Positions 1 to 64,000 of a stretch of 64,000 nucleotides of DNA are shown piece after piece; the stretch's first letter is position 1, and each line of letters opens with the position of its first letter. The notes under the pieces were generated by a model that was not told the origin of the DNA, did no database searches, and saw only the letters and a program-made list of their open reading frames with translations. The stretch comes from Myxococcus stipitatus DSM 14675 (lineage in GTDB: Bacteria > Myxococcota > Myxococcia > Myxococcales > Myxococcaceae): assembly GCF_000331735.1 (NCBI RefSeq), contig NC_020126.1, forward strand, positions 4,216,001 through 4,280,000, given 5' to 3'. Position numbers and translations under genes: made by a program.

Positions 1-318
1 GGCCCGTATGGCGCCTATTACGGCGGGCACTGGCTGAAGGTGAACTACCCCAACCCTTGGGACGCCCTCCGAGGCGTCGAGCGCGGCTGGCTGACGCAGA
101 AGACGCGCGAGCGCATCGCCAAGGCGTGGGAGGCCCGCGAGGCCACGGAGGCCAGCACCCGACTGGGAAGCGGCATCGGCTTCCACGGCTGGAAGGGGGA
201 GTGGACCCTGGAGCAGACCCAGGGCCGCCTGTCATGGGGGTGTGTCGTGTTCCATCCCCGTGATATCGCCGCGCTGTATGCGCGGATGCCGCGCGGCACC
301 ATGGTTGTCCTCTTCTAG
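1..318 (+). CDS. L,D-transpeptidase (YkuD-type) C-terminal fragment
   Basis: Frame 1 is open from the first base to TAG at 316-318, so this is the 3' end (105 codons) of a gene that starts before the window. The visible part has the end of a YkuD-like fold: GIGFHGW (His at fragment residue 62), then RLSWGCVVF (Cys at residue 81), then a D-x-x-x-LY helix and a GTMVVLF terminal strand. YkuD enzymes cross-link or trim peptidoglycan using the Cys and the upstream His; their usual motif is SHGC, and here it reads SWGC. Function is inferred from this pattern only, because the N-terminal half, including any signal peptide, is not visible. A 29-bp gap separates it from the next gene on the same strand. 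Confidence 0.7.
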   Translation, partial: GPYGAYYGGHWLKVNYPNPWDALRGVERGWLTQKTRERIAKAWEAREATEASTRLGSGIGFHGWKGEWTLEQTQGRLSWGCVVFHPRDIAALYARMPRGTMVVLF

Positions 319-347
319 CCGGGCCCGAGGCATGGAATTCTTCGCGG

Positions 348-1493
348 GTGATCGAGCTCGAGACCCCCGAAGCCTTCGAGAAGCACCTGCGCTCAGGCGC
401 GAGCCTCTCCCATGTCGTCATCCAGGGACTGGACCTCCGGCGCTACACGCGTGAGCTGAGCACCGTCGCGCTCACCGGGACGGTGTTCCTGGGCTGCGAG
501 CTGGAGAAGGACGCGCTCCAGGCCGCGCTCGCGCACGGAGCGCTGGTGTTCCCGCCCATCTCCGGCGTGCCGTATCACCCCTACCGAGGCAGCCTCTACA
601 CGCCGGAGGAGCTCTACGCGGGCTTCGATCCCGCGCATCCGGAGACCTACGAGGCGACGCTCGACGCGCGCATCTATCGCCACTGGGAGGCCCACGGCCG
701 GGGCACTCCTCCCACGCTGCTGGAGACCCTCGCGCAGCGGCTGCATGACCACGCCATCACCGACGCGATGGAGGACCTGCTCGCGGCGGGCCATGAGCCT
801 CGGAAGGTGGTGGCCATCATGGGCGGCCACTCCATGAAGCGCGGTCAGCCGGACTATCGCGGGGTCGCGATGCTGGCGCGGGAACTGGCTCGCGCGGGGT
901 TCTTCCTGGTCAGCGGCGGTGGCCCGGGCGCGATGGAGGCCACGCACGTGGGGGCCTGGTTCTCCCAGCGTTCCGAGAGCGAGCTGGACGCCGCGCTCGC
1001 CCTCCTCGCCAAGGCCCCCAGCTACACGGACCGGGAATGGCTGGCGCGGGCCTTCGAGGTGCGCTCCGCGTTCCCGCTGGGGCCTCGCGATGAGTTCGCG
1101 TGCTCGAGCCTGGGCATCCCCACGTGGCACTACGGCCATGAGCCGCCCAACCCCTTCGCCACGCACATCGCCAAGTACTTCGCCAACAGCGTGCGCGAGG
1201 ACGGCCTGCTCACCATCGCGAAAGGCGGCATCGTCTACGCGCCGGGCAGCGCGGGCACCATCCAGGAGATCTTCCAGGACGCGTGCCAGAACCACTACAA
1301 CAGCGTGGGCGTCATCAGCCCGATGATCTTCCTGGGCACCGAGTTCTGGACGCGCACCCGTCCCGTGTACCCGCTGCTCGCGCAGCTCGCCCAGGGGCAG
1401 GAGTATGCGCGGCACCTGATGCTGACCGACTCGCGCGACGACGTGGTGAAGGCGTTGCTGGACTATGACCGGGCCTCGCTCGACGCGGCCTGA
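348..1493 (+). CDS. LOG-family Rossmann-fold nucleotide-binding protein
   Basis: A 381-aa protein starting at GTG 348. The second half shows the LOG (lysine decarboxylase-like) fold: a VVAIMGGHSM strand-turn near residue 153, VSGGGPGAMEA near 188, and PGSAGTIQEIFQ near 302, a variant of the family motif PGGxGTxxE with Ser for the second Gly. LOG proteins hydrolyse the N-glycosidic bond of nucleoside monophosphates such as cytokinin ribotides, or are uncharacterised nucleotide-binding proteins. The N-terminal ~130 residues are extra compared with a ~190-aa minimal LOG and I do not recognise them. It is co-oriented with the next gene (35-bp gap), so it may be the first gene of that operon. Fold assignment is good; substrate unknown. 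Confidence 0.75.
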   Translation: MIELETPEAFEKHLRSGASLSHVVIQGLDLRRYTRELSTVALTGTVFLGCELEKDALQAALAHGALVFPPISGVPYHPYRGSLYTPEELYAGFDPAHPETYEATLDARIYRHWEAHGRGTPPTLLETLAQRLHDHAITDAMEDLLAAGHEPRKVVAIMGGHSMKRGQPDYRGVAMLARELARAGFFLVSGGGPGAMEATHVGAWFSQRSESELDAALALLAKAPSYTDREWLARAFEVRSAFPLGPRDEFACSSLGIPTWHYGHEPPNPFATHIAKYFANSVREDGLLTIAKGGIVYAPGSAGTIQEIFQDACQNHYNSVGVISPMIFLGTEFWTRTRPVYPLLAQLAQGQEYARHLMLTDSRDDVVKALLDYDRASLDAA

Positions 1494-1528
1494 TATCTCG
1501 CGGTCGAGCGCGCCGTGAGGCGGCCAGG

Positions 1529-2293
1529 ATGGGCAACATGGGACGCAAGCGCGGGAGCTACGAGGACAAGCCGTGGATGCACAAGCCACGGGCGTTCGGG
1601 AACTACGGACCGACGCGGCCGAAGGCCATCTTCTTCGACGTGGATGACACCCTGGTCGACCGCACGGGGGCCTTCGCGCGCTACTTCGAGGCGCTCATGG
1701 CCCGCTTCCCCTCGGTGTTCCCCGAGCACCGCCGCGCCGAGGACTTCGCCACCATCCAGTCGTTCGACGGGCGAGGAGGGCGGGACCGGGACGCCTTCTG
1801 CCTCGACGTGACGAAGACCTTCCCCATGGGCATCTCCGCGAAGGAGCTGTGGACGGACTTCCGGATGACCCTGCCGGGCCTGGTGGGGACGGACGCGAAG
1901 CTGGTGGAGTGGGTGAGCGCGCTGGCGAAGCGCCATCCCGTTGTCACCGTCTCCAATGGATTCGCGGGCACCCAGCGCATGAAGCTCCTGCGCGCGGGCC
2001 TCTACCACGCGGTGCCGGAGGGCTTCTTCTCCAGCGAGGTGGGCGTGGAGAAGCCAGACCCGCGCATCTTCCTGGCGGCGCTGGAGCACGTGCGGCGAGA
2101 GCCCTCGGAGGTGCTCCACGTGGGCGACGACCCGGAGCGCGACATCGTCGGCGCGGCGAAGGTGGGCATCACCACCTGCTGGGTGTCCCATGGACGCCCG
2201 TGGCCCGCGGCGCTTCCCCCGCCGACCTTCACCGTGGAGCGCATCACCTCGCGCGTCGAGGACTTCGCGCAGGTGCTTTCGACATGGACATGA
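1529..2293 (+). CDS. HAD-superfamily hydrolase
   Basis: A 254-aa protein with all four HAD motifs: I, FFDVDDTLVD (Asp37 nucleophile, Asp39); II, VTVSNGF; III, GVEKPDPRIF (Lys); IV, HVGDDPERDIVG. The layout, with a helical cap between motifs I and II, resembles YjjG/REG-2-type phosphatases acting on small phosphorylated metabolites. ATG 1529 is chosen because GTGAGG lies 8 bases upstream; ATG 1538 is an alternative. The first ~32 residues (GSYEDKPWMHKPRAFGNYG) are an extension before the HAD fold. Its stop TGA overlaps the start of the STM4013-like gene (ATGA at 2290-2293), so the two are translationally coupled, suggesting that it works with the radical SAM cluster downstream. Confidence 0.85.
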   Translation: MGNMGRKRGSYEDKPWMHKPRAFGNYGPTRPKAIFFDVDDTLVDRTGAFARYFEALMARFPSVFPEHRRAEDFATIQSFDGRGGRDRDAFCLDVTKTFPMGISAKELWTDFRMTLPGLVGTDAKLVEWVSALAKRHPVVTVSNGFAGTQRMKLLRAGLYHAVPEGFFSSEVGVEKPDPRIFLAALEHVRREPSEVLHVGDDPERDIVGAAKVGITTCWVSHGRPWPAALPPPTFTVERITSRVEDFAQVLSTWT

Positions 2294-3093
2294 ACGCCGT
2301 GGTCGGCTCGCACGACCTGCTCTTCTTGACGCTGGACACCCTGCGCTTCGATGTGGCCTCGGAGCTGGCCACCTCGGGCCGCATCCCCCACCTTGCCGCG
2401 CTCATGCCCGGAGGCCAGTGGGAGGAGCGCCACTCCCCCGCGAGCTTCACCTACGCCGCGCACCACGCCTTCTTCGCGGGCTTCCTGCCCACGCCCGCGC
2501 GTCCGGGGCGGCACTCGCGCTTGTTCGCCATGCGCTTCGAGGGGAGCGAGACGACGGGGCAGGGCACCTGCGTGTTGGACGCACCGGACCTGGTGACGGG
2601 CCTGGCCGCGCGCGGCTACCACACGGTGTGCATCGGCGGGGTGGGCTTCTTCAACAAGCTCAACCCGCTGGGCAACGTGCTGCCGGGCCTCTTCGCCGAA
2701 AGCCACTGGGCGCCCGAGTTGGGGGTGCGCGAGCCTCGCTCCACCGAGCTCCAGGTGGCGCTGGCCGTGCGGCGGCTGGCGGAGGTTCCCTCGGAGCAGC
2801 GCGTGTTCCTCTTCATGAACATCTCCGCGCTCCACCAGCCCAACCGCCACTACCTGCCCGGAGCCACCGAGGACTCCCGCGCGACCCACGCGGCAGCCCT
2901 GGAATACGTGGACAGTCAGCTTCCACCCCTCTTCGCCGCGCTCCGCCGGAGGGGGGCGGCTTTCTGCATCGTCTGCTCAGACCACGGCACGGCGTACGGC
3001 GAGGACGGCTATAACGGTCACCGCGTGGGCCACCCCGTCGTCTGGACGGTGCCCTACGCCGAGTTCACCCTGTCGCGAGAGTCCGCACCATGA
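2290..3093 (+). CDS. STM4013-like alkaline phosphatase-superfamily hydrolase
   Basis: A 267-aa protein (from ATG 2290 in the ATGA overlap; ATG 2284 is the alternative). It begins LLFLTLDTLRFDVA, the first strand and metal-binding Asp of sulfatase/phosphodiesterase folds. A region ASFTYAAHHAFFAGFLP could carry the Ser/Thr nucleophile, and the C-terminus has VCSDHGTAYGEDGYNGH followed by GHPVV, the DHG and His metal ligands of the superfamily. It is short for a sulfatase and lacks the CxPxR formylglycine motif, so phosphatase or phosphodiesterase chemistry is more likely than sulfate ester hydrolysis. From memory it matches the family named for Salmonella STM4013/SEN3800. It is coupled by 4-bp overlaps to the HAD gene before it and the radical SAM gene after it. 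No signal peptide; cytoplasmic. Confidence 0.8.
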   Translation: MNAVVGSHDLLFLTLDTLRFDVASELATSGRIPHLAALMPGGQWEERHSPASFTYAAHHAFFAGFLPTPARPGRHSRLFAMRFEGSETTGQGTCVLDAPDLVTGLAARGYHTVCIGGVGFFNKLNPLGNVLPGLFAESHWAPELGVREPRSTELQVALAVRRLAEVPSEQRVFLFMNISALHQPNRHYLPGATEDSRATHAAALEYVDSQLPPLFAALRRRGAAFCIVCSDHGTAYGEDGYNGHRVGHPVVWTVPYAEFTLSRESAP

Positions 3094-4406
3094 AGCGCCT
3101 GGAAGAGATGCTCGAGGGGTCGCCGTACGTGGCGTACCTCTATGGCTACCCGCACAAGACGGCCTACCGTCCCTTCGCTCCGGCGCTCTCCCTGGAGTCG
3201 GTGTGGGCGGAGGAGCGGCGGGACGCCTTGTTCCTCTACTTCCATGTCCCGTTCTGCGAGATGCGGTGTGGCTTCTGCAACCTCTTCACGGCGGCGGGCC
3301 CCAAGCAGGACGTGGTGGACGGGTACCTGGCGGCGCTGGAGCGGGAGACCCGGCGCGTGAAGGAGGCGCTGGGCACGGCGAGCTTCGCGCGGCTCGCGGT
3401 GGGCGGTGGCACTCCGACCTTGCTCGACGTGGCCGGGCTGCACCGCGTGTTCGACCTGGCGGAGGACGTGCTGGGCGCGGACCCGCATCACATCCCCGTC
3501 TCGGTGGAGGTGTCGCCGGAGACGGTGGACGCGGAGAAGCTGCGGGTGCTGCGGGCGCGTGGGACGGACCGGGTGAGCATGGGCGTGCAGAGCTTCATCG
3601 AGGCCGAGGTGGCCGCGGTGAAGCGGCCCCAGAAGACGGCGCAGGTGGAGTCGGCGCTGGACCTCATCCGCTCGACGGGGTTCCCCACGCTGAACCTGGA
3701 CCTCATCTATGGGATGGAAGGGCAGACGGTGGAGAGCTTCCTGTTCTCCCTGCGGGCCGCGCTGCGCTTCTCCCCGGAGGAGGTCTACCTGTATCCGCTC
3801 TACGTGCGGCCGCTCACCTTCCTGGGGAAGAAGTCGCGCGCGTGGGATGACCTGCGGCTCTCGCTGTATCGCGCGGGCCGCGAGTTCCTCTTGTCGGAGG
3901 GCTACACCCAGGTGTCGATGCGGATGTTCCGCGCGCGCCACGCGCCGGATGCGTCGGGGCCGGTGTACCGCTGCCAGGAGGATGGGATGGTGGGCCTGGG
4001 GTGCGGCGCTCGCTCGTACACGGGCCGGGTGCATTACTCGTCCGAGTACGCGGTGGGCTCGCGCGAGGTGCGCTCCATCATCGCGTCGTACAGCGAGCGG
4101 ACGTCCGAGTCGTTCGGCGAGGTGGGCTACGGCTTCCGGTTGAGTGGCGAGGAGCGGCGGCGCCGGCACATGCTGTTGTCGCTGCTGGCGGATGGCGTGG
4201 ACTTCGCGGCGTACCGGGAGCGGTTCTGCTCTGACGTGCTGGAGGACTTCCCGGAGCTGCTGGAGCTGGAGGCCCACGGGCTGGCGCGGCGCGAGGGCGT
4301 GGGGCTGGTGCTCACGGCGGCGGGCGTGGAGCGCTCGGACCTGATTGGTCCCTGGCTGCACTCGGAAGGCGTGCGCGCGTTGTCCGAGGAGTACGCCTGG
4401 CGATGA
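3090..4406 (+). CDS. STM4012-like radical SAM protein (HemN-like)
   Basis: A 438-aa protein with a radical SAM cluster motif at residues 56-63 (FHVPFCEMRCGFC: Cys56, Cys60, Cys63), then VGGGTPTLL, VEVSPETVD, RVSMGVQSF and LDLIYGMEGQT. This is the characteristic succession of the coproporphyrinogen III oxidase/HemW branch. The length is usual for HemN-like proteins, but a divergent C-terminal half (YRCQEDGMVGLGCGARSYT) is followed by a winged-helix-like tail. It starts at ATG 3090 inside the stop of the STM4013-like gene and ends in an ATGA overlap with the next radical SAM gene, so all are one translational unit. It fits the family named after STM4012. Heme synthesis is unlikely given the context; the substrate is unknown, possibly a peptide or a phosphorylated intermediate handled by the neighbouring hydrolases. 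Confidence 0.85.
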   Translation: MKRLEEMLEGSPYVAYLYGYPHKTAYRPFAPALSLESVWAEERRDALFLYFHVPFCEMRCGFCNLFTAAGPKQDVVDGYLAALERETRRVKEALGTASFARLAVGGGTPTLLDVAGLHRVFDLAEDVLGADPHHIPVSVEVSPETVDAEKLRVLRARGTDRVSMGVQSFIEAEVAAVKRPQKTAQVESALDLIRSTGFPTLNLDLIYGMEGQTVESFLFSLRAALRFSPEEVYLYPLYVRPLTFLGKKSRAWDDLRLSLYRAGREFLLSEGYTQVSMRMFRARHAPDASGPVYRCQEDGMVGLGCGARSYTGRVHYSSEYAVGSREVRSIIASYSERTSESFGEVGYGFRLSGEERRRRHMLLSLLADGVDFAAYRERFCSDVLEDFPELLELEAHGLARREGVGLVLTAAGVERSDLIGPWLHSEGVRALSEEYAWR

Positions 4407-5290
4407 AGCTCACCGTGCTCTATCGAGGCCCGCTCTCCAGCTGCAACTACGGTTGCGAGTACTGCCCTTTCGGGAAGTGGAAGCACACCGAGGAGGAGCT
4501 CGCGAAGGACCGCGCGGACCTGGAGCGGTTCGTGTCGTGGGTGGAGGCGCGGACGGGAGACACGATGTCCGTGTTCTTCACGCCGTGGGGCGAGGCGCTC
4601 ATCTGGCCCTGGTATCAGCAGGCATTGGCGCGGCTGACGCAGCTGGGGCACGTGGATCGCGTGGCGGTGCAGACGAACCTGTCCTGCAACCTGGACTGGG
4701 TGAAGGACTGCCGCGCGGAGAAGCTGGGCATCTGGGCCACGTACCATCCGGAGTGGACGAAGCGGCATCGCTTCCTGGCGAAGTGCCAGACGTTGTCCGA
4801 GCTGGGCGTCCGCTACAGCGCGGGCATGGTGGGCTTCACGCGCTTCGCGGAGGAGGCGGAGGCGCTGCGCCGCGAGCTGCCCGAGGACGCGTACCTGTGG
4901 ATCAACGCGGTGAAGGACGGACAGGAGGAGCCCTACACCTCGGAGGACATCGCGCGCTTCACCTCGGTGGACCCGCTGTTCCCCGTGAACAACGTGCGTC
5001 ACCCCAGCCTGGGCCGCGCGTGCAGGGGCGGGGAGTCGGTCATCTCCGTGGACGGAGAGGGCACGGCGCGTCGCTGTCACTTCATCGATGAGGCCATCGG
5101 AAACATCTACGCGCCGGACTTCGACCAGGCGCTGCGCCCTCGGGCGTGCTCGAAGGCGACCTGTGGCTGTCACATCGGCTACGTGCACATGGACTACCTG
5201 GAGCTGGACCGCGTCTTCGGCTCCGGCATCCTGGAGCGCGTGCCCGTGAATCCTCTGTGGCGAGCGGGTGTCACCGCTCGCGCGGACTGA
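4403..5290 (+). CDS. STM4011-like radical SAM protein with C-terminal Cys cluster
   Basis: A 295-aa protein with CxxxCxxC at Cys14, Cys18 and Cys21 (SSCNYGCEYCPFGKWK), almost at the N-terminus as in minimal radical SAM enzymes. FFTPWGEALIW replaces the GGEP loop. The C-terminal part carries Cys207, Cys225, Cys249, Cys254 and Cys256 (ACRGG, RRCHF, CSKATCGCHIG), a spacing like a SPASM/twitch auxiliary iron-sulfur site. Such sites are typical of enzymes that modify peptides or proteins. It starts at ATG 4403 overlapping the preceding stop and is the last gene of the + strand half. It matches the family named after STM4011. No transport or maturase genes are adjacent, so a classical exported RiPP seems unlikely. 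Radical SAM assignment is firm; the reaction is unknown. Confidence 0.85.
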   Translation: MKLTVLYRGPLSSCNYGCEYCPFGKWKHTEEELAKDRADLERFVSWVEARTGDTMSVFFTPWGEALIWPWYQQALARLTQLGHVDRVAVQTNLSCNLDWVKDCRAEKLGIWATYHPEWTKRHRFLAKCQTLSELGVRYSAGMVGFTRFAEEAEALRRELPEDAYLWINAVKDGQEEPYTSEDIARFTSVDPLFPVNNVRHPSLGRACRGGESVISVDGEGTARRCHFIDEAIGNIYAPDFDQALRPRACSKATCGCHIGYVHMDYLELDRVFGSGILERVPVNPLWRAGVTARAD

Positions 5291-5296
5291 CGCGCA

Positions 5297-7198
5297 TCAC
5301 AGGCGGAGCTTGTCGACGGAGATGGCGCAGGCCTCGGTGAGCCCCGACTGCTGGCCGGTGCTCGCGGCGATGGACTGAAGGGCTTCAAGCCGGGTGCACG
5401 CGACCCGCGTCGTGTTCTCGAAGGCCTCGAGGAACTTCTCCGTCAGGCCCGGGTCATTGCTCGCGGCCCCGGGAATCGAGCACCAGTGCTTGCGCAGGAA
5501 GCTCCCCGTTCGCGACGGGTCCAGTCGCGCGACGAGCGGGCTGTCCGGGATGAAGCTCTCCAGCGCGCTCAACGCGAGGGCCGCGTCGCTGGCGGGCTCG
5601 GGTTGGAGCAGTTGCTTGAGTCGCTTGGCGTGGTCCTGGAGGAGGTCCATGTGGATGGCCTCTGGGTCCGCGGCGTTCTGCTTGAGCAGGCTTCGGAGGA
5701 CGAGGTCCAGGTTGAGGATTCGATAGCGCTCCAAGGCCAGCCAGAACCCGACGCGGACCTTGGGATTCGCCATGAGGGCGTCCCAGGCCGCGCCGGGGTC
5801 CATGGTGGGCTTCGAGCAGGTGGTGGGGTAGTCGATGCTGCTGGCCGTGTTGAGGAGCTTGCTCCAGCTCACCGCTTGCGGATGGCCCCTGTCGACGGAG
5901 ACCTGGCAATGCCAGTACGCGCGCTCCGCGGAGCCCAGCGAGGACCAGCCGAGCTGCGCCGAGGCCGCCGCCAGGACGCACAAGCTCAGCGCCGGGGTCT
6001 TCTTGGGCTGGAGCTTCTGGAGCAGCGCGAGGAGGTCCGGGACGGAGCGTCGCTCGACGATTCGGCCCAACTCGGTGCCCTTCTTGGGGTCGCTCCACTC
6101 GCGGAGGACGTCGGCGCGCAGGGGGGCGTTCTGCTGGAGTATCAGGAGGGCCTGGTCGAGAAGCTGCTCCTCGGCCGTGGCGAGGCCCTCGATGGAGGAG
6201 CGTGCACCCTGCGCCACTTGCAGCAGCTTGGGCCGGCGGGTGTTGAGCTCGGTCTCCAGGTTCTTTCGACCCTGGATGGAGGCGTCGATGAGGACGATGA
6301 GGGGCAGGGGGCCGGACTGGCTCTCGTTGATGAGCCGCTTGAGTTCCTCGAAGCGAAGGTGGGCCGCGACGGCCTGCTTCTGGCCTCGAGGTGCGCTCGG
6401 TGGCGCCGCGGGGCTGGCTCCTCGCTCCGTCGTCTGGCGAAGTGAGCCGCGCTCGATGCGGCCGGAGCCGCAGGCGAAGAAGGTCTGCGCGGGGAGGTTC
6501 CCCTGGGGCAGCCGGGGACGTCCCGAGGTGGATTGGAGCAGCGGGCGCGTCAGCCGCTCGACGACCTCCGAGGGGACGACGAGTCCGCGCTTCTCGCAGC
6601 GACCGGTGCGCTGGACGCAGTCGCCCCGCGGGTCCGGCGGTTGATAGCGGCCCGACCAGACTCCCATCAACCGGGGCACCCCCTCCGCGAGGACCACCAA
6701 GGGGGAGCCCGACTCGCCGTCGTAGGGCGTGGCGACCGTGAGCAGTGCGCCTCGACGCACGCCACATCCTCCCAGGCGGGTCCCCTCCAGCGGGCGGGGT
6801 GTGTCGACTTCGGCCCCGTGGAGGCGCGCGCCGTCACCGTCGCTCCCCAGCGTGAGCAGCCTCACGGGGTTGAAGGCGCTGGCCGTGGCGGGCTCCAGGG
6901 AGATGGTATCGGCCGGTGGTGCTCCGACACATTGGACGACGGCCACGTCGAACCGGGGCTCCACCGCGACGGTCTCGCACACGGATTGGCGCCGCCCCTG
7001 GACCAGCACGGACTGGCCTCGGGTCCTATCGAGCGCATGGAGCACCGTCACCCAGTAGCCTCGGCCCACGTGGAATGCGACCGCGCTCGCGCGTCGCGAT
7101 TTCAACCGGCTCACGGCTTGGGTCCCTGGCCTGTCCGCCGGCTCCGCCAACGCGGCGAGCGAGAACAGGCATGCGACCCACCAGGACAGGAGGCGCAT
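5297..7198 (-). CDS. Secreted trypsin-like serine protease with long C-terminal region
   Basis: A 633-aa protein with an N-terminal signal peptide (MRLLSWWVACLFSLAALA, cleavage near residue 18). A chymotrypsin-fold protease domain spans about 30-215, with a complete triad: His54 in VTVLHAL, Asp84 in RFDVAVVQC, Ser163 in YDGESGSPL. Several Cys (74, 90, 145 and later CVQRTGRC) could form disulfides. Residues ~260-633 are helical, have no recognised domain and may bind a substrate or partner. The start codon at 7198 lies 12 bp after the end of the upstream exported-protein gene, so the two are probably co-transcribed. It ends 6 bp from the convergent STM4011-like gene. Role inferred: extracytoplasmic proteolysis. 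Confidence 0.8.
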   Translation of the reverse strand: MRLLSWWVACLFSLAALAEPADRPGTQAVSRLKSRRASAVAFHVGRGYWVTVLHALDRTRGQSVLVQGRRQSVCETVAVEPRFDVAVVQCVGAPPADTISLEPATASAFNPVRLLTLGSDGDGARLHGAEVDTPRPLEGTRLGGCGVRRGALLTVATPYDGESGSPLVVLAEGVPRLMGVWSGRYQPPDPRGDCVQRTGRCEKRGLVVPSEVVERLTRPLLQSTSGRPRLPQGNLPAQTFFACGSGRIERGSLRQTTERGASPAAPPSAPRGQKQAVAAHLRFEELKRLINESQSGPLPLIVLIDASIQGRKNLETELNTRRPKLLQVAQGARSSIEGLATAEEQLLDQALLILQQNAPLRADVLREWSDPKKGTELGRIVERRSVPDLLALLQKLQPKKTPALSLCVLAAASAQLGWSSLGSAERAYWHCQVSVDRGHPQAVSWSKLLNTASSIDYPTTCSKPTMDPGAAWDALMANPKVRVGFWLALERYRILNLDLVLRSLLKQNAADPEAIHMDLLQDHAKRLKQLLQPEPASDAALALSALESFIPDSPLVARLDPSRTGSFLRKHWCSIPGAASNDPGLTEKFLEAFENTTRVACTRLEALQSIAASTGQQSGLTEACAISVDKLRL

Positions 7199-7210
7199 GG
7201 ACGGGAGCCC

Positions 7211-9181
7211 TCAGTTCAAGTCGAACAAGGGGACGTAGTAGCCGGCGAAGAGGCCGAAGCGGACGGCTCCGCCCCGGGTGCCGTTCTCCCGGTCCTCGGG
7301 GAAGAGCGCGGGGGCGTAGCGTCCCTCGACGCCGACGAGAAACAGATTGTCCGAGCTGCCGAGCAGGACGCCCGCCTGTCCGCCAATCATGAAGGCGGTC
7401 CTCCAGTCCGGGGTCGTCACATCGCCGCTGCGCTCGTAGCTGACGTACTGACCCAGGTCGAGGAGCGAGAAGCCGAAGTGCCACCCGACGGACTTGCCCA
7501 CGGCGGGCACGACTTGCATCGCCATGGTCACCGGCAGGCTGAGCTGGGGCGTGTAGTAATCCCAGTCACCTTGCGCCTTCCCATAGCCAATCACACTCGC
7601 CCCCACGGGAATCCCCAGGGTGGTGATGGTCTCCCCGCCTCGGTTGGAGCGGTCATTGAGCTCATCCACGAGTGACTCGATGACCTTGCGGCGCTGGGCC
7701 TGGGCCTCCGCCAGGTCCGCCTTTTCATAGGTGCGCGCATAGGAGACCGCGGACTGGATGACGGCGGACCCGCGCCGGATGGCCATGCCCGCCGAGTCGG
7801 AGGTCGCGTTCTTGGACAGGTGCGTCGCGATGCCCGCGAACAGCAGTTGGAAGTCCTGGGCCACCAGCGCGCGGGTGGTGGAGCGGGCGAGGGTCAGCGC
7901 CGTGCGCTGTGCGTCGCTGATGTCCGTGCCGCCCGCGTGCTCCGCCAGCAGCAACAGCCATTCGATGGTCGGAGCGATGACGCCCATCGGGGTGGTGTCC
8001 GGGTCGGGGTGGGTCAGCGCTCGCAGGGCGCGGATGCCGCCATAGGCGAGCGACTGCACCTGCGGGCGGGTGACACCTTCGACGCTCAGACATCGCGAGA
8101 TGGCGGGGACGTTCTGGACCTCGAACAAGCGGCTGACCAGGGTCGACACGTCACAGGTGCCCAGCTGGCCTGCCTGGGCACAGGCGCGCATGGTCGTGGT
8201 GGCCAGTCCGATGACACAGCGCCGGGCCGCGTCCGTCGAGGCGGGCATCGCCAGCCAGTTCTCGGTGGCGATGCCGTTGATGGACTCGGTCGCCGCCTGG
8301 AGGACGATGGTGCGCTCGCCGCTCATCCCCGCCTGCACCAGGGTCTGCGTCAGGCGAGGCAGGGCCGCCAGGACATCGACTCCCAGCGACGTGGACAGGG
8401 TGTCGCTCAGGCGGGTGCGGACCTCCTGGCTCGCGACTTCGGCGGCATCCATGAACGCCGCGTTCTGGAGGCTCCGGGCCGCGATTTGAAGGTCGTCCAG
8501 GCGCAAGGTGGCGAGCAGGGCGCAGCTGTTGGGCAGCAGGGTGTCCACGGTCTTCTCTGTCTTGCCCGAGGTCAGCTTCGCTTCGCAGAGGGTGGCCCTC
8601 AGCCGGGTCATCACGGCGCGCTCACCCTTGCGTCGGGCCGTGTCGAGCGCCACCTGGGCGATGGTCTTCAGCAACTCGTTGACGACCTCGTCGACCGAGG
8701 CGGCCGTCTCGGTCATCTCGGGGTTGAGGATGGCGACGGACGCGAGCTCCGGGACGGTGCGTGCCCGGGCCGCATCATCCCAGTCGATGGCGGCGCTCTG
8801 ACAGCGGGGAATCTGCGCGAGCAGCGGGGAGATGGCCTGCGCGGAGTCCGATTCCTTCGGGGGGCGAATCACGACGACCAGCGGCGAGAGCGGGATGAGG
8901 TCGGTGGGGAGGGTGACGCTCTCCACCCACTCGCGCTCCTCGCCGGTGGCGATGATGGAGGTGCCTTGCTGGATGCCCAGCCGATGCGGGCCCGCGGGCT
9001 GAATCCTCACCTCGGTGGTGGGGGCATTCGCCGAGCCACTCATGGTGCTGCAACACGCCCCGGCGGCGCAGTGCAGGGTCATGGTCCTGTCCGCCGCATG
9101 GGCCGCCGTGCTCCACGCCAGGATTCCCAAGACGACACACAGCCCACGTGACTGCGCACGCATGCGGACACGGATGTTCAT
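7211..9181 (-). CDS. Exported protein of unknown function, possible outer-membrane C-terminal domain
   Basis: A 656-aa protein. ATG 9181 is preferred over an upstream start because it directly begins a signal peptide (RAQSRGLCVVLGILAWSTAAHA, cleaved before ADRTMT). The mature N-terminus is Cys-rich (CAAGACC). Residues ~150-520 are Ala/Leu/Thr-rich helices. The last ~120 residues alternate polar and aromatic or hydrophobic residues (TPQLSLPVTMAMQVV, VGWHFGFSLLDLGQYVSY, AVRFGLFAGYYVPLFDLN), like beta-barrel strands of outer-membrane proteins. I do not recognise a named family. It is upstream of and probably co-transcribed with the secreted protease, and divergent from the zinc-ribbon gene at 9351. 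Confidence 0.6.
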   Translation of the reverse strand: MNIRVRMRAQSRGLCVVLGILAWSTAAHAADRTMTLHCAAGACCSTMSGSANAPTTEVRIQPAGPHRLGIQQGTSIIATGEEREWVESVTLPTDLIPLSPLVVVIRPPKESDSAQAISPLLAQIPRCQSAAIDWDDAARARTVPELASVAILNPEMTETAASVDEVVNELLKTIAQVALDTARRKGERAVMTRLRATLCEAKLTSGKTEKTVDTLLPNSCALLATLRLDDLQIAARSLQNAAFMDAAEVASQEVRTRLSDTLSTSLGVDVLAALPRLTQTLVQAGMSGERTIVLQAATESINGIATENWLAMPASTDAARRCVIGLATTTMRACAQAGQLGTCDVSTLVSRLFEVQNVPAISRCLSVEGVTRPQVQSLAYGGIRALRALTHPDPDTTPMGVIAPTIEWLLLLAEHAGGTDISDAQRTALTLARSTTRALVAQDFQLLFAGIATHLSKNATSDSAGMAIRRGSAVIQSAVSYARTYEKADLAEAQAQRRKVIESLVDELNDRSNRGGETITTLGIPVGASVIGYGKAQGDWDYYTPQLSLPVTMAMQVVPAVGKSVGWHFGFSLLDLGQYVSYERSGDVTTPDWRTAFMIGGQAGVLLGSSDNLFLVGVEGRYAPALFPEDRENGTRGGAVRFGLFAGYYVPLFDLN

Positions 9182-9191
9182 GGAGCCCCCA

Positions 9192-9215
9192 CCAGGACAA
9201 ATGCTTGTCGCCTGG
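9192..9215. promoter_or_regulatory. Dyad CCAGGACAA/TTGTCGCCTGG near a start codon
   Basis: An inverted repeat with arms at 9192-9200 and 9205-9215, with a two-base bulge and a 4-nt loop. It lies 11 bp upstream of the start of the exported-protein gene on the - strand, in the 169-bp divergent gap. It could be an operator or an RNA hairpin near the ribosome-binding site. No regulator can be named. Confidence 0.3.
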
Positions 9216-9350
9216 ATGGTAATGCTGGTGAGAGGGTTTGCGATAGGTGGCGGGTCCGGCGGGCCCTCGGGTCTGGGCCGACACGTGTTTCGCGGTGTTG
9301 ACACCCCCCCATGGACGGGAGCCCGGTGTGCGGGCTACAGACTCGCGCCC

Positions 9351-10208
9351 ATGTTCATCATCACGGGTAGCTCTCCCAAGCAGCAGGTGGTCGGGGAGCG
9401 CGTTGCTCCTTGTCAGGATTGTCGACAGGAGACGAAGCACAGGGTTCACCGGCACTACGCCGTGAAGCACTTGTTCTGGTTTCCCCTCTTCTCGATGGGG
9501 ACGAAGTACGTGCAGGCGTGTACGCGCTGCAACCTCCACTCCGAGGCGCCCCCGCCGGAGCCTGGCTCGGTGCCCCTGGCGCCGCTGCTCCACCGACGTG
9601 GCTTCATGTTCCCGCTGGGGCTCCTCCTGCTTCCCTGCGTCGTCTTCCCCTTGCTGGGCGCGTTGACGTCCGGCGCGAGGAGCGTTTCGACGGGCTCGGG
9701 AGAGGTCCCCACGGAAGTGGCGCAGCCCGCGGGCTTCAACGAGCGGTTCTCCGCTCAGCCCGAGGATGAGGTGGTCGAGAAGAAGCTCCAGGCCCTCTTC
9801 GAGGAGATGGGGATGCGCTCCGTCACCCTCGAGGCCCACTCCGCGAAGGTGGAGGGCCACGTCATCCGCGTCGTCACCGCGCGCTCCTCCCGCCTCAAGA
9901 AGGTGAGCGACGGAGACCGGATTCGTCTCCTCGAGGCCATGGAGGCGGTGGCGGACGAGCACTTCGCCTCCGACGAAATCTTCCTGGGCCTCCAGGGCCG
10001 GCTGCTGTGGGGCGGGCATTCACACCGCGGCGCGGGGGAATCGTGGAGCCGCGTGGTCGATGGCTCGACGCCCAACCCGGAGACGGATGCGCTCCTGGCG
10101 CTTCAGCAGCGAGAGGGGCCGTCCGCCGCGGGCGCGGAGCCAGATGCGCCGGTCGCGCCGTCCGCTGGCACGGAGCCCGTCGAGCCGTCCGCCGCCTCCG
10201 CGGAGTAG
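9351..10208 (+). CDS. Zinc-ribbon membrane-associated protein of unknown function
   Basis: A 285-aa protein; ATG 9351 is chosen because the coding pattern starts there. The N-terminal part has two Cys pairs, CQDC and CTRC, 38 residues apart, a zinc-ribbon arrangement, with VKHLFWFPLFSMGTKY between them as in zf-containing bacterial membrane proteins. One hydrophobic segment follows (GFMFPLGLLLLPCVVFPLLGAL, about residues 84-105). Residues ~130-225 form a small soluble alpha/beta domain. The last ~35 residues are Pro/Ala/Glu-rich (PDAPVAPSAGTEPVEPSAAS), and this tail is encoded on DNA that also encodes the end of the convergent ATP-grasp gene (106-bp overlap). Zinc binding is inferred; no function is assigned. 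Confidence 0.6.
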   Translation: MFIITGSSPKQQVVGERVAPCQDCRQETKHRVHRHYAVKHLFWFPLFSMGTKYVQACTRCNLHSEAPPPEPGSVPLAPLLHRRGFMFPLGLLLLPCVVFPLLGALTSGARSVSTGSGEVPTEVAQPAGFNERFSAQPEDEVVEKKLQALFEEMGMRSVTLEAHSAKVEGHVIRVVTARSSRLKKVSDGDRIRLLEAMEAVADEHFASDEIFLGLQGRLLWGGHSHRGAGESWSRVVDGSTPNPETDALLALQQREGPSAAGAEPDAPVAPSAGTEPVEPSAASAE

Positions 10209-11329
10209 CGCCTCAGGGCCTCACGAATCTCCCATTCGTAGACCGTGAGGCCCTCGCGGCGCAGTTGGGGGAGCAGGTCGCCGAAGGCATTGGCCTCCAC
10301 CACGCGGTGCCCTTCGAAGAACTCCTCGAAGAGCAGGTCGATGCCCACGTGCAGACAGTCATGTACGCGGGCCACCGCGCGGCAGCTCTCCAGGGCCCAC
10401 TCCCACGCCTTGCCCGGCATCGCGGCCCGGAGCGCGTCCAGGTCGCCCCGCTTGCCGCCCAGGTGCAGGTTGGTGATGGGTCCTCGGCTCTGCCGCACCA
10501 CGGTGAAGGCGGGCTCTCCCGCCACCACGAGGACACGGCAGTCGAAGAAGTCGCCGCCCAGCCGCGCCTTGGGGATGGAGCGCTCCACCTGGGAGCCCTC
10601 GCGCAGCAGGAACGCGAGGACCTCCTCGATGCGCTCCGGCTCCTCGATGCGGCGGACCTTGAGTGAGTTGTACCAGCCCGTCTCCGTCACTTCGATGGTG
10701 GTGACCAGCGACTCGCGCCCCCGGTGGCTCCGGAAGATGGCCAGGCACGACGCCGACGAGCCGCAGGACACCTTCACGAACACCTCGCGGCAGTCCTGCT
10801 CGCGCATCCGCTCGCGGAGCGACGCGGTGTCTGTCACGCCGTCCAGCGGGTCGGGGACGGGGATGCCCCTCGCGGCGTACTTCCGCGAGGTGATGCGCTT
10901 GTCGAACAGGTCCGCGATGCTCGCGGGGGCTTGCAGTGCCCTCCAGCGCGGACGCTTCGCGAAGCACGCCTCCAGCTCCGACAACACGCTCAGGAACCCC
11001 AGGTGTGCTTGTCGAGGGCAGAGGATGCGCCCGTGCTCCTCTCGCAGCGCCGCCACCTGCTCGGGGTCGAGCACGGAGCACCCCTGCTTCACGGCTTCGC
11101 TGTAGCCGCGCACGAGCAGGGCCTTCTCCACCTCCCAGCTCTCGCCCGCGGCGTCGATGCGGACCAGGGCGTCGGTGTCTGGCAGGTCCAGGAGGAGGCT
11201 CGGCGTGGCCAGCAGCTCTCGCCAGGGCACCACCCGCGCGAGGGCCTGTCCCTGGGCCACCAGCGCCTCCTGGAAGAGGGAGACTCGCCGGTTCTCGGCG
11301 TTGCCGATGAGGATGAATGGAACCGTCAC
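10103..11329 (-). CDS. STM4014-like ATP-grasp protein
   Basis: A 408-aa protein with ATP-grasp features. After an N-terminal pre-ATP-grasp fold (PFILIGNAENRRVSLFQEAL) it has DKRITSRKYAARGIPVPDP, EVFVKVSCGSSASCLA (ATP-binding Lys and small-residue loop), DFFDCRVLVVAGEPAFTVVR, ITNLHLGGKRGD, and VGIDLLFEE...RVVEANAFGDLLP with the C-terminal metal-binding Glu and Asn. This resembles RimK/glutathione synthetase-type ligases, which join a carboxylate to an amine through an acyl-phosphate. It matches the family named for Salmonella STM4014. It is the last gene of a minus-strand operon, 13 bp after the leucine-rich gene. The final ~30 residues are low-complexity Ala/Ser/Gly and overlap the 3' end of the zinc-ribbon gene. 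Substrate unknown. Confidence 0.75.
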   Translation of the reverse strand: MTVPFILIGNAENRRVSLFQEALVAQGQALARVVPWRELLATPSLLLDLPDTDALVRIDAAGESWEVEKALLVRGYSEAVKQGCSVLDPEQVAALREEHGRILCPRQAHLGFLSVLSELEACFAKRPRWRALQAPASIADLFDKRITSRKYAARGIPVPDPLDGVTDTASLRERMREQDCREVFVKVSCGSSASCLAIFRSHRGRESLVTTIEVTETGWYNSLKVRRIEEPERIEEVLAFLLREGSQVERSIPKARLGGDFFDCRVLVVAGEPAFTVVRQSRGPITNLHLGGKRGDLDALRAAMPGKAWEWALESCRAVARVHDCLHVGIDLLFEEFFEGHRVVEANAFGDLLPQLRREGLTVYEWEIREALRRYSAEAADGSTGSVPADGATGASGSAPAADGPSRC

Positions 11330-11342
11330 CCGGACTCCGTTG

Positions 11343-12404
11343 CTACGGTCTGCGTTGATTTCTCGCGTCGACGCCGGGGCCCACGGCCTCGACTCGGATC
11401 ACGCCCACGTCGGACATCATGTTCCTCCGGAGGTCCAGGTGCTGGAGGTGACGGAACGCCTCCGCGTGCTCCGAGAGCCACAGCGCCCCTGGGTTGGAGA
11501 AGGTGCCTCCGGACAGGTCCAGGTGCGTGAGCCGAGGGAGCAACGGTGAGTCGTGGAGGGCGCGGACGAGGTCGTCCGTCCACCGCGTGTTGCGCAAGCC
11601 CAGGCGCCGGAGGTTCGGCAGGCCCTCGCCGCTGAGCAGGGGACCGAGGTCCGTCACACGCTCCATCGCGTCCGTGTAGTCACCCCCGAGCCAGACCTCC
11701 ATCCGCTCCAGCGCGGGCCACTTCGCGTTCAAGAGGGAGTCTCGGCAGCCGCGAGAGATCTCCCACGTCCGCAACGTGAACTCGCGCAGCACCGGCAGGT
11801 CGATGCCCCCCAGCCGGGCGTGAATGCCTCTCAAGTGGAGCGAGCGCAGGCGCGGGAGCACCGCATAGAGCGCGGAGACATCGCCAAGCCGGATCGAGGA
11901 GTAGGTCTCATCCTCGTGGGCTTCCTGGGCGTGGTACGCGAGCGACTGGAGCGTCAGGGAGCCTCCTTCGCGGACGATGAGCCGGGTCACCGCCTCATAG
12001 CTGCTCAGCATCCCCGGGTCGGAGATTCCGCCGACGGAGAGTGCGCGGAGGAAGCGCCCCGACGGGTGTCGAAGGAGCTCCCGCAGGATCTTCGAGGCGG
12101 TGGCCTCGGCGAGGGGAGAACGGGGGCCGACCCGGGCCGCGCGGATGAAGCCCAGCTCCCAGTCCAGCTCCAGGGACCTGCTCTCGAGGGCCCAGGCAAG
12201 CGCGTCCCCGAGCAACTGCTTCTGGTGTCTCTGGAGGAACCCGGTGGCCTCGACGCGCGCGTGATGCAAGGCGATGAGCTCGCCGCGCGGGTCGCCCTGG
12301 GCCTGGAGCCAGTCGCCGTAGACCAGATACGCGTCCACGGCGTCGGGGTCCTGGAGGATGGCTGCTTCAAGCTCGGGATTTGAAGCAGCCTTGCTCCGCG
12401 ACAT
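11343..12404 (-). CDS. TIGR02996/leucine-rich repeat protein (STM4015-like paralogue)
   Basis: A 353-aa protein. Residues ~9-60 hold the repeat-companion motif NPELEAAILQDPD...DAYLVYGDWLQAQGDPRGELIAL, known as TIGR02996 in planctomycetes and myxobacteria. Leucine-rich repeats follow, for example LPRLRSLHLRGIHARL, LPNLRRLGLRNTRWTDDL and LPRLTHLDLSGGTFSNPGA. It is clearly paralogous to the gene immediately upstream (12410-13771) but lacks that protein's WGR domain. The start at 12404 is 5 bp after the upstream stop; the next gene starts 13 bp downstream. LRR proteins bind other proteins, so this may be the scaffold or substrate of the STM401x enzymes, by analogy with the STM4015 LRR family. That role is inference. 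Confidence 0.75.
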   Translation of the reverse strand: MSRSKAASNPELEAAILQDPDAVDAYLVYGDWLQAQGDPRGELIALHHARVEATGFLQRHQKQLLGDALAWALESRSLELDWELGFIRAARVGPRSPLAEATASKILRELLRHPSGRFLRALSVGGISDPGMLSSYEAVTRLIVREGGSLTLQSLAYHAQEAHEDETYSSIRLGDVSALYAVLPRLRSLHLRGIHARLGGIDLPVLREFTLRTWEISRGCRDSLLNAKWPALERMEVWLGGDYTDAMERVTDLGPLLSGEGLPNLRRLGLRNTRWTDDLVRALHDSPLLPRLTHLDLSGGTFSNPGALWLSEHAEAFRHLQHLDLRRNMMSDVGVIRVEAVGPGVDARNQRRP

Positions 12405-12409
12405 GGGGC

Positions 12410-13771
12410 CTACTCGCCGACGGCGGCGTAGCGGTACTCCTCGTCGTAGTCGCGCTGATTGCCCGCGGCGACGGTGCCGGCGATCTTCGCGACCAGCTTC
12501 TCGCCCTCGCCGGTCATCGTGTTCTCGGTCAGGTCCAGGTGCTTCAGGTGCTTGTAGGCCGCCGCGTGGTTCGCGAGCTCATGCGCCCCCACGTCGGACA
12601 AGCAGCCCATGGACAGGTCCAGCTTCTCGAGCTGGGGGAGGATCTTCGCGGTGTGCAGCACTTTCACCAGGTCGTCGGTGAACTCCGAGTTGCGCAGGCC
12701 CAGCACCTTGACGTTCGACAGGCCCTTGCCGTCGAGGATGGGCTGGATGTCCTCCACGCCGCCCTCCGCGCCGTAGCCATCCGCGCCGAACCAGACCTCC
12801 AGGCGCTCGAGCTTGGGCCAGGTCGCGCTGGCGATGGACTTCACCGCGCCGAGCGGCAGGCCGCCTGTCTCCATGATGAACTCACGCAGCTCCGGCAGCT
12901 CCACCTTGCCCAGCTCCGCGCTCGCGCCGCGCAGCCGCAGGGAGCGCAGGTTCGGGAGGGCCTTGTAGAGGCCCGAGACGTCGTTGACGTAGGACCAGGA
13001 GATCTCCGTCTCGTCCGGGTACTGAAAGTCGCCCAGGAAGAGGTTCTGGAGCGTGGGCACTTCCTTCGCGGCGACGATGGCGGCGGTGACGTCGTCGTAG
13101 TTGTTCTCGCCATCCATGTCGACCATGCCGACGGCGAGCGAGCGGATGAAGCGCGCGGAGGGGTGGGCGAGCAACTGCTTCACCGTCTCGGGGACATCGA
13201 GCTCGGAGTCGTAGTCACCCTTGCCGACGCGCGCCTCGCGGATGAAGCCCAGGTGCCACTGGACGGTGAGCTCCTCGTCGCTCCACGCCTTCGCCATCCC
13301 GCCGAGCAGCAGCGCCTTGTGCTTCTTGAGGTGCGCGGTGACCTTGCGCTTGAGGGCGCCGGCCTCGGCGCTGTCCGCGTTCGCCGCCGCGTGCTGGAGC
13401 GCGATGAGCTCGCCGCGCGGGTCGCCCTGGCCCTGGAGCCAGTCGCCGTAGACCAGGTAGGCGTCCTGGTTGTCCGGGTCCTTCAGGATGGCGGCCTCGA
13501 GCTCGGGGTTGGACTTGCCCTCGACCGCTTCGACCTCGTCGCCGTCCCCGTCCTCACCGTCCTCGCCGTCGACGAGCTCGTAGCCCTTCTTCTCCTTCTC
13601 GCGGACCAGCTTGTCGTGCTCCTTCAGGGCCGCCTCGGGAGAGTCGAAGCTCTGAGTCTTCTCCTGGCCATCGGTGCCGATGCGACCCCACTTGGTGGTG
13701 AAGGTCTTGCCCTCGAGCGTGATCTCCCAGAACTTGTTGGAGCTGCCTTCCTTGAACTCGTACCGCGGCAT
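12410..13771 (-). CDS. WGR domain + TIGR02996 + leucine-rich repeat protein (STM4015-like)
   Basis: A 453-aa protein. Residues 1-65 form a WGR domain (MPRYEFKEGSSNKFWEI, then TTKWGRIGTDGQ), a module also found in PARPs and in standalone bacterial proteins where it binds nucleic acids. An acidic linker (DGEDGEDGDGDEVE) leads to the TIGR02996 motif (residues ~88-130). LRRs follow (LPNLRSLRLRGASAELGKV, LSNVKVLGLRNSEFTDDL, LPQLEKLDLSMGCLSDVGA, LKHLDLTENTMTGEG). The stretch FLGDFQYPDETEISWSYVNDV resembles the STM4015 family signature as I remember it. It is the first gene of the minus-strand operon with its paralogue and the ATP-grasp gene. The acidic linker and the WGR are additions relative to a plain LRR protein. 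Likely an interaction hub or substrate; not proven. Confidence 0.75.
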   Translation of the reverse strand: MPRYEFKEGSSNKFWEITLEGKTFTTKWGRIGTDGQEKTQSFDSPEAALKEHDKLVREKEKKGYELVDGEDGEDGDGDEVEAVEGKSNPELEAAILKDPDNQDAYLVYGDWLQGQGDPRGELIALQHAAANADSAEAGALKRKVTAHLKKHKALLLGGMAKAWSDEELTVQWHLGFIREARVGKGDYDSELDVPETVKQLLAHPSARFIRSLAVGMVDMDGENNYDDVTAAIVAAKEVPTLQNLFLGDFQYPDETEISWSYVNDVSGLYKALPNLRSLRLRGASAELGKVELPELREFIMETGGLPLGAVKSIASATWPKLERLEVWFGADGYGAEGGVEDIQPILDGKGLSNVKVLGLRNSEFTDDLVKVLHTAKILPQLEKLDLSMGCLSDVGAHELANHAAAYKHLKHLDLTENTMTGEGEKLVAKIAGTVAAGNQRDYDEEYRYAAVGE

Positions 13772-13816
13772 GGCCGTCCTCTCCTGCGCCGAGCGTGGCG
13801 CGTCCCGGGACGGAAG

Positions 13817-15313
13817 CTAGAGAAGCCCTCGCGCAAGCTCAAGCGTCGCGCCCGTCCAAGCTTCCCAGGGCGCCTCCATGGACAGCCCCGCCCGATTTTC
13901 TTCCTGGAATCCCCGTTCCCGCGTCACGGCGCCGGCACGAGGCACCTGGAGCCGGGGACTGGGGCCGCTCAGGTCGAGCAGGTGGAGCCCCACTCGAGAG
14001 GGGAGGCCCTCCGCCTCCAGCGTCGCCTGACGGACCGCGTCGAGTCTCAGCACATCCACGCGCGCGCGCTTCGAGTCCGCCTCCGCGCGGGCCAGCACCT
14101 CGGCGTCGTCTCGCGGTGTGAGAATCTCGACGGTGCCTCGGGCGCGCCATTCGCGCAGGAGCAATTCGGACAGGCCGCGCTCGGCCTCCAGCGGGTGGGG
14201 GCCGGTTCCGTCCCATGGGAAGGCCACCTGGAAGCGCAGGTCCTGGTCGCCCAGCCACAGGGACAGCCTGCGCACCAGGCACAGCACCAGCCCCAGGGCC
14301 ACGACGGCGCGCTGCCACTTCACGCCGGAGTCCTTCACGCGGGCCTCGGCGAGGCTCGGGGGCAGGACGAACGTGATGACGCGGCGGCGGCGCACCGCGA
14401 GGCTCTCGTCGCGGGTGTAGTAGAGCAGCTCGCCCTCGACGTAGCGCACGTCGAACAGGTCGAGCGTGGGCTCATCCTCCATGTAGACGAGCTCGGAGGT
14501 GACCAGGTTCTCCAGGCTGCCCACGTTGGAGACGGAGGAGAAGCCTCCCTGGGGGAAGGCGGCCTCGTCGTCGAGCGCGGAGGGGGCGGGGCCGGAGGAG
14601 ACGGAGCGCGCGCGGAGGCGGGCTGGGAGCGTGCGGGAGAGCGCCTCGGCGGCCTCCACGGCCTGCTCCAGGGCCATGCGCTGGGCCTTGCCCTGGAGGT
14701 GCTCCAGGTTCTCCAGCGTGAAGACCTCCGCGTCGCCCAGCAAGGCCGGGGCGCGGCGTGCTCCCGAGGTCAGCGCTTCGTACCCCTGGGCGAGCTGCTC
14801 CAGGAACGGGCCCCCCTCGCGCAGCGCCGTGTAGCCGGATTGCAACAGTTCCCCAGGAGTCTTCTCCAGGACGCGGCGGGCGAGCGCGGGGTTCATCCCG
14901 AGGCCCGTGGTGAAGCCCGTGCGGGAGAGGACTCGGGCCACGAGGAAGGCCATGCCGCGAGGACGCAGGGCCGAGGGCAGCCGCGCGAGGGCGGCGGACA
15001 CGGCTTCGAGGTGAGGCTCGGCGGCGAGCCGGGCGAGCACATGGTCGTCATACGCGCGCACGGCGGCGCGCAGTCGGGGCAGGGTGTGCGGGACAGGGAG
15101 GGATGAGGCGAGGGCGTGTCCGGCGACCAGCCGCCCCAGGTCCAACACCAGCGCGGGGGGCGGGAGCGTGGGGGACTCCGCGAGGGTGGCCAGCAGCCAC
15201 GGCACACCCGCGGAGAGCACCTCCGCGTCGAGCCGCTCCTGACGAGCGAGTCCCAACCCCGCGCAGAGCCAGCGTTCCGTGTCGTGCGGGCCTCGTCGCG
15301 CCGATGCATCCAT
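13817..15313 (-). CDS. vWA-like component of the FtsH-vWA-MoxR system
   Basis: A 498-aa protein; ATG 15313 is preferred (GGAAG just upstream) over 15376. The N-terminal ~280 residues are Leu/Ala-rich helices. The middle contains GGFSSVSNVGSLENLVTSEL followed by DLFDVRYVEGELLYYTRDES, a block I associate with the vWA-bearing partner of MoxR in ternary systems. The C-terminal ~200 residues read as alternating strands and helices (RRRRVITFVLPPS, VVALGLVLCLVRRLSLWL, RFQVAFP) like a vWA fold, but no clear DxSxS metal site is seen. vWA partners normally couple MoxR ATPases to substrates. It sits last in the locus, 124 bp after a methyltransferase gene. Family assignment rests on context plus pattern memory. 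Confidence 0.55.
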   Translation of the reverse strand: MDASARRGPHDTERWLCAGLGLARQERLDAEVLSAGVPWLLATLAESPTLPPPALVLDLGRLVAGHALASSLPVPHTLPRLRAAVRAYDDHVLARLAAEPHLEAVSAALARLPSALRPRGMAFLVARVLSRTGFTTGLGMNPALARRVLEKTPGELLQSGYTALREGGPFLEQLAQGYEALTSGARRAPALLGDAEVFTLENLEHLQGKAQRMALEQAVEAAEALSRTLPARLRARSVSSGPAPSALDDEAAFPQGGFSSVSNVGSLENLVTSELVYMEDEPTLDLFDVRYVEGELLYYTRDESLAVRRRRVITFVLPPSLAEARVKDSGVKWQRAVVALGLVLCLVRRLSLWLGDQDLRFQVAFPWDGTGPHPLEAERGLSELLLREWRARGTVEILTPRDDAEVLARAEADSKRARVDVLRLDAVRQATLEAEGLPSRVGLHLLDLSGPSPRLQVPRAGAVTRERGFQEENRAGLSMEAPWEAWTGATLELARGLL

Positions 15314-15437
15314 GCGTCTTCCGTGTATCACGAGGGCCGCCGCGTTTGCGCTCGACGCCCGTGAGGGGAGCCGCACGGGCCCCGAGGCTTCGAGCGCCGA
15401 GTCGAGCCCTCACCTGGCGCCGGTCAGGCTCCGGGAA

Positions 15438-16604
15438 TCAAGTCGCCGCGCGCGTGAGGCAGTAGAGCGTGGTCGTCTCGCGCGAGCGCGCCATGTGCAG
15501 CGGGTCCGAGGTGTCCTTGGCCTTGGCGTGCCGCGCCGCTGTCGACTTGCTCCACTTCACCGTCAGGCCGCAGCGGGTGATCTGCTCCTGGAGCCAGCCC
15601 TGGGGGCGCAGGCCGAGCAGCACCGCCAGGTCCGACAGGATGAGCAACCCTTCTCCTCCCGGGGTGAGCGCGTCGGAGAGTCCCTCGAGGAAGCGCTTCA
15701 GGAACTGGCTGTCCTCGTCGAACACCGCCCGGTCCACGCGGTTCTTGGGGGGCTCGGGAATCCATGGGGGGTTGCACACCACGAGGTCCGCCTTCCCAGG
15801 GGGGAAGAGGTCGGCCTCGGTCACCTGGAAGGATTTGCGCAGCCCCAGTTGCTCGGCGTTCTCCCTCGAGCAGGCCACGGCGCGCGAGTCGCAGTCCGTC
15901 GCATGCACGGACGCGGCGCCCCGCTGGAGGAGGAGGAAGGAGAGCACGCCGGTGCCCGTGCCCACGTCGAACACACGCGGGCCCTTCAGCGTGGGGAGCG
16001 AGAGCAGCAGCTCCACGTAGTCGGTGCGCGTGGGCAGGTAGACGCCGTAGTGCGGATGGATGAGGCCGGTGAGCCCAGGCACCGCCAGGCCCTTTCGTCG
16101 CCACTCCGCCGCGCCGAGCATGCCGAGCAACTGCTTGAGGGGGACCACCGTGAACTCCGTCGCGGGTTCCCCCCAGACCTGTCGGCACGCCAGGGCCACG
16201 TCCGGTGCCCGCGCGAGCGCGAGCCGGTAGTCGCGGTCCAACGACACGACGATGCGCGACAGCGTCTCGTGCTCCAACTGCCGTGCGCGTCGCTCGGCTC
16301 GGAAGGCCTCCAGGGGAGAGCGGGCGTTCGACGCTCGTTCCAGCCTGCGGCCCAGCGCGCCCAGGAGCTGCTTCGCGTTGTGGAAGTCGCCCGAGTACAG
16401 CAGGAACTCGCCACGGCGGACCCGCTTGAGCGCCGTGTCCGCGCTGAGCCTGTCGTCCACCGCGTGCAGTCGGGCAGGTGAGGGCTCGTCGCTCTCCGAG
16501 CGCCAGGTGAAGGGGGCGCCCGCGGGCAGCGGGGACGCGGTGGGGGCGGACGCGACGGGGGCCGGTCCCTTGGGCGGGGGGGCGGTTCGGGTGGGACGGG
16601 GCAT
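15438..16604 (-). CDS. Class I SAM-dependent methyltransferase (NPPW type)
   Basis: A 388-aa protein; ATG 16604 is used because upstream codons are Pro/Gly/Arg-rich non-coding-like sequence. The SAM-binding motif is RVFDVGTGTGVLSFLL (about residue 220), followed by ATDCDSRAVACSRENAE (acidic loop) and the catalytic NPPW in DLVVCNPPWIPEPPKN. This places it with N6-adenine/N5-glutamine methyltransferases of the HemK/RlmF type, which flip an amide or exocyclic amine into the NPP(Y/W) pocket. The N-terminal ~200 residues are a separate helical domain. It is inserted between the MoxR gene and the vWA-like gene in the same orientation (gaps of 71 and 124 bp), so it may be a passenger or a modifier recruited to the system. 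Substrate not predictable. Confidence 0.75.
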   Translation of the reverse strand: MPRPTRTAPPPKGPAPVASAPTASPLPAGAPFTWRSESDEPSPARLHAVDDRLSADTALKRVRRGEFLLYSGDFHNAKQLLGALGRRLERASNARSPLEAFRAERRARQLEHETLSRIVVSLDRDYRLALARAPDVALACRQVWGEPATEFTVVPLKQLLGMLGAAEWRRKGLAVPGLTGLIHPHYGVYLPTRTDYVELLLSLPTLKGPRVFDVGTGTGVLSFLLLQRGAASVHATDCDSRAVACSRENAEQLGLRKSFQVTEADLFPPGKADLVVCNPPWIPEPPKNRVDRAVFDEDSQFLKRFLEGLSDALTPGGEGLLILSDLAVLLGLRPQGWLQEQITRCGLTVKWSKSTAARHAKAKDTSDPLHMARSRETTTLYCLTRAAT

Positions 16605-16675
16605 GGACCCGAGGGGGTAGCACGTCCGCGCCCCACCGTCGCGCCTGGGGTGATGGGAAGGTCTGTCCGGTGCGC

Positions 16676-17722
16676 TCACGTCAGGCCGAGCAGTCGGGGG
16701 ACCTTCTCCTCCAGCAGGTCTATCTCCTCGCGCGTCTCTCCCAGATAGGAGAGGAGCTGGAGGTCCTGCCGCTCCACCGCGCCGCCATGGAAGATCCACG
16801 CGCGTGTGCGCAGCAGCCGGTAGAGCTTCACCAGCTTGCGGTCGCTGATGAAGACGCCGTCCTCACGCGTCAGGGTCTGCACCACGCGGCGGAACTCGCG
16901 CAGCAGCTCGTCGCGGAAGAACAAGTCCCGGTCCTTCAGCTCGCGGCCATCCGGGCCCTGCTCCTTGCGGCCCATCATGAGCGTCAGGTAGCGGTGCGCC
17001 TTGAGGATGTCCTCCAGCGTGGCGTGCCCCTCCGCCCAGGGCTTCTGGTTCAGCTCGCGGTGCGTCTGCGACTCCAGACCGGAGTCCAGCAGCTCCAGGA
17101 AGTAGCGGTCCTGCACCGGACGGCACGCGGCCTTGAGACAGAAGCGGTCCTTGAGCGCGCCCAGCTCCGCGTGCTCGGGCAGCTCGTTGGTGGCCGCGAA
17201 GAGCACCTTGAGGCGCACGGGCTGCGGTGCGCCGTCCTGGTAGAACTTGCGCTCGTTGATGACCGTCAAGAGCGCGTTGAGGATGGCCGAGCTCGCCTTG
17301 AACACCTCGTCCAGGAACACGAGCCGCGCGGTGGGGAGCTTGCCGCCTTCGCGCCGGATGTAGCGGCCCTGGCGCAAGAGGTTGATGTCGATGGGGCCCA
17401 GGACTTCCGAGGGCTCGGTGAAGCGCGTGAGCAGGTACTCGAAGTAGTCCTCGCTGGGGATTTGCAGCGCCTCGCGGAACTTGAGCACCAGGTCCGACTT
17501 GGCCGTGCCGGGAGGGCCCACCAGCAGCAGCGGCTCCTGCGCCACCGCCGCCACCGTCATCAAGTCCACCAACGTCTGCTTGCCCACGAAGTGACGGCCC
17601 AGTCCCTGCCGGAACCGGTTCAGCCGCTCACGCAAACCCTGCGCCTCGCGCGACAACGCGTCGAACGTCATCGCGGAGAGGGGGTCGGCGGAAGACTCTT
17701 CCCGCCGGGGAACACTGCTCAT
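16676..17722 (-). CDS. MoxR-family AAA+ ATPase
   Basis: A 348-aa protein with Walker A GPPGTAKS (residues 69-76), Walker B LVFLDEVFK (134-142), the sensor region VLFAATNELPE and a C-terminal lid. The length and the AKSD variant of the Walker A are typical of the MoxR/RavA branch, chaperone-like ATPases that remodel partner complexes together with vWA proteins. The start at 17722 overlaps the stop of the 1093-aa protein by 4 bp, so stoichiometric co-translation is likely. It would be the motor of the ternary system with the soluble FtsH-like protease encoded three genes upstream. Confidence 0.9.
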   Translation of the reverse strand: MSSVPRREESSADPLSAMTFDALSREAQGLRERLNRFRQGLGRHFVGKQTLVDLMTVAAVAQEPLLLVGPPGTAKSDLVLKFREALQIPSEDYFEYLLTRFTEPSEVLGPIDINLLRQGRYIRREGGKLPTARLVFLDEVFKASSAILNALLTVINERKFYQDGAPQPVRLKVLFAATNELPEHAELGALKDRFCLKAACRPVQDRYFLELLDSGLESQTHRELNQKPWAEGHATLEDILKAHRYLTLMMGRKEQGPDGRELKDRDLFFRDELLREFRRVVQTLTREDGVFISDRKLVKLYRLLRTRAWIFHGGAVERQDLQLLSYLGETREEIDLLEEKVPRLLGLT

Positions 17723-20700
17723 AGACGCTCCTCCAACTCCTGGTGGATGCGTCGCCGCACCAGGAACTCATCCTCATCCAAAAAGCTTCGGGCTCGCTCT
17801 CCCGCGCCCTGGCCCACTTCCACGTGGCCCAGCACCAGCGCGTCCGCGAAGTCCACCACCGACAGACAGAAGTGGCTGTTGGTGTTGAAGCTGTCCGTCA
17901 CCGTGGGCAGCGCCTCGGAGAGCCTCGCCAGGCCCGGCAGCGCGGTGTCCACCGGCGCATGGGCCAGGGCGCTCGCGAGCGCGCGTGTCAGGGCCAGCCG
18001 CTCGGGCTGCGGCCCCTTCGCCGCGGCCAGCGCCTTGAAGGCCTGGTCGAAGACAGGGAGCGCTTCCTCCACGCGGCCGAGCATCGCCAGTCCCGAGGCC
18101 ACTCCCAGTCGAGCCGCCACGGGCGCCTTCGCGTGGGTGAGCAGTCCTCGCGTCGATTCCACCAGGGTGGCCGCCTCGGCGGACAGGCCCACGCGACGCA
18201 GTCCCCGGAGGCTCGCGCCGAGGAGGCCTTCCGCCCACGCGGGAGACTCCGGCGCCAGCTCGGACAGCACCGCGTGGAGCCTTCGCGCCAGGGACGTCGC
18301 CCGGTCCGCGCGGCCGAACATGGCCGCCAGCGTGAGCGCGTCGCCCAGCAGCTTCGCTCGGACTTCGCCCGCCAGTCCGTCCATCGCCGGGAGCAGCTCG
18401 TCCATCAGCGGCAGCGCACGTGCGGGGGGCAGGCGAGGCAATGTCTCCAGCAGACCGCCGATGAGCCGTGTCCGCTCGGGCGCCTGGAGCCGGGCTCCGG
18501 TGGCGCGTGTCACCAACTGCGCCACTTCGTGCGCCAGGGTCTCCGGTTCGCGGAGGTCTCGCAGGGCGGCGAACTCCTCGCCGCGAACGTCGCGGGTTCC
18601 TCGGCCGAAGGCCTTGGCCGGGTCCAGTCGCTCCCCGGGCTCCAGGAACGCGGAGACCTGCCGCAGCCGGTCCACCTTGTAGCGCTCGAAGGTGCCCAGC
18701 GCGTTGAGCTCCGCCGCGATGTCGGGTGGCAGCGGCGCTTCCAGTGGTGCGCCTTCCAGGGCCTGCTCGACGCGCGCGCTGTAGGCCCGCGTGAGGAAGA
18801 CGTGGATGGCATCCTTCGTCGAGAGCGAGCCCTTCGCCGACGCGACCAGCTCCCGAGCCCGGTCCGCCTGTCCCAGCCGCGCATAGCCACACGCGAAGAC
18901 GAAGTGGACATACGCGCGGGTCAGGGCCGGAGGGGCCTCCACGGAGGAACGGCGGCGCGTGGTGCGCTCGAAGCGGTCATGGAGCGCGTCGAGTTGCGCG
19001 AGCAACTGGGGCAGGACGGACGCGTCCGTGCCACCCCGGAGGAAGCGGGGGACATCGCGCGAGAGCGAGAGTCCCCGCTGGAGCATCGCCAGCAGCCGGT
19101 CTCCCGCCCGCGCGAGGCCCAGGGCATCTCCCCCGGATAGAGTGTCCAGCGCGGTGCGTGACAGCCACAGCGTGCGTACGTCGAGCACCGCGTCGTGCCG
19201 GTCCATCCATCGCTGGACCGTCGGCACATCCGAGGTGGGCACCGCAGAGGTTGTCAGCGCCGCCTCGATGAGCGCACTCGCGAGGGCACGCACGTCGTCA
19301 CCGGAGGGCGTGGCCCGAGACAGCCGCTCGTCCAGCGAGACGCCATCTCGTGCCTCCGCTTCGGCCCAGTGCGAGGCCAGCTCGGGTGCCAGTTCCTTGG
19401 GGGCATTCCACAGCGCCCGGGTCCAGCACAGCGCCGCGTCGTGTCCGCGACCCAGGCGGCCATTCATCTCCGCCATCTGGGTCCACATCTCCTGTCGCTC
19501 CGGTGCATCGGCCGGTGCGTCCAGCTTGAGGAAGGCTCGCTGGACCGAGGTGAGCGCTGCTTCCATCGCGCTGAGCTTCGCGGGAGTCAGCGCCTCCATC
19601 GGCGCTCCCGTGCCGCGTGCCGTGGAGGACCTCGTCGTCGAGACGCGGACGGACGTGGAGGCCGGGGCGGGGGGCTCCTCACGGCGCGAGCGCGAGGTGC
19701 GTTGCGTCGACGCGTTGTCTGGTGACTCCTTTGCGGAGGCGGCGCGCGCCATGCCGGGCAGCCACTCGCCGTCCGCGACCTCCAGCGAGTCGAAGTCGAA
19801 GAGCGCGCCCTTCACCCACGGCTCCAGCGCGGCGGCGCTGGCGTCCACCACGTAGTCCACCCAGGTGTCGAGCGGCTGGAAGGCCTGCTCCGGCACACGC
19901 TCCGCGCGGAAGCCTCCTCCTCCCGTGGGATGCAGCCACGTCACGGTGTCGGGCACGGGCGCGAGCAGGGCGCGCAGCCTGTCTCGTCGCACAGGAGGCT
20001 CGAGCAGCCCGTCGCAAGGCAGGTACAGGTCCGCGAGCTGCGGCAGGGGCGCATAGGCCATGGCCGACAAGCCGAGCTCCGGGGGCCGCTCGCGACCGTG
20101 CCGCGCGCGCAGGATGATGCAGGGCCCTTCCGGCGACTGGACCACCGCGAAGCGAAGCTGCGCCAGCAGGGTCTCGGGCAGCGTGTGGACCAGTGACTCC
20201 ACCTGCGCCACGGCGTTCTCTCGCAGCACCCAGAGGCTCGCGGCCTCCGTGCGTGCGGCGCGAGTGAGTCGGAGCTGCACGGAGAGCCGTCCCGGCGCGG
20301 GCGCGGGAGCCCAATCCTTCGCGGGCTGGGGGAGCCGCAGGTCGGTGAGCTGATACAGGTCCGTCCACGGCCCGTCGGAGACACTCAGCCACGGGCCGTC
20401 ACCCGGGATGAGCAGCACGCTTCCCGGTGATGGCTGGAGCGTGCTCGCGAGGGGATGCACGTGGCCCAGCTCCACCCAGACGGAGCTCTGTCCGGGAATC
20501 GCGGGGACGAAGGCACGCAGCCCGCCCAGGCGGTCCATCGCACCCGTGAGCGTGAAGTAGGGCGGGGCGACGGTGCGCAGCATCGCGCGTTGCCTCGGGC
20601 CGCCGTCTCCACCCGGGGCCTGGGCGAAGCACGCCTCCTGTCGGTCACACCCGAGCCGCAACAGCTCACCGGCGAGCGGCAACAGTGCATCCGCGCTCTT

Positions 20701-21000
20701 GGGGAGGAACAACACCGGGCCGCTCGGCGCGCTCTCGACGGCCACGCGGCGAGGGGGCACCAGCTCCGCCCAACACAGGACGGGGGACGCGCCGTGGGGC
20801 GCGGCGGGCTCGGACCGGATGCCGAGGGAGGCGAGCTGCGTGAGCACCGGCTTCGGCAGCGGCTTCTGGGGCGTGACGGACACCGCGCCCTCGGAGGTCC
20901 GATGGTGCTGGGCCGGCGCGGCCTGGACTTCCGGAGGGATGAGCCGCGACGTCAGCGCGAGGTGCAGCGCTTCCTCGGTGGGAAAAACGAGCGTGGACAT
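17719..21000 (-). CDS. Large scaffold protein of the ternary system (1093 aa)
   Basis: The N-terminal ~400 residues are rich in beta strands and Trp/Pro turns (SSVWVELGHVHPLAS, GSVLLIPGDGPWLSV, DTVTWLHPTGGGGF), consistent with a beta-propeller-like or other ligand-binding domain. A Ser/Arg/Pro-rich linker at ~430-480 follows. Residues ~480-1093 are tandem helical hairpins (TPR-like), for example RAFLKLDAPADAPERQEMW and RVEEALPVFDQAFKALAAAK. No enzymatic motif is seen. It starts in a TGATG overlap with the 88-aa gene and overlaps the MoxR start by 4 bp. I believe it corresponds to one of the large effector or recognition subunits described for FtsH-vWA-MoxR systems, but cannot name the domain with certainty. 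Expected role: substrate recognition or scaffolding. Confidence 0.6.
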   Translation of the reverse strand: MSTLVFPTEEALHLALTSRLIPPEVQAAPAQHHRTSEGAVSVTPQKPLPKPVLTQLASLGIRSEPAAPHGASPVLCWAELVPPRRVAVESAPSGPVLFLPKSADALLPLAGELLRLGCDRQEACFAQAPGGDGGPRQRAMLRTVAPPYFTLTGAMDRLGGLRAFVPAIPGQSSVWVELGHVHPLASTLQPSPGSVLLIPGDGPWLSVSDGPWTDLYQLTDLRLPQPAKDWAPAPAPGRLSVQLRLTRAARTEAASLWVLRENAVAQVESLVHTLPETLLAQLRFAVVQSPEGPCIILRARHGRERPPELGLSAMAYAPLPQLADLYLPCDGLLEPPVRRDRLRALLAPVPDTVTWLHPTGGGGFRAERVPEQAFQPLDTWVDYVVDASAAALEPWVKGALFDFDSLEVADGEWLPGMARAASAKESPDNASTQRTSRSRREEPPAPASTSVRVSTTRSSTARGTGAPMEALTPAKLSAMEAALTSVQRAFLKLDAPADAPERQEMWTQMAEMNGRLGRGHDAALCWTRALWNAPKELAPELASHWAEAEARDGVSLDERLSRATPSGDDVRALASALIEAALTTSAVPTSDVPTVQRWMDRHDAVLDVRTLWLSRTALDTLSGGDALGLARAGDRLLAMLQRGLSLSRDVPRFLRGGTDASVLPQLLAQLDALHDRFERTTRRRSSVEAPPALTRAYVHFVFACGYARLGQADRARELVASAKGSLSTKDAIHVFLTRAYSARVEQALEGAPLEAPLPPDIAAELNALGTFERYKVDRLRQVSAFLEPGERLDPAKAFGRGTRDVRGEEFAALRDLREPETLAHEVAQLVTRATGARLQAPERTRLIGGLLETLPRLPPARALPLMDELLPAMDGLAGEVRAKLLGDALTLAAMFGRADRATSLARRLHAVLSELAPESPAWAEGLLGASLRGLRRVGLSAEAATLVESTRGLLTHAKAPVAARLGVASGLAMLGRVEEALPVFDQAFKALAAAKGPQPERLALTRALASALAHAPVDTALPGLARLSEALPTVTDSFNTNSHFCLSVVDFADALVLGHVEVGQGAGERARSFLDEDEFLVRRRIHQELEERL

Positions 21001-21266
21001 CAGGCCTTCTGGCTCACCTTCTCGGAGGTGCTCTCGGAGTTGGATTCAGGGGTTGCGGCCTGGCCCGAGGGCGTGTCGCGCTGGACGACGACGCGGCCCA
21101 GCTCCGAGGCCTTCAGCGCGCCCCCGGCGATGAGCTGGTCCACCAGCCGGCGGTGCTCCTCCTCGTGCTCCATGGGGAGCGCATCGGAGTCGCTCTCGTA
21201 CTGGATGACGACGTCCTTGCGGCCCGTCGCGGGATTCACCACCAGACGCAGGATGAGACTAGCCAT
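21000..21266 (-). CDS. Small protein of the ternary system (88 aa)
   Basis: An 88-aa soluble protein with a compact beta-rich N-terminus (SLILRLVVNPATGRKDVVIQY), a central acidic helix (MEHEEEHRRLVDQLIAGG) and a Ser/Thr/Glu-rich tail that is probably disordered. It overlaps the FtsH-like gene by 8 bp at its start and shares one base with the next start (TGATG). Such tight packing shows that it is a genuine gene and a stable part of the operon. It may be one of the small accessory domains of FtsH ternary systems, but I cannot assign a named family or function. Confidence 0.65.
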   Translation of the reverse strand: MASLILRLVVNPATGRKDVVIQYESDSDALPMEHEEEHRRLVDQLIAGGALKASELGRVVVQRDTPSGQAATPESNSESTSEKVSQKA

Positions 21267-23376
21267 GGGCGGACTCCTTCTGGGGGGCCACCGAAGGGGC
21301 CAGGTGGGCGAAGGCCTCGCGGTCCAGCACCTTGCGCTCGAGGAGCAGGTCCCTCAGCGCGATGAGGCGGGATTTCTCTCGATGCAGGATGTCTCGGGCG
21401 CGCGCGCGTTGGACCTCCAGCACCTCCTGCACGGCGGCCTCCAGCGTGCCGCGCGTCGCGTCGGAGAGCGCGTGGCGGTCCGCGTCCCGGCCCGGGGCGT
21501 CGAACCTGCGCACGGGCACGCCCTTGCCGCCCATGCCCAGGAGCTCCACCAGCTCACGGGCAATCTCGGTGGCGCGCTCCAGGTCGTGCGCACTGCCGAT
21601 GGACAAGTCATCCAACAGCAGGGCCTCCGCCTCGCGTCCGCCGAAGAGCATGCAGATGCTGTCCAGGAGCTGGCCGCGCGTGACGACGTAGCGGTGCGCG
21701 GGGTCTGCGTACTGCACGAAGCCGAGCATCCCCGCGAGGTCCCCTCGGATGCTGATGCGGTCGATGGCGGGAGCGCTGGGGCAGAACAGCGCGCACACGG
21801 CGTGGCCCGCCTCGTGGGTGGCGACGACCTTCTCCTCGGAGGGCGTGAGCTCCGGCCGGTCGAGGAAGTCGGTGAGGGCGCGCTCCACGTCCACGGGCTC
21901 GGTGGGGGCCTGGGTCGCGTCGCGCAGCCGTCGCCGCGCCAGGGCGCGACAGAGCGCCTGGATGTGGTCACCGGAGAAGCGCGTGCCCGTGCCCTCGACG
22001 CGGTCTCCGGTGCGCTTCACCGCGTAGTCCAGCGCCCGCTCCGTCATGCCCAGGGCCAGCTTCTTGTCGTAGATGGACAGGATGGCCCGGCGGTCCGCGC
22101 TGTTGGGGTAGGGGATGCAGAGCTGGAACTCGAAGCGCCCGGGGCGCAGGAGCGCGGGGTCCAGCGACTCCACGAAGTTGGTGGTGCCCACCACGAAGAC
22201 GAGCTCGTCCTTGCGGAAGCCATCCATCTCCGTGAGGAGCTGGTTCACCATGGAGTGCTCCACGCCGGAGCCGGTGAACGTGCCGCGCGCCGCGGCGAAG
22301 GAGTCGAGCTCGTCGAAGATGATGATGCTGGGCGCCGCCTGCCGTGCGCGCACGAAGATCTGGCGGAGGTTCTCCTCGCTCTCGCCCACCCAGCGACTCT
22401 TCAGCTCGGGGCCGCTCACCACCAGCACCGCCGCGCCCAGCGAGGACGCCATGGCCTTGGCGAAGAGCGTCTTGCCCGTGCCCGGAGGGCCCCAGAAGAT
22501 CATCCCGCGTGGGAGCAGCCCCTCCACGCGCTTCACCGCCTCGCCGTCCGTCAGCGTGTCCTTGTGCGCGAGGACGTCGAGAATCTCTCGCTGCAGCCGC
22601 TCCTTCACCTTGCCGTAGCCGCCGATGTCGCCGTGCAGGTCCAGCTCCGGCACGTTGAGCGAGCCACTCAGCGTGGCCGACCGGAGCTGCGCATACGCGG
22701 GCCGCGTGTCGCTGGGATAGTCCTCGCCCGTGATGGCGCCGAGCAGCCGCCGCAGCCGCACCGCGTTCACACCCGACACGTGCTTGTAGAGCGAGTACGG
22801 CTGGAGCCCGCGGCCGAACTTGCGGCTCTCGCGCTGGGTGACGAGGAAGCGGAGCCGGTCGCGGCTCACACCGAGGATGCTCTCCTTGTGGGGGAACAGG
22901 TTCTCGATGACACGGGGGAGGGGGAAGGACGGGTCCTTGAAGCCCACCCAGACCATCTCCGGGTTCTCATACAGGAGTGGAATCACCTCGCGCGCCTCGG
23001 AGGTGAGTCCCCCGCTGCTGGTGGTGAGCAGGTCCAGGTGCGGGAGCACGACGATGCGCTCGCGCACCGCACCGCGCACCGCGTCGCGGAGCTGGCCGAT
23101 GAGCGTGGCCATCATGCTGGGCGCGGGCATGCCCGGAGGAGGCTCCGCGGCCGAGCGGCCATCCAGGTAGAGGAACTGCTTGCCGTCCTTCTTCAGCCTG
23201 TCTCGCAGGCACTTGTAGAAGTAGGGCGTCAGCTCCTTGTCGGCCTCCACCATCACCGGCAGCCCGCGCAGGAGCGCCTCGCGGATGCGCTCGAGCTCCT
23301 GGGGATAGGCGGCCTCCACTGCGCCGAAGGGCGTCAGCTCCGTCGGGAGGGACTCCTCCGGAATGCGCTGGCTCAT
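21259..23376 (-). CDS. Soluble FtsH-like AAA+ zinc metalloprotease
   Basis: A 705-aa protein. The catalytic AAA domain (~245-500) has Walker A GPPGTGKT (296-303), Walker B IIIFDELD (351-358) and sensor GTTNFVESLDPALLRPGRFEF. The C-terminal M41 peptidase domain has HEAGH (521-525) and a likely third zinc ligand in DLSIGSAHDLERATEIAR. There is no N-terminal membrane segment, unlike housekeeping FtsH. Instead, residues ~1-200 resemble a second AAA-like fold without Walker A (VMVEADKELTPYFYKCL, IVVLPHLDLL, VGFKDPSFPLPRVIENL). ATP-driven proteolysis in the cytoplasm is therefore expected, controlled by the rest of the locus. It overlaps neighbours on both sides (4 bp and 8 bp). Confidence 0.9.
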   Translation of the reverse strand: MSQRIPEESLPTELTPFGAVEAAYPQELERIREALLRGLPVMVEADKELTPYFYKCLRDRLKKDGKQFLYLDGRSAAEPPPGMPAPSMMATLIGQLRDAVRGAVRERIVVLPHLDLLTTSSGGLTSEAREVIPLLYENPEMVWVGFKDPSFPLPRVIENLFPHKESILGVSRDRLRFLVTQRESRKFGRGLQPYSLYKHVSGVNAVRLRRLLGAITGEDYPSDTRPAYAQLRSATLSGSLNVPELDLHGDIGGYGKVKERLQREILDVLAHKDTLTDGEAVKRVEGLLPRGMIFWGPPGTGKTLFAKAMASSLGAAVLVVSGPELKSRWVGESEENLRQIFVRARQAAPSIIIFDELDSFAAARGTFTGSGVEHSMVNQLLTEMDGFRKDELVFVVGTTNFVESLDPALLRPGRFEFQLCIPYPNSADRRAILSIYDKKLALGMTERALDYAVKRTGDRVEGTGTRFSGDHIQALCRALARRRLRDATQAPTEPVDVERALTDFLDRPELTPSEEKVVATHEAGHAVCALFCPSAPAIDRISIRGDLAGMLGFVQYADPAHRYVVTRGQLLDSICMLFGGREAEALLLDDLSIGSAHDLERATEIARELVELLGMGGKGVPVRRFDAPGRDADRHALSDATRGTLEAAVQEVLEVQRARARDILHREKSRLIALRDLLLERKVLDREAFAHLAPSVAPQKESAHG

Positions 23377-23939
23377 ACGCGCACCTTGATGGTGAGCGAG
23401 CCCGTGGCCGCGTCCTCGTGAATCTCCTCCACGGTGCCGAGCTGTGACGCGCGGACCTTGAGCGCCTCGGCGGTGACCTTGTTGGAGATGGAGTCCAGCT
23501 CGGCCTTGAGGTCGCGCAGGCGCCCCTCGAGCCGACGGGTGATGTCCTCGCGCAGCTCATCCGTGGCGTCCTGCGCCTTGTCCTCCAGCTTCGCGCGCGC
23601 CTTCTCGCGGGCGAGCTTCCGGACGGCCTCGGTCTCGTGAGGGGTCTCGGTGCGGACCTCACCCGTCGCGACCAGGTTCACCGAGGACTCGTCCGACAGG
23701 GTGACGCTCACGTCGCCGGTGGTGACGTCCACCGCCACGCGCACGCCGTCGGCCTCCACGCGCACCGCCACGTCTCCTTCCTGGGTGAAGCCTCGCGCCG
23801 CGAGCTCCGCGGCGAGCAGCCCGGCGGTCTCCTCGCGGGACAGCAGCGGGAGCAGCTCCAGCTTGGAGCACACGCCGTCCTCGGCATGCACGATGCGGTT
23901 GAGGGACTCGGAGACGGAGACTCGGTAGGCGCGGCTCAT
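23373..23939 (-). CDS. Ternary-system accessory protein (188 aa)
   Basis: A 188-aa protein beginning SRAYRVSVSESLNRIVHAED, with a beta-rich first half (DVAVRVEADGVRVAVDVTTGDVSV) and a long charged helix or coiled coil (REKARAKLEDKAQDATDELREDITRRLEGRLRD region, residues ~105-160). It ends in a short beta hairpin (TGSLTIKVRV). No catalytic motif. Its start overlaps the upstream gene by 4 bp and its stop overlaps the FtsH-like start. The strand-rich head followed by a coiled coil suggests oligomerisation or an adaptor for the protease. The N-terminal sequence looks like a recurrent domain of FtsH-linked operons, but I cannot give it an accession. Confidence 0.6.
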   Translation of the reverse strand: MSRAYRVSVSESLNRIVHAEDGVCSKLELLPLLSREETAGLLAAELAARGFTQEGDVAVRVEADGVRVAVDVTTGDVSVTLSDESSVNLVATGEVRTETPHETEAVRKLAREKARAKLEDKAQDATDELREDITRRLEGRLRDLKAELDSISNKVTAEALKVRASQLGTVEEIHEDAATGSLTIKVRV

Positions 23940-25021
23940 GGGGCGCTCTCGGAGGAAGGAAGGGGGAGGATATCCTGCGGGATGGCGGCGGAGGGCATCA
24001 GGTCCGTGCTGAGCTCGCGCTCGCGCTCGGACGCCAACCGGAAACCCGGCTCACCGAAGGAGGCCCACTCGGCGAGGAGGAGCTGGGCGTCCTCGTAGTC
24101 GTCGTCGAAGAAGCGCACCGCGCGGTGCTCGGCGTCCCAGCGCGCCAGCCGTGCGAGTCCACGAAGGCCCGCCCCGGCGGAGCGGCGCGCCTGCGCCTTC
24201 TGCGCCAGCGAGGCACGGGGAGACAGGCCGGAGGCCCACCGCGACGCAGGCTGGTCCACGAGCGGCCGCATCGCCGCCAGCAGGAAGCCCGCCAGGTCCC
24301 TGCGCCCCGCGCGGTCCACCGCGTCGAGGAAGGCGTTGAGCACGGCCTCTTGCGCGGTGCCCAGGTCCACCAGTTGCTGGGGCTCCACGAGCTGGCCCTT
24401 GCTCTCCTCGAGCCGCCGCCACCGCAGCGCGAGCTCGTCCTGGAGCGCCTCCAGCAGCCAGCCGCCCTCCGCGAGCAGCGGGGCGAAGCTCGCGGCCTCG
24501 AGCCTCATGGCCTGGGGCGCGAACAGGCCGGGGAAGCCCAGCTGGCAGAGGAGGGAGCGCTGGAACTGGGGCTGCGCGGCCAGGGACTGCGCGCAGGGCG
24601 TGTCCACGACCATCCGGCAGCAGAGATAGAGGAACAGCTCGTCGGCGAGCGTGGGCGGCGCATCCACATCCAGCGGCAGGTGGCCGGGCACCGCCAGCGG
24701 CTGCTCCACCAGCCAGCGCAGGGTGCCGAAGCAGAGGCGCGAGAAGCGCAGCGTGGGCGGCGGGTGGCGCTCCCAGAGTCGCGCGGGGCCCGTCGACGCG
24801 GGCAGGTGCCGACGCTTCCTCGCGCCACCGGTGCTCGCGAGGGCGCGGACGCTCCCCTTCGCCAGCGTGTCCTTCAGGGCGTGGAGGGCCCCGGGGCTGA
24901 GCCGCGCGGCCGTGACCTGTCGTCCCCGGAAGAGGTCCTCCACGGGGGCGAAGGGGCCCATGCCCAGGATGGCCCGCGCGAGCGTGAGCAGCGAGTGCTC
25001 GGACGGCGAGACCCGCGTCAT
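23936..25021 (-). CDS. Ternary-system protein of unknown function (361 aa)
   Basis: A 361-aa all-helical protein rich in Leu, Ala and Arg (SEHSLLTLARAILGMGPF, LADELFLYLCCRMVVDT, RLEESKGQLVEPQQLVDLGTA). The C-terminal third has an FFDDDYEDAQLLLAEWASF acidic-aromatic stretch. No motif for catalysis or membrane insertion is visible. ATG 25021 is chosen because it sits in an ATGA overlap with the stop of the radical SAM gene (25018-25020); longer upstream frames are the shadow of that gene. The operon position, between the activase-like radical SAM and the accessory protein, argues that it is a conserved component. Function unknown. Confidence 0.6.
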   Translation of the reverse strand: MTRVSPSEHSLLTLARAILGMGPFAPVEDLFRGRQVTAARLSPGALHALKDTLAKGSVRALASTGGARKRRHLPASTGPARLWERHPPPTLRFSRLCFGTLRWLVEQPLAVPGHLPLDVDAPPTLADELFLYLCCRMVVDTPCAQSLAAQPQFQRSLLCQLGFPGLFAPQAMRLEAASFAPLLAEGGWLLEALQDELALRWRRLEESKGQLVEPQQLVDLGTAQEAVLNAFLDAVDRAGRRDLAGFLLAAMRPLVDQPASRWASGLSPRASLAQKAQARRSAGAGLRGLARLARWDAEHRAVRFFDDDYEDAQLLLAEWASFGEPGFRLASERERELSTDLMPSAAIPQDILPLPSSESAP

Positions 25022-25626
25022 GGGCGAAGACGGTCCGCGAGCGCGGGCCAGCCGTTGATGATGAGCCGGCCCTCGACGAAGTGGACCTCCGCCGTGTTGG
25101 GCGCGGTGAACGTCGGGTCCTCGGGCGAGTAGCGAGGCGTGAGGAAGTGCATGACCTGGTTGCTCGAGCCAATCCACCGCCGGCGCGTCTCCGGCAGGTC
25201 CTTCTCGTACCGTCCATCCACCAGCAGGTCCAGGGCGCGGAGGAGCCGCTCCACGTCGGGATTCGCCTGGGCCTTCAGCTCGGCGAGCGTGTAGCCGCTG
25301 AAGACCATGGTGCTGAGCCCCCCGGCGCGCAGCCGCTCGCACAGGTCCGCGGCGGGGCCGGGCTGCGAGAAGGGCTCGCCTCCCAGGAGCGAGAAGCCCT
25401 CGATGCCGGGCGTCGACAGCACCCGGGCCGCCAGGGCGTCGACCGTCACGAGCGGGCCGCGCTCCATCGCGAACATCTCCGGGTTGCAGCACCCCGGGCA
25501 GCGCAGCGGGCAGCCCTGGAGCCAGAGCGCGAACCGGTGCCCGGGGCCCTCCGCTTCCGTGCGGGGAACCTGCTGGGCGACCCGGAGCACCGGGCCTGGG
25601 GAGGACTCGTCCGCCGTCGAAGCCAT
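25018..25626 (-). CDS. Radical SAM activating-enzyme-like protein (NrdG type)
   Basis: A 202-aa protein with a minimal radical SAM core: LWLQGCPLRCPGCCNPEMF (CxxxCxxC) followed by SLLGGEPFSQP (the GGEP loop). This is the size and order of glycyl-radical activases such as NrdG/PflA. ATG 25626 is preferred since GGGGAGG lies 7 bases upstream. There is no class III ribonucleotide reductase or other glycyl-radical enzyme in the window, so it more likely modifies or signals within the FtsH/MoxR system, whose first gene it is. Its stop overlaps the next start (ATGA). The 116-bp gap upstream is shared with the divergent sigma-54 activator gene, so the operon promoter should lie there. Confidence 0.8.
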   Translation of the reverse strand: MASTADESSPGPVLRVAQQVPRTEAEGPGHRFALWLQGCPLRCPGCCNPEMFAMERGPLVTVDALAARVLSTPGIEGFSLLGGEPFSQPGPAADLCERLRAGGLSTMVFSGYTLAELKAQANPDVERLLRALDLLVDGRYEKDLPETRRRWIGSSNQVMHFLTPRYSPEDPTFTAPNTAEVHFVEGRLIINGWPALADRLRP

Positions 25627-25729
25627 GGAGAGCCTCCCCAGCATGCCAGGACGCGCGCGGACGGGGGAACCCATGACACCCTCAGTCTGGGTTTCCTCAT
25701 TTTTCCGGCAAGACCGCGTGTCTGAAGTA

Positions 25730-25742
25730 GACTCCCGGAGTC
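25730..25742. promoter_or_regulatory. 13-bp palindrome abutting the activator start codon
   Basis: GACTCC-C-GGAGTC is a perfect dyad that ends one base before ATG 25743 and contains the only GGAG available as ribosome-binding site, only 2 bases from that ATG. It may be an operator controlling this divergent region, or it may occlude translation. Alternatively, the true start is GTG 25755, which would give GGAG a spacing of 14 bases. Confidence 0.35.
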
Positions 25743-27533
25743 ATGACGCGGCCTGTGACCGCCTACGCCCCTCGAAGCGAGCGCAAGCCGTTGTACGTGA
25801 AGGTGGTGACGCAGCCCGCCCTCGCCGGGTGCTGGGCCGTCAACATCAGCGAGACGGGCATCGGCCTCATCGCCACGCCCAGAGGCCCCCAGGAGGGCCC
25901 TCGCGAGGGCGAGCCGGTGGAGTTGTCCTTCTCGCTGCCCGACTCGGGGGAGCACATCCGCGCATGGGGCGACGTGCGGTGGCGTCACGAGACGGGCGGC
26001 TCGGTGACGGCGCTCGGCGTCTTCCTGCACTCGTTCGAGGACTCGGACGGGGTGAAGCTGGCGCGCTACCTGGCCACCGCCCGGCTGCAGGTCGTGGTGG
26101 CGTTCGCCAGCGAGGACGAGGCCCAGGGGATTCGCGCGGCGCTGGAGGGCCAGGCCGTGCCCCACTTCGCCGCCAGCGCGGAGGAGGCGCGGGTGCTGCT
26201 CGCGCGCGGCGACGCGGCGGCGCTGCTCGTGTGTGGGCGGGATGAGGCTCGCGCCCTGGCGCTGGTGGAGACGTTCGTGGACGTGGACGAGGCCGCGGAC
26301 CTGGCCAGCGGGGGGCCTGCCTCCGACCTGGCCTCGCGAATCATCTACTGCGCGCCCGCCGCGTCGGAGCGGCTGGTGGCGCTGTTCAACGCGGGCCTCG
26401 TGTTCCGCGCGCTTGGCCCGTCCGCGTCGCCGGACGCGGTGCGGCAGGCGGTGCTTCAAGCGGGCCGTGAGCGAGGCGTGCGCACCGAGCAGTGGCGCAT
26501 GGCCCTGGAGCTGGAGCGCACCCTCTTGCGCGAGCGCGCCCTGGCGGCGGAAGGCGCCCCGAAGGAGCCGGGCCCGCGAGGCGAGGAGGACGTGGGCCTG
26601 CGCAGCGTCGCCATGCAGCGGGTGATGGAGATGGTGCGCCTGGTGGCCCCGCATCGCGTGGCGGTGCTGCTGCAAGGGGAGACGGGCACGGGCAAGGAGG
26701 TGCTCGCGCGCAGCCTGCACCGGCTGAGCGGGCGCGGAGAGCTGCCGCTCGTGGTGCAGGACTGCGGAGCGCTCACGGAGACGCTGCTGGAGAGCGAGCT
26801 GTTCGGCCACGTGCGAGGGGCCTTCACCAACGCGGTGGCGGACCATCCGGGGCTGTTCGTCCTGGCCAATGGCGGCACCATCTTCCTGGACGAAATCGAG
26901 AACACCACCCCCAACCTCCAGGCCAAGCTGCTGCGCGTGCTGGAGACGGGGGACGTGCGCCCGGTGGGCGGCACGCAGGTGCGCCACGTGGACGTGCGCG
27001 TGCTGGCCGCGAGCAACCGGGACCTGGGGGAGGAGGTGCGCAGCGGCCGCTTCCGCGCGGACCTCTTCTACCGGCTCAACAGCTTCACCATCGACATCCC
27101 CCCGCTGCGCGAGCGCCCCGAGGACGTGCCGGAGCTGGCGCGCTTCTTCCTGCTGCACTTCAACCGCGTGTTGCGCCGCTCGGCGAGCGGCATGTCCCAG
27201 GAGGTGGAGGACATGCTGCGCGCGTACCCGTGGCCGGGGAACGTGCGCGAGCTGCGCAACGTGCTGGAGCGCGCGGTGCTGCTGTCGCGCCCGGGCGAGG
27301 TGGTGTCGCGCCGGCTGCTGCCGCCGGGCCTCGTCTCCACGTCGCCGGTGCGCAACGAGCTGTCGGGAGACGGCTCATTGCGCGCGCGGCTGGAGCGGGT
27401 GGAGCGCGAGCTCATCCGCGAGGCGTTGGAGCGGCACGGCGGCGTGCTGCGGCGCGCGGCCGTGGCGCTGGGCATGGACCCGGTGACGCTGGGCCGGAGG
27501 GCCCGGCGTCATGGGCTGTGGAAGCAGGACTGA
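25743..27533 (+). CDS. PilZ-sigma-54-dependent (NtrC-family) transcriptional activator
   Basis: A 596-aa protein. Residues ~10-110 form a PilZ-like domain (RSERKP and NISETGIGL, the latter matching the D/NxSxxG motif; the usual RxxxR is only partial). Residues ~115-240 look like a degenerate receiver domain (VVVAFASEDEA) without a clear phospho-acceptor Asp. The sigma-54 AAA+ domain has GETGTGKE (312-319), GAFTNA (359-364) where GAFTGA is canonical, and GGTIFLDEIE (377-386). A Fis-type helix-turn-helix closes the protein (HGGVLRRAAVALGMDPVTLG). It would activate sigma-54 promoters in response to c-di-GMP or another cue. It is divergent from the FtsH/MoxR operon, its most likely target. The altered loop means that sigma-54 contact is not certain. 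Confidence 0.85.
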   Translation: MTRPVTAYAPRSERKPLYVKVVTQPALAGCWAVNISETGIGLIATPRGPQEGPREGEPVELSFSLPDSGEHIRAWGDVRWRHETGGSVTALGVFLHSFEDSDGVKLARYLATARLQVVVAFASEDEAQGIRAALEGQAVPHFAASAEEARVLLARGDAAALLVCGRDEARALALVETFVDVDEAADLASGGPASDLASRIIYCAPAASERLVALFNAGLVFRALGPSASPDAVRQAVLQAGRERGVRTEQWRMALELERTLLRERALAAEGAPKEPGPRGEEDVGLRSVAMQRVMEMVRLVAPHRVAVLLQGETGTGKEVLARSLHRLSGRGELPLVVQDCGALTETLLESELFGHVRGAFTNAVADHPGLFVLANGGTIFLDEIENTTPNLQAKLLRVLETGDVRPVGGTQVRHVDVRVLAASNRDLGEEVRSGRFRADLFYRLNSFTIDIPPLRERPEDVPELARFFLLHFNRVLRRSASGMSQEVEDMLRAYPWPGNVRELRNVLERAVLLSRPGEVVSRRLLPPGLVSTSPVRNELSGDGSLRARLERVERELIREALERHGGVLRRAAVALGMDPVTLGRRARRHGLWKQD

Positions 27534-27551
27534 GGCTTCACGCGCTGGACA

Positions 27552-28961
27552 TCAGTGCGCGCGAATCCACTGGAGGATGGGGCGCCAGACGCGCAGCCTG
27601 GCGCTGTCGGCGAGGAAGAGGTCCGCGTGTCCGAAGTCGAGCGCGCGCGACGCGGCGGGCAGGTCCCTCACGACGAGCGAGGTGACGTCCCGGCTGCCCA
27701 GCAGCGTGGTGGAGTACACGCCGTACTCACCGACGCCACCGCCCGCGCCCACGTAGAACACCGGCACCGTCACGTCGCGCAGCCGGTCGTCGTACGGCAC
27801 GTCCTCGCCGCACAGCCACGCCTCCGACTCCACCACCTCGTTGATGCTCTGGTAGGGCGCCGCGGTCTGCGCGTACTCGTGGAGGTAGCCCTCCACCGTA
27901 TAGGTCAGGCTGCCCGGCAGCCCCGAGGCGTCGGGGATTCCCGCCAGCAGGTGGTAGTTGGGCGTGAGCGGGTCCAGCGGCTTCATGATGGCGCCCGTGG
28001 CCGCCGCGGCGACGATGGCGACGCGCCGGTTGGTGGGGCGGCCCGTGCCCGGGCCGAAGATGTCATCCGGCATGATGGGCGAGGGCTCGTTGGGCGCGGT
28101 GGCCGCGAGCTTGCCAATGGCCTGGAGTCCCACGCCCGGCGCCACGCCCAGGAGCCCCCCTTCCGGCCCATACAGCGCCCGGCGCAGCTTCAGCGCCTCA
28201 TAGCGCGCGCACGCCCAGGCCTGCTGCTGCGCGTGCTCGGGCGCGAAGCGCACCGGCATGTCCATGGGGATGAAGCCATCCACCTGGCGCCGGCCGCGCG
28301 GCAGCTGCGCCTCCGCGTTGAGATAGGCATGGGCGACGAGGGAGCCTCGGCTCCAACCCAACAGGTTCATCTTGCCGAAGGCGCCACCCGCGAGCCGCAG
28401 CCCGCGCGCCAGCCGCAATCCCGTGCCCACGTCCTGGGCATGTGTCCCCAGGTTCCACTCCGACATGAAGGAGAACTCCTGCGTCGCCGCGGGCACGCCC
28501 ACCCAGCGCAGGTCGATGCCCCACACATCCAGGCCCTCCTGCGCGAAGTATGCGGCGATGGACTGACGCCGGGGGACCTGCTCGGAGTCCACGCTGGAGA
28601 GGAAGGCCTGCTCGAAGCCCCACGCATCCCCATGCACCATGAAGATGGCATCGCCCGTCCTCTCGGGCGTCCAGGTCGCGCTCTCCTTCACCACGCGGTG
28701 GATGACGACGGTGTCTTGAAGCCTGGGGCCCACCTGGAGCTTGAAGCGGTAGTGCGCGACATCACCGAACAGCACCTGGCGCGTGGCCCACAAGGGCAGG
28801 GCCCTGTCCGCGCCCCCCGACAACGCGGCGGAAGTCTCTCCCGTCGCGAGTGCTGTCTCCGCGGTGTCGCGTAACTCCTCCGCGCTGGCCGGAGGCTCGG
28901 AAATTCCACAACCCAACGACAGGAATGTCAGGCAGACAGTGAGGCGGAACCACGTACGCAT
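27552..28961 (-). CDS. Alpha/beta-hydrolase lipoprotein
   Basis: A 469-aa protein with a lipoprotein signal peptide (lipobox LSLGC, Cys18). The alpha/beta-hydrolase pattern includes IFMVHGDAWGFE (oxyanion loop, His110-Gly111), nucleophile elbow LLGWSRGSLVA (Ser204), a C-terminal strand VTVPVFYVGAGGG and a final His in LDFGHADLF. Such proteins are esterases, lipases or peptidases; the long insertion after the elbow (~220-340) is a lid-like region. It is probably anchored to the cell envelope or outer surface. It converges with the sigma-54 activator gene (18-bp gap) and its promoter lies in the 502-bp region upstream. Substrate unknown. Confidence 0.8.
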   Translation of the reverse strand: MRTWFRLTVCLTFLSLGCGISEPPASAEELRDTAETALATGETSAALSGGADRALPLWATRQVLFGDVAHYRFKLQVGPRLQDTVVIHRVVKESATWTPERTGDAIFMVHGDAWGFEQAFLSSVDSEQVPRRQSIAAYFAQEGLDVWGIDLRWVGVPAATQEFSFMSEWNLGTHAQDVGTGLRLARGLRLAGGAFGKMNLLGWSRGSLVAHAYLNAEAQLPRGRRQVDGFIPMDMPVRFAPEHAQQQAWACARYEALKLRRALYGPEGGLLGVAPGVGLQAIGKLAATAPNEPSPIMPDDIFGPGTGRPTNRRVAIVAAAATGAIMKPLDPLTPNYHLLAGIPDASGLPGSLTYTVEGYLHEYAQTAAPYQSINEVVESEAWLCGEDVPYDDRLRDVTVPVFYVGAGGGVGEYGVYSTTLLGSRDVTSLVVRDLPAASRALDFGHADLFLADSARLRVWRPILQWIRAH

Positions 28962-29463
28962 AGGAACCTCGAATCGAAGAAGAGGGGTTCGGAACAGCCC
29001 GTGTCACCCATTGAGCAGAATCCAAGCCAGAGTCTGAACGCTTGAGACTCGCGGAAGCCCTTCTATCCATGGACTCCACGCTTGACGTCCACTTTGTAGC
29101 AACCGTCTGACATTCCTGGCGGGTGTGGTGCAAAGGACCCCGCTTCACGACTGAAGCAGGCGCATCACGGATGTGGTGTCACGGGGACGGCGGAGGTCAG
29201 GGCGGAGCGCGCGGAGTGGGCATGCGGGGGAGACTCACGAGGATGTGATTGCGAGCGGGGACGTCCGGCTCACCTGAAAGGAGACGTTCGAATCGCTTTC
29301 GGGAGGACATTCCTGGGAGGAGAGGGGGAGTGGTGAACAGGTGAGGGGTGGTTGCCCCTCCCGGGTCTTGGTTCGAGAGCCCACATCGACGGGACCTGGG
29401 AGGGCAGAGGTCACCGCGTGGGACGCGGGCCATGGCGCTTCGCGGGGAGAAAGTGGAGGCGTC
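28962..29463. other. 502-bp intergenic region between divergent genes
   Basis: No credible gene was found here. The region must hold the promoters of the hydrolase lipoprotein (leftward) and the ThiF-like gene (rightward). At 29117-29132 there is TGGCGG-N5-GTGCA on the + strand, with the GG and GC dinucleotides correctly spaced for a -24/-12 sigma-54 promoter but with mismatches elsewhere, about 330 bp before the ThiF start. The sigma-54 assignment is weak. Confidence 0.4.
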
Positions 29464-30279
29464 ATGGTGGAGCCCCGTTTCGAGCGCAACCTGGGAGTCA
29501 TCAGTCCGGATGTGATGCAGCGGCTGGCCCGCACGCACGTGCTCGTCGCCGGCGTGGGAGGCGCCGGAGGGCAGTGCGCGGTGGACCTGGTCCGGCTGGG
29601 CCTGGGGTGCCTGACGCTCGCGGACTTCGACACCTATGAGCGTCACAACATGAACCGGCAGGTGGGCTGTTTCGAGAGCACGCTGGGTCAATCCAAGGTG
29701 GAGGTCGTGGGGCGGATGTGTCTGGACATCCATCCGTCGCTGCGGCTGCGGCGGGTGATGGAGGGCGTCACGGCCGCCAACGTGGAGACGGTGCTCGACG
29801 GTGGCGAAGGACTTCCTCCGGTGGACTACGTGGTGGAGGTCATCGACATCGCGGGGGGGAGCGCCAAGCAGGCCCTCCACCGCGCGTGCCGCGCGAGGGG
29901 TATCCCCGCGATGACGGGGTTGATGCTGGGCTTCGGCGCGGCGTTGCATGTCTTCCAACCGGATGCACCGCTGTACGAAGAGCTCTACATCCTCCCGGAT
30001 GGCCGCGTGGACCTGCCGGCCATCATTCCTCACCTGGGCAGCTATCTGCTCCAGGACGCCATGGAGTCCTGTTACGCGGGGCGGGGGCACGCGCCCACGT
30101 GTGTCGTGGGCGCCACCACCGCGGCCGGGATGATGGTGAGCGAGCTGATGCGCGGGGTGATGCTGGGGGCTCGGGCCATGGTGTCGTGGCCGGAGTACCT
30201 CTACGTGGACTTGTTCGACCACCGCTATGTGCGAGCCGCCGCGGGCCGGACGCCGGTGCCGGCGCGACAGCCCGCGTGA
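29464..30279 (+). CDS. ThiF/MoeB/E1-like adenylyltransferase, solitary
   Basis: A 271-aa protein; ATG 29464 is chosen because GGAGG stands 7 bases upstream. It shows the E1-like Rossmann motif HVLVAGVGGAGGQCAVDLVRLG, then LADFDTYERHNMNRQVGC (metal Asp and the NxNRQ arginine finger), QSKVEVV, and VVEVIDIAGGSAKQALHRACR. These enzymes adenylate the C-terminus of ubiquitin-like proteins (ThiS, MoaD) or substrates such as TcdA tRNA. The paired CxxC zinc site of MoeB is not present, although Cys residues surround AGRGHAPTC. No ubiquitin-like or sulfurtransferase gene is nearby, so the partner is unknown. It converges with a small gene at 30307. Confidence 0.8.
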   Translation: MVEPRFERNLGVISPDVMQRLARTHVLVAGVGGAGGQCAVDLVRLGLGCLTLADFDTYERHNMNRQVGCFESTLGQSKVEVVGRMCLDIHPSLRLRRVMEGVTAANVETVLDGGEGLPPVDYVVEVIDIAGGSAKQALHRACRARGIPAMTGLMLGFGAALHVFQPDAPLYEELYILPDGRVDLPAIIPHLGSYLLQDAMESCYAGRGHAPTCVVGATTAAGMMVSELMRGVMLGARAMVSWPEYLYVDLFDHRYVRAAAGRTPVPARQPA

Positions 30280-30306
30280 GCCCGGGCCGGCGCGCCCTGG
30301 CCGCCG

Positions 30307-30753
30307 TCACACGACGCCGCGCTTGCGCGCCTCCTCGATGACCTTCGGCCCATCCACGCCCAGGCTGTGGGTGAGCAGCGGAGCCACCTGCTCGGCGCGC
30401 TGGTGGACGCGCTGGAGCGTCTCGTCGTGGGTGCGCGTGATGATGTTGATGCCCGCGATGATGACGCGCTGGAGGTTGTACTGGAGGTCGTTGCCCTCGA
30501 CGATGGCGTGGATCTCCGTGAAGAGCGGCCGCGCGTCGGACTGGAAGGCGGAGAGGTTGTTGCGCTGCTCGGTGTTGGGGACGGCGGACCGGGAGGACAG
30601 GCTCGCCACCAGCACCAGGGGCGGTTTGAGCCGCTCGTGGGTCTCTCGCATCTCCTCGAAGACCGCCTGGATATCCTCTCGATTGGGAGGCGACTCCCAG
30701 CGCAGGAAGAAGACGCGGTCGATGAGGGCTGTCTTGTAGACGGTTGTCGCCAT
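30307..30753 (-). CDS. Conserved-looking small soluble protein, unknown function
   Basis: A 148-aa protein starting MATTVYKTALIDRVFFLRW. The pattern of a short strand, helix (NREDIQAVFEEMRETHE), strand (PLVLVASL), helix, strand (QYNLQRVIIAGINIITR) and C-terminal helix resembles STAS or SpoIIAA-like regulatory domains, but the similarity is only structural impression. No signal peptide, membrane segment or catalytic motif. AAGGAG is present 12 bases upstream of the ATG. It is convergent with the ThiF-like gene, with a 27-bp gap. I do not recognise the family. Confidence 0.55.
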   Translation of the reverse strand: MATTVYKTALIDRVFFLRWESPPNREDIQAVFEEMRETHERLKPPLVLVASLSSRSAVPNTEQRNNLSAFQSDARPLFTEIHAIVEGNDLQYNLQRVIIAGINIITRTHDETLQRVHQRAEQVAPLLTHSLGVDGPKVIEEARKRGVV

Positions 30754-31057
30754 GGCGAGCTGCCGCTCCTTCGCAGTACCGGTGCTCCCGGGGCCGTTTC
30801 ACCGCGTGAGGCTGGGCGGTGCCGGGCGGTCTGCTGGCCCATCCTGGGATCATCTCGTCTTCGCGGAAGCGGCCTGCCGGGGCGGGCATCACCCGGCGGA
30901 CAATGGACCGCCTCCGCGTCTCCCGGAGTGTCCGCGCGCGGCGCTTTGCGCGCGGGCGGGTGTCGCGTGGTGGACGGCAACAAAAAGGCCCCCGCCGGGT
31001 GGGCGGGGGCCTGGGACTTCAGCGCGGACACCTTCGCGGGGAAGGGCCCGAAGGGCT
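30754..31057. other. 304-bp intergenic region with terminator
   Basis: Contains the promoter region of the leftward 148-aa gene and the terminator of the acylase gene at 30982-31011. Apart from these I see no gene or repeat. Confidence 0.5.
30982..31011 (-). terminator. Rho-independent terminator after the acylase gene
   Basis: On the - strand, the 10-bp arms GGCCCCCGCC and GGCGGGGGCC (at 31002-31011 and 30987-30996) form a hairpin with a short loop. TTTTT follows at 30986-30982. It is placed 47 bp after the acylase stop codon, the best-formed intrinsic terminator in the window. Confidence 0.85.
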
Positions 31058-33592
31058 TCAGTTGCCGGAGATGGTGACCTCGTCGACCTTGGCGGCGGTG
31101 ATGGCCTCCTCGGTGAAGACGATGGGGCGCCACTGCTTGTTGGAGAACAGCTCCGTCTGGTCCGCGAAGTACGGCGAGGCCTTGTCGCTGGACTGGCTGT
31201 AGGTGAGCACCGCGCGGCCGTTGACGCCCTTCTCGGTGAACTCCATGGCCATGATGAAGCTGCTGCCGTTGTTGATGACGTAGCCGGTGTCGGTCAGGTT
31301 GGTGCGGCTGTTGATGATGTTGGTGCCGCGCACCGCGCTGTAGTCCGAGTCGGGCGTGGTGGACTTGAGCGTGCCCCAGGAGACGATGTTGGCCGTGCCG
31401 TCGTAGGCGCCGCCACCGTGGATGGGGATGCGCTTGCCGTCCACGCGGGTGCTGTACTGCGACTGACCCAGCGGCGCATCCACCGGAATCTTCGCCAGGT
31501 TGAGCCGGAAGACGGCGTTGGCCAGCGCGACGAGCACGGAGTCCGCGCTGCCGTCGGTGGGCGCGGCCTTCAGCCCGCGAGGCGTCTGGATGGGACGGGC
31601 CACGTCGAAGAGCTCCGAGTACAGCGACGTGGTGCCCGCGCCGGACACGCCCGTGGACAGCTCGCCCATGCTGAAGGCGCCGCTGAACTCACGCCACAGC
31701 GCCGCGCCCTTGCTGCCCGCGTCGTAGCGCAGGTCCCACGCGGCCAGCGCCGCGCAGCCCTGGCGGATGTCGATGACGGTGGTGTTGACCTGCACCGTCG
31801 GCACGCCCGTGCAGCGCGCCACGACCTGGTCCCGCAGGAGCTCCGCCGTCATGCCGCGGTTGCTCAGGATGGCGTTCTCCAGCTCCGCCACGGTGAACAG
31901 GTTGTCCGCGCCGGAGGCGCCGTTCTGCTCGGTGAGCAGCACCGCGTTCATGCGCGTGCGCGGCGTCTGGCCCACGCCCTCCAGGCCGTGCATGGGCGAG
32001 AAGTTGGTGAGCGGCGCCGCGGGGTTCGCCAGCCAGTAGCTGTCGTTGGCGTTGAAGACGAAGTCACGGCGGGCCAGCTTCGGGATGCCCGCGTAGGGCA
32101 CGAGGCCGGGGCCGCGCGCGCCGGCGGCGTCACGCCACTCGTTCTCCGGGTTGCTGCCGTCGAGCAGCACCAGGCCCATCTCCCGCCAGATGTTGAAGGT
32201 CGGCGTGCCCGCCATGTTGGACGCCGCGCGCCACATGCCAATGGCCTTGTCGCTCAGGTTGGGCGTGGGGGTGGCGTCCGCGTACCAGACGTTGCCATCC
32301 CGGTCCGCGGCCATGGTGTTGACCCACGGGATGCCCTGCACCTGCGCATAGACGTTCTGGAACTCCGCCAGGCTCTTGGCCCGGTTCATCCCCACGAACT
32401 GGGAGACGAGCTGCGTGTTGTCCAGGTTGGCGTCGCGGTAGGTGAGCGCCGACTGCGTGGTCCACGGCGCCACGTTGGGGATGGCGATGACCGGGCCGTA
32501 GTGGCTGCTGTAGAACCGCTGGGTGATGCTCGTCACGGAGCCTTCCGGCAGCTTCACCAGGACGGTGATGTCGCGGGCGACCATCTCCCGCTCCTCGGTG
32601 CCGTACTTGTAGCGGGTGGGCTTGCCCGGCACGAGCTGCAGTCCGTAGAGCGTCATGCGCTGACCGGACGAGAAGGTGTGCGTCCAGGCCACGTGGTCGT
32701 TGAAGCCGATGAGCACCGCCGGAACGCCGAGCAGACCCACGCCGTAGACGTTGAGCTCGCCGGGGACGGTGAGGTGGCTCTCCCAGAGCTTGAGCTCGCC
32801 CTCCCAGGGGAAGTGCGGGTTGGCCACCACCATGCCGCGCTTGTTGGCGGCGCGGTCCGCGCCAATGGCCCAGCCGTTGCTACCGACGCTGTGGTGCTCC
32901 GGACGCTCCACCTTGAAGCTGTCCATCGGCGGGCGACCCACGGTGCTCGCGCCGGTGATGGGCGGCGTGGCCGCGGCGATGGCCAGGATGAGCTGGTAGC
33001 TGCTGCCCGCCAGGCCCACGCTGATGTCGTAGGCGAACAGGTCCACCGCGGTGATGGGCCTGACCCAGGGCGCGTTGGTGCAGGGCTTGGGGAGCTGGTC
33101 GCCCGGCGTCTCCGTCACATAGCGGTTGAAGCCCGCGACGTAGCCCTGGAACATCTCCTGGATGTCGGCGGGGAGCTTGGGGAAGGCGGCCTCCGCCTTC
33201 TCCTGGAGCTGGAGCACCCGGTAGCCGAAGTCGCTGCCCACGTAGGTGTTGCCGGGGCCCTGGCCCATGTAGCGGGCGCGCTCGCCGCGGACCTTGAGGA
33301 TCTGGTCCGACAGGATACAGACGTGGTCCTTCGCGAAGGCATAGCCCTGGCCATAGGACAGGCTGGCCATGTTCTTGGCGGTGATGTGCGGGATGCCGTG
33401 CGACGTCCGGCGGATGGTGGCCTCGTACTTGGGAGGCTCTTCGGGTGGCAGCTTCGGGCCACCGTCATCATCCTCACCACAGGCGGTGGCGAAGGCCAGG
33501 CTCAGCCCGGCGAGGAGGGGAAGGTGCCATCGAGTACGCCCAGACTTCCAGGACGCCCCGCGCGGGGAGAACGCTGATCGAAAAGTTTTCAT
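31058..33592 (-). CDS. Penicillin-acylase-family N-terminal nucleophile hydrolase (lipoprotein)
   Basis: An 844-aa precursor with signal peptide and lipobox FATAC (Cys38). It follows the S45 layout: an alpha chain starting IRRTSHGIPHI and GQGYAFAKDH, then the autocleavage and nucleophile site VGSNGWAIG with Ser238, and a beta chain with NPHFPWEGE, VGLLGVPAVLIGFNDHVAWTHT and NSLAEF-like segments. Family members deacylate beta-lactams, N-acyl-homoserine lactones or cyclic lipopeptides after self-processing. The length matches the ~800-residue acylases. It is expected in the periplasm or at the outer membrane. Its upstream region is AT-rich with repeated AAAAGTTTTC motifs, and its transcript ends at the terminator at 30982-31011. 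Substrate cannot be predicted. Confidence 0.85.
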   Translation of the reverse strand: MKTFRSAFSPRGASWKSGRTRWHLPLLAGLSLAFATACGEDDDGGPKLPPEEPPKYEATIRRTSHGIPHITAKNMASLSYGQGYAFAKDHVCILSDQILKVRGERARYMGQGPGNTYVGSDFGYRVLQLQEKAEAAFPKLPADIQEMFQGYVAGFNRYVTETPGDQLPKPCTNAPWVRPITAVDLFAYDISVGLAGSSYQLILAIAAATPPITGASTVGRPPMDSFKVERPEHHSVGSNGWAIGADRAANKRGMVVANPHFPWEGELKLWESHLTVPGELNVYGVGLLGVPAVLIGFNDHVAWTHTFSSGQRMTLYGLQLVPGKPTRYKYGTEEREMVARDITVLVKLPEGSVTSITQRFYSSHYGPVIAIPNVAPWTTQSALTYRDANLDNTQLVSQFVGMNRAKSLAEFQNVYAQVQGIPWVNTMAADRDGNVWYADATPTPNLSDKAIGMWRAASNMAGTPTFNIWREMGLVLLDGSNPENEWRDAAGARGPGLVPYAGIPKLARRDFVFNANDSYWLANPAAPLTNFSPMHGLEGVGQTPRTRMNAVLLTEQNGASGADNLFTVAELENAILSNRGMTAELLRDQVVARCTGVPTVQVNTTVIDIRQGCAALAAWDLRYDAGSKGAALWREFSGAFSMGELSTGVSGAGTTSLYSELFDVARPIQTPRGLKAAPTDGSADSVLVALANAVFRLNLAKIPVDAPLGQSQYSTRVDGKRIPIHGGGAYDGTANIVSWGTLKSTTPDSDYSAVRGTNIINSRTNLTDTGYVINNGSSFIMAMEFTEKGVNGRAVLTYSQSSDKASPYFADQTELFSNKQWRPIVFTEEAITAAKVDEVTISGN

Positions 33593-33674
33593 GGCGACTC
33601 GGGAGCGTAGGAAGGGGCTGATCCACCCGTCAAAAGTTTTCTGAAGATTGACTTTTGCCGGGAGCCTAAAGTCA
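33580..33674. promoter_or_regulatory. AT-rich regulatory region with inverted and direct repeats
   Basis: Between the divergent acylase and pssA genes. GAAAAGTTTTC (33580-33590, over the acylase start codon) recurs as AAAAGTTTTC at 33632-33641, 51 bp away. CAAAAGT (33631-33637) pairs with ACTTTTG (33651-33657), and TGACTTT (33649-33655) pairs with AAAGTCA (33668-33674). This local AT-richness is conspicuous in so GC-rich a genome. Likely promoter and operator sites; no regulator is known. Confidence 0.45.
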
Positions 33675-33746
33675 GACGCAGTGCGGCATGAATCGGTGGG
33701 GTGGGGGTCGGGGGGAGTGGGGTCAGTGTGCTAGGAGAACGCGGAT

Positions 33747-34391
33747 ATGACGACCGAGCAGCCGCGTGCCCGTCGCCCGCGCCGCCACTTCTCGATGATT
33801 CGCACCTTCGTGCTCGCCGACTTCGTGACGCTGGGCAACGGCTTCGCGGGGACGGGGGCCATCCTCTCCGCGATGCAGTACCTGGCCACCGGGCGGGAGA
33901 CGTGGCTGTGGGTGGCCTTCGCGCTGATGCCGTTGGCGTTGGTGATGGACTTCCTGGATGGGCGCATCGCCCGCTGGCGGTTCAAGAAGTCGCCCCTGGG
34001 GGCGGACCTGGACTCACTGGCGGACGTCATCTCCTTCGGCATGGCGCCGGCGGCGCTGGCCTTCGCGGTGGGGATGCGGGGGGCGCTGGACGTGGCGGTG
34101 CTCCTGTACTTCGTCGCCTGTGGCATCAGCCGGCTGGCGCGCTTCAACGTCACGTCCGCGGAGCTGTCGGACGAGTCGGGGAAGGTGAAGTACTTCGAGG
34201 GCACGCCCATCCCCACCAGCCTGGGGCTGGTGCTGGTGTTGGCGGTGGCCACGTGGCAGGGCCGCATTGGCGAGTCGATGTGGGGAGGGGCCTGGGAGTT
34301 GGGGCCGCTGGTGTTGCATCCGCTGGTGCTGCTGTACGCGGCCAGCGGCAGCGCGATGATCAGCAAGACGCTGCGCATCCCCAAGGTTTGA
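33747..34391 (+). CDS. pssA: CDP-diacylglycerol-serine O-phosphatidyltransferase
   Basis: A 214-aa integral membrane protein with the CDP-alcohol phosphotransferase signature starting at Asp68: DFLDGRIARW, then G85, D89 and D93 with the canonical spacing DG-x2-AR-x8-G-x3-D-x3-D. Several hydrophobic helices surround it (WLWVAFALMPLALVM, LDVAVLLYFVACGISRLARF, GLVLVLAVATW). The size and the residues after the motif fit PssA, the first step of phosphatidylserine and then phosphatidylethanolamine synthesis, in the inner membrane. AGGAG lies 9 bases before ATG 33747. CDP-alcohol enzymes for other acceptors share the motif, so serine is the most probable but not the only possible substrate. No decarboxylase gene is adjacent. 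Confidence 0.85.
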   Translation: MTTEQPRARRPRRHFSMIRTFVLADFVTLGNGFAGTGAILSAMQYLATGRETWLWVAFALMPLALVMDFLDGRIARWRFKKSPLGADLDSLADVISFGMAPAALAFAVGMRGALDVAVLLYFVACGISRLARFNVTSAELSDESGKVKYFEGTPIPTSLGLVLVLAVATWQGRIGESMWGGAWELGPLVLHPLVLLYAASGSAMISKTLRIPKV

Positions 34392-34541
34392 AGGGGATAT
34401 CCGCGCCGCTCCCTGACACCGGGATTCGTCCCCGTGGGTGGTTGCTCGCCCAAGGGTGGGTGCCTAGTTTCACCCCCCGAGCCGCTCCAGGTCCTCATGT
34501 GAGGCAATGGAGGGGCATGGGTCGATGGGTGTGGGGAAGGG

Positions 34542-37505
34542 GTGGGGGCCATGACGTGGCGCAGGAGCTTGTGGGCCTTCGCGGTGTTCGGGCTGGTGGT
34601 CGGCTGTGCGGACCGTGAGCGCTCGACGCTGGCGGACGGGCGGCTGACGGCGACCCCTGGAGGGATGGACTTCCAGAGAGTCGCCCTCCACGACGCGCGC
34701 GAGACGGAGATTTCGCTGCGCAACGTGGGGCGCGCGCGCATCAACGTGAGCGAAGTCTGGGTGGAGGGCCCGGAGGGGGCCTACCTGGCGACCTTCACGG
34801 ACGAAGGGCCGCACAGCCTGGTGCCTGGCAGCGCGCGCGCGCTTCGCGTGCGCTACACGCCGACGAACGAAGGCGGCCAGGACGCGGTGCTGGTGGTGCG
34901 CTCGGATGCGCAGTTGGAGCCGCTCCTGCGCGTGCCGCTGTCCGGGAAGGGCGTGGCCGCATGGGCGCGGGTGTCTCCCGGCGCGCTGGACTTCGGGCGC
35001 ATCGAGGCGGACTCCACGAAGACGCTCACGTTGTCGTTGGACAATCCGACGGAGCTGCCCGTGGAGGTGATGCCTCGGGTGGTGGGCGCGGACCGCGACG
35101 AGTTCGTGGTGTCGCCCATGTCGGTGGCGCCGCGAAGCCGCGCGGAGCTGGCGCTGACCTTCCGACCGACGCGGGTGGGGCGCAAGCAGGTGGCGCTGGC
35201 GGTGTCGCCGTGCCGAGGCTGCGCGGACCTGTCGGTGAAGCTGTCCGCCGAGTCGCTCGAGCAGGCGGTGGTGGCGGAGCCTCCCGTGGTGGACTTCGCG
35301 GCGGTGCCCGTGGACCGGGACGACATCCGGGAGTCGCGCATCCGCAACGTCAGCACGGAGCCGGTGACGGTGACGGGGCTGACGTTGGATGGCACGGACG
35401 CGTCCTTCTCCCAGGCCCCGCCGCAGGTGGGCTTCCCCCTGGTGCTCCAGCCGGGCGAGGTGCGCGCCGTGCCGTTCCGCTACAGCCCCGGACACATGGG
35501 GCCCGCGGAGGACCTGGCCCGCTACCATGTGGCGAGCCGGCGTCACCCCACCACGGATGTGATGCTGCGAGGCTTCGGTGGCGCGGCGGAGCTGTGTGTG
35601 TCGCCGGTGGCGCACGACTTCGGCATGCAGCCGCTGGGCTCCAAGTCGCGGGTCATGGTCAACGTGAAGAACTGCGGTGCCACGAACGCGGGCACGCTCA
35701 CCATCCAGTCGCTGGAGTGGCGGACGGACCCGACGGGGCCGCTCCAGTTCAACCACGCGCCGCTGGCCATCCCGTACACGCTGCAGCCGGGGCAGGAGGT
35801 CAACATCCCCGTCTACTACGAGCCCACGCGCGCGGGCCGGGCGACGGGCGTGCTGGTGATGAGCACCAACGCCTATGCCACGGGCACGGTGGACCTCACC
35901 TTCCGGGGCGAGGCGCTGGCGCACGCGCCCTGTGAGCTGGCCATCACCCCGGCCGTGGTGGACTTCGGCACGGTGCCCCCGGGCCGAGGCGCCGTGCTGG
36001 GCGTGAAGCTGGAGAACAAGGGGCGGGACATCTGCCCGGTGAAGAACGTCCAGCTTCGCGACAACGGCGGTGGGGTGTTCAGCCTGCCGGGGGGGGGCCT
36101 CTTCGGCGTCACCCTCTATCCGGGGGATTGGTTCAGCTTCCAGGTGGCCTTCAACGCGCCGATTCTCGGCGGCTCCTTCACGGGCGAGGCCCAGGTGGAG
36201 CAGATGAACCCGGCGAATCCGCTCCTGGTGGTGCCGCTCGTCGCGCAGTCGGAGACGTCGTGCTTGATGGCGTCGCCCTGGTACGTGGACTGGGGCGTGG
36301 CGCGGCGCGACTGTCCGCCCGAGCCCCGCGAGGTGAACTACCTCAACGCGTGCACCAGGCCCGTGTCCGTGTCGCGGGTGTGGGTGGGGCCGGGCACCAC
36401 GGACGGCGAGTTCTCGGTGGGCGGCGTGCCCACGCCCCAGCCCTTCACGCTCCAGCCGGGCGAGGCCTTCACGGTGGACGTGGAGTACGCCGCTCAGGTC
36501 TACGGGATGAACCTGTCGCCGCTGTTCGTGAACTCGAGCGATCTCACAGCGCCGTTGCTGGTGCCACTCATTGGCGAATCCTCCAAGCGGATGGAGAAGA
36601 CGGACACCTTCACCCAGCAGGACGTGAGCAAGGTGGACGTCCTCTTCGTCGTGGACAACACGGCGTCCATGGTGGAGGAGCACCCGCGCCTGGTGGCCGC
36701 GGTGCCCTCGTTCGTGGACACGGCGCTCGCCAAGCAGGTGGACCTGCACGTGGCCGTCACGACGACGGGCATCGGCCCGGTGGCGGGGGCGTGTCCGGGC
36801 GGCGCGGACGGCGGGGAGGCGGGGCGCTTCTTCCCCGTGGACAACTCCCACCCGCGCATCCTCACGCAGGCGATGGCCGACCTGACGGAGGCGCTCCAGC
36901 AGAACGTGCAGGTGGGGCAGTGCGCCCACGTGGAGCAGGGCTTCGAGGCCATGCGGCGCGCGCTGTCTCCGCCCTTGGTGAACAACGCGGATGATCCTCG
37001 CACGCCGATGCCTCGCGACGGCAACCTGCGGTTCCTGCGGGACTCGGCGGCGCTCGTCGTCGTCTTCATCGGGGACGAGGACGACCACTCGCCCGACGGC
37101 GTGGACACCTACGTGCAGTGGGCCCAGCAGCTCAAGGGGCAGAACCAACCGCAGCGCGCCACGTTCTACGCCATTGCCCCCACGGCGGCGGCGTGTGGCA
37201 CGGCGGGTGGAGCGGGCACGCGCTACGCGGAGGCCACGGTGCGCACGGGCGGCGAGGTGATGAACGTGTGCGCGGCCAACTACGGGCCGCTGCTGACGGC
37301 GGTGGCCAACAAGGCCTTCTCCGCGCAGGACCGCTTCCCGCTGAGCGACGCGCCGGAGCCGGGCACGGTGACGGTGACGGTGAACGGCCAGCCGGCGGCG
37401 GGGTGGCGCTACGACGCGCCCACCAACAGCGTCATCTTCACCGCGGTCCCCGCCCCGGGGGCCAAGGTGGCCATCACCTACCGGCGCTCCTGCGCCGCCC
37501 GGTGA
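34542..37505 (+). CDS. Lipoprotein with anchor-type (ASH-like) repeats and C-terminal vWA-like domain
   Basis: A 987-aa protein. The signal peptide ends in a lipobox (LVVGC, Cys22). Residues ~35-680 hold about six repeats of immunoglobulin-like choice-of-anchor D/ASH type, each beginning with a DFG strand: GALDFGRIEADS, PVVDFAAVPVDR, VAHDFGMQPLGS, AVVDFGTVPPGR, WYVDWGVARRDC. Residues ~690-940 look like a vWA domain: VDVLFVVDNTASMVEE gives D-N-T-A-S where DxSxS is usual, then AALVVVFIGDEDDHS. The C-terminal ~50 residues form a beta domain (GTVTVTVNGQPAAGWRY). It is an outer-surface adhesion or assembly protein by architecture. Alternative start: ATG 34551. It stands alone after pssA. Confidence 0.75.
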   Translation: MGAMTWRRSLWAFAVFGLVVGCADRERSTLADGRLTATPGGMDFQRVALHDARETEISLRNVGRARINVSEVWVEGPEGAYLATFTDEGPHSLVPGSARALRVRYTPTNEGGQDAVLVVRSDAQLEPLLRVPLSGKGVAAWARVSPGALDFGRIEADSTKTLTLSLDNPTELPVEVMPRVVGADRDEFVVSPMSVAPRSRAELALTFRPTRVGRKQVALAVSPCRGCADLSVKLSAESLEQAVVAEPPVVDFAAVPVDRDDIRESRIRNVSTEPVTVTGLTLDGTDASFSQAPPQVGFPLVLQPGEVRAVPFRYSPGHMGPAEDLARYHVASRRHPTTDVMLRGFGGAAELCVSPVAHDFGMQPLGSKSRVMVNVKNCGATNAGTLTIQSLEWRTDPTGPLQFNHAPLAIPYTLQPGQEVNIPVYYEPTRAGRATGVLVMSTNAYATGTVDLTFRGEALAHAPCELAITPAVVDFGTVPPGRGAVLGVKLENKGRDICPVKNVQLRDNGGGVFSLPGGGLFGVTLYPGDWFSFQVAFNAPILGGSFTGEAQVEQMNPANPLLVVPLVAQSETSCLMASPWYVDWGVARRDCPPEPREVNYLNACTRPVSVSRVWVGPGTTDGEFSVGGVPTPQPFTLQPGEAFTVDVEYAAQVYGMNLSPLFVNSSDLTAPLLVPLIGESSKRMEKTDTFTQQDVSKVDVLFVVDNTASMVEEHPRLVAAVPSFVDTALAKQVDLHVAVTTTGIGPVAGACPGGADGGEAGRFFPVDNSHPRILTQAMADLTEALQQNVQVGQCAHVEQGFEAMRRALSPPLVNNADDPRTPMPRDGNLRFLRDSAALVVVFIGDEDDHSPDGVDTYVQWAQQLKGQNQPQRATFYAIAPTAAACGTAGGAGTRYAEATVRTGGEVMNVCAANYGPLLTAVANKAFSAQDRFPLSDAPEPGTVTVTVNGQPAAGWRYDAPTNSVIFTAVPAPGAKVAITYRRSCAAR

Positions 37506-37687
37506 GTGGGGGGAGAGGGCCTCGGATGTGAGCCAGTCGAAGGGCCCTCCATCCGGCCCTCGACGTTCATGTCGGCCCCGGGTGCTACAGGTCTGCTTCC
37601 GCCTGTGCGGATGACCAGAAAATTGGAGGGCTCCTCACGGTGTGTACCCTGAGGTCGTACCCGCTCCCGCCGAGGAGGCACCCGGTG

Positions 37688-38032
37688 ATGTCCCCAGACT
37701 CCGAAGGAACGACGACGACGAGCGCGGGTGGCTCCTCGCGAGCACGCGCCCAGGGCCTCCGGGTCATCCAGGGCGAGGGCCGCCGCAAGGAAGAGCCGCT
37801 CGCCTCGCGGGATGCCGTGGCTCGCGCGCTGATGGAGGCCGGCGCCGACCTGCTGCTCCGGCGGATTACTCCCGCCCGAGCCCAGGAAATCGAGCGTAAG
37901 GTGGATCGCGTCCTGGACCTGTTCGACCGGGTGGACCGGGCGCCGGTGCTGATGCCGGTGCTGAAGCGGCACCTGGACGAGCTGGAGGCGCTGATGCGGG
38001 AGACCCGCGAGGTCCGCGCCGCTCGCCGGTAG
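37688..38032 (+). CDS. Small hypothetical protein upstream of kinase genes
   Basis: A 114-aa protein. ATG 37688 has GAGGAGGC upstream at suitable spacing. The first ~40 residues are Ser/Thr/Gly-rich and probably disordered. The rest is two or three amphipathic helices (RDAVARALMEAGADLLLRR, ARAQEIERKVDRVLDLFDRV, VLKRHLDELEALMRETREV). No known domain. It is co-oriented with the two kinases but separated from the first by 144 bp; it could be a regulator or substrate of theirs. Unknown function. Confidence 0.55.
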   Translation: MSPDSEGTTTTSAGGSSRARAQGLRVIQGEGRRKEEPLASRDAVARALMEAGADLLLRRITPARAQEIERKVDRVLDLFDRVDRAPVLMPVLKRHLDELEALMRETREVRAARR

Positions 38033-38176
38033 CGTCTCTTGAGGCGAACCGGTTTCGGGGGCACCACAAGGGTTTGACCCCCCTGGCGTGTGGGCTTACG
38101 CTCGGGGCTTCGCCGCGCCCGGATTCCAGCAGGCCACGGGCCGTGGAATTTCCCCGTGGGGAGCGGTCGGGTCGCC

Positions 38177-40591
38177 GTGACCATTGAAACGTATGGCAGG
38201 TACCAGCTCCTGAAGCGGCTCGCCATGGGCGGGATGGCGCAGTTGTACCTCGCGCGCCAGCCGGGCCCGGAGGGCTTCGAGAAGCTGGTGGTGGTGAAGC
38301 GAATCCTCCCGCACCTCGCGGAGAACGACGACTTCGTCAAGATGTTCCTGGACGAGGCGCGCATCGCGGCGCGGCTCAACCACGCCAACGTCGTGCAGAT
38401 CTTCGACCTGGGTGCGCAGGACGACTCGTTCTTCATCGCCATGGAATACATCCACGGCGAGGACATGCGCCGGGTGTGGAAGCAGTCGGAGGCCATGGCG
38501 CAGCCGGTGCCGGTGCCGCTGGTGTGCCGCATCCTCATCGAGGCCTGCGCGGGCCTGGACTACGCGCACAAGCGCACGGACCCGACGACGGGAAAGCCCC
38601 TGGGCATCGTCCACCGCGACGTGTCCCCGCAGAACATCCTCGTGACGTTCGAGGGTGGGGTGAAGGTCGTGGACTTCGGCATCGCCAAGGCGGCGGACCA
38701 GGCCACGGTGACGCGCTCCGGAGTGCTGAAGGGCAAGTACTCGTACATGTCGCCGGAGCAGGCGGCGGGGCAGCGGGTGGACTGCCGCGCGGACATCTTC
38801 GCGCTGGGCGTGGTGCTGTACGAGCTGCTGACCAGCACGCGGCTGTTCAAGCGGGGCAGCGACATCCAGACGCTCGCGGCGGTGGCCGAGTGCAAGGTGG
38901 CGCCGCCGTCGCAGGTGTCCGCGCGGGTGCCGCAGGACCTGGACGCCATCGTGCTCAAGGCGTTGGCGAAGAACCCCGCGGACCGCTACCAGGAGGCCGT
39001 GCACCTCCAGCTCGCGCTGGAGGAGTGGCTGAGCGAGCGCCGGCTCCCGTCGTCCACGGCGCATGTCTCCGCGTACATGAAGGAGATCTACGCGGAGCGC
39101 CTGGCGTCGGAGGCCCGCTCGGGCGAGCTGCCCTCGGAGGACCCCGCGGATTCCGCGTCCGGTCCGGGACGGCAGGAGGCGGGCTCACGGCGCACCGGAT
39201 TGCGGCCCGCGCTGCCGCGCACGAGCGGCTCGACGGAGGGGGAGACGGCGGCGCTGCGTCCGCGAGGCACGGGCAAGACGGGGCGCATCGAGCTGTCGTC
39301 GCCGGGGGCCCGGCTGTCGGGCCAGCGCAAGGCGGTGGAGCCTGTCGCCCCGGACAAGGCGTCTCGCTCGGGGATGGGCGCGGTGCCGACGCCGCCGCGA
39401 GTGGAAGAGGACGCGCCGACGGTGGACGGACGCGCCGCTTCGCGCGCGACGCTGACGGACGTGAAGGCCGCGACCGAGCCGAAGCCGGCGGAGGTCCGCG
39501 CCTCGACGCGGCCGGTGCCCGTCTTCCGCGTGGAAGAGGACGCCCCGACGCTCGCGATGCCGGAGCTGGCGGGGCCGCTGCCCAAGCCGTCGCGGGTGGC
39601 GCTGCCGTTGCCGCAGGTGGACGACGACCTGGAGGAGGAGGACGCGCCCACGCTGTCGCTGGGCATGTCCCGCCCCGGCCGCAAGAAGCCGGGCGTCGCG
39701 CGCGCGGTGGAGCCGCCTCCGCCCGCGTCTCGCCTCGGGTGGTGGATTCCCGCGGTGGGCCTGGGCGTCGTGGTGCTGGTGCTGCTGTGGGCCTGGCTGA
39801 AGCCGGAGCCCGTGGTGCTGGCCCCGGCGCGGGTGGAGACCGTGCCGTCGGGCGCGCGGGTGGTGTTCGACGGGCAGGAGATGTCGGCCCGCACGCCGCT
39901 GACGCTGCCGGAGATGCCCGAGGGCCGCTACTCGCTCGTGCTGTACCGCGAGGGCTACCAGGAGATGCGGACGGAGCTGGAGATCAAGAACTCCGGTCCG
40001 GTGCCGCTCGGCGTGTTGAGGTTGGTGCCGGTGGTGCAGCGGGCGCCAGCGCCGGAGGCCGCGGCCTCCGAGGCGCCCCAGGCTCCGCCGCCGCCCCCGG
40101 AGGCGGCGCCCGTGGCGAAGGTCCGGCTGCGAGTGGACGCCGAGCCGTCCCGGGCGGTGGTCATCGTGGACGGCCAGCAGCGCGGCGCGGCGCCGGTGGT
40201 GCTGGAGGTCGCGCCGGGCGTGGCGCTGGCGGTCCGGGTGGAGGCGGAGAAGTACCGGCCGGGCGAGCGCACGGTGACGGTGGGCTCGGGACCGGAGCAG
40301 GTGGAGCGCTTCACGCTGCAACCCGAGGAGCGCGCGCAGCCGACCGTCCGACCGCCCCGTCCGGAAGCCCGGGTGGAGTCACGCACGGCGAAGGTGCGCT
40401 TCGCGGTGCGCCCCTGGGCTGAAGTCACGTGTGGAGGCAAGAAGCTGGGGGAGACGCCTTTCGAGGAAGTCGAGCTGCGCCTGGGTACCTATGACTGCAA
40501 GTTCTTCAATCCGGACCTCAAGAAGACGGTCAGTCGACGTATCGAGGTAAAGCCCATCGAGCTCAACGTGGTGAGCGTGAAGCTGGAATAA
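38177..40591 (+). CDS. Hanks-type Ser/Thr protein kinase with PEGA domains
   Basis: An 804-aa protein from GTG 38177, which places the kinase at the N-terminus. Kinase motifs: glycine loop LAMGGMAQLYLA, catalytic Lys41 (VVVKRI), HRD at 146-148 (VHRDVSPQNIL), DFG at 166-168, APE-like MSPEQAAG. Residues ~320-510 are a disordered linker with three EEDAPT motifs. One transmembrane segment follows (WWIPAVGLGVVVLVLLWAWL, ~520-540), then PEGA-type beta domains (ETVPSGARVVFDGQ, DAEPSRAVVIVDGQ, and RPWAEVTCGGKKLGETPF). It is a membrane-anchored kinase that probably senses envelope signals through its outer PEGA domains. The second kinase starts 21 bp downstream. The start codon is not certain. Confidence 0.9.
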   Translation: MTIETYGRYQLLKRLAMGGMAQLYLARQPGPEGFEKLVVVKRILPHLAENDDFVKMFLDEARIAARLNHANVVQIFDLGAQDDSFFIAMEYIHGEDMRRVWKQSEAMAQPVPVPLVCRILIEACAGLDYAHKRTDPTTGKPLGIVHRDVSPQNILVTFEGGVKVVDFGIAKAADQATVTRSGVLKGKYSYMSPEQAAGQRVDCRADIFALGVVLYELLTSTRLFKRGSDIQTLAAVAECKVAPPSQVSARVPQDLDAIVLKALAKNPADRYQEAVHLQLALEEWLSERRLPSSTAHVSAYMKEIYAERLASEARSGELPSEDPADSASGPGRQEAGSRRTGLRPALPRTSGSTEGETAALRPRGTGKTGRIELSSPGARLSGQRKAVEPVAPDKASRSGMGAVPTPPRVEEDAPTVDGRAASRATLTDVKAATEPKPAEVRASTRPVPVFRVEEDAPTLAMPELAGPLPKPSRVALPLPQVDDDLEEEDAPTLSLGMSRPGRKKPGVARAVEPPPPASRLGWWIPAVGLGVVVLVLLWAWLKPEPVVLAPARVETVPSGARVVFDGQEMSARTPLTLPEMPEGRYSLVLYREGYQEMRTELEIKNSGPVPLGVLRLVPVVQRAPAPEAAASEAPQAPPPPPEAAPVAKVRLRVDAEPSRAVVIVDGQQRGAAPVVLEVAPGVALAVRVEAEKYRPGERTVTVGSGPEQVERFTLQPEERAQPTVRPPRPEARVESRTAKVRFAVRPWAEVTCGGKKLGETPFEEVELRLGTYDCKFFNPDLKKTVSRRIEVKPIELNVVSVKLE

Positions 40592-40612
40592 GCACATGGT
40601 TGGGACGCTCTC

Positions 40613-42703
40613 GTGACGCTCGTTGCCGGCATGCAGATCGGCAAGTACGTCGTCCGCCGCAAGCTCGCGGAGGGCGGGATGGCGGAGATCTATCTCTGCA
40701 CCGCCCAGGGCGCCGCCGGGTTCGAGAAGGAGGTCGTCATCAAGCGGGTGCGCTCCTTCCTCGCGAGCGACCCGGAGTTCGTGGGGATGTTCATCGCGGA
40801 GGCGCGGCTCGTCTCGCGGCTCAACCACGCGAACGTGGTGCAGATCTTCGACTTCGACCAGCACGAGGACACGTACTACCTGGCGATGGAGTACGTGCGC
40901 GGCTGCTCGCTGTGGGAGCTGCGCAAGCGCTGCAAGGAGATGATGGACCCGGTGCCGCCGATGCTGGTGGCGCACATCGGCGCGGAGGTCGCCCGGGGGC
41001 TGCACTACGCGCACCGGCTGAAGGTGGACGGCCACCCGCTGGACCTGGTGCACCGCGACGTCACGCCGCAGAACGTGCTGCTGTCGCATGACGGCGCGGT
41101 GAAGCTGACGGACTTCGGCATCGCGAAGGCCGGCAAGAAGCTCACGCAGCCCGGAGTCCTGAAGGGCAAGTTCGCGTACATGTCCCCGGAGCAGGCGCGG
41201 GGCGAGGACGTGGACTCACGCACGGACCTCTTCGCGCTGGGCGTGGTGCTGTGGGAGCTCCTCACGGGCGGGCGGCTGTTCGACGGTGAGTCGGAGCTGG
41301 CGGTGCTGCGCGCCGTGCAGCACAGCGTGATTCCGCCCCCGGCCCGGCTCAACCCGGCGGTGCCCGAGGCGCTGGACGCGGTGGTGATGCGCGCCCTGGA
41401 GCGAGACCCCTCGGCGCGCTTCCAGACGGCGGGCGAGCTGGACCGCGCCCTGGCGCAGTGCGTGTTGGAGCACGCGACGTCCGTGGATGACACGGACCTG
41501 GCCGCGTTCATGCGGCGGCTGTTCCCCGTGAGCCCGACGCAGGCGCTGCCCGCGATCCAGGAGCGCACGCAGGTGCTCGGCAATGCGCCCGCGCCCGAGG
41601 GACAGGACGCCGCGCTGTCCCCGTCGCTCAGGGAGCCCACGGCGGTGCTGAAGCCCGGGCGCACGCAGGCTCGGGAGCCCGCGTCGCCGGATGAGGACGT
41701 GGACGCGGACACCTTCGTGCTGCCGCGCCGGGGCGAGGAGGTGGAGGGGCTGGTGGGGCGGGTGCCCGTGGCGACGCCTCGGATGCCGCTGCCCGCGATG
41801 CCGTCGTCCCCCGTGGGCCGCGCGAGTGCCTCCCTGGCGGAGTCCGGGTCCCTGGTGCGTCCGGAGGGTGGGGGGCTCGAGGACTCGATGCGCGCCCCGG
41901 CCCGGACCCAGAGCCGGCCAGGGGGCGTCCCGGCCGTGCCCGCGCCCGTGGACGAGGCCGAGCGTCACGAGCCGACGAAGGTCGGGCGCACGAAGAGTCA
42001 GTCGAAGCGCCCGGTCGAGCCGTCGCCGGACCCGGTGGTGCGTGACTCCGAGGAGGCGGGACTCGCCTCGGAGGAGGGCGCCGAGTCCTCCTCGGGGGAA
42101 GAGGCCGGGAAGGTCTCCGTCTGGAGCAATCCCTGGGCGAAGGGGCTGACCGCGGGCCTGTGCCTGGCGCTCGCCGCCGGGGCGGTCGTCGCGTATCGCT
42201 TCGACTCCGGCCCCAAGCCGCTGCCTCCGTCTCGGACCTCGGTGGGTTCGCAGCCTCGGACGCCCCCGGAGCCCGTCGCGCCGACAGCGGTCGCGCGGGG
42301 GGCTGGCGCCGGCACTGTCCAGGACACGACAGTTCCTGTTTCCGCCACGAAGCCACCAGAGCAGGGGACGGCCGCCGACTCCGAGGCCGAGGTGGAAGGG
42401 CTGAAGCGTGAGGCCGTGCTCGCCACGCCTCCGAAGTCCGCCGAGGAGGGCACTTCCCAGCAGCCCGCGCGCCAGGCCGCCGCCAATCCCACCGGGCTGC
42501 TGGTGGTGAAGGCCACGCCCTATGCGACGGTCTTCGTCGATGGTCGTCGCCTCGGCGAGGTCTCCGGCCGGGCCTCCTTCAAGCTCGCCCCCGGCACCTA
42601 CAAGCTGCTCTTCAATCACCCCGCGGGCGACAAGCGCTTCGACGTCACCATCACCGAAGGCACCACGGTGACGCGCGAGTTCCGTCCGCCCCGGAGCCGC
42701 TGA
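40613..42703 (+). CDS. Second Hanks-type Ser/Thr protein kinase with PEGA domain
   Basis: A 696-aa protein from GTG 40613 (ATG 40631 is an alternative). Kinase motifs: LAEGGMAEIYLC, Lys44 (VVIKRV), HRD 147-149 (VHRDVTPQNVLL), DFG 167-169, MSPEQARG. A long Pro/Ser/Glu linker (~310-500) contains many possible phosphorylation sites. A membrane segment (GLTAGLCLALAAGAVVAY) is followed by one C-terminal PEGA domain (VKATPYATVFVDGRRLGEVSG). Its architecture copies the preceding kinase with less PEGA repetition, implying tandem duplication. The two genes are 21 bp apart and should be co-transcribed. The hairpin at 42758-42776 may end the transcript. Confidence 0.9.
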   Translation: MTLVAGMQIGKYVVRRKLAEGGMAEIYLCTAQGAAGFEKEVVIKRVRSFLASDPEFVGMFIAEARLVSRLNHANVVQIFDFDQHEDTYYLAMEYVRGCSLWELRKRCKEMMDPVPPMLVAHIGAEVARGLHYAHRLKVDGHPLDLVHRDVTPQNVLLSHDGAVKLTDFGIAKAGKKLTQPGVLKGKFAYMSPEQARGEDVDSRTDLFALGVVLWELLTGGRLFDGESELAVLRAVQHSVIPPPARLNPAVPEALDAVVMRALERDPSARFQTAGELDRALAQCVLEHATSVDDTDLAAFMRRLFPVSPTQALPAIQERTQVLGNAPAPEGQDAALSPSLREPTAVLKPGRTQAREPASPDEDVDADTFVLPRRGEEVEGLVGRVPVATPRMPLPAMPSSPVGRASASLAESGSLVRPEGGGLEDSMRAPARTQSRPGGVPAVPAPVDEAERHEPTKVGRTKSQSKRPVEPSPDPVVRDSEEAGLASEEGAESSSGEEAGKVSVWSNPWAKGLTAGLCLALAAGAVVAYRFDSGPKPLPPSRTSVGSQPRTPPEPVAPTAVARGAGAGTVQDTTVPVSATKPPEQGTAADSEAEVEGLKREAVLATPPKSAEEGTSQQPARQAAANPTGLLVVKATPYATVFVDGRRLGEVSGRASFKLAPGTYKLLFNHPAGDKRFDVTITEGTTVTREFRPPRSR

Positions 42704-42757
42704 GCCCCGCGCCGCTCCGGCGCACCGCCACCCCGTTGCTGATGTTCACGCGTTGAC

Positions 42758-42776
42758 ACCTCCAGACCCTGGAGGT
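42758..42776 (+). terminator. Stem-loop after the tandem kinases
   Basis: ACCTCCAG (42758-42765), 3-nt loop, CTGGAGGT (42769-42776): a perfect 8-bp stem 55 bp after the second kinase stop. No T-run follows, so it could be a Rho-assisted or transcript-stabilising hairpin. Confidence 0.45.
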
Positions 42777-42988
42777 CGAGCCGCGCCCTGGGGCGTCTCC
42801 GACACCTGCTGCGCCTCGCGCTCTCACCCGCTGGAGGCCGCGAGCGCTCGTCGCTGACGCGAAGCGCCACGCCCTCTCGCGGGTGCGCGTCGGCGCGTCC
42901 GTTTCCTCCCCCGAGCAACGCGCCGTGCGCCCTCCCGGCGCTACGGACCTGTAGCGGTCTACCTTGACACCGAAGGGTCGTTTCTGGC

Positions 42989-43009
42989 ACTCAGTGTCCT
43001 CTTCTGAGT
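42989..43009. promoter_or_regulatory. Inverted repeat ACTCAG-N9-CTGAGT upstream of MerR-like gene
   Basis: A perfect 6-bp dyad with 9-bp spacer. It is followed 4 bp later by TATATT, a good -10 hexamer, at 43014-43019, only 2 bases from ATG 43022. MerR-type regulators bind dyads in their own promoter, so an autoregulatory operator is likely. If TATATT is the -10 box, the mRNA starts near 43026 and ATG 43031 would be the functional (leaderless) start. Confidence 0.45.
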
Positions 43010-43021
43010 AGCTTATATTCA

Positions 43022-43546
43022 ATGGAACCGATGGACCTGTTGGACCCCGACGAGATTGCTCGGATTGAGCGCGAGAACGCGGGCGGACTGCCCGCGAGCG
43101 CCATCCTGGAAATCTTTCGTCCCAGGGGCGTGCGTCTGTCGGAAGCGACCTTCCGCAAGTACGTCCAGGCGGGGTTGCTACCGAGAAGCCGCCGGGTCGG
43201 TCGTAAGGGGAAACACCAGGGGAGCTTGGGTCTCTATCCAGTGGAAGCCGTGCGCCGGATCAACGTCATCAAGCGGATGATGGCGGAGGGGCACACCCTG
43301 GAGGACATCAAGAAGTCCTTCGTGTTCCATCGCAACCACATCGACCAGGTGGAGCGGGACCTCGGGGGTCTATTGGATGGGCTGCAGGGCGAGTTGGGAG
43401 AGCGCGCCTTCGGGGGAGAGCACCGTCGTTCGCTCGAGGCGGAGTTGGCAACGCTGCGGCAAAGAGCGCAGGATCTGGTCCGGGACGTGGCCCGGCTGGG
43501 GAGCGCAGTCACCGCACGCGAAGACGAATCGATGAGTTCGCAATAA
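43022..43546 (+). CDS. MerR-like helix-turn-helix regulator
   Basis: A 174-aa protein. Residues ~20-105 match a MerR-type winged helix: [33 protein letters not shown], with the HTH and the following [29 protein letters not shown] wing and helix. The C-terminal ~70 residues form a coiled coil ([38 protein letters not shown]), the usual dimerisation helix. There is no effector domain and no Cys or His ligand set, so it is not a classical metal or drug sensor. The next gene encodes a sigma region-4-like protein in the same orientation (55-bp gap). The start is 43022 or 43031. DNA binding is likely; the target may be the dyad upstream. Confidence 0.75.
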
Positions 43547-43601
43547 GATGCCGGCCCTGGAACCGGTGGACCCGGTTAGACTGGCCTCACGTGGAGGGGA
43601 C

Positions 43602-44093
<492 letters not shown>

Positions 44094-44100
44094 AGCGACC

Positions 44101-44117
44101 GGCGGCTTGCAGCCGCC
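44101..44117 (+). terminator. Stem-loop after the sigma-like gene
   Basis: GGCGGCT-TGC-AGCCGCC is a perfect 7-bp stem with 3-nt loop, 7 bp after the stop codon. There is no T-run. It separates this gene from the purH promoter. Confidence 0.45.
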
Positions 44118-44139
44118 GACATCGCGCCGACGTGTTGCG

Positions 44140-44168
44140 TTGACACCCCAGGGGGTGGTTGCTAGTAC
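44140..44168 (+). promoter_or_regulatory. Sigma-70-type promoter of purH operon
   Basis: TTGACA (44140-44145), a 17-bp spacer and TAGTAC (44163-44168) give a consensus -35 and an acceptable -10 with ideal spacing. Predicted initiation is near 44175, leaving a leader of roughly 23 nt before GTG 44198. No purine riboswitch or PurR-like palindrome is seen in the leader. Confidence 0.65.
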
Positions 44169-44197
44169 CGCCGCTTCCCGCACACCGAGGCGCACAC

Positions 44198-45742
44198 GTG
44201 CTGGCTCTCCTCAGCGTTTCCGATAAGCGAGGTCTGGTTCCCTTCGCCCAGGGGCTGGTTCACCTGGGCTTCCGCTTGCTGTCGACGGGAGGGACGTTGG
44301 AGGCGCTCAAGAGCGCCGGAATCCCCGCCACGCAGGTGTCCGAGCACACGAAGAGCCCCGAGATACTCGGCGGCCGCGTGAAGACGCTCCACCCGCGCAT
44401 CCATGGCGGCATCCTGGGCCGCCTGGAGCTGGAGGCGGACCGGGAGGAGATGAAGGCTCATGGCATCGAGCCCATCTCGCTGGTCGCGGTGAACCTCTAT
44501 CCCTTCCGTCAGACGGTGTCCTCGGGTGCCGCGGAAGCGGAGGTCATCGAGCAGATTGATATCGGCGGGCCCGCGATGGTGCGCGCGTCCGCGAAGAACT
44601 TCCGTCACGTGGCCGTCGTCGTGGACCCGGACGACTACCCCGCGGTGCTCGCGGAGTTGGAGCAGCAGAAGGCGGTGGGGGAGTCCACGCGCCGCAAGCT
44701 GATGCGCAAGGCGTTCGCGCACACCGCGGCCTACGACGCGTCCATCTCCGCCTGGCTGTCCGCTCAGGCAGCGGAGCCCTTCCCCGGAGAGCTGTCGCTG
44801 TCGTTCCGCAAGGCGCAGGACCTGCGCTACGGCGAGAACCCGCACCAGCGCGGCGCCTTCTATCGCGAGCACTCGGCGCCCTCGGAGCCGACGGTGGGCT
44901 TCGCGAAGGTGCTGCAGGGCAAGGAGCTCTCGTACAACAACATCCTGGACCTGGATGCGGCGCTCGGCCTGGTGCTGGAGTTCCCGGAGCGGCCCACCGC
45001 GGTCATCATCAAGCACAACACGCCGTGTGGCGTGGCGGTGGATGACGCGCTGGTGAAGGCGTACCGCACGGCGCGGTCGGTGGATGAGATCTCCGCCTTC
45101 GGTGGCATCGTGGCGCTCAACCGCGAGGTGGACGAGTCCACCGCCCAGGCCATGGCGGAGACCTTCCTGGAGGCGGTCATCGCCCCGTCCTACTCGCCGG
45201 CGGCGCTCCAGGTGCTCGCGGCGAAGAAGAACCTGCGGCTGCTGGAGGCGGGGCCCGCCCTGGCGTCGCCGACGGCCAGGCCTCGGGCGCAGCTGGACGG
45301 GCGGAGCGTCTCCGGGGGGCTGCTCCTCATGGACCGTGACGCGGTGGAGCCGGAGCTCTCCTGGAAGGTGGTGTCAAAACGGTCCCCCACCCCGGACGAG
45401 GAGCGGGCCCTGCGGTTTGCATGGAAGGTGTGCAAGCACGTCAAGAGCAACGCCATCGTCTTCTCGTCGGGCAGCCAGCTCCTGGCGCAGGGCGGCGGAC
45501 AGACGAACCGGGTGGACTCGGTCCGAATCGCGATGCAGCGCGGCGGAGAGGTCCTCAAGGGGAGCGCGGTGGCCTCGGACGCCTTCTTCCCCTTCCGGGA
45601 CGGCCTGGACGAGGCGGCCCGGGCGGGGGCGACCTGCGTCATCCACCCCGGGGGCTCTGTCCGGGATGCGGAGGTCATCGCCGCCGCCGATGAACATGGG
45701 ATGGCCATGGTGGTGACGGGAGTGCGACACTTCCGCCACTGA
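44198..45742 (+). CDS. purH: Bifunctional AICAR formyltransferase/IMP cyclohydrolase
   Basis: A 514-aa protein, the usual PurH size. The N-terminal IMP cyclohydrolase (MGS-like) domain has [42 protein letters not shown] and [14 protein letters not shown]. The transformylase domain has [55 protein letters not shown], and ends with [18 protein letters not shown] and GVRHFRH, all hallmark sequences. It performs the last two steps of de novo IMP synthesis in the cytoplasm. GTG 44198 is preferred, with CGAGG 8 bases upstream and a promoter at 44140-44168. The next gene starts 3 bp after the stop. Confidence 0.97.
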
Positions 45743-45745
45743 GTC

Positions 45746-48565
45746 ATGCGCATCGTCTGCCAGAAATGCGCGGCTGCCTACGCCATCGATGATCGGCTGA
45801 TCACGGCGAAGGGTGTCCGCGCGCAATGTCCCCGCTGCCGGAACCTGCAACTCGTCCGGCGCGATTCCTCGGCCGTTCCCTCTGGGGACGTGCCGGCCGC
45901 AGCGCCTCGTCCCGCGTCGTCCGCGCCTCCCGTGGCGGATGACCTCTTCGCGGAGTTGGGAGGGCCCGCCGCCGCGGCGCCCACGGAGGTCTCCTCCGCC
46001 CACGGGCGAGCCGCGAAACCCGCCGCGGACCTGTTCGCGGACTTCGGTGCTCCAGCGCCCGAAGCGAGCGCGGCGCCGGGCGTGGACCCCTTCGCGTCGC
46101 TGGGGGATTCCCCGGGCTCGGGCTCGGGGGATCCGCTGCTCGACTTCCTGGGCCCGGCACCGACGGCACCTCCCGCTCCCGTCGCCCGGATGTCTCCGGG
46201 ACCTGGCGCGGTGCCTGTCTCCGTGATGCCTCCCGCCGCGGCCGCGCCCGCGCCGTCCCGCGCGGCGGCTCCGGCCCCCGCTGCTGCTGCCGCGCCGAAG
46301 TCGGCGACGATGGGGTGTCGCACGTGCGGCAAGTCGCTGCTGGACCCCTTCGACCAGGCGCTCGGCATCTGTGATGGATGCCGGCAGCGGGAGTCGGCGG
46401 GTGGGGCGGCCAAGGCGGCTCCGGCTCCGGCGCCCGCCGCGTCGGCCGACTTCCTGCCTCCGCTCAGCGCTCCCGAGGAGGGCGGAGGAGAGTCGCTGGA
46501 GCTCGCGTCGCGCACCTCGCCCGCGCCTGGGCTCGCCTCCGAGCCGCGCAGCAATCCGCGCGCGGCGCCATCGCGGGTCGCGAGTGGTGTGCGGTCGGGC
46601 TCCGCCGAGAAGCAAGGGGCGCGTGGCTCGTCCGGAGGACGCTGGGCGTTGGTGGGTGGCCTGGTGTTGCTGGTCGCCGGAAGCGGGGTGGCGGGCTTCT
46701 TCTACCTGAAGCACCAGGAGGATCAGCGTCTCCGCGCCGCCGCGCCGCCTCCTGTCGCCGCGATTCCCGAGGCCGTTCAGCAGGTGCTGCCTCGCTGGAA
46801 GCTGAAGTACCTGATGTTGGAGGGCACGTCGCAGGAGCGGCTCGCGGAAGGACAGGCGCAGCTCGCTCGGGACGAACGCTTCGCGTATGCGGAAGCGGAG
46901 GAGTCCTTCCAGCAGGCCCTGTTGCTGGACCCTCGCAGCGACGAGGCCATCAGCGGCTACACCCAGGCGCTGGCGTTGGGGCGAGGCCCGGGGCTGGATG
47001 ACGCGTCGTTCGCGGAGGCGAGCAGCCTGGTCGAGGCGGCGGAGGTCCGCGCCGGCCGGACGCCCGGGATGCTCCTGGCTCACGCGAACCTGCTGCTGAC
47101 GCGCTTCCGTCAGGAGGAGCTGCTCAAGCGCGCGAAGGAGCTGGCGGAGGAGTCGCTGGCGAATGCCCAGGCCACGGCGGCGCAGAAGGCGGAGGCGCAC
47201 CTGGTGCTCGGCCGCGTGTACCTGTCGTCGTCCGGCGCGCTGGCGCACCAGCACTTCGACTCCGCGCAGAAGCTGGCGCCGGAGCTCAAGCGCATCCAGT
47301 ACTACCGGGCGCTCGCGCACGAGTCGGCGGGTGAGTATCGGCTCGCGCTGGAGACCTTGCGCAAGCGGCTCGCGGCCGACCCGCGTGACTGGGACAGCCT
47401 CGCGACCACGTCGCGCATCTACCAGGAGGTCGGTGAGCCGGACGAGGCGCGCAAGCTGTACGAGGAGCGCGTGAAGGCCGACCCCGAGGAGCTCCGCGCG
47501 CTGCTGCCGCTGGCGGTGCTGCGCTACCAGTCGGAGGGCAGTCCGGCCGTGGGCGTGCGCGAGCTGCGTGCGCTGCTCAAGAGCCGTGAGCGCTACAGCG
47601 CGCGCGATGTCGCGGAGGTGCTGGTGCACCTGGCCGCCGCGGAGCGCGCGCTGGGCAACAGCGACGCGGCGCTGAAGGCGGCGGAGGAGGCGCTCGGGTC
47701 GTCAGCGGACCTGCCCGAGGCCCACCTGCAGGTCTTCCTCGTCGCGCTGGAGCAGCGGGACGCGGCGAAGGCTCGCAAGCACTTGAGTGGCATCCAGGGC
47801 TGGCTGGGCGACCGCGCCTTGGAGGCGGTGCTCGAGGGCCGTGTGCTGCTGCTGGAGAAGAAGCCCGCGCAGGCGCTGGAGCGCTTCACGGAGGCGAGCA
47901 CCCGCGACGACCGGCGTCTGGACGCACAGCTGCTCGCGGGTGTGGCGGCGGCGGGTGCGAAGCGTCGCGAGGATGCGTTCCGGGTGCTGAACCAGGCGCT
48001 GCGCGCGGACCCGTTGAGGCTGGAGCCTCGGGCGCTGGTGACGCGCTTCTGGATGCGGCCCTCGGACACGGTTCGCGGCGTGGAGGACATCATCCTCGCG
48101 CTGGCCGAGAACGCGGACGACCCGGGGCCTCACCTGTACGAAGGGCTGCTGCGCTTCCACCAGGGCGACCTGGACGGGGCGGACCGTCACTTCCGCGAGG
48201 TGCTGGAGTCGGACAGCAACAACGCGGGCGCCATGGCGTACCGGGCGCTCATCGCGCTCCAGCGAGGAAACGCGTCGGAGGCCCGTGCGCTGGCGGCGCG
48301 CGCCGTGTCGGCGGGGCGGCAGTTGCCCGTGGCGCACCTGGCGCAGGGATTGGTGCTGGCGGAGGGGAAGCAGGTGGAGCCGGCCAAGCGCTCCTTGCGC
48401 GAGGCGCTGGGCCTGTCCCCCACGTTGTTGTCGGCCAAGGCGCGGCTCGCGCAGCTGGAAGTGCCGCAGCGGCGCGCCGATGCGCGGGCCCAGTTGGTGA
48501 GCGTGGTGGGGCTGGACCCCGCCTATCTCCCCGCCAAGCGGATGCTCTACCTGTTGGAACGGTGA
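45746..48565 (+). CDS. Zinc-ribbon (MJ0042-type) membrane protein with TPR repeats
   Basis: A 939-aa protein. N-terminal MRIVCQKCAAAYAIDD...CPRCRN is an MJ0042-type zinc ribbon, and a second Cys set follows (CRTCGKSLLDP, GICDGC). A ~200-residue Ala/Pro-rich disordered stretch lies between and after these. One membrane helix (GRWALVGGLVLLVAGSGVAGFFYL, ~295-318) precedes about 500 residues of tetratricopeptide-type repeats, for example AEAEESFQQALLLDPRSDEA and GALAHQHFDSAQKLAPELKR. It is a cytoplasmic sensor or ribbon domain joined to a probable periplasmic scaffold. Placed between purH and purD with 3- and 7-bp gaps, it is co-transcribed with them, but the relation to purines is unknown. Confidence 0.8.
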   Translation: MRIVCQKCAAAYAIDDRLITAKGVRAQCPRCRNLQLVRRDSSAVPSGDVPAAAPRPASSAPPVADDLFAELGGPAAAAPTEVSSAHGRAAKPAADLFADFGAPAPEASAAPGVDPFASLGDSPGSGSGDPLLDFLGPAPTAPPAPVARMSPGPGAVPVSVMPPAAAAPAPSRAAAPAPAAAAAPKSATMGCRTCGKSLLDPFDQALGICDGCRQRESAGGAAKAAPAPAPAASADFLPPLSAPEEGGGESLELASRTSPAPGLASEPRSNPRAAPSRVASGVRSGSAEKQGARGSSGGRWALVGGLVLLVAGSGVAGFFYLKHQEDQRLRAAAPPPVAAIPEAVQQVLPRWKLKYLMLEGTSQERLAEGQAQLARDERFAYAEAEESFQQALLLDPRSDEAISGYTQALALGRGPGLDDASFAEASSLVEAAEVRAGRTPGMLLAHANLLLTRFRQEELLKRAKELAEESLANAQATAAQKAEAHLVLGRVYLSSSGALAHQHFDSAQKLAPELKRIQYYRALAHESAGEYRLALETLRKRLAADPRDWDSLATTSRIYQEVGEPDEARKLYEERVKADPEELRALLPLAVLRYQSEGSPAVGVRELRALLKSRERYSARDVAEVLVHLAAAERALGNSDAALKAAEEALGSSADLPEAHLQVFLVALEQRDAAKARKHLSGIQGWLGDRALEAVLEGRVLLLEKKPAQALERFTEASTRDDRRLDAQLLAGVAAAGAKRREDAFRVLNQALRADPLRLEPRALVTRFWMRPSDTVRGVEDIILALAENADDPGPHLYEGLLRFHQGDLDGADRHFREVLESDSNNAGAMAYRALIALQRGNASEARALAARAVSAGRQLPVAHLAQGLVLAEGKQVEPAKRSLREALGLSPTLLSAKARLAQLEVPQRRADARAQLVSVVGLDPAYLPAKRMLYLLER

Positions 48566-48572
48566 GGTGGAT

Positions 48573-49832
48573 GTGAAGGTCCTGTTGCTGGGTTCCGGAG
48601 GCCGTGAGCACGCGCTGGCTTGGAAGCTCTCCCAGAGCCCTCGGCTCACGCGGTTGTGGTGTGCCCCGGGCAACCCGGGGACGGCGAAGCTGGCGACGAA
48701 CGTGCCCGTGAAGGCGGACGCGCCGGACGAAGTCGTCGCGCTCGCTCGGCGGGAGTCGGTGGACCTGGTGGTGGTGGGGCCGGAGGCGCCGCTGGTGGCG
48801 GGTGTCGCCGACGCGCTGGCCCAGGCCGGCATCCCTTGCTTCGGGCCGGTGGCCGGAGCCGCGCTCATCGAGGGCTCCAAGGCGTTCGCCAAGGAGATCA
48901 TGGCCGAGGCGGGGGTTCCCACGGCCGCCTTCCGCACCTTCACGGACGCGGCCGAGGCGGAGGCCTACGCCGTCGAGCAGGGCCGCATCGTCGTGAAGGC
49001 GGATGGGCTGGCGGCGGGCAAGGGGGTCATCGTCGCGCACGACGTGGACGCCGCGCGTGAGGCGGTGCGCGCGGTGGCGGCGATGGGCGCGTCGGGACAG
49101 CGCATGGTGCTGGAGGAGCTGCTGGAGGGCGAAGAGGTCTCCGCCATGGCGCTCTGCGACGGCGAGCGCTACGTCATGTTGCCCCTCTCGCAGGACCACA
49201 AGCGCGTGGGGGATGGCGACACGGGGCCGAACACGGGAGGCATGGGCGCATACAGCCCCGCGCCCTTCCTGGATGACGAGCAGCTGGCCCAGGTGGGCGA
49301 GAGCGTCATCGCGCCGACCCTGGCGGTGCTGCGTCGCCGGGGGCTGCCCTTCAAGGGCGTGCTGTACGCGGGGCTGATGCTCACGCGAAGCGGGCCCAAG
49401 GTGCTGGAGTTCAATGCGCGCTTCGGGGACCCGGAGACGCAGGTGCTGATGATGCAGCTGGGCGAGGACCTGCTGCCCCTGGTGGACGCGTGCGCGCGCG
49501 GCCAGCTGGTGGAGCGGCGGCTCGCGGTGGCGCCCGGTTCGTCGGTGGGCGTGGTGGTGGCCGCGGGGGGATATCCGGACGCGCCTCGCAAGGGGCAGCG
49601 CATCGACGGGCTGGATGCGGTGCCGTCGGATGCCACGGTGTTCATCGCGGGCGCGGAGGAGCAGGGTGGGGCGCTGGTCACCAGCGGCGGGCGGGTGCTG
49701 ACCGTCTGTGCTCGGGGCGAGGACCTGGCCCAGGCGCGAGCGCGCGCGTACGCGGCGATGGCGGCCGTGCGCTTCGAGGGCATGCACTTCCGCCATGACA
49801 TTGGCGCGAAGGGGCTGAAGGCGACTCCGTGA
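48573..49832 (+). CDS. purD: Phosphoribosylamine-glycine ligase
   Basis: A 419-aa protein, the normal GARS length. It starts KVLLLGSGGREHALAWKL (GTG 48573, with GAGG 5 bases upstream; GTG 48567 is the alternative), then VVVGPEAPLVAGVAD, IVVKADGLAAGKGVIVA (ATP-grasp), PLSQDHKRVGDGDTGPNTGG, VLYAGLMLT and EFNARFGDPETQ. It condenses phosphoribosylamine with glycine and ATP in the second step of purine synthesis. It lies 7 bp after the TPR gene and overlaps the lptF start by 4 bp (GTGA), linking purine genes to lipopolysaccharide export in one operon. Confidence 0.97.
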   Translation: MKVLLLGSGGREHALAWKLSQSPRLTRLWCAPGNPGTAKLATNVPVKADAPDEVVALARRESVDLVVVGPEAPLVAGVADALAQAGIPCFGPVAGAALIEGSKAFAKEIMAEAGVPTAAFRTFTDAAEAEAYAVEQGRIVVKADGLAAGKGVIVAHDVDAAREAVRAVAAMGASGQRMVLEELLEGEEVSAMALCDGERYVMLPLSQDHKRVGDGDTGPNTGGMGAYSPAPFLDDEQLAQVGESVIAPTLAVLRRRGLPFKGVLYAGLMLTRSGPKVLEFNARFGDPETQVLMMQLGEDLLPLVDACARGQLVERRLAVAPGSSVGVVVAAGGYPDAPRKGQRIDGLDAVPSDATVFIAGAEEQGGALVTSGGRVLTVCARGEDLAQARARAYAAMAAVRFEGMHFRHDIGAKGLKATP

Positions 49833-50935
49833 CCCGCATCTCCCGCTATCTCCTCATGGAGCTGTTGGTGCCGCTCGGAGTCTGGGTGGCCTTCATGTTC
49901 CTGCTGCTGTTCGTGATGCAGTTCCTCCGCGGAACGGACGTGCTGCTGGGTTCGTCGGTGACGCTGACGGACCTGGGGAGATTGGTGGCGTACCTCACGC
50001 CGCACTTCTTGATGATGGCGCTGCCCATCGCGTTCCTGCTGGCCATCCTCCTGGGGTTGGGGCGGCTGGGGGAGGACCGGGAGCTGACGGCGCTGCAGGC
50101 GTTGGGCATCGGGCCGACTCGGCTGCTGGCCGCGCCCATGGGCGTCGCGGCGGCGCTCAGCCTGCTGATGCTGCTCATCACCTCCACCGCGCAGCCGTGG
50201 GGCCTCACGGGCGTGAAGGAGCTGGTGAGCGAGGTCATCCGGAAGAACGTCGTGGGCGACGTGAAGTCCGGCACCTTCTACGAGGACCTCAGCGACCTGA
50301 CGCTGTACGCGGAGCAGGTCTCCGATGGCCGATGGACCAACGTGCTGCTGCACGATGACCGCGAGGCGAGCTCTCCGCTGTTGGTGCTGGCGCACCACGG
50401 CCAGGTGGGGACGTCCAGCGGAGGCGAGGTGCTGCGCTTCTCGTTGGAGGACGGCGAGGTGCACCGCTCCGGCCGCGCCACCGAGAACTACAGCGTCATC
50501 CACTTCGACCAGGCGGAGATCAGCGTCGGCGTGGGCGCGTCGATGGGCAAGCGCGGCCGCTTCACCTCCGCGAAGGAGGAGCTGACCCCCGCGGAGCTGC
50601 TCGAGGCGGCGAGCGAGGCGGAGGCCAAGGGCGGTGACGCGCGCGGCTTCCGGATGGCGCTGCACAGCCGGCTGGGAGGGGCCCTGGCGCCCATTGCCTT
50701 CGCGCTCCTGGGCACGCCCCTTGCTATTGGCCGGCGTCAGGCGGGCAGGGCTTGGGGCTATCTCCTGACGCTGGGAGGCTACGTCTTGTACTACCTGCTG
50801 AGCCGGGCCTTCGAGCAGTTGGGACAGCAAGGCAAGCTGCCGGCGCCCCTGGCGGGACAGCTGGCGAATCTCCTCTTCATGGCGGTGGGTGCGGTGGCCC
50901 TGTACCGGGTGAGTCGTTCGGGGACGGTTCGGTGA
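49829..50935 (+). CDS. lptF: LPS export ABC permease LptF family
   Basis: A 368-aa inner-membrane protein. The N-terminal SRYLLMELLVPLGVWVAFMFLLLFVMQFLRG, then LGSSVTLTDLGRLVAYLTPHFLMMALPIAFLLAILL and the ELTALQALGIG coupling helix are typical of LptF/LptG. A large soluble periplasmic domain (~115-265) follows, then RMALHSRLGGALAPIAFALLGTPLAIG and two final helices. With LptG and the LptB ATPase (not in the window) it extracts LPS from the inner membrane. The GTG 49829 start overlaps purD by 4 bp, and the stop overlaps lptG by 4 bp. Confidence 0.85.
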   Translation: MTRISRYLLMELLVPLGVWVAFMFLLLFVMQFLRGTDVLLGSSVTLTDLGRLVAYLTPHFLMMALPIAFLLAILLGLGRLGEDRELTALQALGIGPTRLLAAPMGVAAALSLLMLLITSTAQPWGLTGVKELVSEVIRKNVVGDVKSGTFYEDLSDLTLYAEQVSDGRWTNVLLHDDREASSPLLVLAHHGQVGTSSGGEVLRFSLEDGEVHRSGRATENYSVIHFDQAEISVGVGASMGKRGRFTSAKEELTPAELLEAASEAEAKGGDARGFRMALHSRLGGALAPIAFALLGTPLAIGRRQAGRAWGYLLTLGGYVLYYLLSRAFEQLGQQGKLPAPLAGQLANLLFMAVGAVALYRVSRSGTVR

Positions 50936-52047
50936 GACTCACGCTCTTCGGCTATGTGCTGCGCACGTACGTGCGCTTCGCGTTGGGAATCCTCGGTGGG
51001 TTGGTGCTCGTCTTCGTGGTGGTGGACTTCGTCGACCGGGCGAAGACGTACACGGGGCCGGGCTGGGTGACGGACGCGGCCAAGCTCTACGGCTACAAGG
51101 CGCTGATGGCGGTGCAGCAGTTGGGGCCGGCGGCGCTGCTGCTGGCCGCGGGCACGACGGTGTCCGCGCTGCGCAAGCAAGGCGAGGTCACGGCCATCCG
51201 CGCGCTGACCTTCGGGCCCACGGCGCTGTATGCGCCCGTGCTGGCCTTCGGGCTCCTCGCGTGTACGGGCTTCGTGGTGTTCGACGAGGTCGTCGCGACG
51301 CATGCCGGGCGCCGCGTGGATGAAATCACCACGCAGCGCTTCAATCGCTGGGGCGACTGGCGCTTCTACTACACGCCGAAGCAGTGGTTCCGGCGAGGCG
51401 ACCACATCTTCTTCCTCCGCGCGGGGAGCGCGCAGGAGGGCTTCGCGGACGTGTCCATCTTCACCTTGTCGCGCGAGTTCAAGCTGCAGCGGCGGCTGGA
51501 CGCGGCGCGGATGGAGTGGCTCGACGGGACGCGCTGGCGGCTGACCGGCGTGGTGGAGCGCTCCTTCACGGGGGAGAAGCACACCTCGGTGAAGAGCCTG
51601 GAGAGTGCCGAGTACGAGCTGGGCATCGCGGCCTCGGCCTTCCGCATCCGTCCAGGACGCCCGGAGCAGATGCGGGTGCGGGAGCTGCGAGAGCAGATTG
51701 TCGCGCGCCGCGACGTGGGGCTCGCGACGAAGCAGTTCGAGCTCGCGCTGCACAACCGCTTCGCCTATCCGCTGGCGGCGCTTCCCGCGGCGCTCCTGGG
51801 CGTGGGGTTGGCGCTGCGCACGAACCGGCGCGGGCACCTCACCGCCGCCATCGTCGAGGGGTTGTTGGTGGCCGTGGCCATGTGGGGCTTGATGATGGTG
51901 TGCCGCACGCTGGTGCTCACCGAGAGATTGTCTCCACCTGTGGCGGCCTGGACGCCGCCCGTCCTGCTCGTGCTGGCGGCCGCGGCGCTGTGGATGCGTC
52001 GAGAGGGTTTTCTTCACGTGCCTCGCCGTTGGCTGGCGGTGAGGTAG
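50932..52047 (+). CDS. lptG: LPS export ABC permease LptG family
   Basis: A 371-aa protein, partner of the preceding gene, starting at GTG 50932 in a GTGA overlap. It has TLFGYVLRTYVRFALGILGGLVLVFVVVDFVDR, KLYGYKALMAVQQLGPAALLLAAGTTVSAL and the QGEVTAIRALTFGP coupling helix, then a beta-rich periplasmic domain, and ALHNRFAYPLAALPAALLGVGLAL with terminal helices. Order and fold match LptG. It forms the LptB2FG transporter with LptF. Translational coupling to lptF suits equimolar assembly. The last gene of the run starts 1 bp after its stop. Confidence 0.85.
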   Translation: MRLTLFGYVLRTYVRFALGILGGLVLVFVVVDFVDRAKTYTGPGWVTDAAKLYGYKALMAVQQLGPAALLLAAGTTVSALRKQGEVTAIRALTFGPTALYAPVLAFGLLACTGFVVFDEVVATHAGRRVDEITTQRFNRWGDWRFYYTPKQWFRRGDHIFFLRAGSAQEGFADVSIFTLSREFKLQRRLDAARMEWLDGTRWRLTGVVERSFTGEKHTSVKSLESAEYELGIAASAFRIRPGRPEQMRVRELREQIVARRDVGLATKQFELALHNRFAYPLAALPAALLGVGLALRTNRRGHLTAAIVEGLLVAVAMWGLMMVCRTLVLTERLSPPVAAWTPPVLLVLAAAALWMRREGFLHVPRRWLAVR

Positions 52048-52048
52048 C

Positions 52049-53332
52049 GTGAGTTCATCCATGGATCTTCCCTCCCAGGCCCGGTTCGAGCCTCTCCTTC
52101 GCCGTGCCGTGGCGGTGGTGCTGCTGGCATGGGCCGTGGGCCTGGTGCTGGCGGAAGTCGTGCTGCAGGTGGCCGCGTCCGCGGCGGTGTTCCTGGCGCT
52201 GGTGATGGTGGCGCTGCGGCGGTTGCGGCTGGCCTCGGACGTGCGCGCCTACGTGTTGGCGAGCATGGCCCTGTGCGCGTGGCAGGTGGTGTCGCCCGCG
52301 CTGGCGCTGTTCACCGGCGCGGCGAGCGCCTGGCCGCGCAGCTCGCGCTATGGGCAGGTGTTGGACTCGGTGGCGGGCGCGGCGGTGGCCTCCATTGGTT
52401 CGGTGGGCGTGCCGTGGCTGGCGCTGGCGGGGACGGTGGTGGCGGGGTGGCTGTTCGTCGCGGCGCTGGGCATGTTCCAGAACCGCGTGCGCTGGCCCTG
52501 GGAACCCCCGGCGTTCCTCAAGCTGAACCCCGGCCGGCTGCATGAGAACTTCGGCACGGAGGCGTCTCCTCGCTACGCGGCGGGAGGCATCTTCTTCCAC
52601 CGGCTGCGCTTCGCGCACGGCGCCATCGCCGCGCTGGGGCCCGCGCTCGCGGTGCTCGGCGGCTCCGAGGTGCTGCGGCGGCGCCTGCTCGCGGGCGCCG
52701 TCGTGTTGGGCATGCTCGTGTCCATCTACAACGCGTTCGCTCGCGCGGCGCTGGGCGCGGCGCTGCTGGTCAGCGTGGTGGCGCTGCTGCTCCTGGTGAG
52801 CGGCCGGGCGCGAAAGGTGGGCCTGGCGCTCATCGCGGTGGCGGTCGTCCTGGTGATGGCCTCACCGGCCTGGCGCGCGCGTCTGGAGAAGGCGGCGGGC
52901 AACATCTACGGCGGCGAGCGCGAGCTCGCGATGAAGGTGGGCTGGAACCTGGTGCGGGAGCATCCCTGGGTGGGCGTGGGCTTCGGCAACCACAAGGCGG
53001 CGGTCCTCGCTCGCCAGAGTGGCTCCGGCATCACGGACCTGCTGGCCACCGACTCCCACAACCTGTGGCTGACGGTGTGGGCGGAGACGGGCCTGGTGGG
53101 GCTGCTCCTGATGGTGACGGTGCACGTGCTCCTGGGCTGGGCCCTCATCCGCCGCTATCGCGCGGGCTCACTCGCGGCGACGGGTGCGCTGCTCTCCTTC
53201 GTGGGCTTCCACATCCTCGCGCTCGTGCACTACCTGCCGTTCCACTCCAGCGTGCACCTCTCGTTCGCCCTCGTCTGGGGCCTGGGGCTGTGCGAGGGCA
53301 GTGACGTGCTGCGCGGGCGGGCGCGCTCCTAG
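52049..53332 (+). CDS. O-antigen ligase/Wzy-type polymerase
   Basis: A 427-aa polytopic membrane protein with about ten hydrophobic helices. The Wzy_C/WaaL region has VGWNLVREHPWVGVGFGNHKA, then DSHNLWLTVWAETGLVGLLLM, typical of enzymes that polymerise or ligate lipid-linked glycans in the periplasm. A long loop (~140-175) precedes it. GTG 52049 is chosen, 4 bases after GAGG; ATG 52061 would leave a 16-base gap. It follows lptG by 1 bp, so it is probably part of the same transcript, giving LPS export and glycan assembly together. Ligase versus polymerase cannot be told from sequence. Confidence 0.8.
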   Translation: MSSSMDLPSQARFEPLLRRAVAVVLLAWAVGLVLAEVVLQVAASAAVFLALVMVALRRLRLASDVRAYVLASMALCAWQVVSPALALFTGAASAWPRSSRYGQVLDSVAGAAVASIGSVGVPWLALAGTVVAGWLFVAALGMFQNRVRWPWEPPAFLKLNPGRLHENFGTEASPRYAAGGIFFHRLRFAHGAIAALGPALAVLGGSEVLRRRLLAGAVVLGMLVSIYNAFARAALGAALLVSVVALLLLVSGRARKVGLALIAVAVVLVMASPAWRARLEKAAGNIYGGERELAMKVGWNLVREHPWVGVGFGNHKAAVLARQSGSGITDLLATDSHNLWLTVWAETGLVGLLLMVTVHVLLGWALIRRYRAGSLAATGALLSFVGFHILALVHYLPFHSSVHLSFALVWGLGLCEGSDVLRGRARS

Positions 53333-53358
53333 TTCGGGGGCGCGAGGAGACGGCCTCG

Positions 53359-54474
53359 TCAGCGAGGCGCCAGGGCGCGGGCCTCGAGCACGCGCCGGTA
53401 CACCGCCACCGTCCTCCGTGCGCACTCGTCCCAGGTGAAGCGCGCGGCGCGCTCATGTCCCAGCTCGATGAGCTGAGCGCGCAGGGCGTCGTCTCGCAGG
53501 ACTCGCAGGGTCGCCTCGCGCCAGGCCTCGGGGTCATCCGGCGACAGCCTCAGCGCCGCGCCCCCCACCACCTCCGGAAGTGAGCCGGCGTCCGAGGTGA
53601 GCACGGGGCATCCCGCCGCCATCGCCTCCAGCGCGGGAAGCCCGAAGCCCTCGTACTTCGAGGGCAGGAGCAGCGCCGCCGCGGCCCCGTAGAACAGGGG
53701 CATCTCGGCCTCCGACAGCTCCTCCAAGTCGAGCACGTTCTCGTGCAGGCCCAGCTCGTGCGCCACGGCGCCCTTTCCCGCAAGCAGGACGATGGGCACG
53801 GGCAGGTCCGCCGCGAAGTGCCGCAGCAGCGCCAGGTTCTTGAAGCGCTTGGCGTTGCCCACCGCCGCCACGTAGCGCGCGGGCAGCTCGTGGCGCTCCC
53901 TGAATGCACGGACCTCCTGGACCGAGGGCGGCTGGAAGTGCGAGTCCACGCCGTTGGGAATCACCTGCAGGCGGTACGGCGACAGCTTGAGGTGGCGCGC
54001 GAGCTCCTCTCGGGAGAACTCGGACACCGTCACCAGCGCGGAGGCCCGCTTCGCTCGCGGCCCCACGACGACGCGGTAGTACAGCGCCTGCGCGGGTGAG
54101 TACTCCTGGGCCAGCGCCACGTGGTTGGCGTCGTGCAACGTGGCCACCAGCGGCCCGCTCCAGAAGAGGGGCAGGGCGAACGACGTGGCGTGGAAGACGT
54201 CGGGCTTGAGCCGCGTCAGGTCCGCGGCGAGCGCGGGCTGCTCGATGGGGGAGAGGAACCCCGCGAGCGCGCGATGCACGGGCAGCGTCGGCGCGAGGGC
54301 CCCCAGGTCCTTGGGCAGTCCCTCCGGGGGGACGAGGGCGGAGAAGCGCAGGTCCGGAGCCATCGCGGGAACGCGCCGCGCGAGCTCCAGGGCATAGCGA
54401 GCGATTCCGTGCAGCCGGCCGCGCACCATGCGCAGGTCGAGGAGGACATGAGCCACGCTCCCCGCGTACCACAC
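53359..54474 (-). CDS. GT4-family glycosyltransferase
   Basis: A 371-aa GT-B protein. The N-terminal half begins VAHVLLDLRMVRGRLHGIARYALELARRV and DVFHATSFALP. The C-terminal half has VSEFSREELARHL, YVAAVGNAKRFKN and the donor-binding motif SKYEGFGLPALEAMAAGCPVL with the E-x7-E pair. Retaining GT4 enzymes transfer sugars from nucleotide donors to lipid-linked glycans at the cytoplasmic face. The start at GTG 54474 has GAGG 8 bases upstream. It is divergent from another GT4 gene at 54559, which may share its promoter region. Sugar specificity unknown. Confidence 0.85.
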   Translation of the reverse strand: MWYAGSVAHVLLDLRMVRGRLHGIARYALELARRVPAMAPDLRFSALVPPEGLPKDLGALAPTLPVHRALAGFLSPIEQPALAADLTRLKPDVFHATSFALPLFWSGPLVATLHDANHVALAQEYSPAQALYYRVVVGPRAKRASALVTVSEFSREELARHLKLSPYRLQVIPNGVDSHFQPPSVQEVRAFRERHELPARYVAAVGNAKRFKNLALLRHFAADLPVPIVLLAGKGAVAHELGLHENVLDLEELSEAEMPLFYGAAAALLLPSKYEGFGLPALEAMAAGCPVLTSDAGSLPEVVGGAALRLSPDDPEAWREATLRVLRDDALRAQLIELGHERAARFTWDECARRTVAVYRRVLEARALAPR

Positions 54475-54521
54475 GCTCGGGCCTCATGGGGGACGGGCGG
54501 ACGGTTGCTTCGCGTCGCTGT

Positions 54522-54537
54522 CGGCACAAGGCACGCT
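54522..54537 (+). promoter_or_regulatory. Candidate sigma-54 promoter upstream of the + strand GT4 gene
   Basis: CGGCAC-N5-ACGCT keeps GG and GC with 10 bases between them, as required for -24/-12 elements, but has T-to-C and TT-to-AC differences. It would start transcription near 54548, 11 nt before ATG/GTG 54559. Weak prediction from one site only. Confidence 0.25.
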
Positions 54538-54558
54538 GGATGCTAGAAGGCCGCCCTC

Positions 54559-55701
54559 GTGAAGGTCGCCCTCGTCCATGATTGGCTGGTCACCCACCGC
54601 GGGGGAGAGCGGGTGCTCGACGCGCTCTGCGAAGTCCTTCCCGACGCGGACATCTACACCCTCATCCACCGGCCCGGCAGCCAGTCCCCCGCCATCGAGT
54701 CCCGGCGCATCTTCACGTCCTTCCTCCAGCACATCCCGGGCATCCACGAGCGCTACCGGCACTTCCTGCCCCTGATGCCTCGCGCCATCGAGTCGCTGCG
54801 CCTGCGGGGGGACTACGACGTCGTCCTGTCCTCCAGCCACTGCGTGGCCAAGGGCCTGCGAGCCCCGGCGGGGCTGCCGCACCTGAGCTACGTGCACGCG
54901 CCCATGCGGTACATGTGGGACTTGTTCGACGACTACTTCGGACCGGGCCGAGCGGGCCTGCCCGTGCGTGCCGCGGCCCACGCGGTGCGCCCCTGGCTGC
55001 GGCGGTGGGACCGGGCTTCGGCGGCGCGCGTGGACCGCTTCGTCGTCAACAGCCACCACGTGGCGGGCAAGCTGCGGCGCTTCTGGAATCGCGAGGCCAC
55101 CGTGGTGCATCCCCCCGTGGACCTGGAGCGCTTCACCCGGCTCCCGCTCGAGGGCAGCGGCCAGGGGGGCTACTTCCTGTGGCTGGGGGCCTTCGCGCCC
55201 TACAAGCGGCTGGACATCGCGCTGGAGGCCTTCCGCGAGCTCGGCGCGCCCCTGTGGGTGGTGGGCACGGGCCAGGAGGCCGCGCGCCTCACGTCCGGCG
55301 CTCCGCCCGCCAACATCCGCTTCCTGGGCAATGTCCCCGACGACGCCCTGCCGGCGCTCTACCGCGATGCCCGCGCCCTCATCTTCACGCCCGAAGAGGA
55401 CTTCGGCATCACCCCGTTGGAGGCCCAGGCCTGCGGGCGCCCCGTCATCGCCTTCGGCCAGGGCGGCGCGCTCGAGACGGTGAATGCCCGCACAGGACTG
55501 TTCTTCGGCGAACAGTCACCGTCCGCGCTCGCGGAGGCCGTGCGCCGCTTCGAGACCTGGGAGGGTGGGTTCCGTCCCGAGGATGCCCGCGCCCAGGCCG
55601 GCCGCTTCAGCCGAGGGGCCTTCCAGCAAGCCATGCTCTCCGAGGTGGAGTCGCTCCTCAGGGTGGCGAGGAAATCCACACCCGACGCCAGGGCGGTGTG
55701 A
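54559..55701 (+). CDS. GT4-family glycosyltransferase
   Basis: A 380-aa GT-B enzyme: VKVALVHDWLVTHRGGERVLDAL at the N-terminus, LSYVHAPMRYMWDLF, NSHHVAGKLRRFW, VVHPPVDLERF, FLWLGAFAPYKRLDIA, and the donor site FTPEEDFGITPLEAQACGRPVIAF. This architecture fits GT4 mannosyl- or glucosyltransferases of exopolysaccharide and O-antigen clusters (WbaZ/WcaI-like). The length is normal. It starts at GTG 54559 and is followed, after 218 bp, by the sugar-phosphate transferase gene. A role in the repeat-unit assembly of the same polysaccharide is likely. Confidence 0.87.
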   Translation: MKVALVHDWLVTHRGGERVLDALCEVLPDADIYTLIHRPGSQSPAIESRRIFTSFLQHIPGIHERYRHFLPLMPRAIESLRLRGDYDVVLSSSHCVAKGLRAPAGLPHLSYVHAPMRYMWDLFDDYFGPGRAGLPVRAAAHAVRPWLRRWDRASAARVDRFVVNSHHVAGKLRRFWNREATVVHPPVDLERFTRLPLEGSGQGGYFLWLGAFAPYKRLDIALEAFRELGAPLWVVGTGQEAARLTSGAPPANIRFLGNVPDDALPALYRDARALIFTPEEDFGITPLEAQACGRPVIAFGQGGALETVNARTGLFFGEQSPSALAEAVRRFETWEGGFRPEDARAQAGRFSRGAFQQAMLSEVESLLRVARKSTPDARAV

Positions 55702-55792
55702 CGCGGCTGTCGCTCTGCTCTCCGTCTTTCGTCGCCGAGTGGAGTCGACGATGTGGTGGGGTCCCACAGGGGTTGTGGTAACCCATTGGTTT

Positions 55793-55808
55793 CACGGGGA
55801 TTCCCGTG
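55793..55808 (+). promoter_or_regulatory. Palindromic hairpin CACGGG-GATT-CCCGTG in the leader of the transferase gene
   Basis: A perfect 6-bp stem with 4-nt loop in the 218-bp gap before 55920, near other partial dyads (GTGGG/CCCAC at 55757-55766). Could be an operator or leader structure. Function not inferable. Confidence 0.3.
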
Positions 55809-55919
55809 TTAGGAGGCCGGCGAGTCAGAGGGAGTCGGGCAGGCAACGTGCTCGTTGGACCAGGGTGCGAGTCTTGCAGAGGGGTGGCGCCCCGTTGACC
55901 CGGATACAGGAGTCCAGAC

Positions 55920-57314
55920 GTGTTCAGTCGTCTCCAGCGCTTCTACACGTCCATCAAGGTTGTCGCGGACATGGTCATGCTCGCGGTGGCGTTCGCCTTG
56001 GCGTACGTCACCCGCTTCTCGGGCATCGTCCCTGTCACGGAGGGCATTCCTCCGTGGGAGGACTCGCTCGTCTCGCTGCTGATGGTGCTGGTCATCTTCC
56101 CAGCGACCTTCAAGCAGTCGAGGCTCTATGCGACCAACCGCTCCCGGACGAACACGGGTGAGGTGTTCGAGGTCTTCAAGTCCACCATCACCGCGACGCT
56201 CATCCTGGTGGCGGCGACGTACTTCGCCCGGGAGCGTTACTCGCGCCTGACGCTGGTCATCTTCGTCGTCTACGCCTTCGTGCTGGTGACGTGCAGCCGG
56301 CTGGCGTTCCGCTACGTGCTGAGCGAGGTGCGCCGGCGGGGCCACAACCTCAAGTCCATCCTCATCATCGGCGCGGGGGAGCTGGGCCAGCGCGTGGTGG
56401 AGACGGTGGAGGGCCACCGGGAGCTGGGCTTCCGGGTGACGGGCCTCCTGACACTGCGGCCGGAGAAGGTGGGCCAATATGTCAACGGCGTGCGGGTGAT
56501 TGGCCACGTGGACGACGTGGAGCGGGTGCTGGACGCCCAGCCCGTGGACCAGGTCATCATCGCGCTGCCGCTGCAGGAGCAGGCACACGTGAAGCGCCTG
56601 ATGGAGCCGCTGGCGCTGCGCACGGTGGACGTTCGCGTCGTGCCGGACCTGTACCAGTACATCACCCTGTACGGCGGGCTGGAGGAGTTCGGCGGCCTGC
56701 CCATCATCCGCCTCCAGGGCGACCCGATGGAGGGCTGGAGCCAGGTGGCCAAGCGGGCCTTCGACATCCTGTTCTCCCTGCTGGCCATCGTCGTCACGGC
56801 GCCGCTGATGGCGGCCACCGCGCTGGCGGTGCGTGTGTCGAGCAAGGGGCCCTTGCTCTACCGGCAGGAGCGCATGGGGATGGATGGCCGCACATTCCAC
56901 ATCCTCAAGTTCCGCACGATGCGCGTGGACGCGGAGAACACCGGCGCGATGATGGCGCGCAAGGACGACCCGCGCCGCACCGTCATCGGCACCTTCCTGC
57001 GCAAGTACTCGCTGGATGAGCTGCCGCAGTTCTTCAACGTGCTGACGGGGGACATGAGCCTCGTGGGTCCTCGTCCCGAGCGCCCCGTCTTCATCGAGGA
57101 GTTCAAGCGGCAGATTCCGCGCTACCACCTGCGGCACAAGGTGAAGGCGGGCATCACCGGCTGGGCGCAGATCAACGGGCTGCGCGGCCAGACGTGCATC
57201 GAGAAGCGCATCGAGTACGACCTGTACTACATCGAGAACTGGTCGCTGCTGATGGACCTGAAGATTCTCGTGCGCACGGCGCTCGGCGGCTTCCTCTCGA
57301 AGAACGCTTACTGA
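55920..57314 (+). CDS. Polyprenyl-phosphate glycosyl-1-phosphate transferase (WbaP/ExoE-like)
   Basis: A 464-aa membrane protein. Four N-terminal helices (VVADMVMLAVAFALAYVTRF and following) precede a CoA-binding-like Rossmann domain (KSILIIGAGELGQRVVE). The bacterial sugar transferase domain follows: AKRAFDILFSLLAIVVTAPLM, LLYRQERMGMDGRTF, LKFRTMRVDAEN, RKYSLDELPQFFNVLTGDMSLVGPRPERPVF and WAQINGLRGQT. It attaches the first sugar-phosphate to undecaprenyl phosphate and so starts synthesis of a capsule, exopolysaccharide or O-antigen. GTG 55920 has AGGAG 7 bases upstream. It is the last gene of the glycan module. Confidence 0.9.
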   Translation: MFSRLQRFYTSIKVVADMVMLAVAFALAYVTRFSGIVPVTEGIPPWEDSLVSLLMVLVIFPATFKQSRLYATNRSRTNTGEVFEVFKSTITATLILVAATYFARERYSRLTLVIFVVYAFVLVTCSRLAFRYVLSEVRRRGHNLKSILIIGAGELGQRVVETVEGHRELGFRVTGLLTLRPEKVGQYVNGVRVIGHVDDVERVLDAQPVDQVIIALPLQEQAHVKRLMEPLALRTVDVRVVPDLYQYITLYGGLEEFGGLPIIRLQGDPMEGWSQVAKRAFDILFSLLAIVVTAPLMAATALAVRVSSKGPLLYRQERMGMDGRTFHILKFRTMRVDAENTGAMMARKDDPRRTVIGTFLRKYSLDELPQFFNVLTGDMSLVGPRPERPVFIEEFKRQIPRYHLRHKVKAGITGWAQINGLRGQTCIEKRIEYDLYYIENWSLLMDLKILVRTALGGFLSKNAY

Positions 57315-57335
57315 GTCGCCGGCTTTTCGAGCGAG

Positions 57336-57387
57336 GGGGCCTCGGAAATCCGAGGCCCCACCCGAGCACCGGCGCCGGATTTCCGAG
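57336..57387. terminator. Two mutually exclusive hairpins between convergent genes
   Basis: Hairpin A: GGGGCCTCGGA-AA-TCCGAGGCCCC, an 11-bp perfect stem (57336-57359). Hairpin B: CTCGGAAATCCG (57341-57352) with CGGATTTCCGAG (57376-57387), a 12-bp perfect stem that uses the same left arm. Both can terminate either the rightward transferase gene or the leftward protease gene. No T-run is present. Confidence 0.5.
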
Positions 57388-57415
57388 AGCCCGACGCCGG
57401 GTGCAAGGTGGGGTG

Positions 57416-59350
57416 CTACTGGAGGTTCCAGACCGCGGTGCCGCTGCACGCCGTGCTGCTGTAGCAGCCCACCCGAATCTGGAGTGTGCCGGCGGCGGTG
57501 GCGGTGTAGCTCACGCTGGAGCCTCGGCCGCTGCACGCATCGTCATTGGTCGCCGCCTGGGTGGCGCCGCTGAAGATGCGCAGGAAGGTGTCGCCGGTGA
57601 AGGTCGCGCCCGCCAGGCCGCAGGTGGCCACGGTGAGGACCTGTCCGGCGGTGACGGGGACGTCCCGGTTGATGGTGGCCTGCTGGGCGCTGTTGGTGTT
57701 GCTGGCGCTGAAGTCGAACGCGCCCGACGTGGTCGGCGGAGGGCCGCTGCCGGTGATTTCCCAGACGACGGTGCCGCCGCAGCTCCCCGTCGAGTAGCAG
57801 CCCGCGCGCACCTCGTACTCGCCAGCGGTGGGGGCCCTGAAGGTGATCTTGGAGCCTCGGCCGCCGCACTCGTCGTCGTTCGTGGCGACGGACGTCCCCG
57901 CGGGGTTGAAGAGGCGCATGAAGGTGTCACCGGAGGTCTTCGCGCCCGTCAGGCCGCAGGTGCCCACGGTGAGCGTCTCGTTCGCGGCGAGGACGATCTT
58001 CTTGTTGGTGGTGTTCTGCTGCGCGCTGTTGGTGTCGGAGGCCGTGAAGGGGAAGGAGTTGGCGGGAGGGGGCGGTTCCTCGGGAGGCGGCTCGCCGTTG
58101 CCGTTGGGGTCCGGGCATCCGGCCGCGGGCAGCGCGCACTGCGGCAGGCTGGTGCCCAGGTGGCTGATGACGGCCTGGATGGGGACGCCTCGGTTGGGGC
58201 AGTTGGCGCAGTGGTGCAGAGACACCACCAGGTGGTCGCCGTACCCGAGCACGGGGGAGCCGGACGAGCCGCCCTGGGTGTCCGCGAAGTAGCCCACGTC
58301 ATTGGGGCCGCCGCTCTGGCAGGACGGCTCGTTCAGGCTGTAGATCTCCGCGAAGCCAGACGCGTCCGACGGGTCCGTCGAGGCGACGGCGATCTTCTTG
58401 CCGTAGCCCGCCGGGTGCTGCGGGACGTAGATGCGCTCGTTGACGGCCGCGCCGCTGTTGCGGAGCTGGAGGTAGCCGAACGCGTTGGTGGGGTTCACGG
58501 CCAGCCGCACCAGCGCGTAGTCGCGAGGCGCATCCGCCTGGACCAGCGTGGCGCCGGAGATGACGTGGCCCGGACAGCCGAACCAGCTGCCGCAGTTCGT
58601 GGCACAGGTGGCGCCTTCGGCCATGAACTCGAAGTCGGTGTTCTGGGCATCGCTGGCGGTCCCGATGCAGTGCTGGTTCGTCATGACGTGGCCCTGGTTG
58701 CCCACGAGCCAGCCGGTGCACGCGCTCGAGCCGCCGATGAGCAGGCGCGCCACGGGGCGGGCTCGGCCGTAGACGGTGGCCTCGGTGGTGGCGTAGCAGG
58801 GGGCCCAGTCGGAGTCGTCCGCTCCGCAGAGGGCCTTGTTGATGTCGGAGGTGAAGCCCTTCTCCGCGTTGGTGTAGCCCCGCGCGAAGCGGTCGATGCT
58901 GTAGCCGTGCTTGTCGAGGATGCCTCGGCGGCCCGGGGAGTCGCCGCTGTGGAGTTCCACGATGGCGGTGTCGCCGGGGATGTGCATGGCCCAGAAGCCG
59001 CCGCGGGCTCCGGGATGGGTGGCGTCATACCGCTTGGAGCGCCGTCCATCCGGCGAGCGCACCACCACGAAGTCTCCCGCTTCCAGCTCCAGCCGCTCGA
59101 AGTGCGCGGCGATGTAGGCGGCGCCCTCGTGGGTGATGACGTCGGTGTGGAGGGGGCCACTGTGCGTCCGCAGGGCCACCGAGGCGTAGGGATGGGCCGA
59201 CTCGAACCGCCGGTACACGTCCTCGCCGACCTTCGTGGCGCGCTGGGACGCGGAGGACGCGGCCACCGTGCACACGGGGGCGGACGCCAGTGCGGCCGGC
59301 GCACCTAACATCAGCGCGGCGACGAAACCTGCGAGCTGGACTCGTTTCAT
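57416..59350 (-). CDS. Secreted trypsin-like protease with two C-terminal beta domains
   Basis: A 644-aa protein with signal peptide (AALMLGAPAALASA). The propeptide-like N-terminal ~170 residues are followed by a chymotrypsin-fold domain: TNQHC (His227), RDYALVRL (Asp277) and DTQGGSSGSPV (Ser364). A Pro-rich linker (PPPEEPPPP) then leads to two ~100-residue beta repeats (~425-530 and ~535-644), each with an NSAQQ start, TVGTCGLTGA/TVATCGLAGA, GDTFMRLF/GDTFLRIF and a Cys pair: pre-peptidase C-terminal-type domains, usually removed or used for surface targeting. AGGAG lies 5 bases before the ATG, and TATAAC at 59399-59404 on the - strand is a plausible -10. Likely secreted for predation or nutrient release. 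Confidence 0.88.
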   Translation of the reverse strand: MKRVQLAGFVAALMLGAPAALASAPVCTVAASSASQRATKVGEDVYRRFESAHPYASVALRTHSGPLHTDVITHEGAAYIAAHFERLELEAGDFVVVRSPDGRRSKRYDATHPGARGGFWAMHIPGDTAIVELHSGDSPGRRGILDKHGYSIDRFARGYTNAEKGFTSDINKALCGADDSDWAPCYATTEATVYGRARPVARLLIGGSSACTGWLVGNQGHVMTNQHCIGTASDAQNTDFEFMAEGATCATNCGSWFGCPGHVISGATLVQADAPRDYALVRLAVNPTNAFGYLQLRNSGAAVNERIYVPQHPAGYGKKIAVASTDPSDASGFAEIYSLNEPSCQSGGPNDVGYFADTQGGSSGSPVLGYGDHLVVSLHHCANCPNRGVPIQAVISHLGTSLPQCALPAAGCPDPNGNGEPPPEEPPPPANSFPFTASDTNSAQQNTTNKKIVLAANETLTVGTCGLTGAKTSGDTFMRLFNPAGTSVATNDDECGGRGSKITFRAPTAGEYEVRAGCYSTGSCGGTVVWEITGSGPPPTTSGAFDFSASNTNSAQQATINRDVPVTAGQVLTVATCGLAGATFTGDTFLRIFSGATQAATNDDACSGRGSSVSYTATAAGTLQIRVGCYSSTACSGTAVWNLQ

Positions 59351-59684
59351 CGGTTCTCCTGCAGGGGATGGGGCTGCGCAGCATGGGCTGCACCCATGGT
59401 TATAGTCCTCGTCACTACTGGAGTTGGTTTGCCTCTGGTAACTGAGTGGCAGAAGCAGGCGTTTTCTGTGGAGCGGGTGGCGTTTGGGGGGAGGTGGGTT
59501 GTGAAAAGTGGAAGGCAGGCCGCCTCAGGGGGAGGGCGGTGCAGGTGGGGCGTCTGATTTCACACGGAGCGCGGTTGTTGCGGCCGGGTTGTGTGCGGCG
59601 TGTGGGATGGGGCGGTGGAAATGCGGTGGGGAGGGAGGGGGAGTCGGCCCCGCGTCGAGGCGAAGCCGTCTAGACTTGGGGGGC
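59351..59684. other. 334-bp intergenic region between divergent genes
   Basis: Probable promoter of the protease on the left (TATAAC at 59399-59404, - strand, with only a weak -35). The right part (59440-59670) is G-rich with no clear promoter. Small open frames here have poor coding character, so no gene is called. Confidence 0.4.
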
Positions 59685-62600
59685 ATGGCCGAAAAGCTCG
59701 GAGCGATTCTGGTCCGCAAGGGCCTCCTGACGCAGGCGCAGCTCGACGAAGCCCTGAAGGCCCAGCTCATCTACGGCGGGCGGCTGGGCTCCATCCTCAT
59801 CGAGCTGGACTTCCTGGACATCGACACGGTGGCGATGGTCCTCGGGGAGCAGACGCGTTACCCGGTGGCGCAGGAGGCGGACTTCGAGGCCGTCACGGAT
59901 GCGACGCTGACGTTGTTGCCCATGGCGCTCGCGGAGAAGCACCTCGCCTTCCCGTTGGCGCAGGAAGGGCGCCGGCTGAAGGTGGCGATGGCGAGCCCGT
60001 TCGAGATTCAGCACACGGACGCGCTGGGGTTCATCACGGGGCTTCGCATCCTCCCGCACATCACGCCGGAGCTGCGGCTGTTCCATTACCAGGCGGAGCG
60101 CTACGGCATTCGTCGTCCGGCGAGGTCCATGCACATGGCGGCGGCGCGGCGCACCGCGAAGCCGGCGACCGCGGTGCCCGTGCGAGGGGGCGTGGTGCCG
60201 TTGCCGGAGATGGCTCCGCCGCCCGCGCCCGTGCGCGCGCAGCCCGGGTCGGAGGGCATGTTCGGGGGATTGGCGCCGGGACAGTTCTTGAGTGACGACG
60301 CCGAGGACTCCGCGGAGGTCGAGGCCCCGAGGAGTGTTCCTCCGGTGTTGTCCATGCCCGGGGATGGGGGAGTGGGGCGTGGTGAGTCGGGCCCGCCGGT
60401 GTTGGCGCCATCGGGTCCGCCGAGGTTGAAGCCGGTGGAGGCGGGGCCGGGAGCCCGGCCTCCGGGGCCGCCTCGGCTGGCGCCTCCGGCGATGCCTCCC
60501 GAGCTGGATCTGTCGGAGGAGATCGAGGCGGCGGAAGAGCTGGATGGTGGGGAGGAGATCGAGGCGGCGGAGATCGTCGAGCCCACCGAGGAGCTCGACG
60601 TGGTGGACACGGAGGAGGTTCTCGAGGGCGTGATGGAGGAGGTCGAGCCTCCTGCTCCGCGCGCGCTGGTGTCCGTGGTTGTTGGCGGGAGAGGGCCTGG
60701 AGAGGGCGCGTCCGCGGCGCAGCCACCTGGGATGGTGTCGCGGCAGGCCGTGGGGCAGGGGGCTCCGCACGTGGCGCCGCAAGGGAGTGGAGCGGGTGCT
60801 GGTGGACGTCCGCCGCCGGGACCTGTTCCTCCGGGGATGGGCGGCGTTGGAGCGAGGCCCGCGCCTGGTGTGGAGGGGAGTGTTCCGCCTGGGATGACGG
60901 GGGCTCGGCCGGTGGTCTCAGGGGAAGAGGTGTCTGTGCCTCCTGGGATGGTTGGGGCGCGGCCTCCGCAGCCGGGTGCGGGAGTGCCGGTTCGGGGAGC
61001 TGTGCCTCCGGGGATGCGGCCTCCCTCGAGTACGGGGATTCCGACGGTGCTGGGGCCGGCGGGGGCGCTGGAAGTGGGTGCTGGGGGGCCAGGCGCGGTG
61101 CCGCCGGGGATGCAGGGCGCACGGCCTCAGGTGGGCGGTGGTTCTCCGCCCGTGCTTGGGCCGCAGGGTGCACGACCACAGTCGAGCGAGGGCATGGGAG
61201 CGCCGAGCGGCGCGGTGCCGCCGGGTGCACGACCACAGTTGAGCGAGGGCATGGGAGTGCCGAGCGGCGCGGTGCCGCCGGGGGTACGACCACAGTCGAG
61301 CGAGGGAATGGGAGCGCCGAGCGGCGCGGTGCCGCCAGGGATGATGGGGGCGCGACCTCCGTCGAGTGCGGGAATGCCGACGGTACCGGGAGCGCCGAGC
61401 GGTGCGGTGCCGCCAGGGATGATGGGGGCACGACCGCCGTCGAGTGCGGGAATGCCGACGGTGCCTGGAGCGCAGAGCGGTGCGGTGCCGCCGGGGATGA
61501 TGGGGGCACGACCGCCGTCGAGTGCGGGAATGCCGACGGTGCCTGGAGCGCAGAGCGGTGCGGTGCCGCCGGGGATGATGGGGGCACGACCGCCGTCGAG
61601 CGCGGGAATGCCAACGGTGCCGGGAGCGCAGAGCGGTGCGGTGCCACCAGGGATGATGGGTGCGCGACCGTCTTCGAGCACAGGTGTGCCGACGGTACAG
61701 GGCGCGCAGGGAGGCGCAGTACCGCCTGGCGCACGACCGCCGGTGAGTGCTCCGCCACTGCCGGGCGCGGTTCCTCCAAGTGCACGCCCTCCGTCGAGCG
61801 TGGGTGTGCCGACGGTGCAGGGGCCGCAGGGGATGGTGCCGCAGGGCACACGCCCTCCGTCGAGCGCGGGTGTTCCGCCGATGCAGGGGGCACAGGGCGC
61901 GGTGCCACCAGGTGCACGTGCTCCATCGAGTGCAGGTGTGGCGACATTGCAGGGGCCTCAGGAGGCAGTGTCACCAGGCGCACGTCCTCCATCCAGCGCG
62001 GGGATGGCGACGACGGTGCAGGGGCCGCAGGGAGCAGCGTCACCAGGCGCACGTCCTCCATCCAGCGCGGGGATGGCGACGCTGCAAGGGCCTCCGGGAG
62101 CAGTCCCAACGAGTGGGCGTCCGCCCTTGAACGCGGCTGGGCCGGTGATGCAGGGGCCACAGGGCGCAGTGCCACCAGGCGCACGTCCTCCATCCAGCGC
62201 AGGTCTGGCGACGGGGCAGGGGCTGCAGGGAGCGGTGCCACCAGGGGCGCAGCCGCCCTCGAGCGTGGCTGGGCCGGCGATGCAGGGGCCGCAGGGAGCG
62301 GTGCCACCAGGGGCACGTCCATCATCAGGTACAGGTGTGTCTGCGGTGCAAGGGTCACAGGGTGGCGTTGTCTCTCCAGGGATGGTGGGTATTCGGCCTC
62401 CGCCGAGCACGAATGTGCCGACGAGTCAGGGCTCACAAAGCGCCCCGATGCCACCAGGAATTCAGGGCGCCCGACCACCGCCGAGCGCAAGTGGGCCGAC
62501 GGAGCCAGGAGCTCAGATTGGCACCGTCCCGCCAGGGATGGTGGGTGCACGACCGCCGTCGAGCGCGAGTGGGCCGACGGAGCCAGGAGCTCAGATTGGC

Positions 62601-64000
62601 ACCGTCCCGCCAGGGATGGTGGGTGCACGACCGCCGTCGAGCGCGAGTGGGCCGACGGAGCCAGGAGCTCAGATTGGCACCGTCCCGCCAGGGATGGTGG
62701 GTGCACGACCGCCGTCGAGCGCGAGTGGGCTGCCGGGACTGGGAAGTGGCACGGAGACACCTGCGACGCCGTCGGGGATGGCGGGCGCACGCTTGTCGTC
62801 GGACCCGGATGTTTCATCGGCGGTGCCATCAGGGACGGTGGGTGCCCGCCTGTCGTCAAGCGTGGGTGGGCCGACGGAAGCCGGTTCACAGGGCGATCCG
62901 CCGTCCGAGATGGTGCTGTCGCTGGGCGCGGGTGGTGCCCCGGTGGGTGTTCTTCCGGGGGCTGTTGCGTCTGGGATAGTGCTTTCGCCGATTGCCGGTA
63001 TGCCTCTCTCCGGGCTGACTGGTGGAACTCCGTCCGGAGCGTCGCCGATGTCGGGGGTGGAGCTGTCTTCGGTGCCGGATCCGAAGGACACCCTGTCGGC
63101 ACGAGAGTCGTCGACGACCATGGGAGTGGCTTCGGTGCTGGATCCGAAGGAAACCCTGTCAGCACGAGAGTCGCTGTCGACCATGGGAGCGGCTTTGGTG
63201 CTGGAGCCGAAGGACACTCTGTCAGCACGAGAGTCGCTGTCGACCATGGGAGCGGCTTTGGTGCTGGAGCCGCAGGACACTCTGTCGGCACGAGAGCCGT
63301 CGTCGACCACGGGAGTGGCTTCGGTGTTGGAGCCGAAGGACACCCTTGCGGCCAGCGAGTCGCCGACGTCGGGCGCGGAGCCGTCTTCGGTGCCGGAGTC
63401 GCAGGGCACCTTGTCCTCCAGCGAATCGCTGGTGTCTGACGTGGAGCTGTCTTCGGCAGTGGGCCCGCTGGAGACCCTGTCGCCAGCGGCACTCCCTTCG
63501 TCGAGCACGGAGATGTCCTCGACGGTGGGGTTGCCGGGGAACACCCTGCTGCCCGGCGCTCACTCGCCATCGGCATGGGATCTGCTGGCCGAAGCCGAGG
63601 TGCAGGAGGCCGTGCCGGCCCGAAGCCCATCCTCTTCGACCGAAGGCGACCCGTCTGAGCTGGGAGCTCACGTCGCAGGGCGCTCTGGGGAATGGCTGCC
63701 ATTGAACGCGAGTGGATCGGCGCCCGAAGGGCAGGGCATTGGACTGGAAGGTCAATCGCTCAGGACTCAGCCTCCGTCGAGCATGTCGGCGACACCGAAT
63801 CAGCCGTTCGTCGATCCAGTTGTGACCGAAGCCCGACCACCATCGAGCGTCGATTCGTTGGCCGCACAGGGGCCGCAGGTCCTGGTGGCACTGCCTTCAA
63901 CCGAGCCTCGAGTGTCGGCCGAACAGGGTGATACGGCTGCGCTGAACGACTTCGCGGAAAGCGTCGCAACCGAGCTCGCGATGGACGCGGGCGACTCGTC
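59685..64000 (+). CDS. MshEN-domain protein with giant low-complexity repeat region (partial)
   Basis: The frame is open from ATG 59685 to the window end (1438 codons and 2 bases), so the C-terminus is missing. Residues 1-~145 are an MshEN/GspE-N-type domain: KLGAILVRKG then LDEALKAQ (residues 4-27) and RLGSILIELD then LGEQ (33-56), the two motifs that bind c-di-GMP in MshE; the second has Asp42 where Gly is usual. No ATPase domain follows in the visible part. Instead there are acidic and Pro-rich segments, then repeats of the type GAVPPGMMGARPPSS and GPTEPGAQIGTVPPGM, then VLEPKDTLSARESLS units. The repeat part is over 1200 residues, probably disordered. No start RBS is obvious. Possibly a c-di-GMP-responsive scaffold. 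Confidence 0.75.
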   Translation, partial: MAEKLGAILVRKGLLTQAQLDEALKAQLIYGGRLGSILIELDFLDIDTVAMVLGEQTRYPVAQEADFEAVTDATLTLLPMALAEKHLAFPLAQEGRRLKVAMASPFEIQHTDALGFITGLRILPHITPELRLFHYQAERYGIRRPARSMHMAAARRTAKPATAVPVRGGVVPLPEMAPPPAPVRAQPGSEGMFGGLAPGQFLSDDAEDSAEVEAPRSVPPVLSMPGDGGVGRGESGPPVLAPSGPPRLKPVEAGPGARPPGPPRLAPPAMPPELDLSEEIEAAEELDGGEEIEAAEIVEPTEELDVVDTEEVLEGVMEEVEPPAPRALVSVVVGGRGPGEGASAAQPPGMVSRQAVGQGAPHVAPQGSGAGAGGRPPPGPVPPGMGGVGARPAPGVEGSVPPGMTGARPVVSGEEVSVPPGMVGARPPQPGAGVPVRGAVPPGMRPPSSTGIPTVLGPAGALEVGAGGPGAVPPGMQGARPQVGGGSPPVLGPQGARPQSSEGMGAPSGAVPPGARPQLSEGMGVPSGAVPPGVRPQSSEGMGAPSGAVPPGMMGARPPSSAGMPTVPGAPSGAVPPGMMGARPPSSAGMPTVPGAQSGAVPPGMMGARPPSSAGMPTVPGAQSGAVPPGMMGARPPSSAGMPTVPGAQSGAVPPGMMGARPSSSTGVPTVQGAQGGAVPPGARPPVSAPPLPGAVPPSARPPSSVGVPTVQGPQGMVPQGTRPPSSAGVPPMQGAQGAVPPGARAPSSAGVATLQGPQEAVSPGARPPSSAGMATTVQGPQGAASPGARPPSSAGMATLQGPPGAVPTSGRPPLNAAGPVMQGPQGAVPPGARPPSSAGLATGQGLQGAVPPGAQPPSSVAGPAMQGPQGAVPPGARPSSGTGVSAVQGSQGGVVSPGMVGIRPPPSTNVPTSQGSQSAPMPPGIQGARPPPSASGPTEPGAQIGTVPPGMVGARPPSSASGPTEPGAQIGTVPPGMVGARPPSSASGPTEPGAQIGTVPPGMVGARPPSSASGLPGLGSGTETPATPSGMAGARLSSDPDVSSAVPSGTVGARLSSSVGGPTEAGSQGDPPSEMVLSLGAGGAPVGVLPGAVASGIVLSPIAGMPLSGLTGGTPSGASPMSGVELSSVPDPKDTLSARESSTTMGVASVLDPKETLSARESLSTMGAALVLEPKDTLSARESLSTMGAALVLEPQDTLSAREPSSTTGVASVLEPKDTLAASESPTSGAEPSSVPESQGTLSSSESLVSDVELSSAVGPLETLSPAALPSSSTEMSSTVGLPGNTLLPGAHSPSAWDLLAEAEVQEAVPARSPSSSTEGDPSELGAHVAGRSGEWLPLNASGSAPEGQGIGLEGQSLRTQPPSSMSATPNQPFVDPVVTEARPPSSVDSLAAQGPQVLVALPSTEPRVSAEQGDTAALNDFAESVATELAMDAGDS
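61326..61715 (+). repeat. Five tandem 78-bp repeats (26 aa)
   Basis: Copies begin at 61326, 61404, 61482, 61560 and 61638, in frame with the long gene. Consensus protein unit: AVPPGMMGARPPSSAGMPTV followed by PGAQSG. The middle copies are nearly identical at DNA level; the last one diverges. Flanking sequence contains weaker copies. Confidence 0.85.
62501..62730 (+). repeat. Three tandem 78-bp repeats, virtually identical
   Basis: Copies begin at 62501, 62579 and 62657 and are identical throughout except that the third ends early at 62730 (GTGGGC continues differently). Protein unit: EPGAQIGTVPPGMVGARPPS followed by SASGPT. Identity at synonymous positions implies recent duplication or gene conversion. 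Confidence 0.9.
63072..63386 (+). repeat. Five tandem 63-bp repeats (21 aa)
   Basis: Copies begin at 63072, 63135, 63198, 63261 and 63324 with protein unit near VLEPKDTLSARESLSTMGAA. The first four are well conserved; the fifth is degenerate. The unit is distinct from the 26-aa repeats, so the gene contains two independent repeat families. Confidence 0.8.

Follow-up and report, generated by a model that had tools for sequence, protein, structure and literature searches.

An STM4011–STM4015-type gene cluster of Myxococcus stipitatus and the conserved Glu-ending tail of its LRR proteins as a putative modification site

RimK is a glutamate ligase acting on the C-terminus of ribosomal protein S6; its target protein ends in Glu, the modification is permanent, and we know of no radical SAM or hydrolase partners of this enzyme. 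In the amino-group carrier systems (LysW with LysX/ArgX; Vzb22 in Streptomyces) the target protein has an acidic extension at its C-terminus, the last residue of which is Glu, and LysX forms a bond between its substrate's amino group and the gamma-carboxyl of the C-terminal Glu of LysW (PMC10433800, PMC9303977). LysW itself is a small zinc-binding carrier with the sequence EDWGE, and its systems include partners of the LysZ/LysY type. Graspetide and SPASM RiPP pathways combine an ATP-grasp ligase and a SPASM-type enzyme in one cluster, with a ribosomal sequence as the target, and contain a short precursor peptide, a protease and a transporter. The families STM4011–STM4015 are named only from Salmonella locus tags. 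In the sources searched, two of these genes receive passing mentions and no function is assigned; literature searches on RiPPs combining LRR, radical SAM and ATP-grasp proteins and on DUF6745 found nothing.

The window analyzed here is a 64,000-nucleotide stretch of the M. stipitatus DSM 14675 genome. The analysis confirmed the coordinates of the seven genes which the first-pass annotation had described as a split STM4011–STM4015-type cluster spanning 12 kb. The features are as follows:

1529–2293, + strand: HAD-superfamily hydrolase (HAD-IA; Pfam PF00702, 4.8e-18) with an intact DxDxT motif, FFDVDDTLV
2284–3093, + strand: STM4013, alkaline-phosphatase-superfamily enzyme (NF038075, 431 bits, cut-off 250)
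3090–4406, + strand: STM4012, HemN-like radical SAM enzyme with Radical_SAM and HemN_C domains (NF006067, 607.7 bits, cut-off 380)
4403–5290, + strand: STM4011, radical SAM enzyme with a Cys-rich, SPASM/twitch-like C-terminal region (NF038073, 405.9 bits, cut-off 200)
5297–7198 and 7211–9304, − strand: two lineage-specific genes (one weakly trypsin-like, the other unknown) between the cluster halves
10103–11329, − strand: STM4014, ATP-grasp ligase with a LysX/ArgX/RimK-like fold (NF038074, 394.1 bits, cut-off 175)
11343–12404, − strand: second STM4015-like LRR protein, tail-less, with the C-terminus NQRRP (NF038076, 142 bits, E 2e-41)
12410–13771, − strand: tailed WGR-LRR STM4015-like protein (NF038076, 219 bits, E 7e-65; WGR PF05406, 7e-21)
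12413–12436, − strand: tail YRYAAVGE of the WGR-LRR protein (Glu codon 12413–12415, then a TAG stop), the proposed modification or ligation site

Adjacent + strand genes overlap by 10, 4 and 4 bases. The four STM4011–STM4014 products of the window all exceed the curated NCBIfam cut-offs. Both LRR products fall below the STM4015 cut-off of 275 bits (NF038076), which no sampled Myxococcota protein attains; the gene partners and the tail are nevertheless the same, and we regard the two products as STM4015 relatives rather than strict members. The locus differs from typical ones in being split, in carrying a WGR-LRR protein in place of a plain LRR protein, in the adjoining HAD gene and in its tail-less second LRR protein, whose tail is likewise missing in three sister genomes. 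The splitting itself was described correctly: in Corallococcus, among others, the halves lie next to each other in convergent orientation. Since the halves adjoin without them at other loci, the two genes at 5297–9304 are probably not part of the system.

STM4011, STM4012 (over cut-off), STM4013 and STM4014 were found in 61, 61, 61 and 60 of the same 193 Myxococcota genomes, an association far above chance. In a set of 61 long loci spanning many phyla, all five families are present together in 54, and members occur in Salmonella, Streptomyces, Deinococcus, cyanobacteria, Planctomycetes, Bacteroides and myxobacteria. Gene order is kept across phyla, and the divergence of the five families is correlated (r 0.67–0.95, uncorrected for the species tree). 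These patterns support the earlier proposal that the genes belong to one pathway. That they are unrelated chance neighbors, as the two unrelated genes splitting the cluster in the window might hint, is refuted by the near-perfect co-occurrence and shared order, and we give this explanation practically no weight. The Salmonella cluster was not found in 5,426 complete E. coli genomes at megablast sensitivity. A phage-borne system was considered and rejected: matches in phage collections comprise only two Salmonella records (5.9 kb without annotation, and a bacterial contig), and almost all of the 28 matches in viral contigs are cross-matches to distant radical SAM proteins. An anti-phage defense system was also set aside, as PADLOC models gave nothing beyond weak cross-matches involving radical SAM and WGR.

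The STM4015 LRR proteins share a strict, ungapped, disordered C-terminal tail, R-[YF]-x-[AST]-V-x-E-COOH; this motif and its tie to the enzymes are new here. Counted from the stop, Arg is found at position −7 in 101, Tyr or Phe at −6 in 102 and Glu at −1 in 105 of 113 non-redundant proteins. The motif is present in 130/158 STM4015 open reading frames and in 0/8,368 others. In contrast to the tail, the LRR parts are only about 25–35% identical between phyla; in the AlphaFold2 model of the WGR-LRR protein the LRR part is ordered and the tail has pLDDT below 50. The terminal Glu is kept where Arg-Tyr is lost, as in Salmonella (MNAMYTE), Bacteroides (YYPMITE) and Planctomycetes (GDWE, GDIE and GDYE). 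A DNA scan of 23 genomes for the tail followed by a stop returned 28 sites, of which 23 are ends of STM4015-like LRR frames; the other five are short, out-of-frame or chance occurrences, so that no tailed non-LRR protein was found in these genomes. LRR relatives in enzyme-negative genomes have no tail or a decayed one, with two exceptions (G012, 93% complete, and G162, 89% complete), both fragmented assemblies with a tailed LRR protein in which the enzymes were not found. A single enzyme set is accompanied by as many as about eleven tailed LRR proteins per genome, which are scattered and, in three genomes (G182, G184 and G126), lie on separate contigs. A search for a natural fusion of STM4014 with an LRR protein found none.

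Compared with PDB structures, the STM4014 profile matches LysX best (2.3e-5), followed by RimK (5.8e-5). The AlphaFold2 model (pLDDT 91.8) is closest in fold to the ArgX-LysW complex (3VPB, Z 23.8), and RimK and LysX score Z 22.5–23.6; the LysX/ArgX fold and RimK are tied within 1 Z. Glutathione synthetase comes next (21.6); the lead of LysX/RimK over other ATP-grasp enzymes is 1–2 Z units, and the fold by itself leaves the substrate unspecified. STM4014 is also nearer to LysX/RimK than to PsnB/MdnC. Taken with the conserved Glu-ending tail, this likeness to ligases of protein C-terminal Glu supports the earlier suggestion of the LRR protein as substrate or scaffold, and narrows it to the tail as the putative site.

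Of the two radical SAM enzymes, STM4012 conserves CxxxCxxC, and in 48 STM4011 sequences C14, C18 and C21 are invariant together with the C-terminal C207, C225, C249, C254 and C256. The Cys-rich end of STM4011 matches SkfB residues 323–397 weakly (profile, E 0.008). The SPASM model has no match in the window protein and scores 18.3 bits, under the cut-off of 21.5, for a Bacteroides homolog. The first-pass annotation had read the C-terminal cysteines as a sign of peptide work, to which the SkfB match and the five invariant residues lend weak support.

On balance, we lean towards the cluster being a post-translational modification or carrier system acting on the C-terminal tail of the LRR protein: its enzymes probably recognize and chemically modify the last residues, ending in Glu. 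The folded LRR domain would provide a docking platform and the disordered RYxAVxE-COOH tail the reaction site, as substrate or carrier. STM4014 with ATP may activate the terminal Glu carboxylate and couple to it an amine that is probably an amino acid, in the way that LysW is loaded by LysX/ArgX and S6 by RimK. STM4011 and STM4012 could later use radical chemistry to alter the attached group or the neighboring Arg-Tyr, and STM4013 and the HAD hydrolase could take off a phosphate group (alternatively sulfate or a nucleotide) or free the product. As in the amino-group carrier systems, a ligase with a LysX/ArgX/RimK-like fold would act on a Glu-ending protein, and the other enzymes could likewise process the attached group. 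Unlike those systems, the candidate carrier is an LRR protein with RYxAVxE (although some planctomycete tails read GDWE), no LysZ/LysY-type partners are seen while two radical SAM enzymes are present together with two hydrolases, and some species have many candidate carriers per genome. If correct, this reading would mean that C-terminal Glu loading is not confined to small carriers but also takes place on LRR proteins, and would join it to radical SAM chemistry, giving the five families a common putative substrate site and a testable hypothesis for the first step.

Within tail modification, the change could also be permanent, as with RimK: the end product would be an LRR protein tuned or equipped for binding or localization, or with a redox or metal group. 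RimK matches the STM4014 fold level with LysX, though its own substrate protein differs from LRR proteins, and the one enzyme set faces tailed LRR proteins that are unlinked, of differing size and sometimes WGR-containing. However, a pathway of four to five catalytic steps is long for a tag, and outside Myxococcota most genomes have 1–2 LRR genes within the operon, which is more carrier-like; we therefore see this as possible but on the unlikely side.

We are more doubtful about a RiPP pathway, in which the radical SAM enzymes would cross-link the Arg-Tyr...Glu tail for cleavage into a peptide-derived cofactor. PQQ derives from Glu and Tyr of PqqA, both residues are conserved in the tail, STM4011 is SPASM-like, and a strictly conserved "core" tail would follow a divergent LRR "leader". 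Yet Glu stays unchanged where Tyr is replaced with Phe, Ser, Asn or Met in some proteins, a large folded LRR domain is an unusual leader, and, unlike in graspetide and SPASM pathways, no short precursor peptide is present, nor was a protease or transporter found in the conserved gene set of the loci compared. Ring closure of the graspetide type was rejected, as the 113 tails show no conserved Ser/Thr/Lys acceptor beside Glu. The conserved tail could also be a docking motif without modification, the LRR protein serving as an unchanged adaptor through which the enzymes reach another substrate, a small molecule or a protein. LRR domains are usually protein-binding and the tail has the form of a short linear motif, but a docking motif does not need Glu to be exactly C-terminal, as a C-terminal ligase does, and the STM4014 fold fits the latter; we regard this explanation, too, as rather improbable.

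The STM4013 profile matches sulfatases and NPPs in the PDB, and Asp18, His184, Asp210, Asp233, His234 and His246 are invariant in 31 sequences. By motif comparison rather than structure, Thr56 occupies the sulfatase nucleophile position in 31/31; a formylglycine (type I) sulfatase was rejected, as Cys or Ser would be needed there. Sulfate-activation genes adjoin STM4013 in seven myxobacterial genera and lie near the cluster in one further phylum, ATP sulfurylase/APS kinase being among the linked functions; this raises sulfate as an alternative to the phosphate or other ester suggested by the first-pass annotation. We tentatively speculate, as a minority possibility, that the LRR proteins, sometimes about ten per genome, form a new carrier class: a small molecule would be loaded on the C-terminal Glu by the LysX/RimK-type ligase, rebuilt by the two radical SAM enzymes with activated-sulfate input, and then either released as a metabolite that contains sulfur or is sulfated, or retained on the protein as a new cofactor. 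The inclusion of the HAD hydrolase in the cluster agrees with its recurrent adjacency: broadly similar HAD genes sit between STM4014 and STM4013 at three loci (L068, L083 and L119), one of the same broad kind adjoins STM4013 at another (L088), and one lies downstream of the cluster in Salmonella. In Bacteroides, the HAD domain is fused to STM4011.

The window carries the seven genes that the first-pass annotation had described as a split STM4011–STM4015-type cluster, all at the places it gave:

1529–2293, + strand: HAD hydrolase
downstream, + strand: STM4013 (alkaline phosphatase superfamily), STM4012 (HemN-like radical SAM) and STM4011 (radical SAM)
10103–11329, − strand: STM4014 (ATP-grasp ligase)
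11343–12404, − strand: second LRR protein of the STM4015 type
12410–13771, − strand: WGR-LRR protein of the STM4015 type, ending YRYAAVGE

STM4013, STM4012, STM4011 and STM4014 each score above the curated NCBIfam cut-off; the two LRR proteins are clear STM4015 matches, yet fall below it. Successive + strand genes overlap by 10, 4 and 4 bases, and each cluster enzyme is present in a single copy in the 10.35 Mb host genome. A SLOG/PpnN-like protein is encoded directly upstream of the HAD gene (348–1493), a position kept in other Myxococcus loci. On the other side, genes for a 519-aa protein, a HemK-like methyltransferase and a RavA/MoxR-type ATPase adjoin the LRR genes (13817–21000); the first has relatives in four other Myxococcus-type loci.

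Scanning genome contigs with the STM4011 alignment confirmed 583 relatives, and 80 loci were retained from Myxococcota, Chloroflexota, Cyanobacteria, Planctomycetota, Verrucomicrobiota, Armatimonadota, Actinomycetota, Bacteroidota and other groups. All five families are present in 54 of the 61 loci of at least 15 kb. Deinococcus, Streptomyces, Methylobacterium, Paenibacillus and Salmonella share the commonest operon order, 4015-4014-4013-4012-4011. Myxococcota have two convergent halves, 4014-4015 and 4013-4012-4011, which adjoin in Corallococcus and are separated by about 5 kb or more in the window and in several relatives. Among 193 Myxococcota genomes, STM4011, STM4012 (above cut-off) and STM4013 each occur in 61 and STM4014 in 60 of the same genomes, the sole genome lacking STM4014 being 78% complete. 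Pairwise divergences of the families are correlated (0.67 to 0.95, species relatedness still included). The cluster is real and conserved, and is without explanation in the sources searched, where its families were known by name only. Four genomes (G112, G141, G093, G121) have a second, more distant STM4012-like gene apart from the cluster.

In the STM4015 alignment, which covers several phyla, the protein end is conserved and the LRR part is not. Across loci, the final seven residues fit R-[YF]-x-[AST]-[VLI]-x-E, preceded by an acidic linker, and this tail terminates 130 of 158 STM4015 ORFs versus 0 of 8,368 other ORFs from the same loci. With the stop codon as the only alignment anchor, 113 non-redundant proteins have Arg at −7 in 101, Tyr/Phe at −6 in 102 and Glu at −1 in 105 cases; Glu is the last residue of about 4% of other ORFs. 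The terminal Glu persists in the Salmonella, Bacteroides and planctomycete forms, which have lost Arg-Tyr. In the model of the window WGR-LRR protein the LRR part is ordered (pLDDT mostly about 90–98), while the tail falls below 50. Because this disordered segment is the most conserved part of the protein, we infer that it is a modification site. The first LRR protein is tailed both in the window and in three sister genomes; the second has lost the tail in all four, its sister counterparts having different ends.

The tail also follows the enzymes. A tailed LRR protein was found in 61 of 61 enzyme-positive Myxococcota genomes (for 59, the profile match extends into the final columns, which correspond to the tail; G115 and G168 were read directly) and in two of 132 enzyme-negative ones. 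In these two, G012 (loci L162/L241) and G162 (L213/L238), no STM4014 was found, nor, in the phylum searches, any other cluster enzyme; both assemblies are fragmented, and a decayed tail, GRTVAVVD, closes one of the G162 copies. An intact tail was absent from the LRR relatives read in enzyme-negative G150, G131, G057, G008, G192, G163 and G142. When 23 genomes were scanned for the coded tail plus stop, 28 sites emerged, 23 of which terminate STM4015-like LRR frames, including the short, apparently frameshifted L212, assigned by eye. The remaining five were rejected as short, out of frame or chance.

RimK extends the C-terminus of ribosomal protein S6 with glutamates. LysX and ArgX act on LysW, whose C-terminal Glu, inside the EDWGE motif, receives an amino group on its gamma-carboxyl (PMC10433800; review PMC9303977). 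Against PDB sequences, the STM4014 profile matches LysX (2.3e-5), then RimK (5.8e-5), sharing with both the D-x-R and T/S-N motifs, which are invariant or nearly so within STM4014. Foldseek places its AlphaFold2 model (pLDDT 91.8) closest to ArgX in complex with LysW (2.9e-12). The top eight VIA-align matches are all ArgX, LysX or RimK (Z 22.5–23.8, about 270 residues, 2.7–3.0 Å), followed by glutathione synthetase (Z 21.6) and by inositol kinases and D-Ala ligases near 21. Since the ligase resembles these enzymes and the tail ends in Glu, the two independently point, by analogy, to a new amide at the C-terminal Glu as the likely chemistry.

STM4011 possesses a CxxxCxxC motif plus five more invariant cysteines; its sole profile match in the PDB is the SPASM enzyme SkfB, over the Cys-rich region (E 0.008). 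STM4012 is HemN-like. STM4013 has Thr where sulfatases have Cys/Ser, a sequence feature that makes a classical sulfatase less likely than a phosphatase, phosphodiesterase or transferase. The HAD gene appears to be a genuine partner, because HADs recur beside cluster genes and one is fused: they lie between 4014 and 4013 in one planctomycete, Chitinophaga and one further bacterium, beside 4013 in another planctomycete, and downstream of 4011 in Salmonella. The fusion, to STM4011, belongs to a reduced cluster on a Bacteroides finegoldii plasmid (L039:7513–11530) with LRR and ATP-grasp genes, without STM4012 and with STM4013 only as a short fragment.

Seven other genera in the window's family encode a sulfate-activation enzyme near STM4013. 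Immediately upstream of STM4013, G126, G128, G160 and G189 (one genus) and G181 have a bifunctional ATP sulfurylase/APS kinase, which is present in part in G178; its frame overlaps STM4013 by a few bases in most such genomes. G168 has a stand-alone APS kinase in that position. CysD-CysN-CysC genes are divergent from STM4013 in G184 and G070, G140 has CysD and an APS kinase, and an Obscuribacterales genome, from a second phylum, has CysD and CysNC near the cluster. Loci with such genes (Sat-APS kinase fusion, APS kinase or CysD/CysN/CysC) beside STM4013 or near the cluster are:

L060:1371–3826; L182:1208–3657; L184:602–3069; L243; L244
L070:7264–7932; L073:5112–8418; L061:5275–8453; L117:13040–15662

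Each genome has two or three APS kinases. That different enzyme types occupy the same place suggests that the pathway uses or handles activated sulfate. However, the link is clade-limited, as the APS kinases of the window's own genome lie far from the cluster, one of them inside an ordinary cysDNC operon.

In the order that we propose, STM4014 would first couple an amine to the tail's terminal Glu; the attached group or Arg-Tyr may then be changed by STM4011 and STM4012, and STM4013 and the HAD protein could either release the product or strip phosphate, sulfate or nucleotide groups. Of this scheme, only gene content, co-occurrence, tail conservation, the tail–enzyme link and the ligase fold are observed. 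The modification may be permanent, as favoured by the many scattered tailed LRR proteins: several lie on separate contigs in each of G182 (about eleven), G184 and G126, yet every enzyme is single-copy there. Alternatively, the LRR protein may be a carrier; this is favoured by the operon of most phyla, which includes one or two LRR genes. Within the sources searched, no precedent was found for the tail, for its association with the enzymes, for the analogy with C-terminal Glu ligases or for the sulfate link.

Outside Myxococcaceae, a DUF6745 protein is a frequent cluster neighbour (L035:10894–12215, L036, L037, L042; many Streptomyces, Chloroflexota and planctomycete loci). Its N-terminal part is LRR-like, its C-terminus is conserved in a form of its own, YxP..[EQ]T, and a YRHGDVLVQ protein of about 100 aa often accompanies it.
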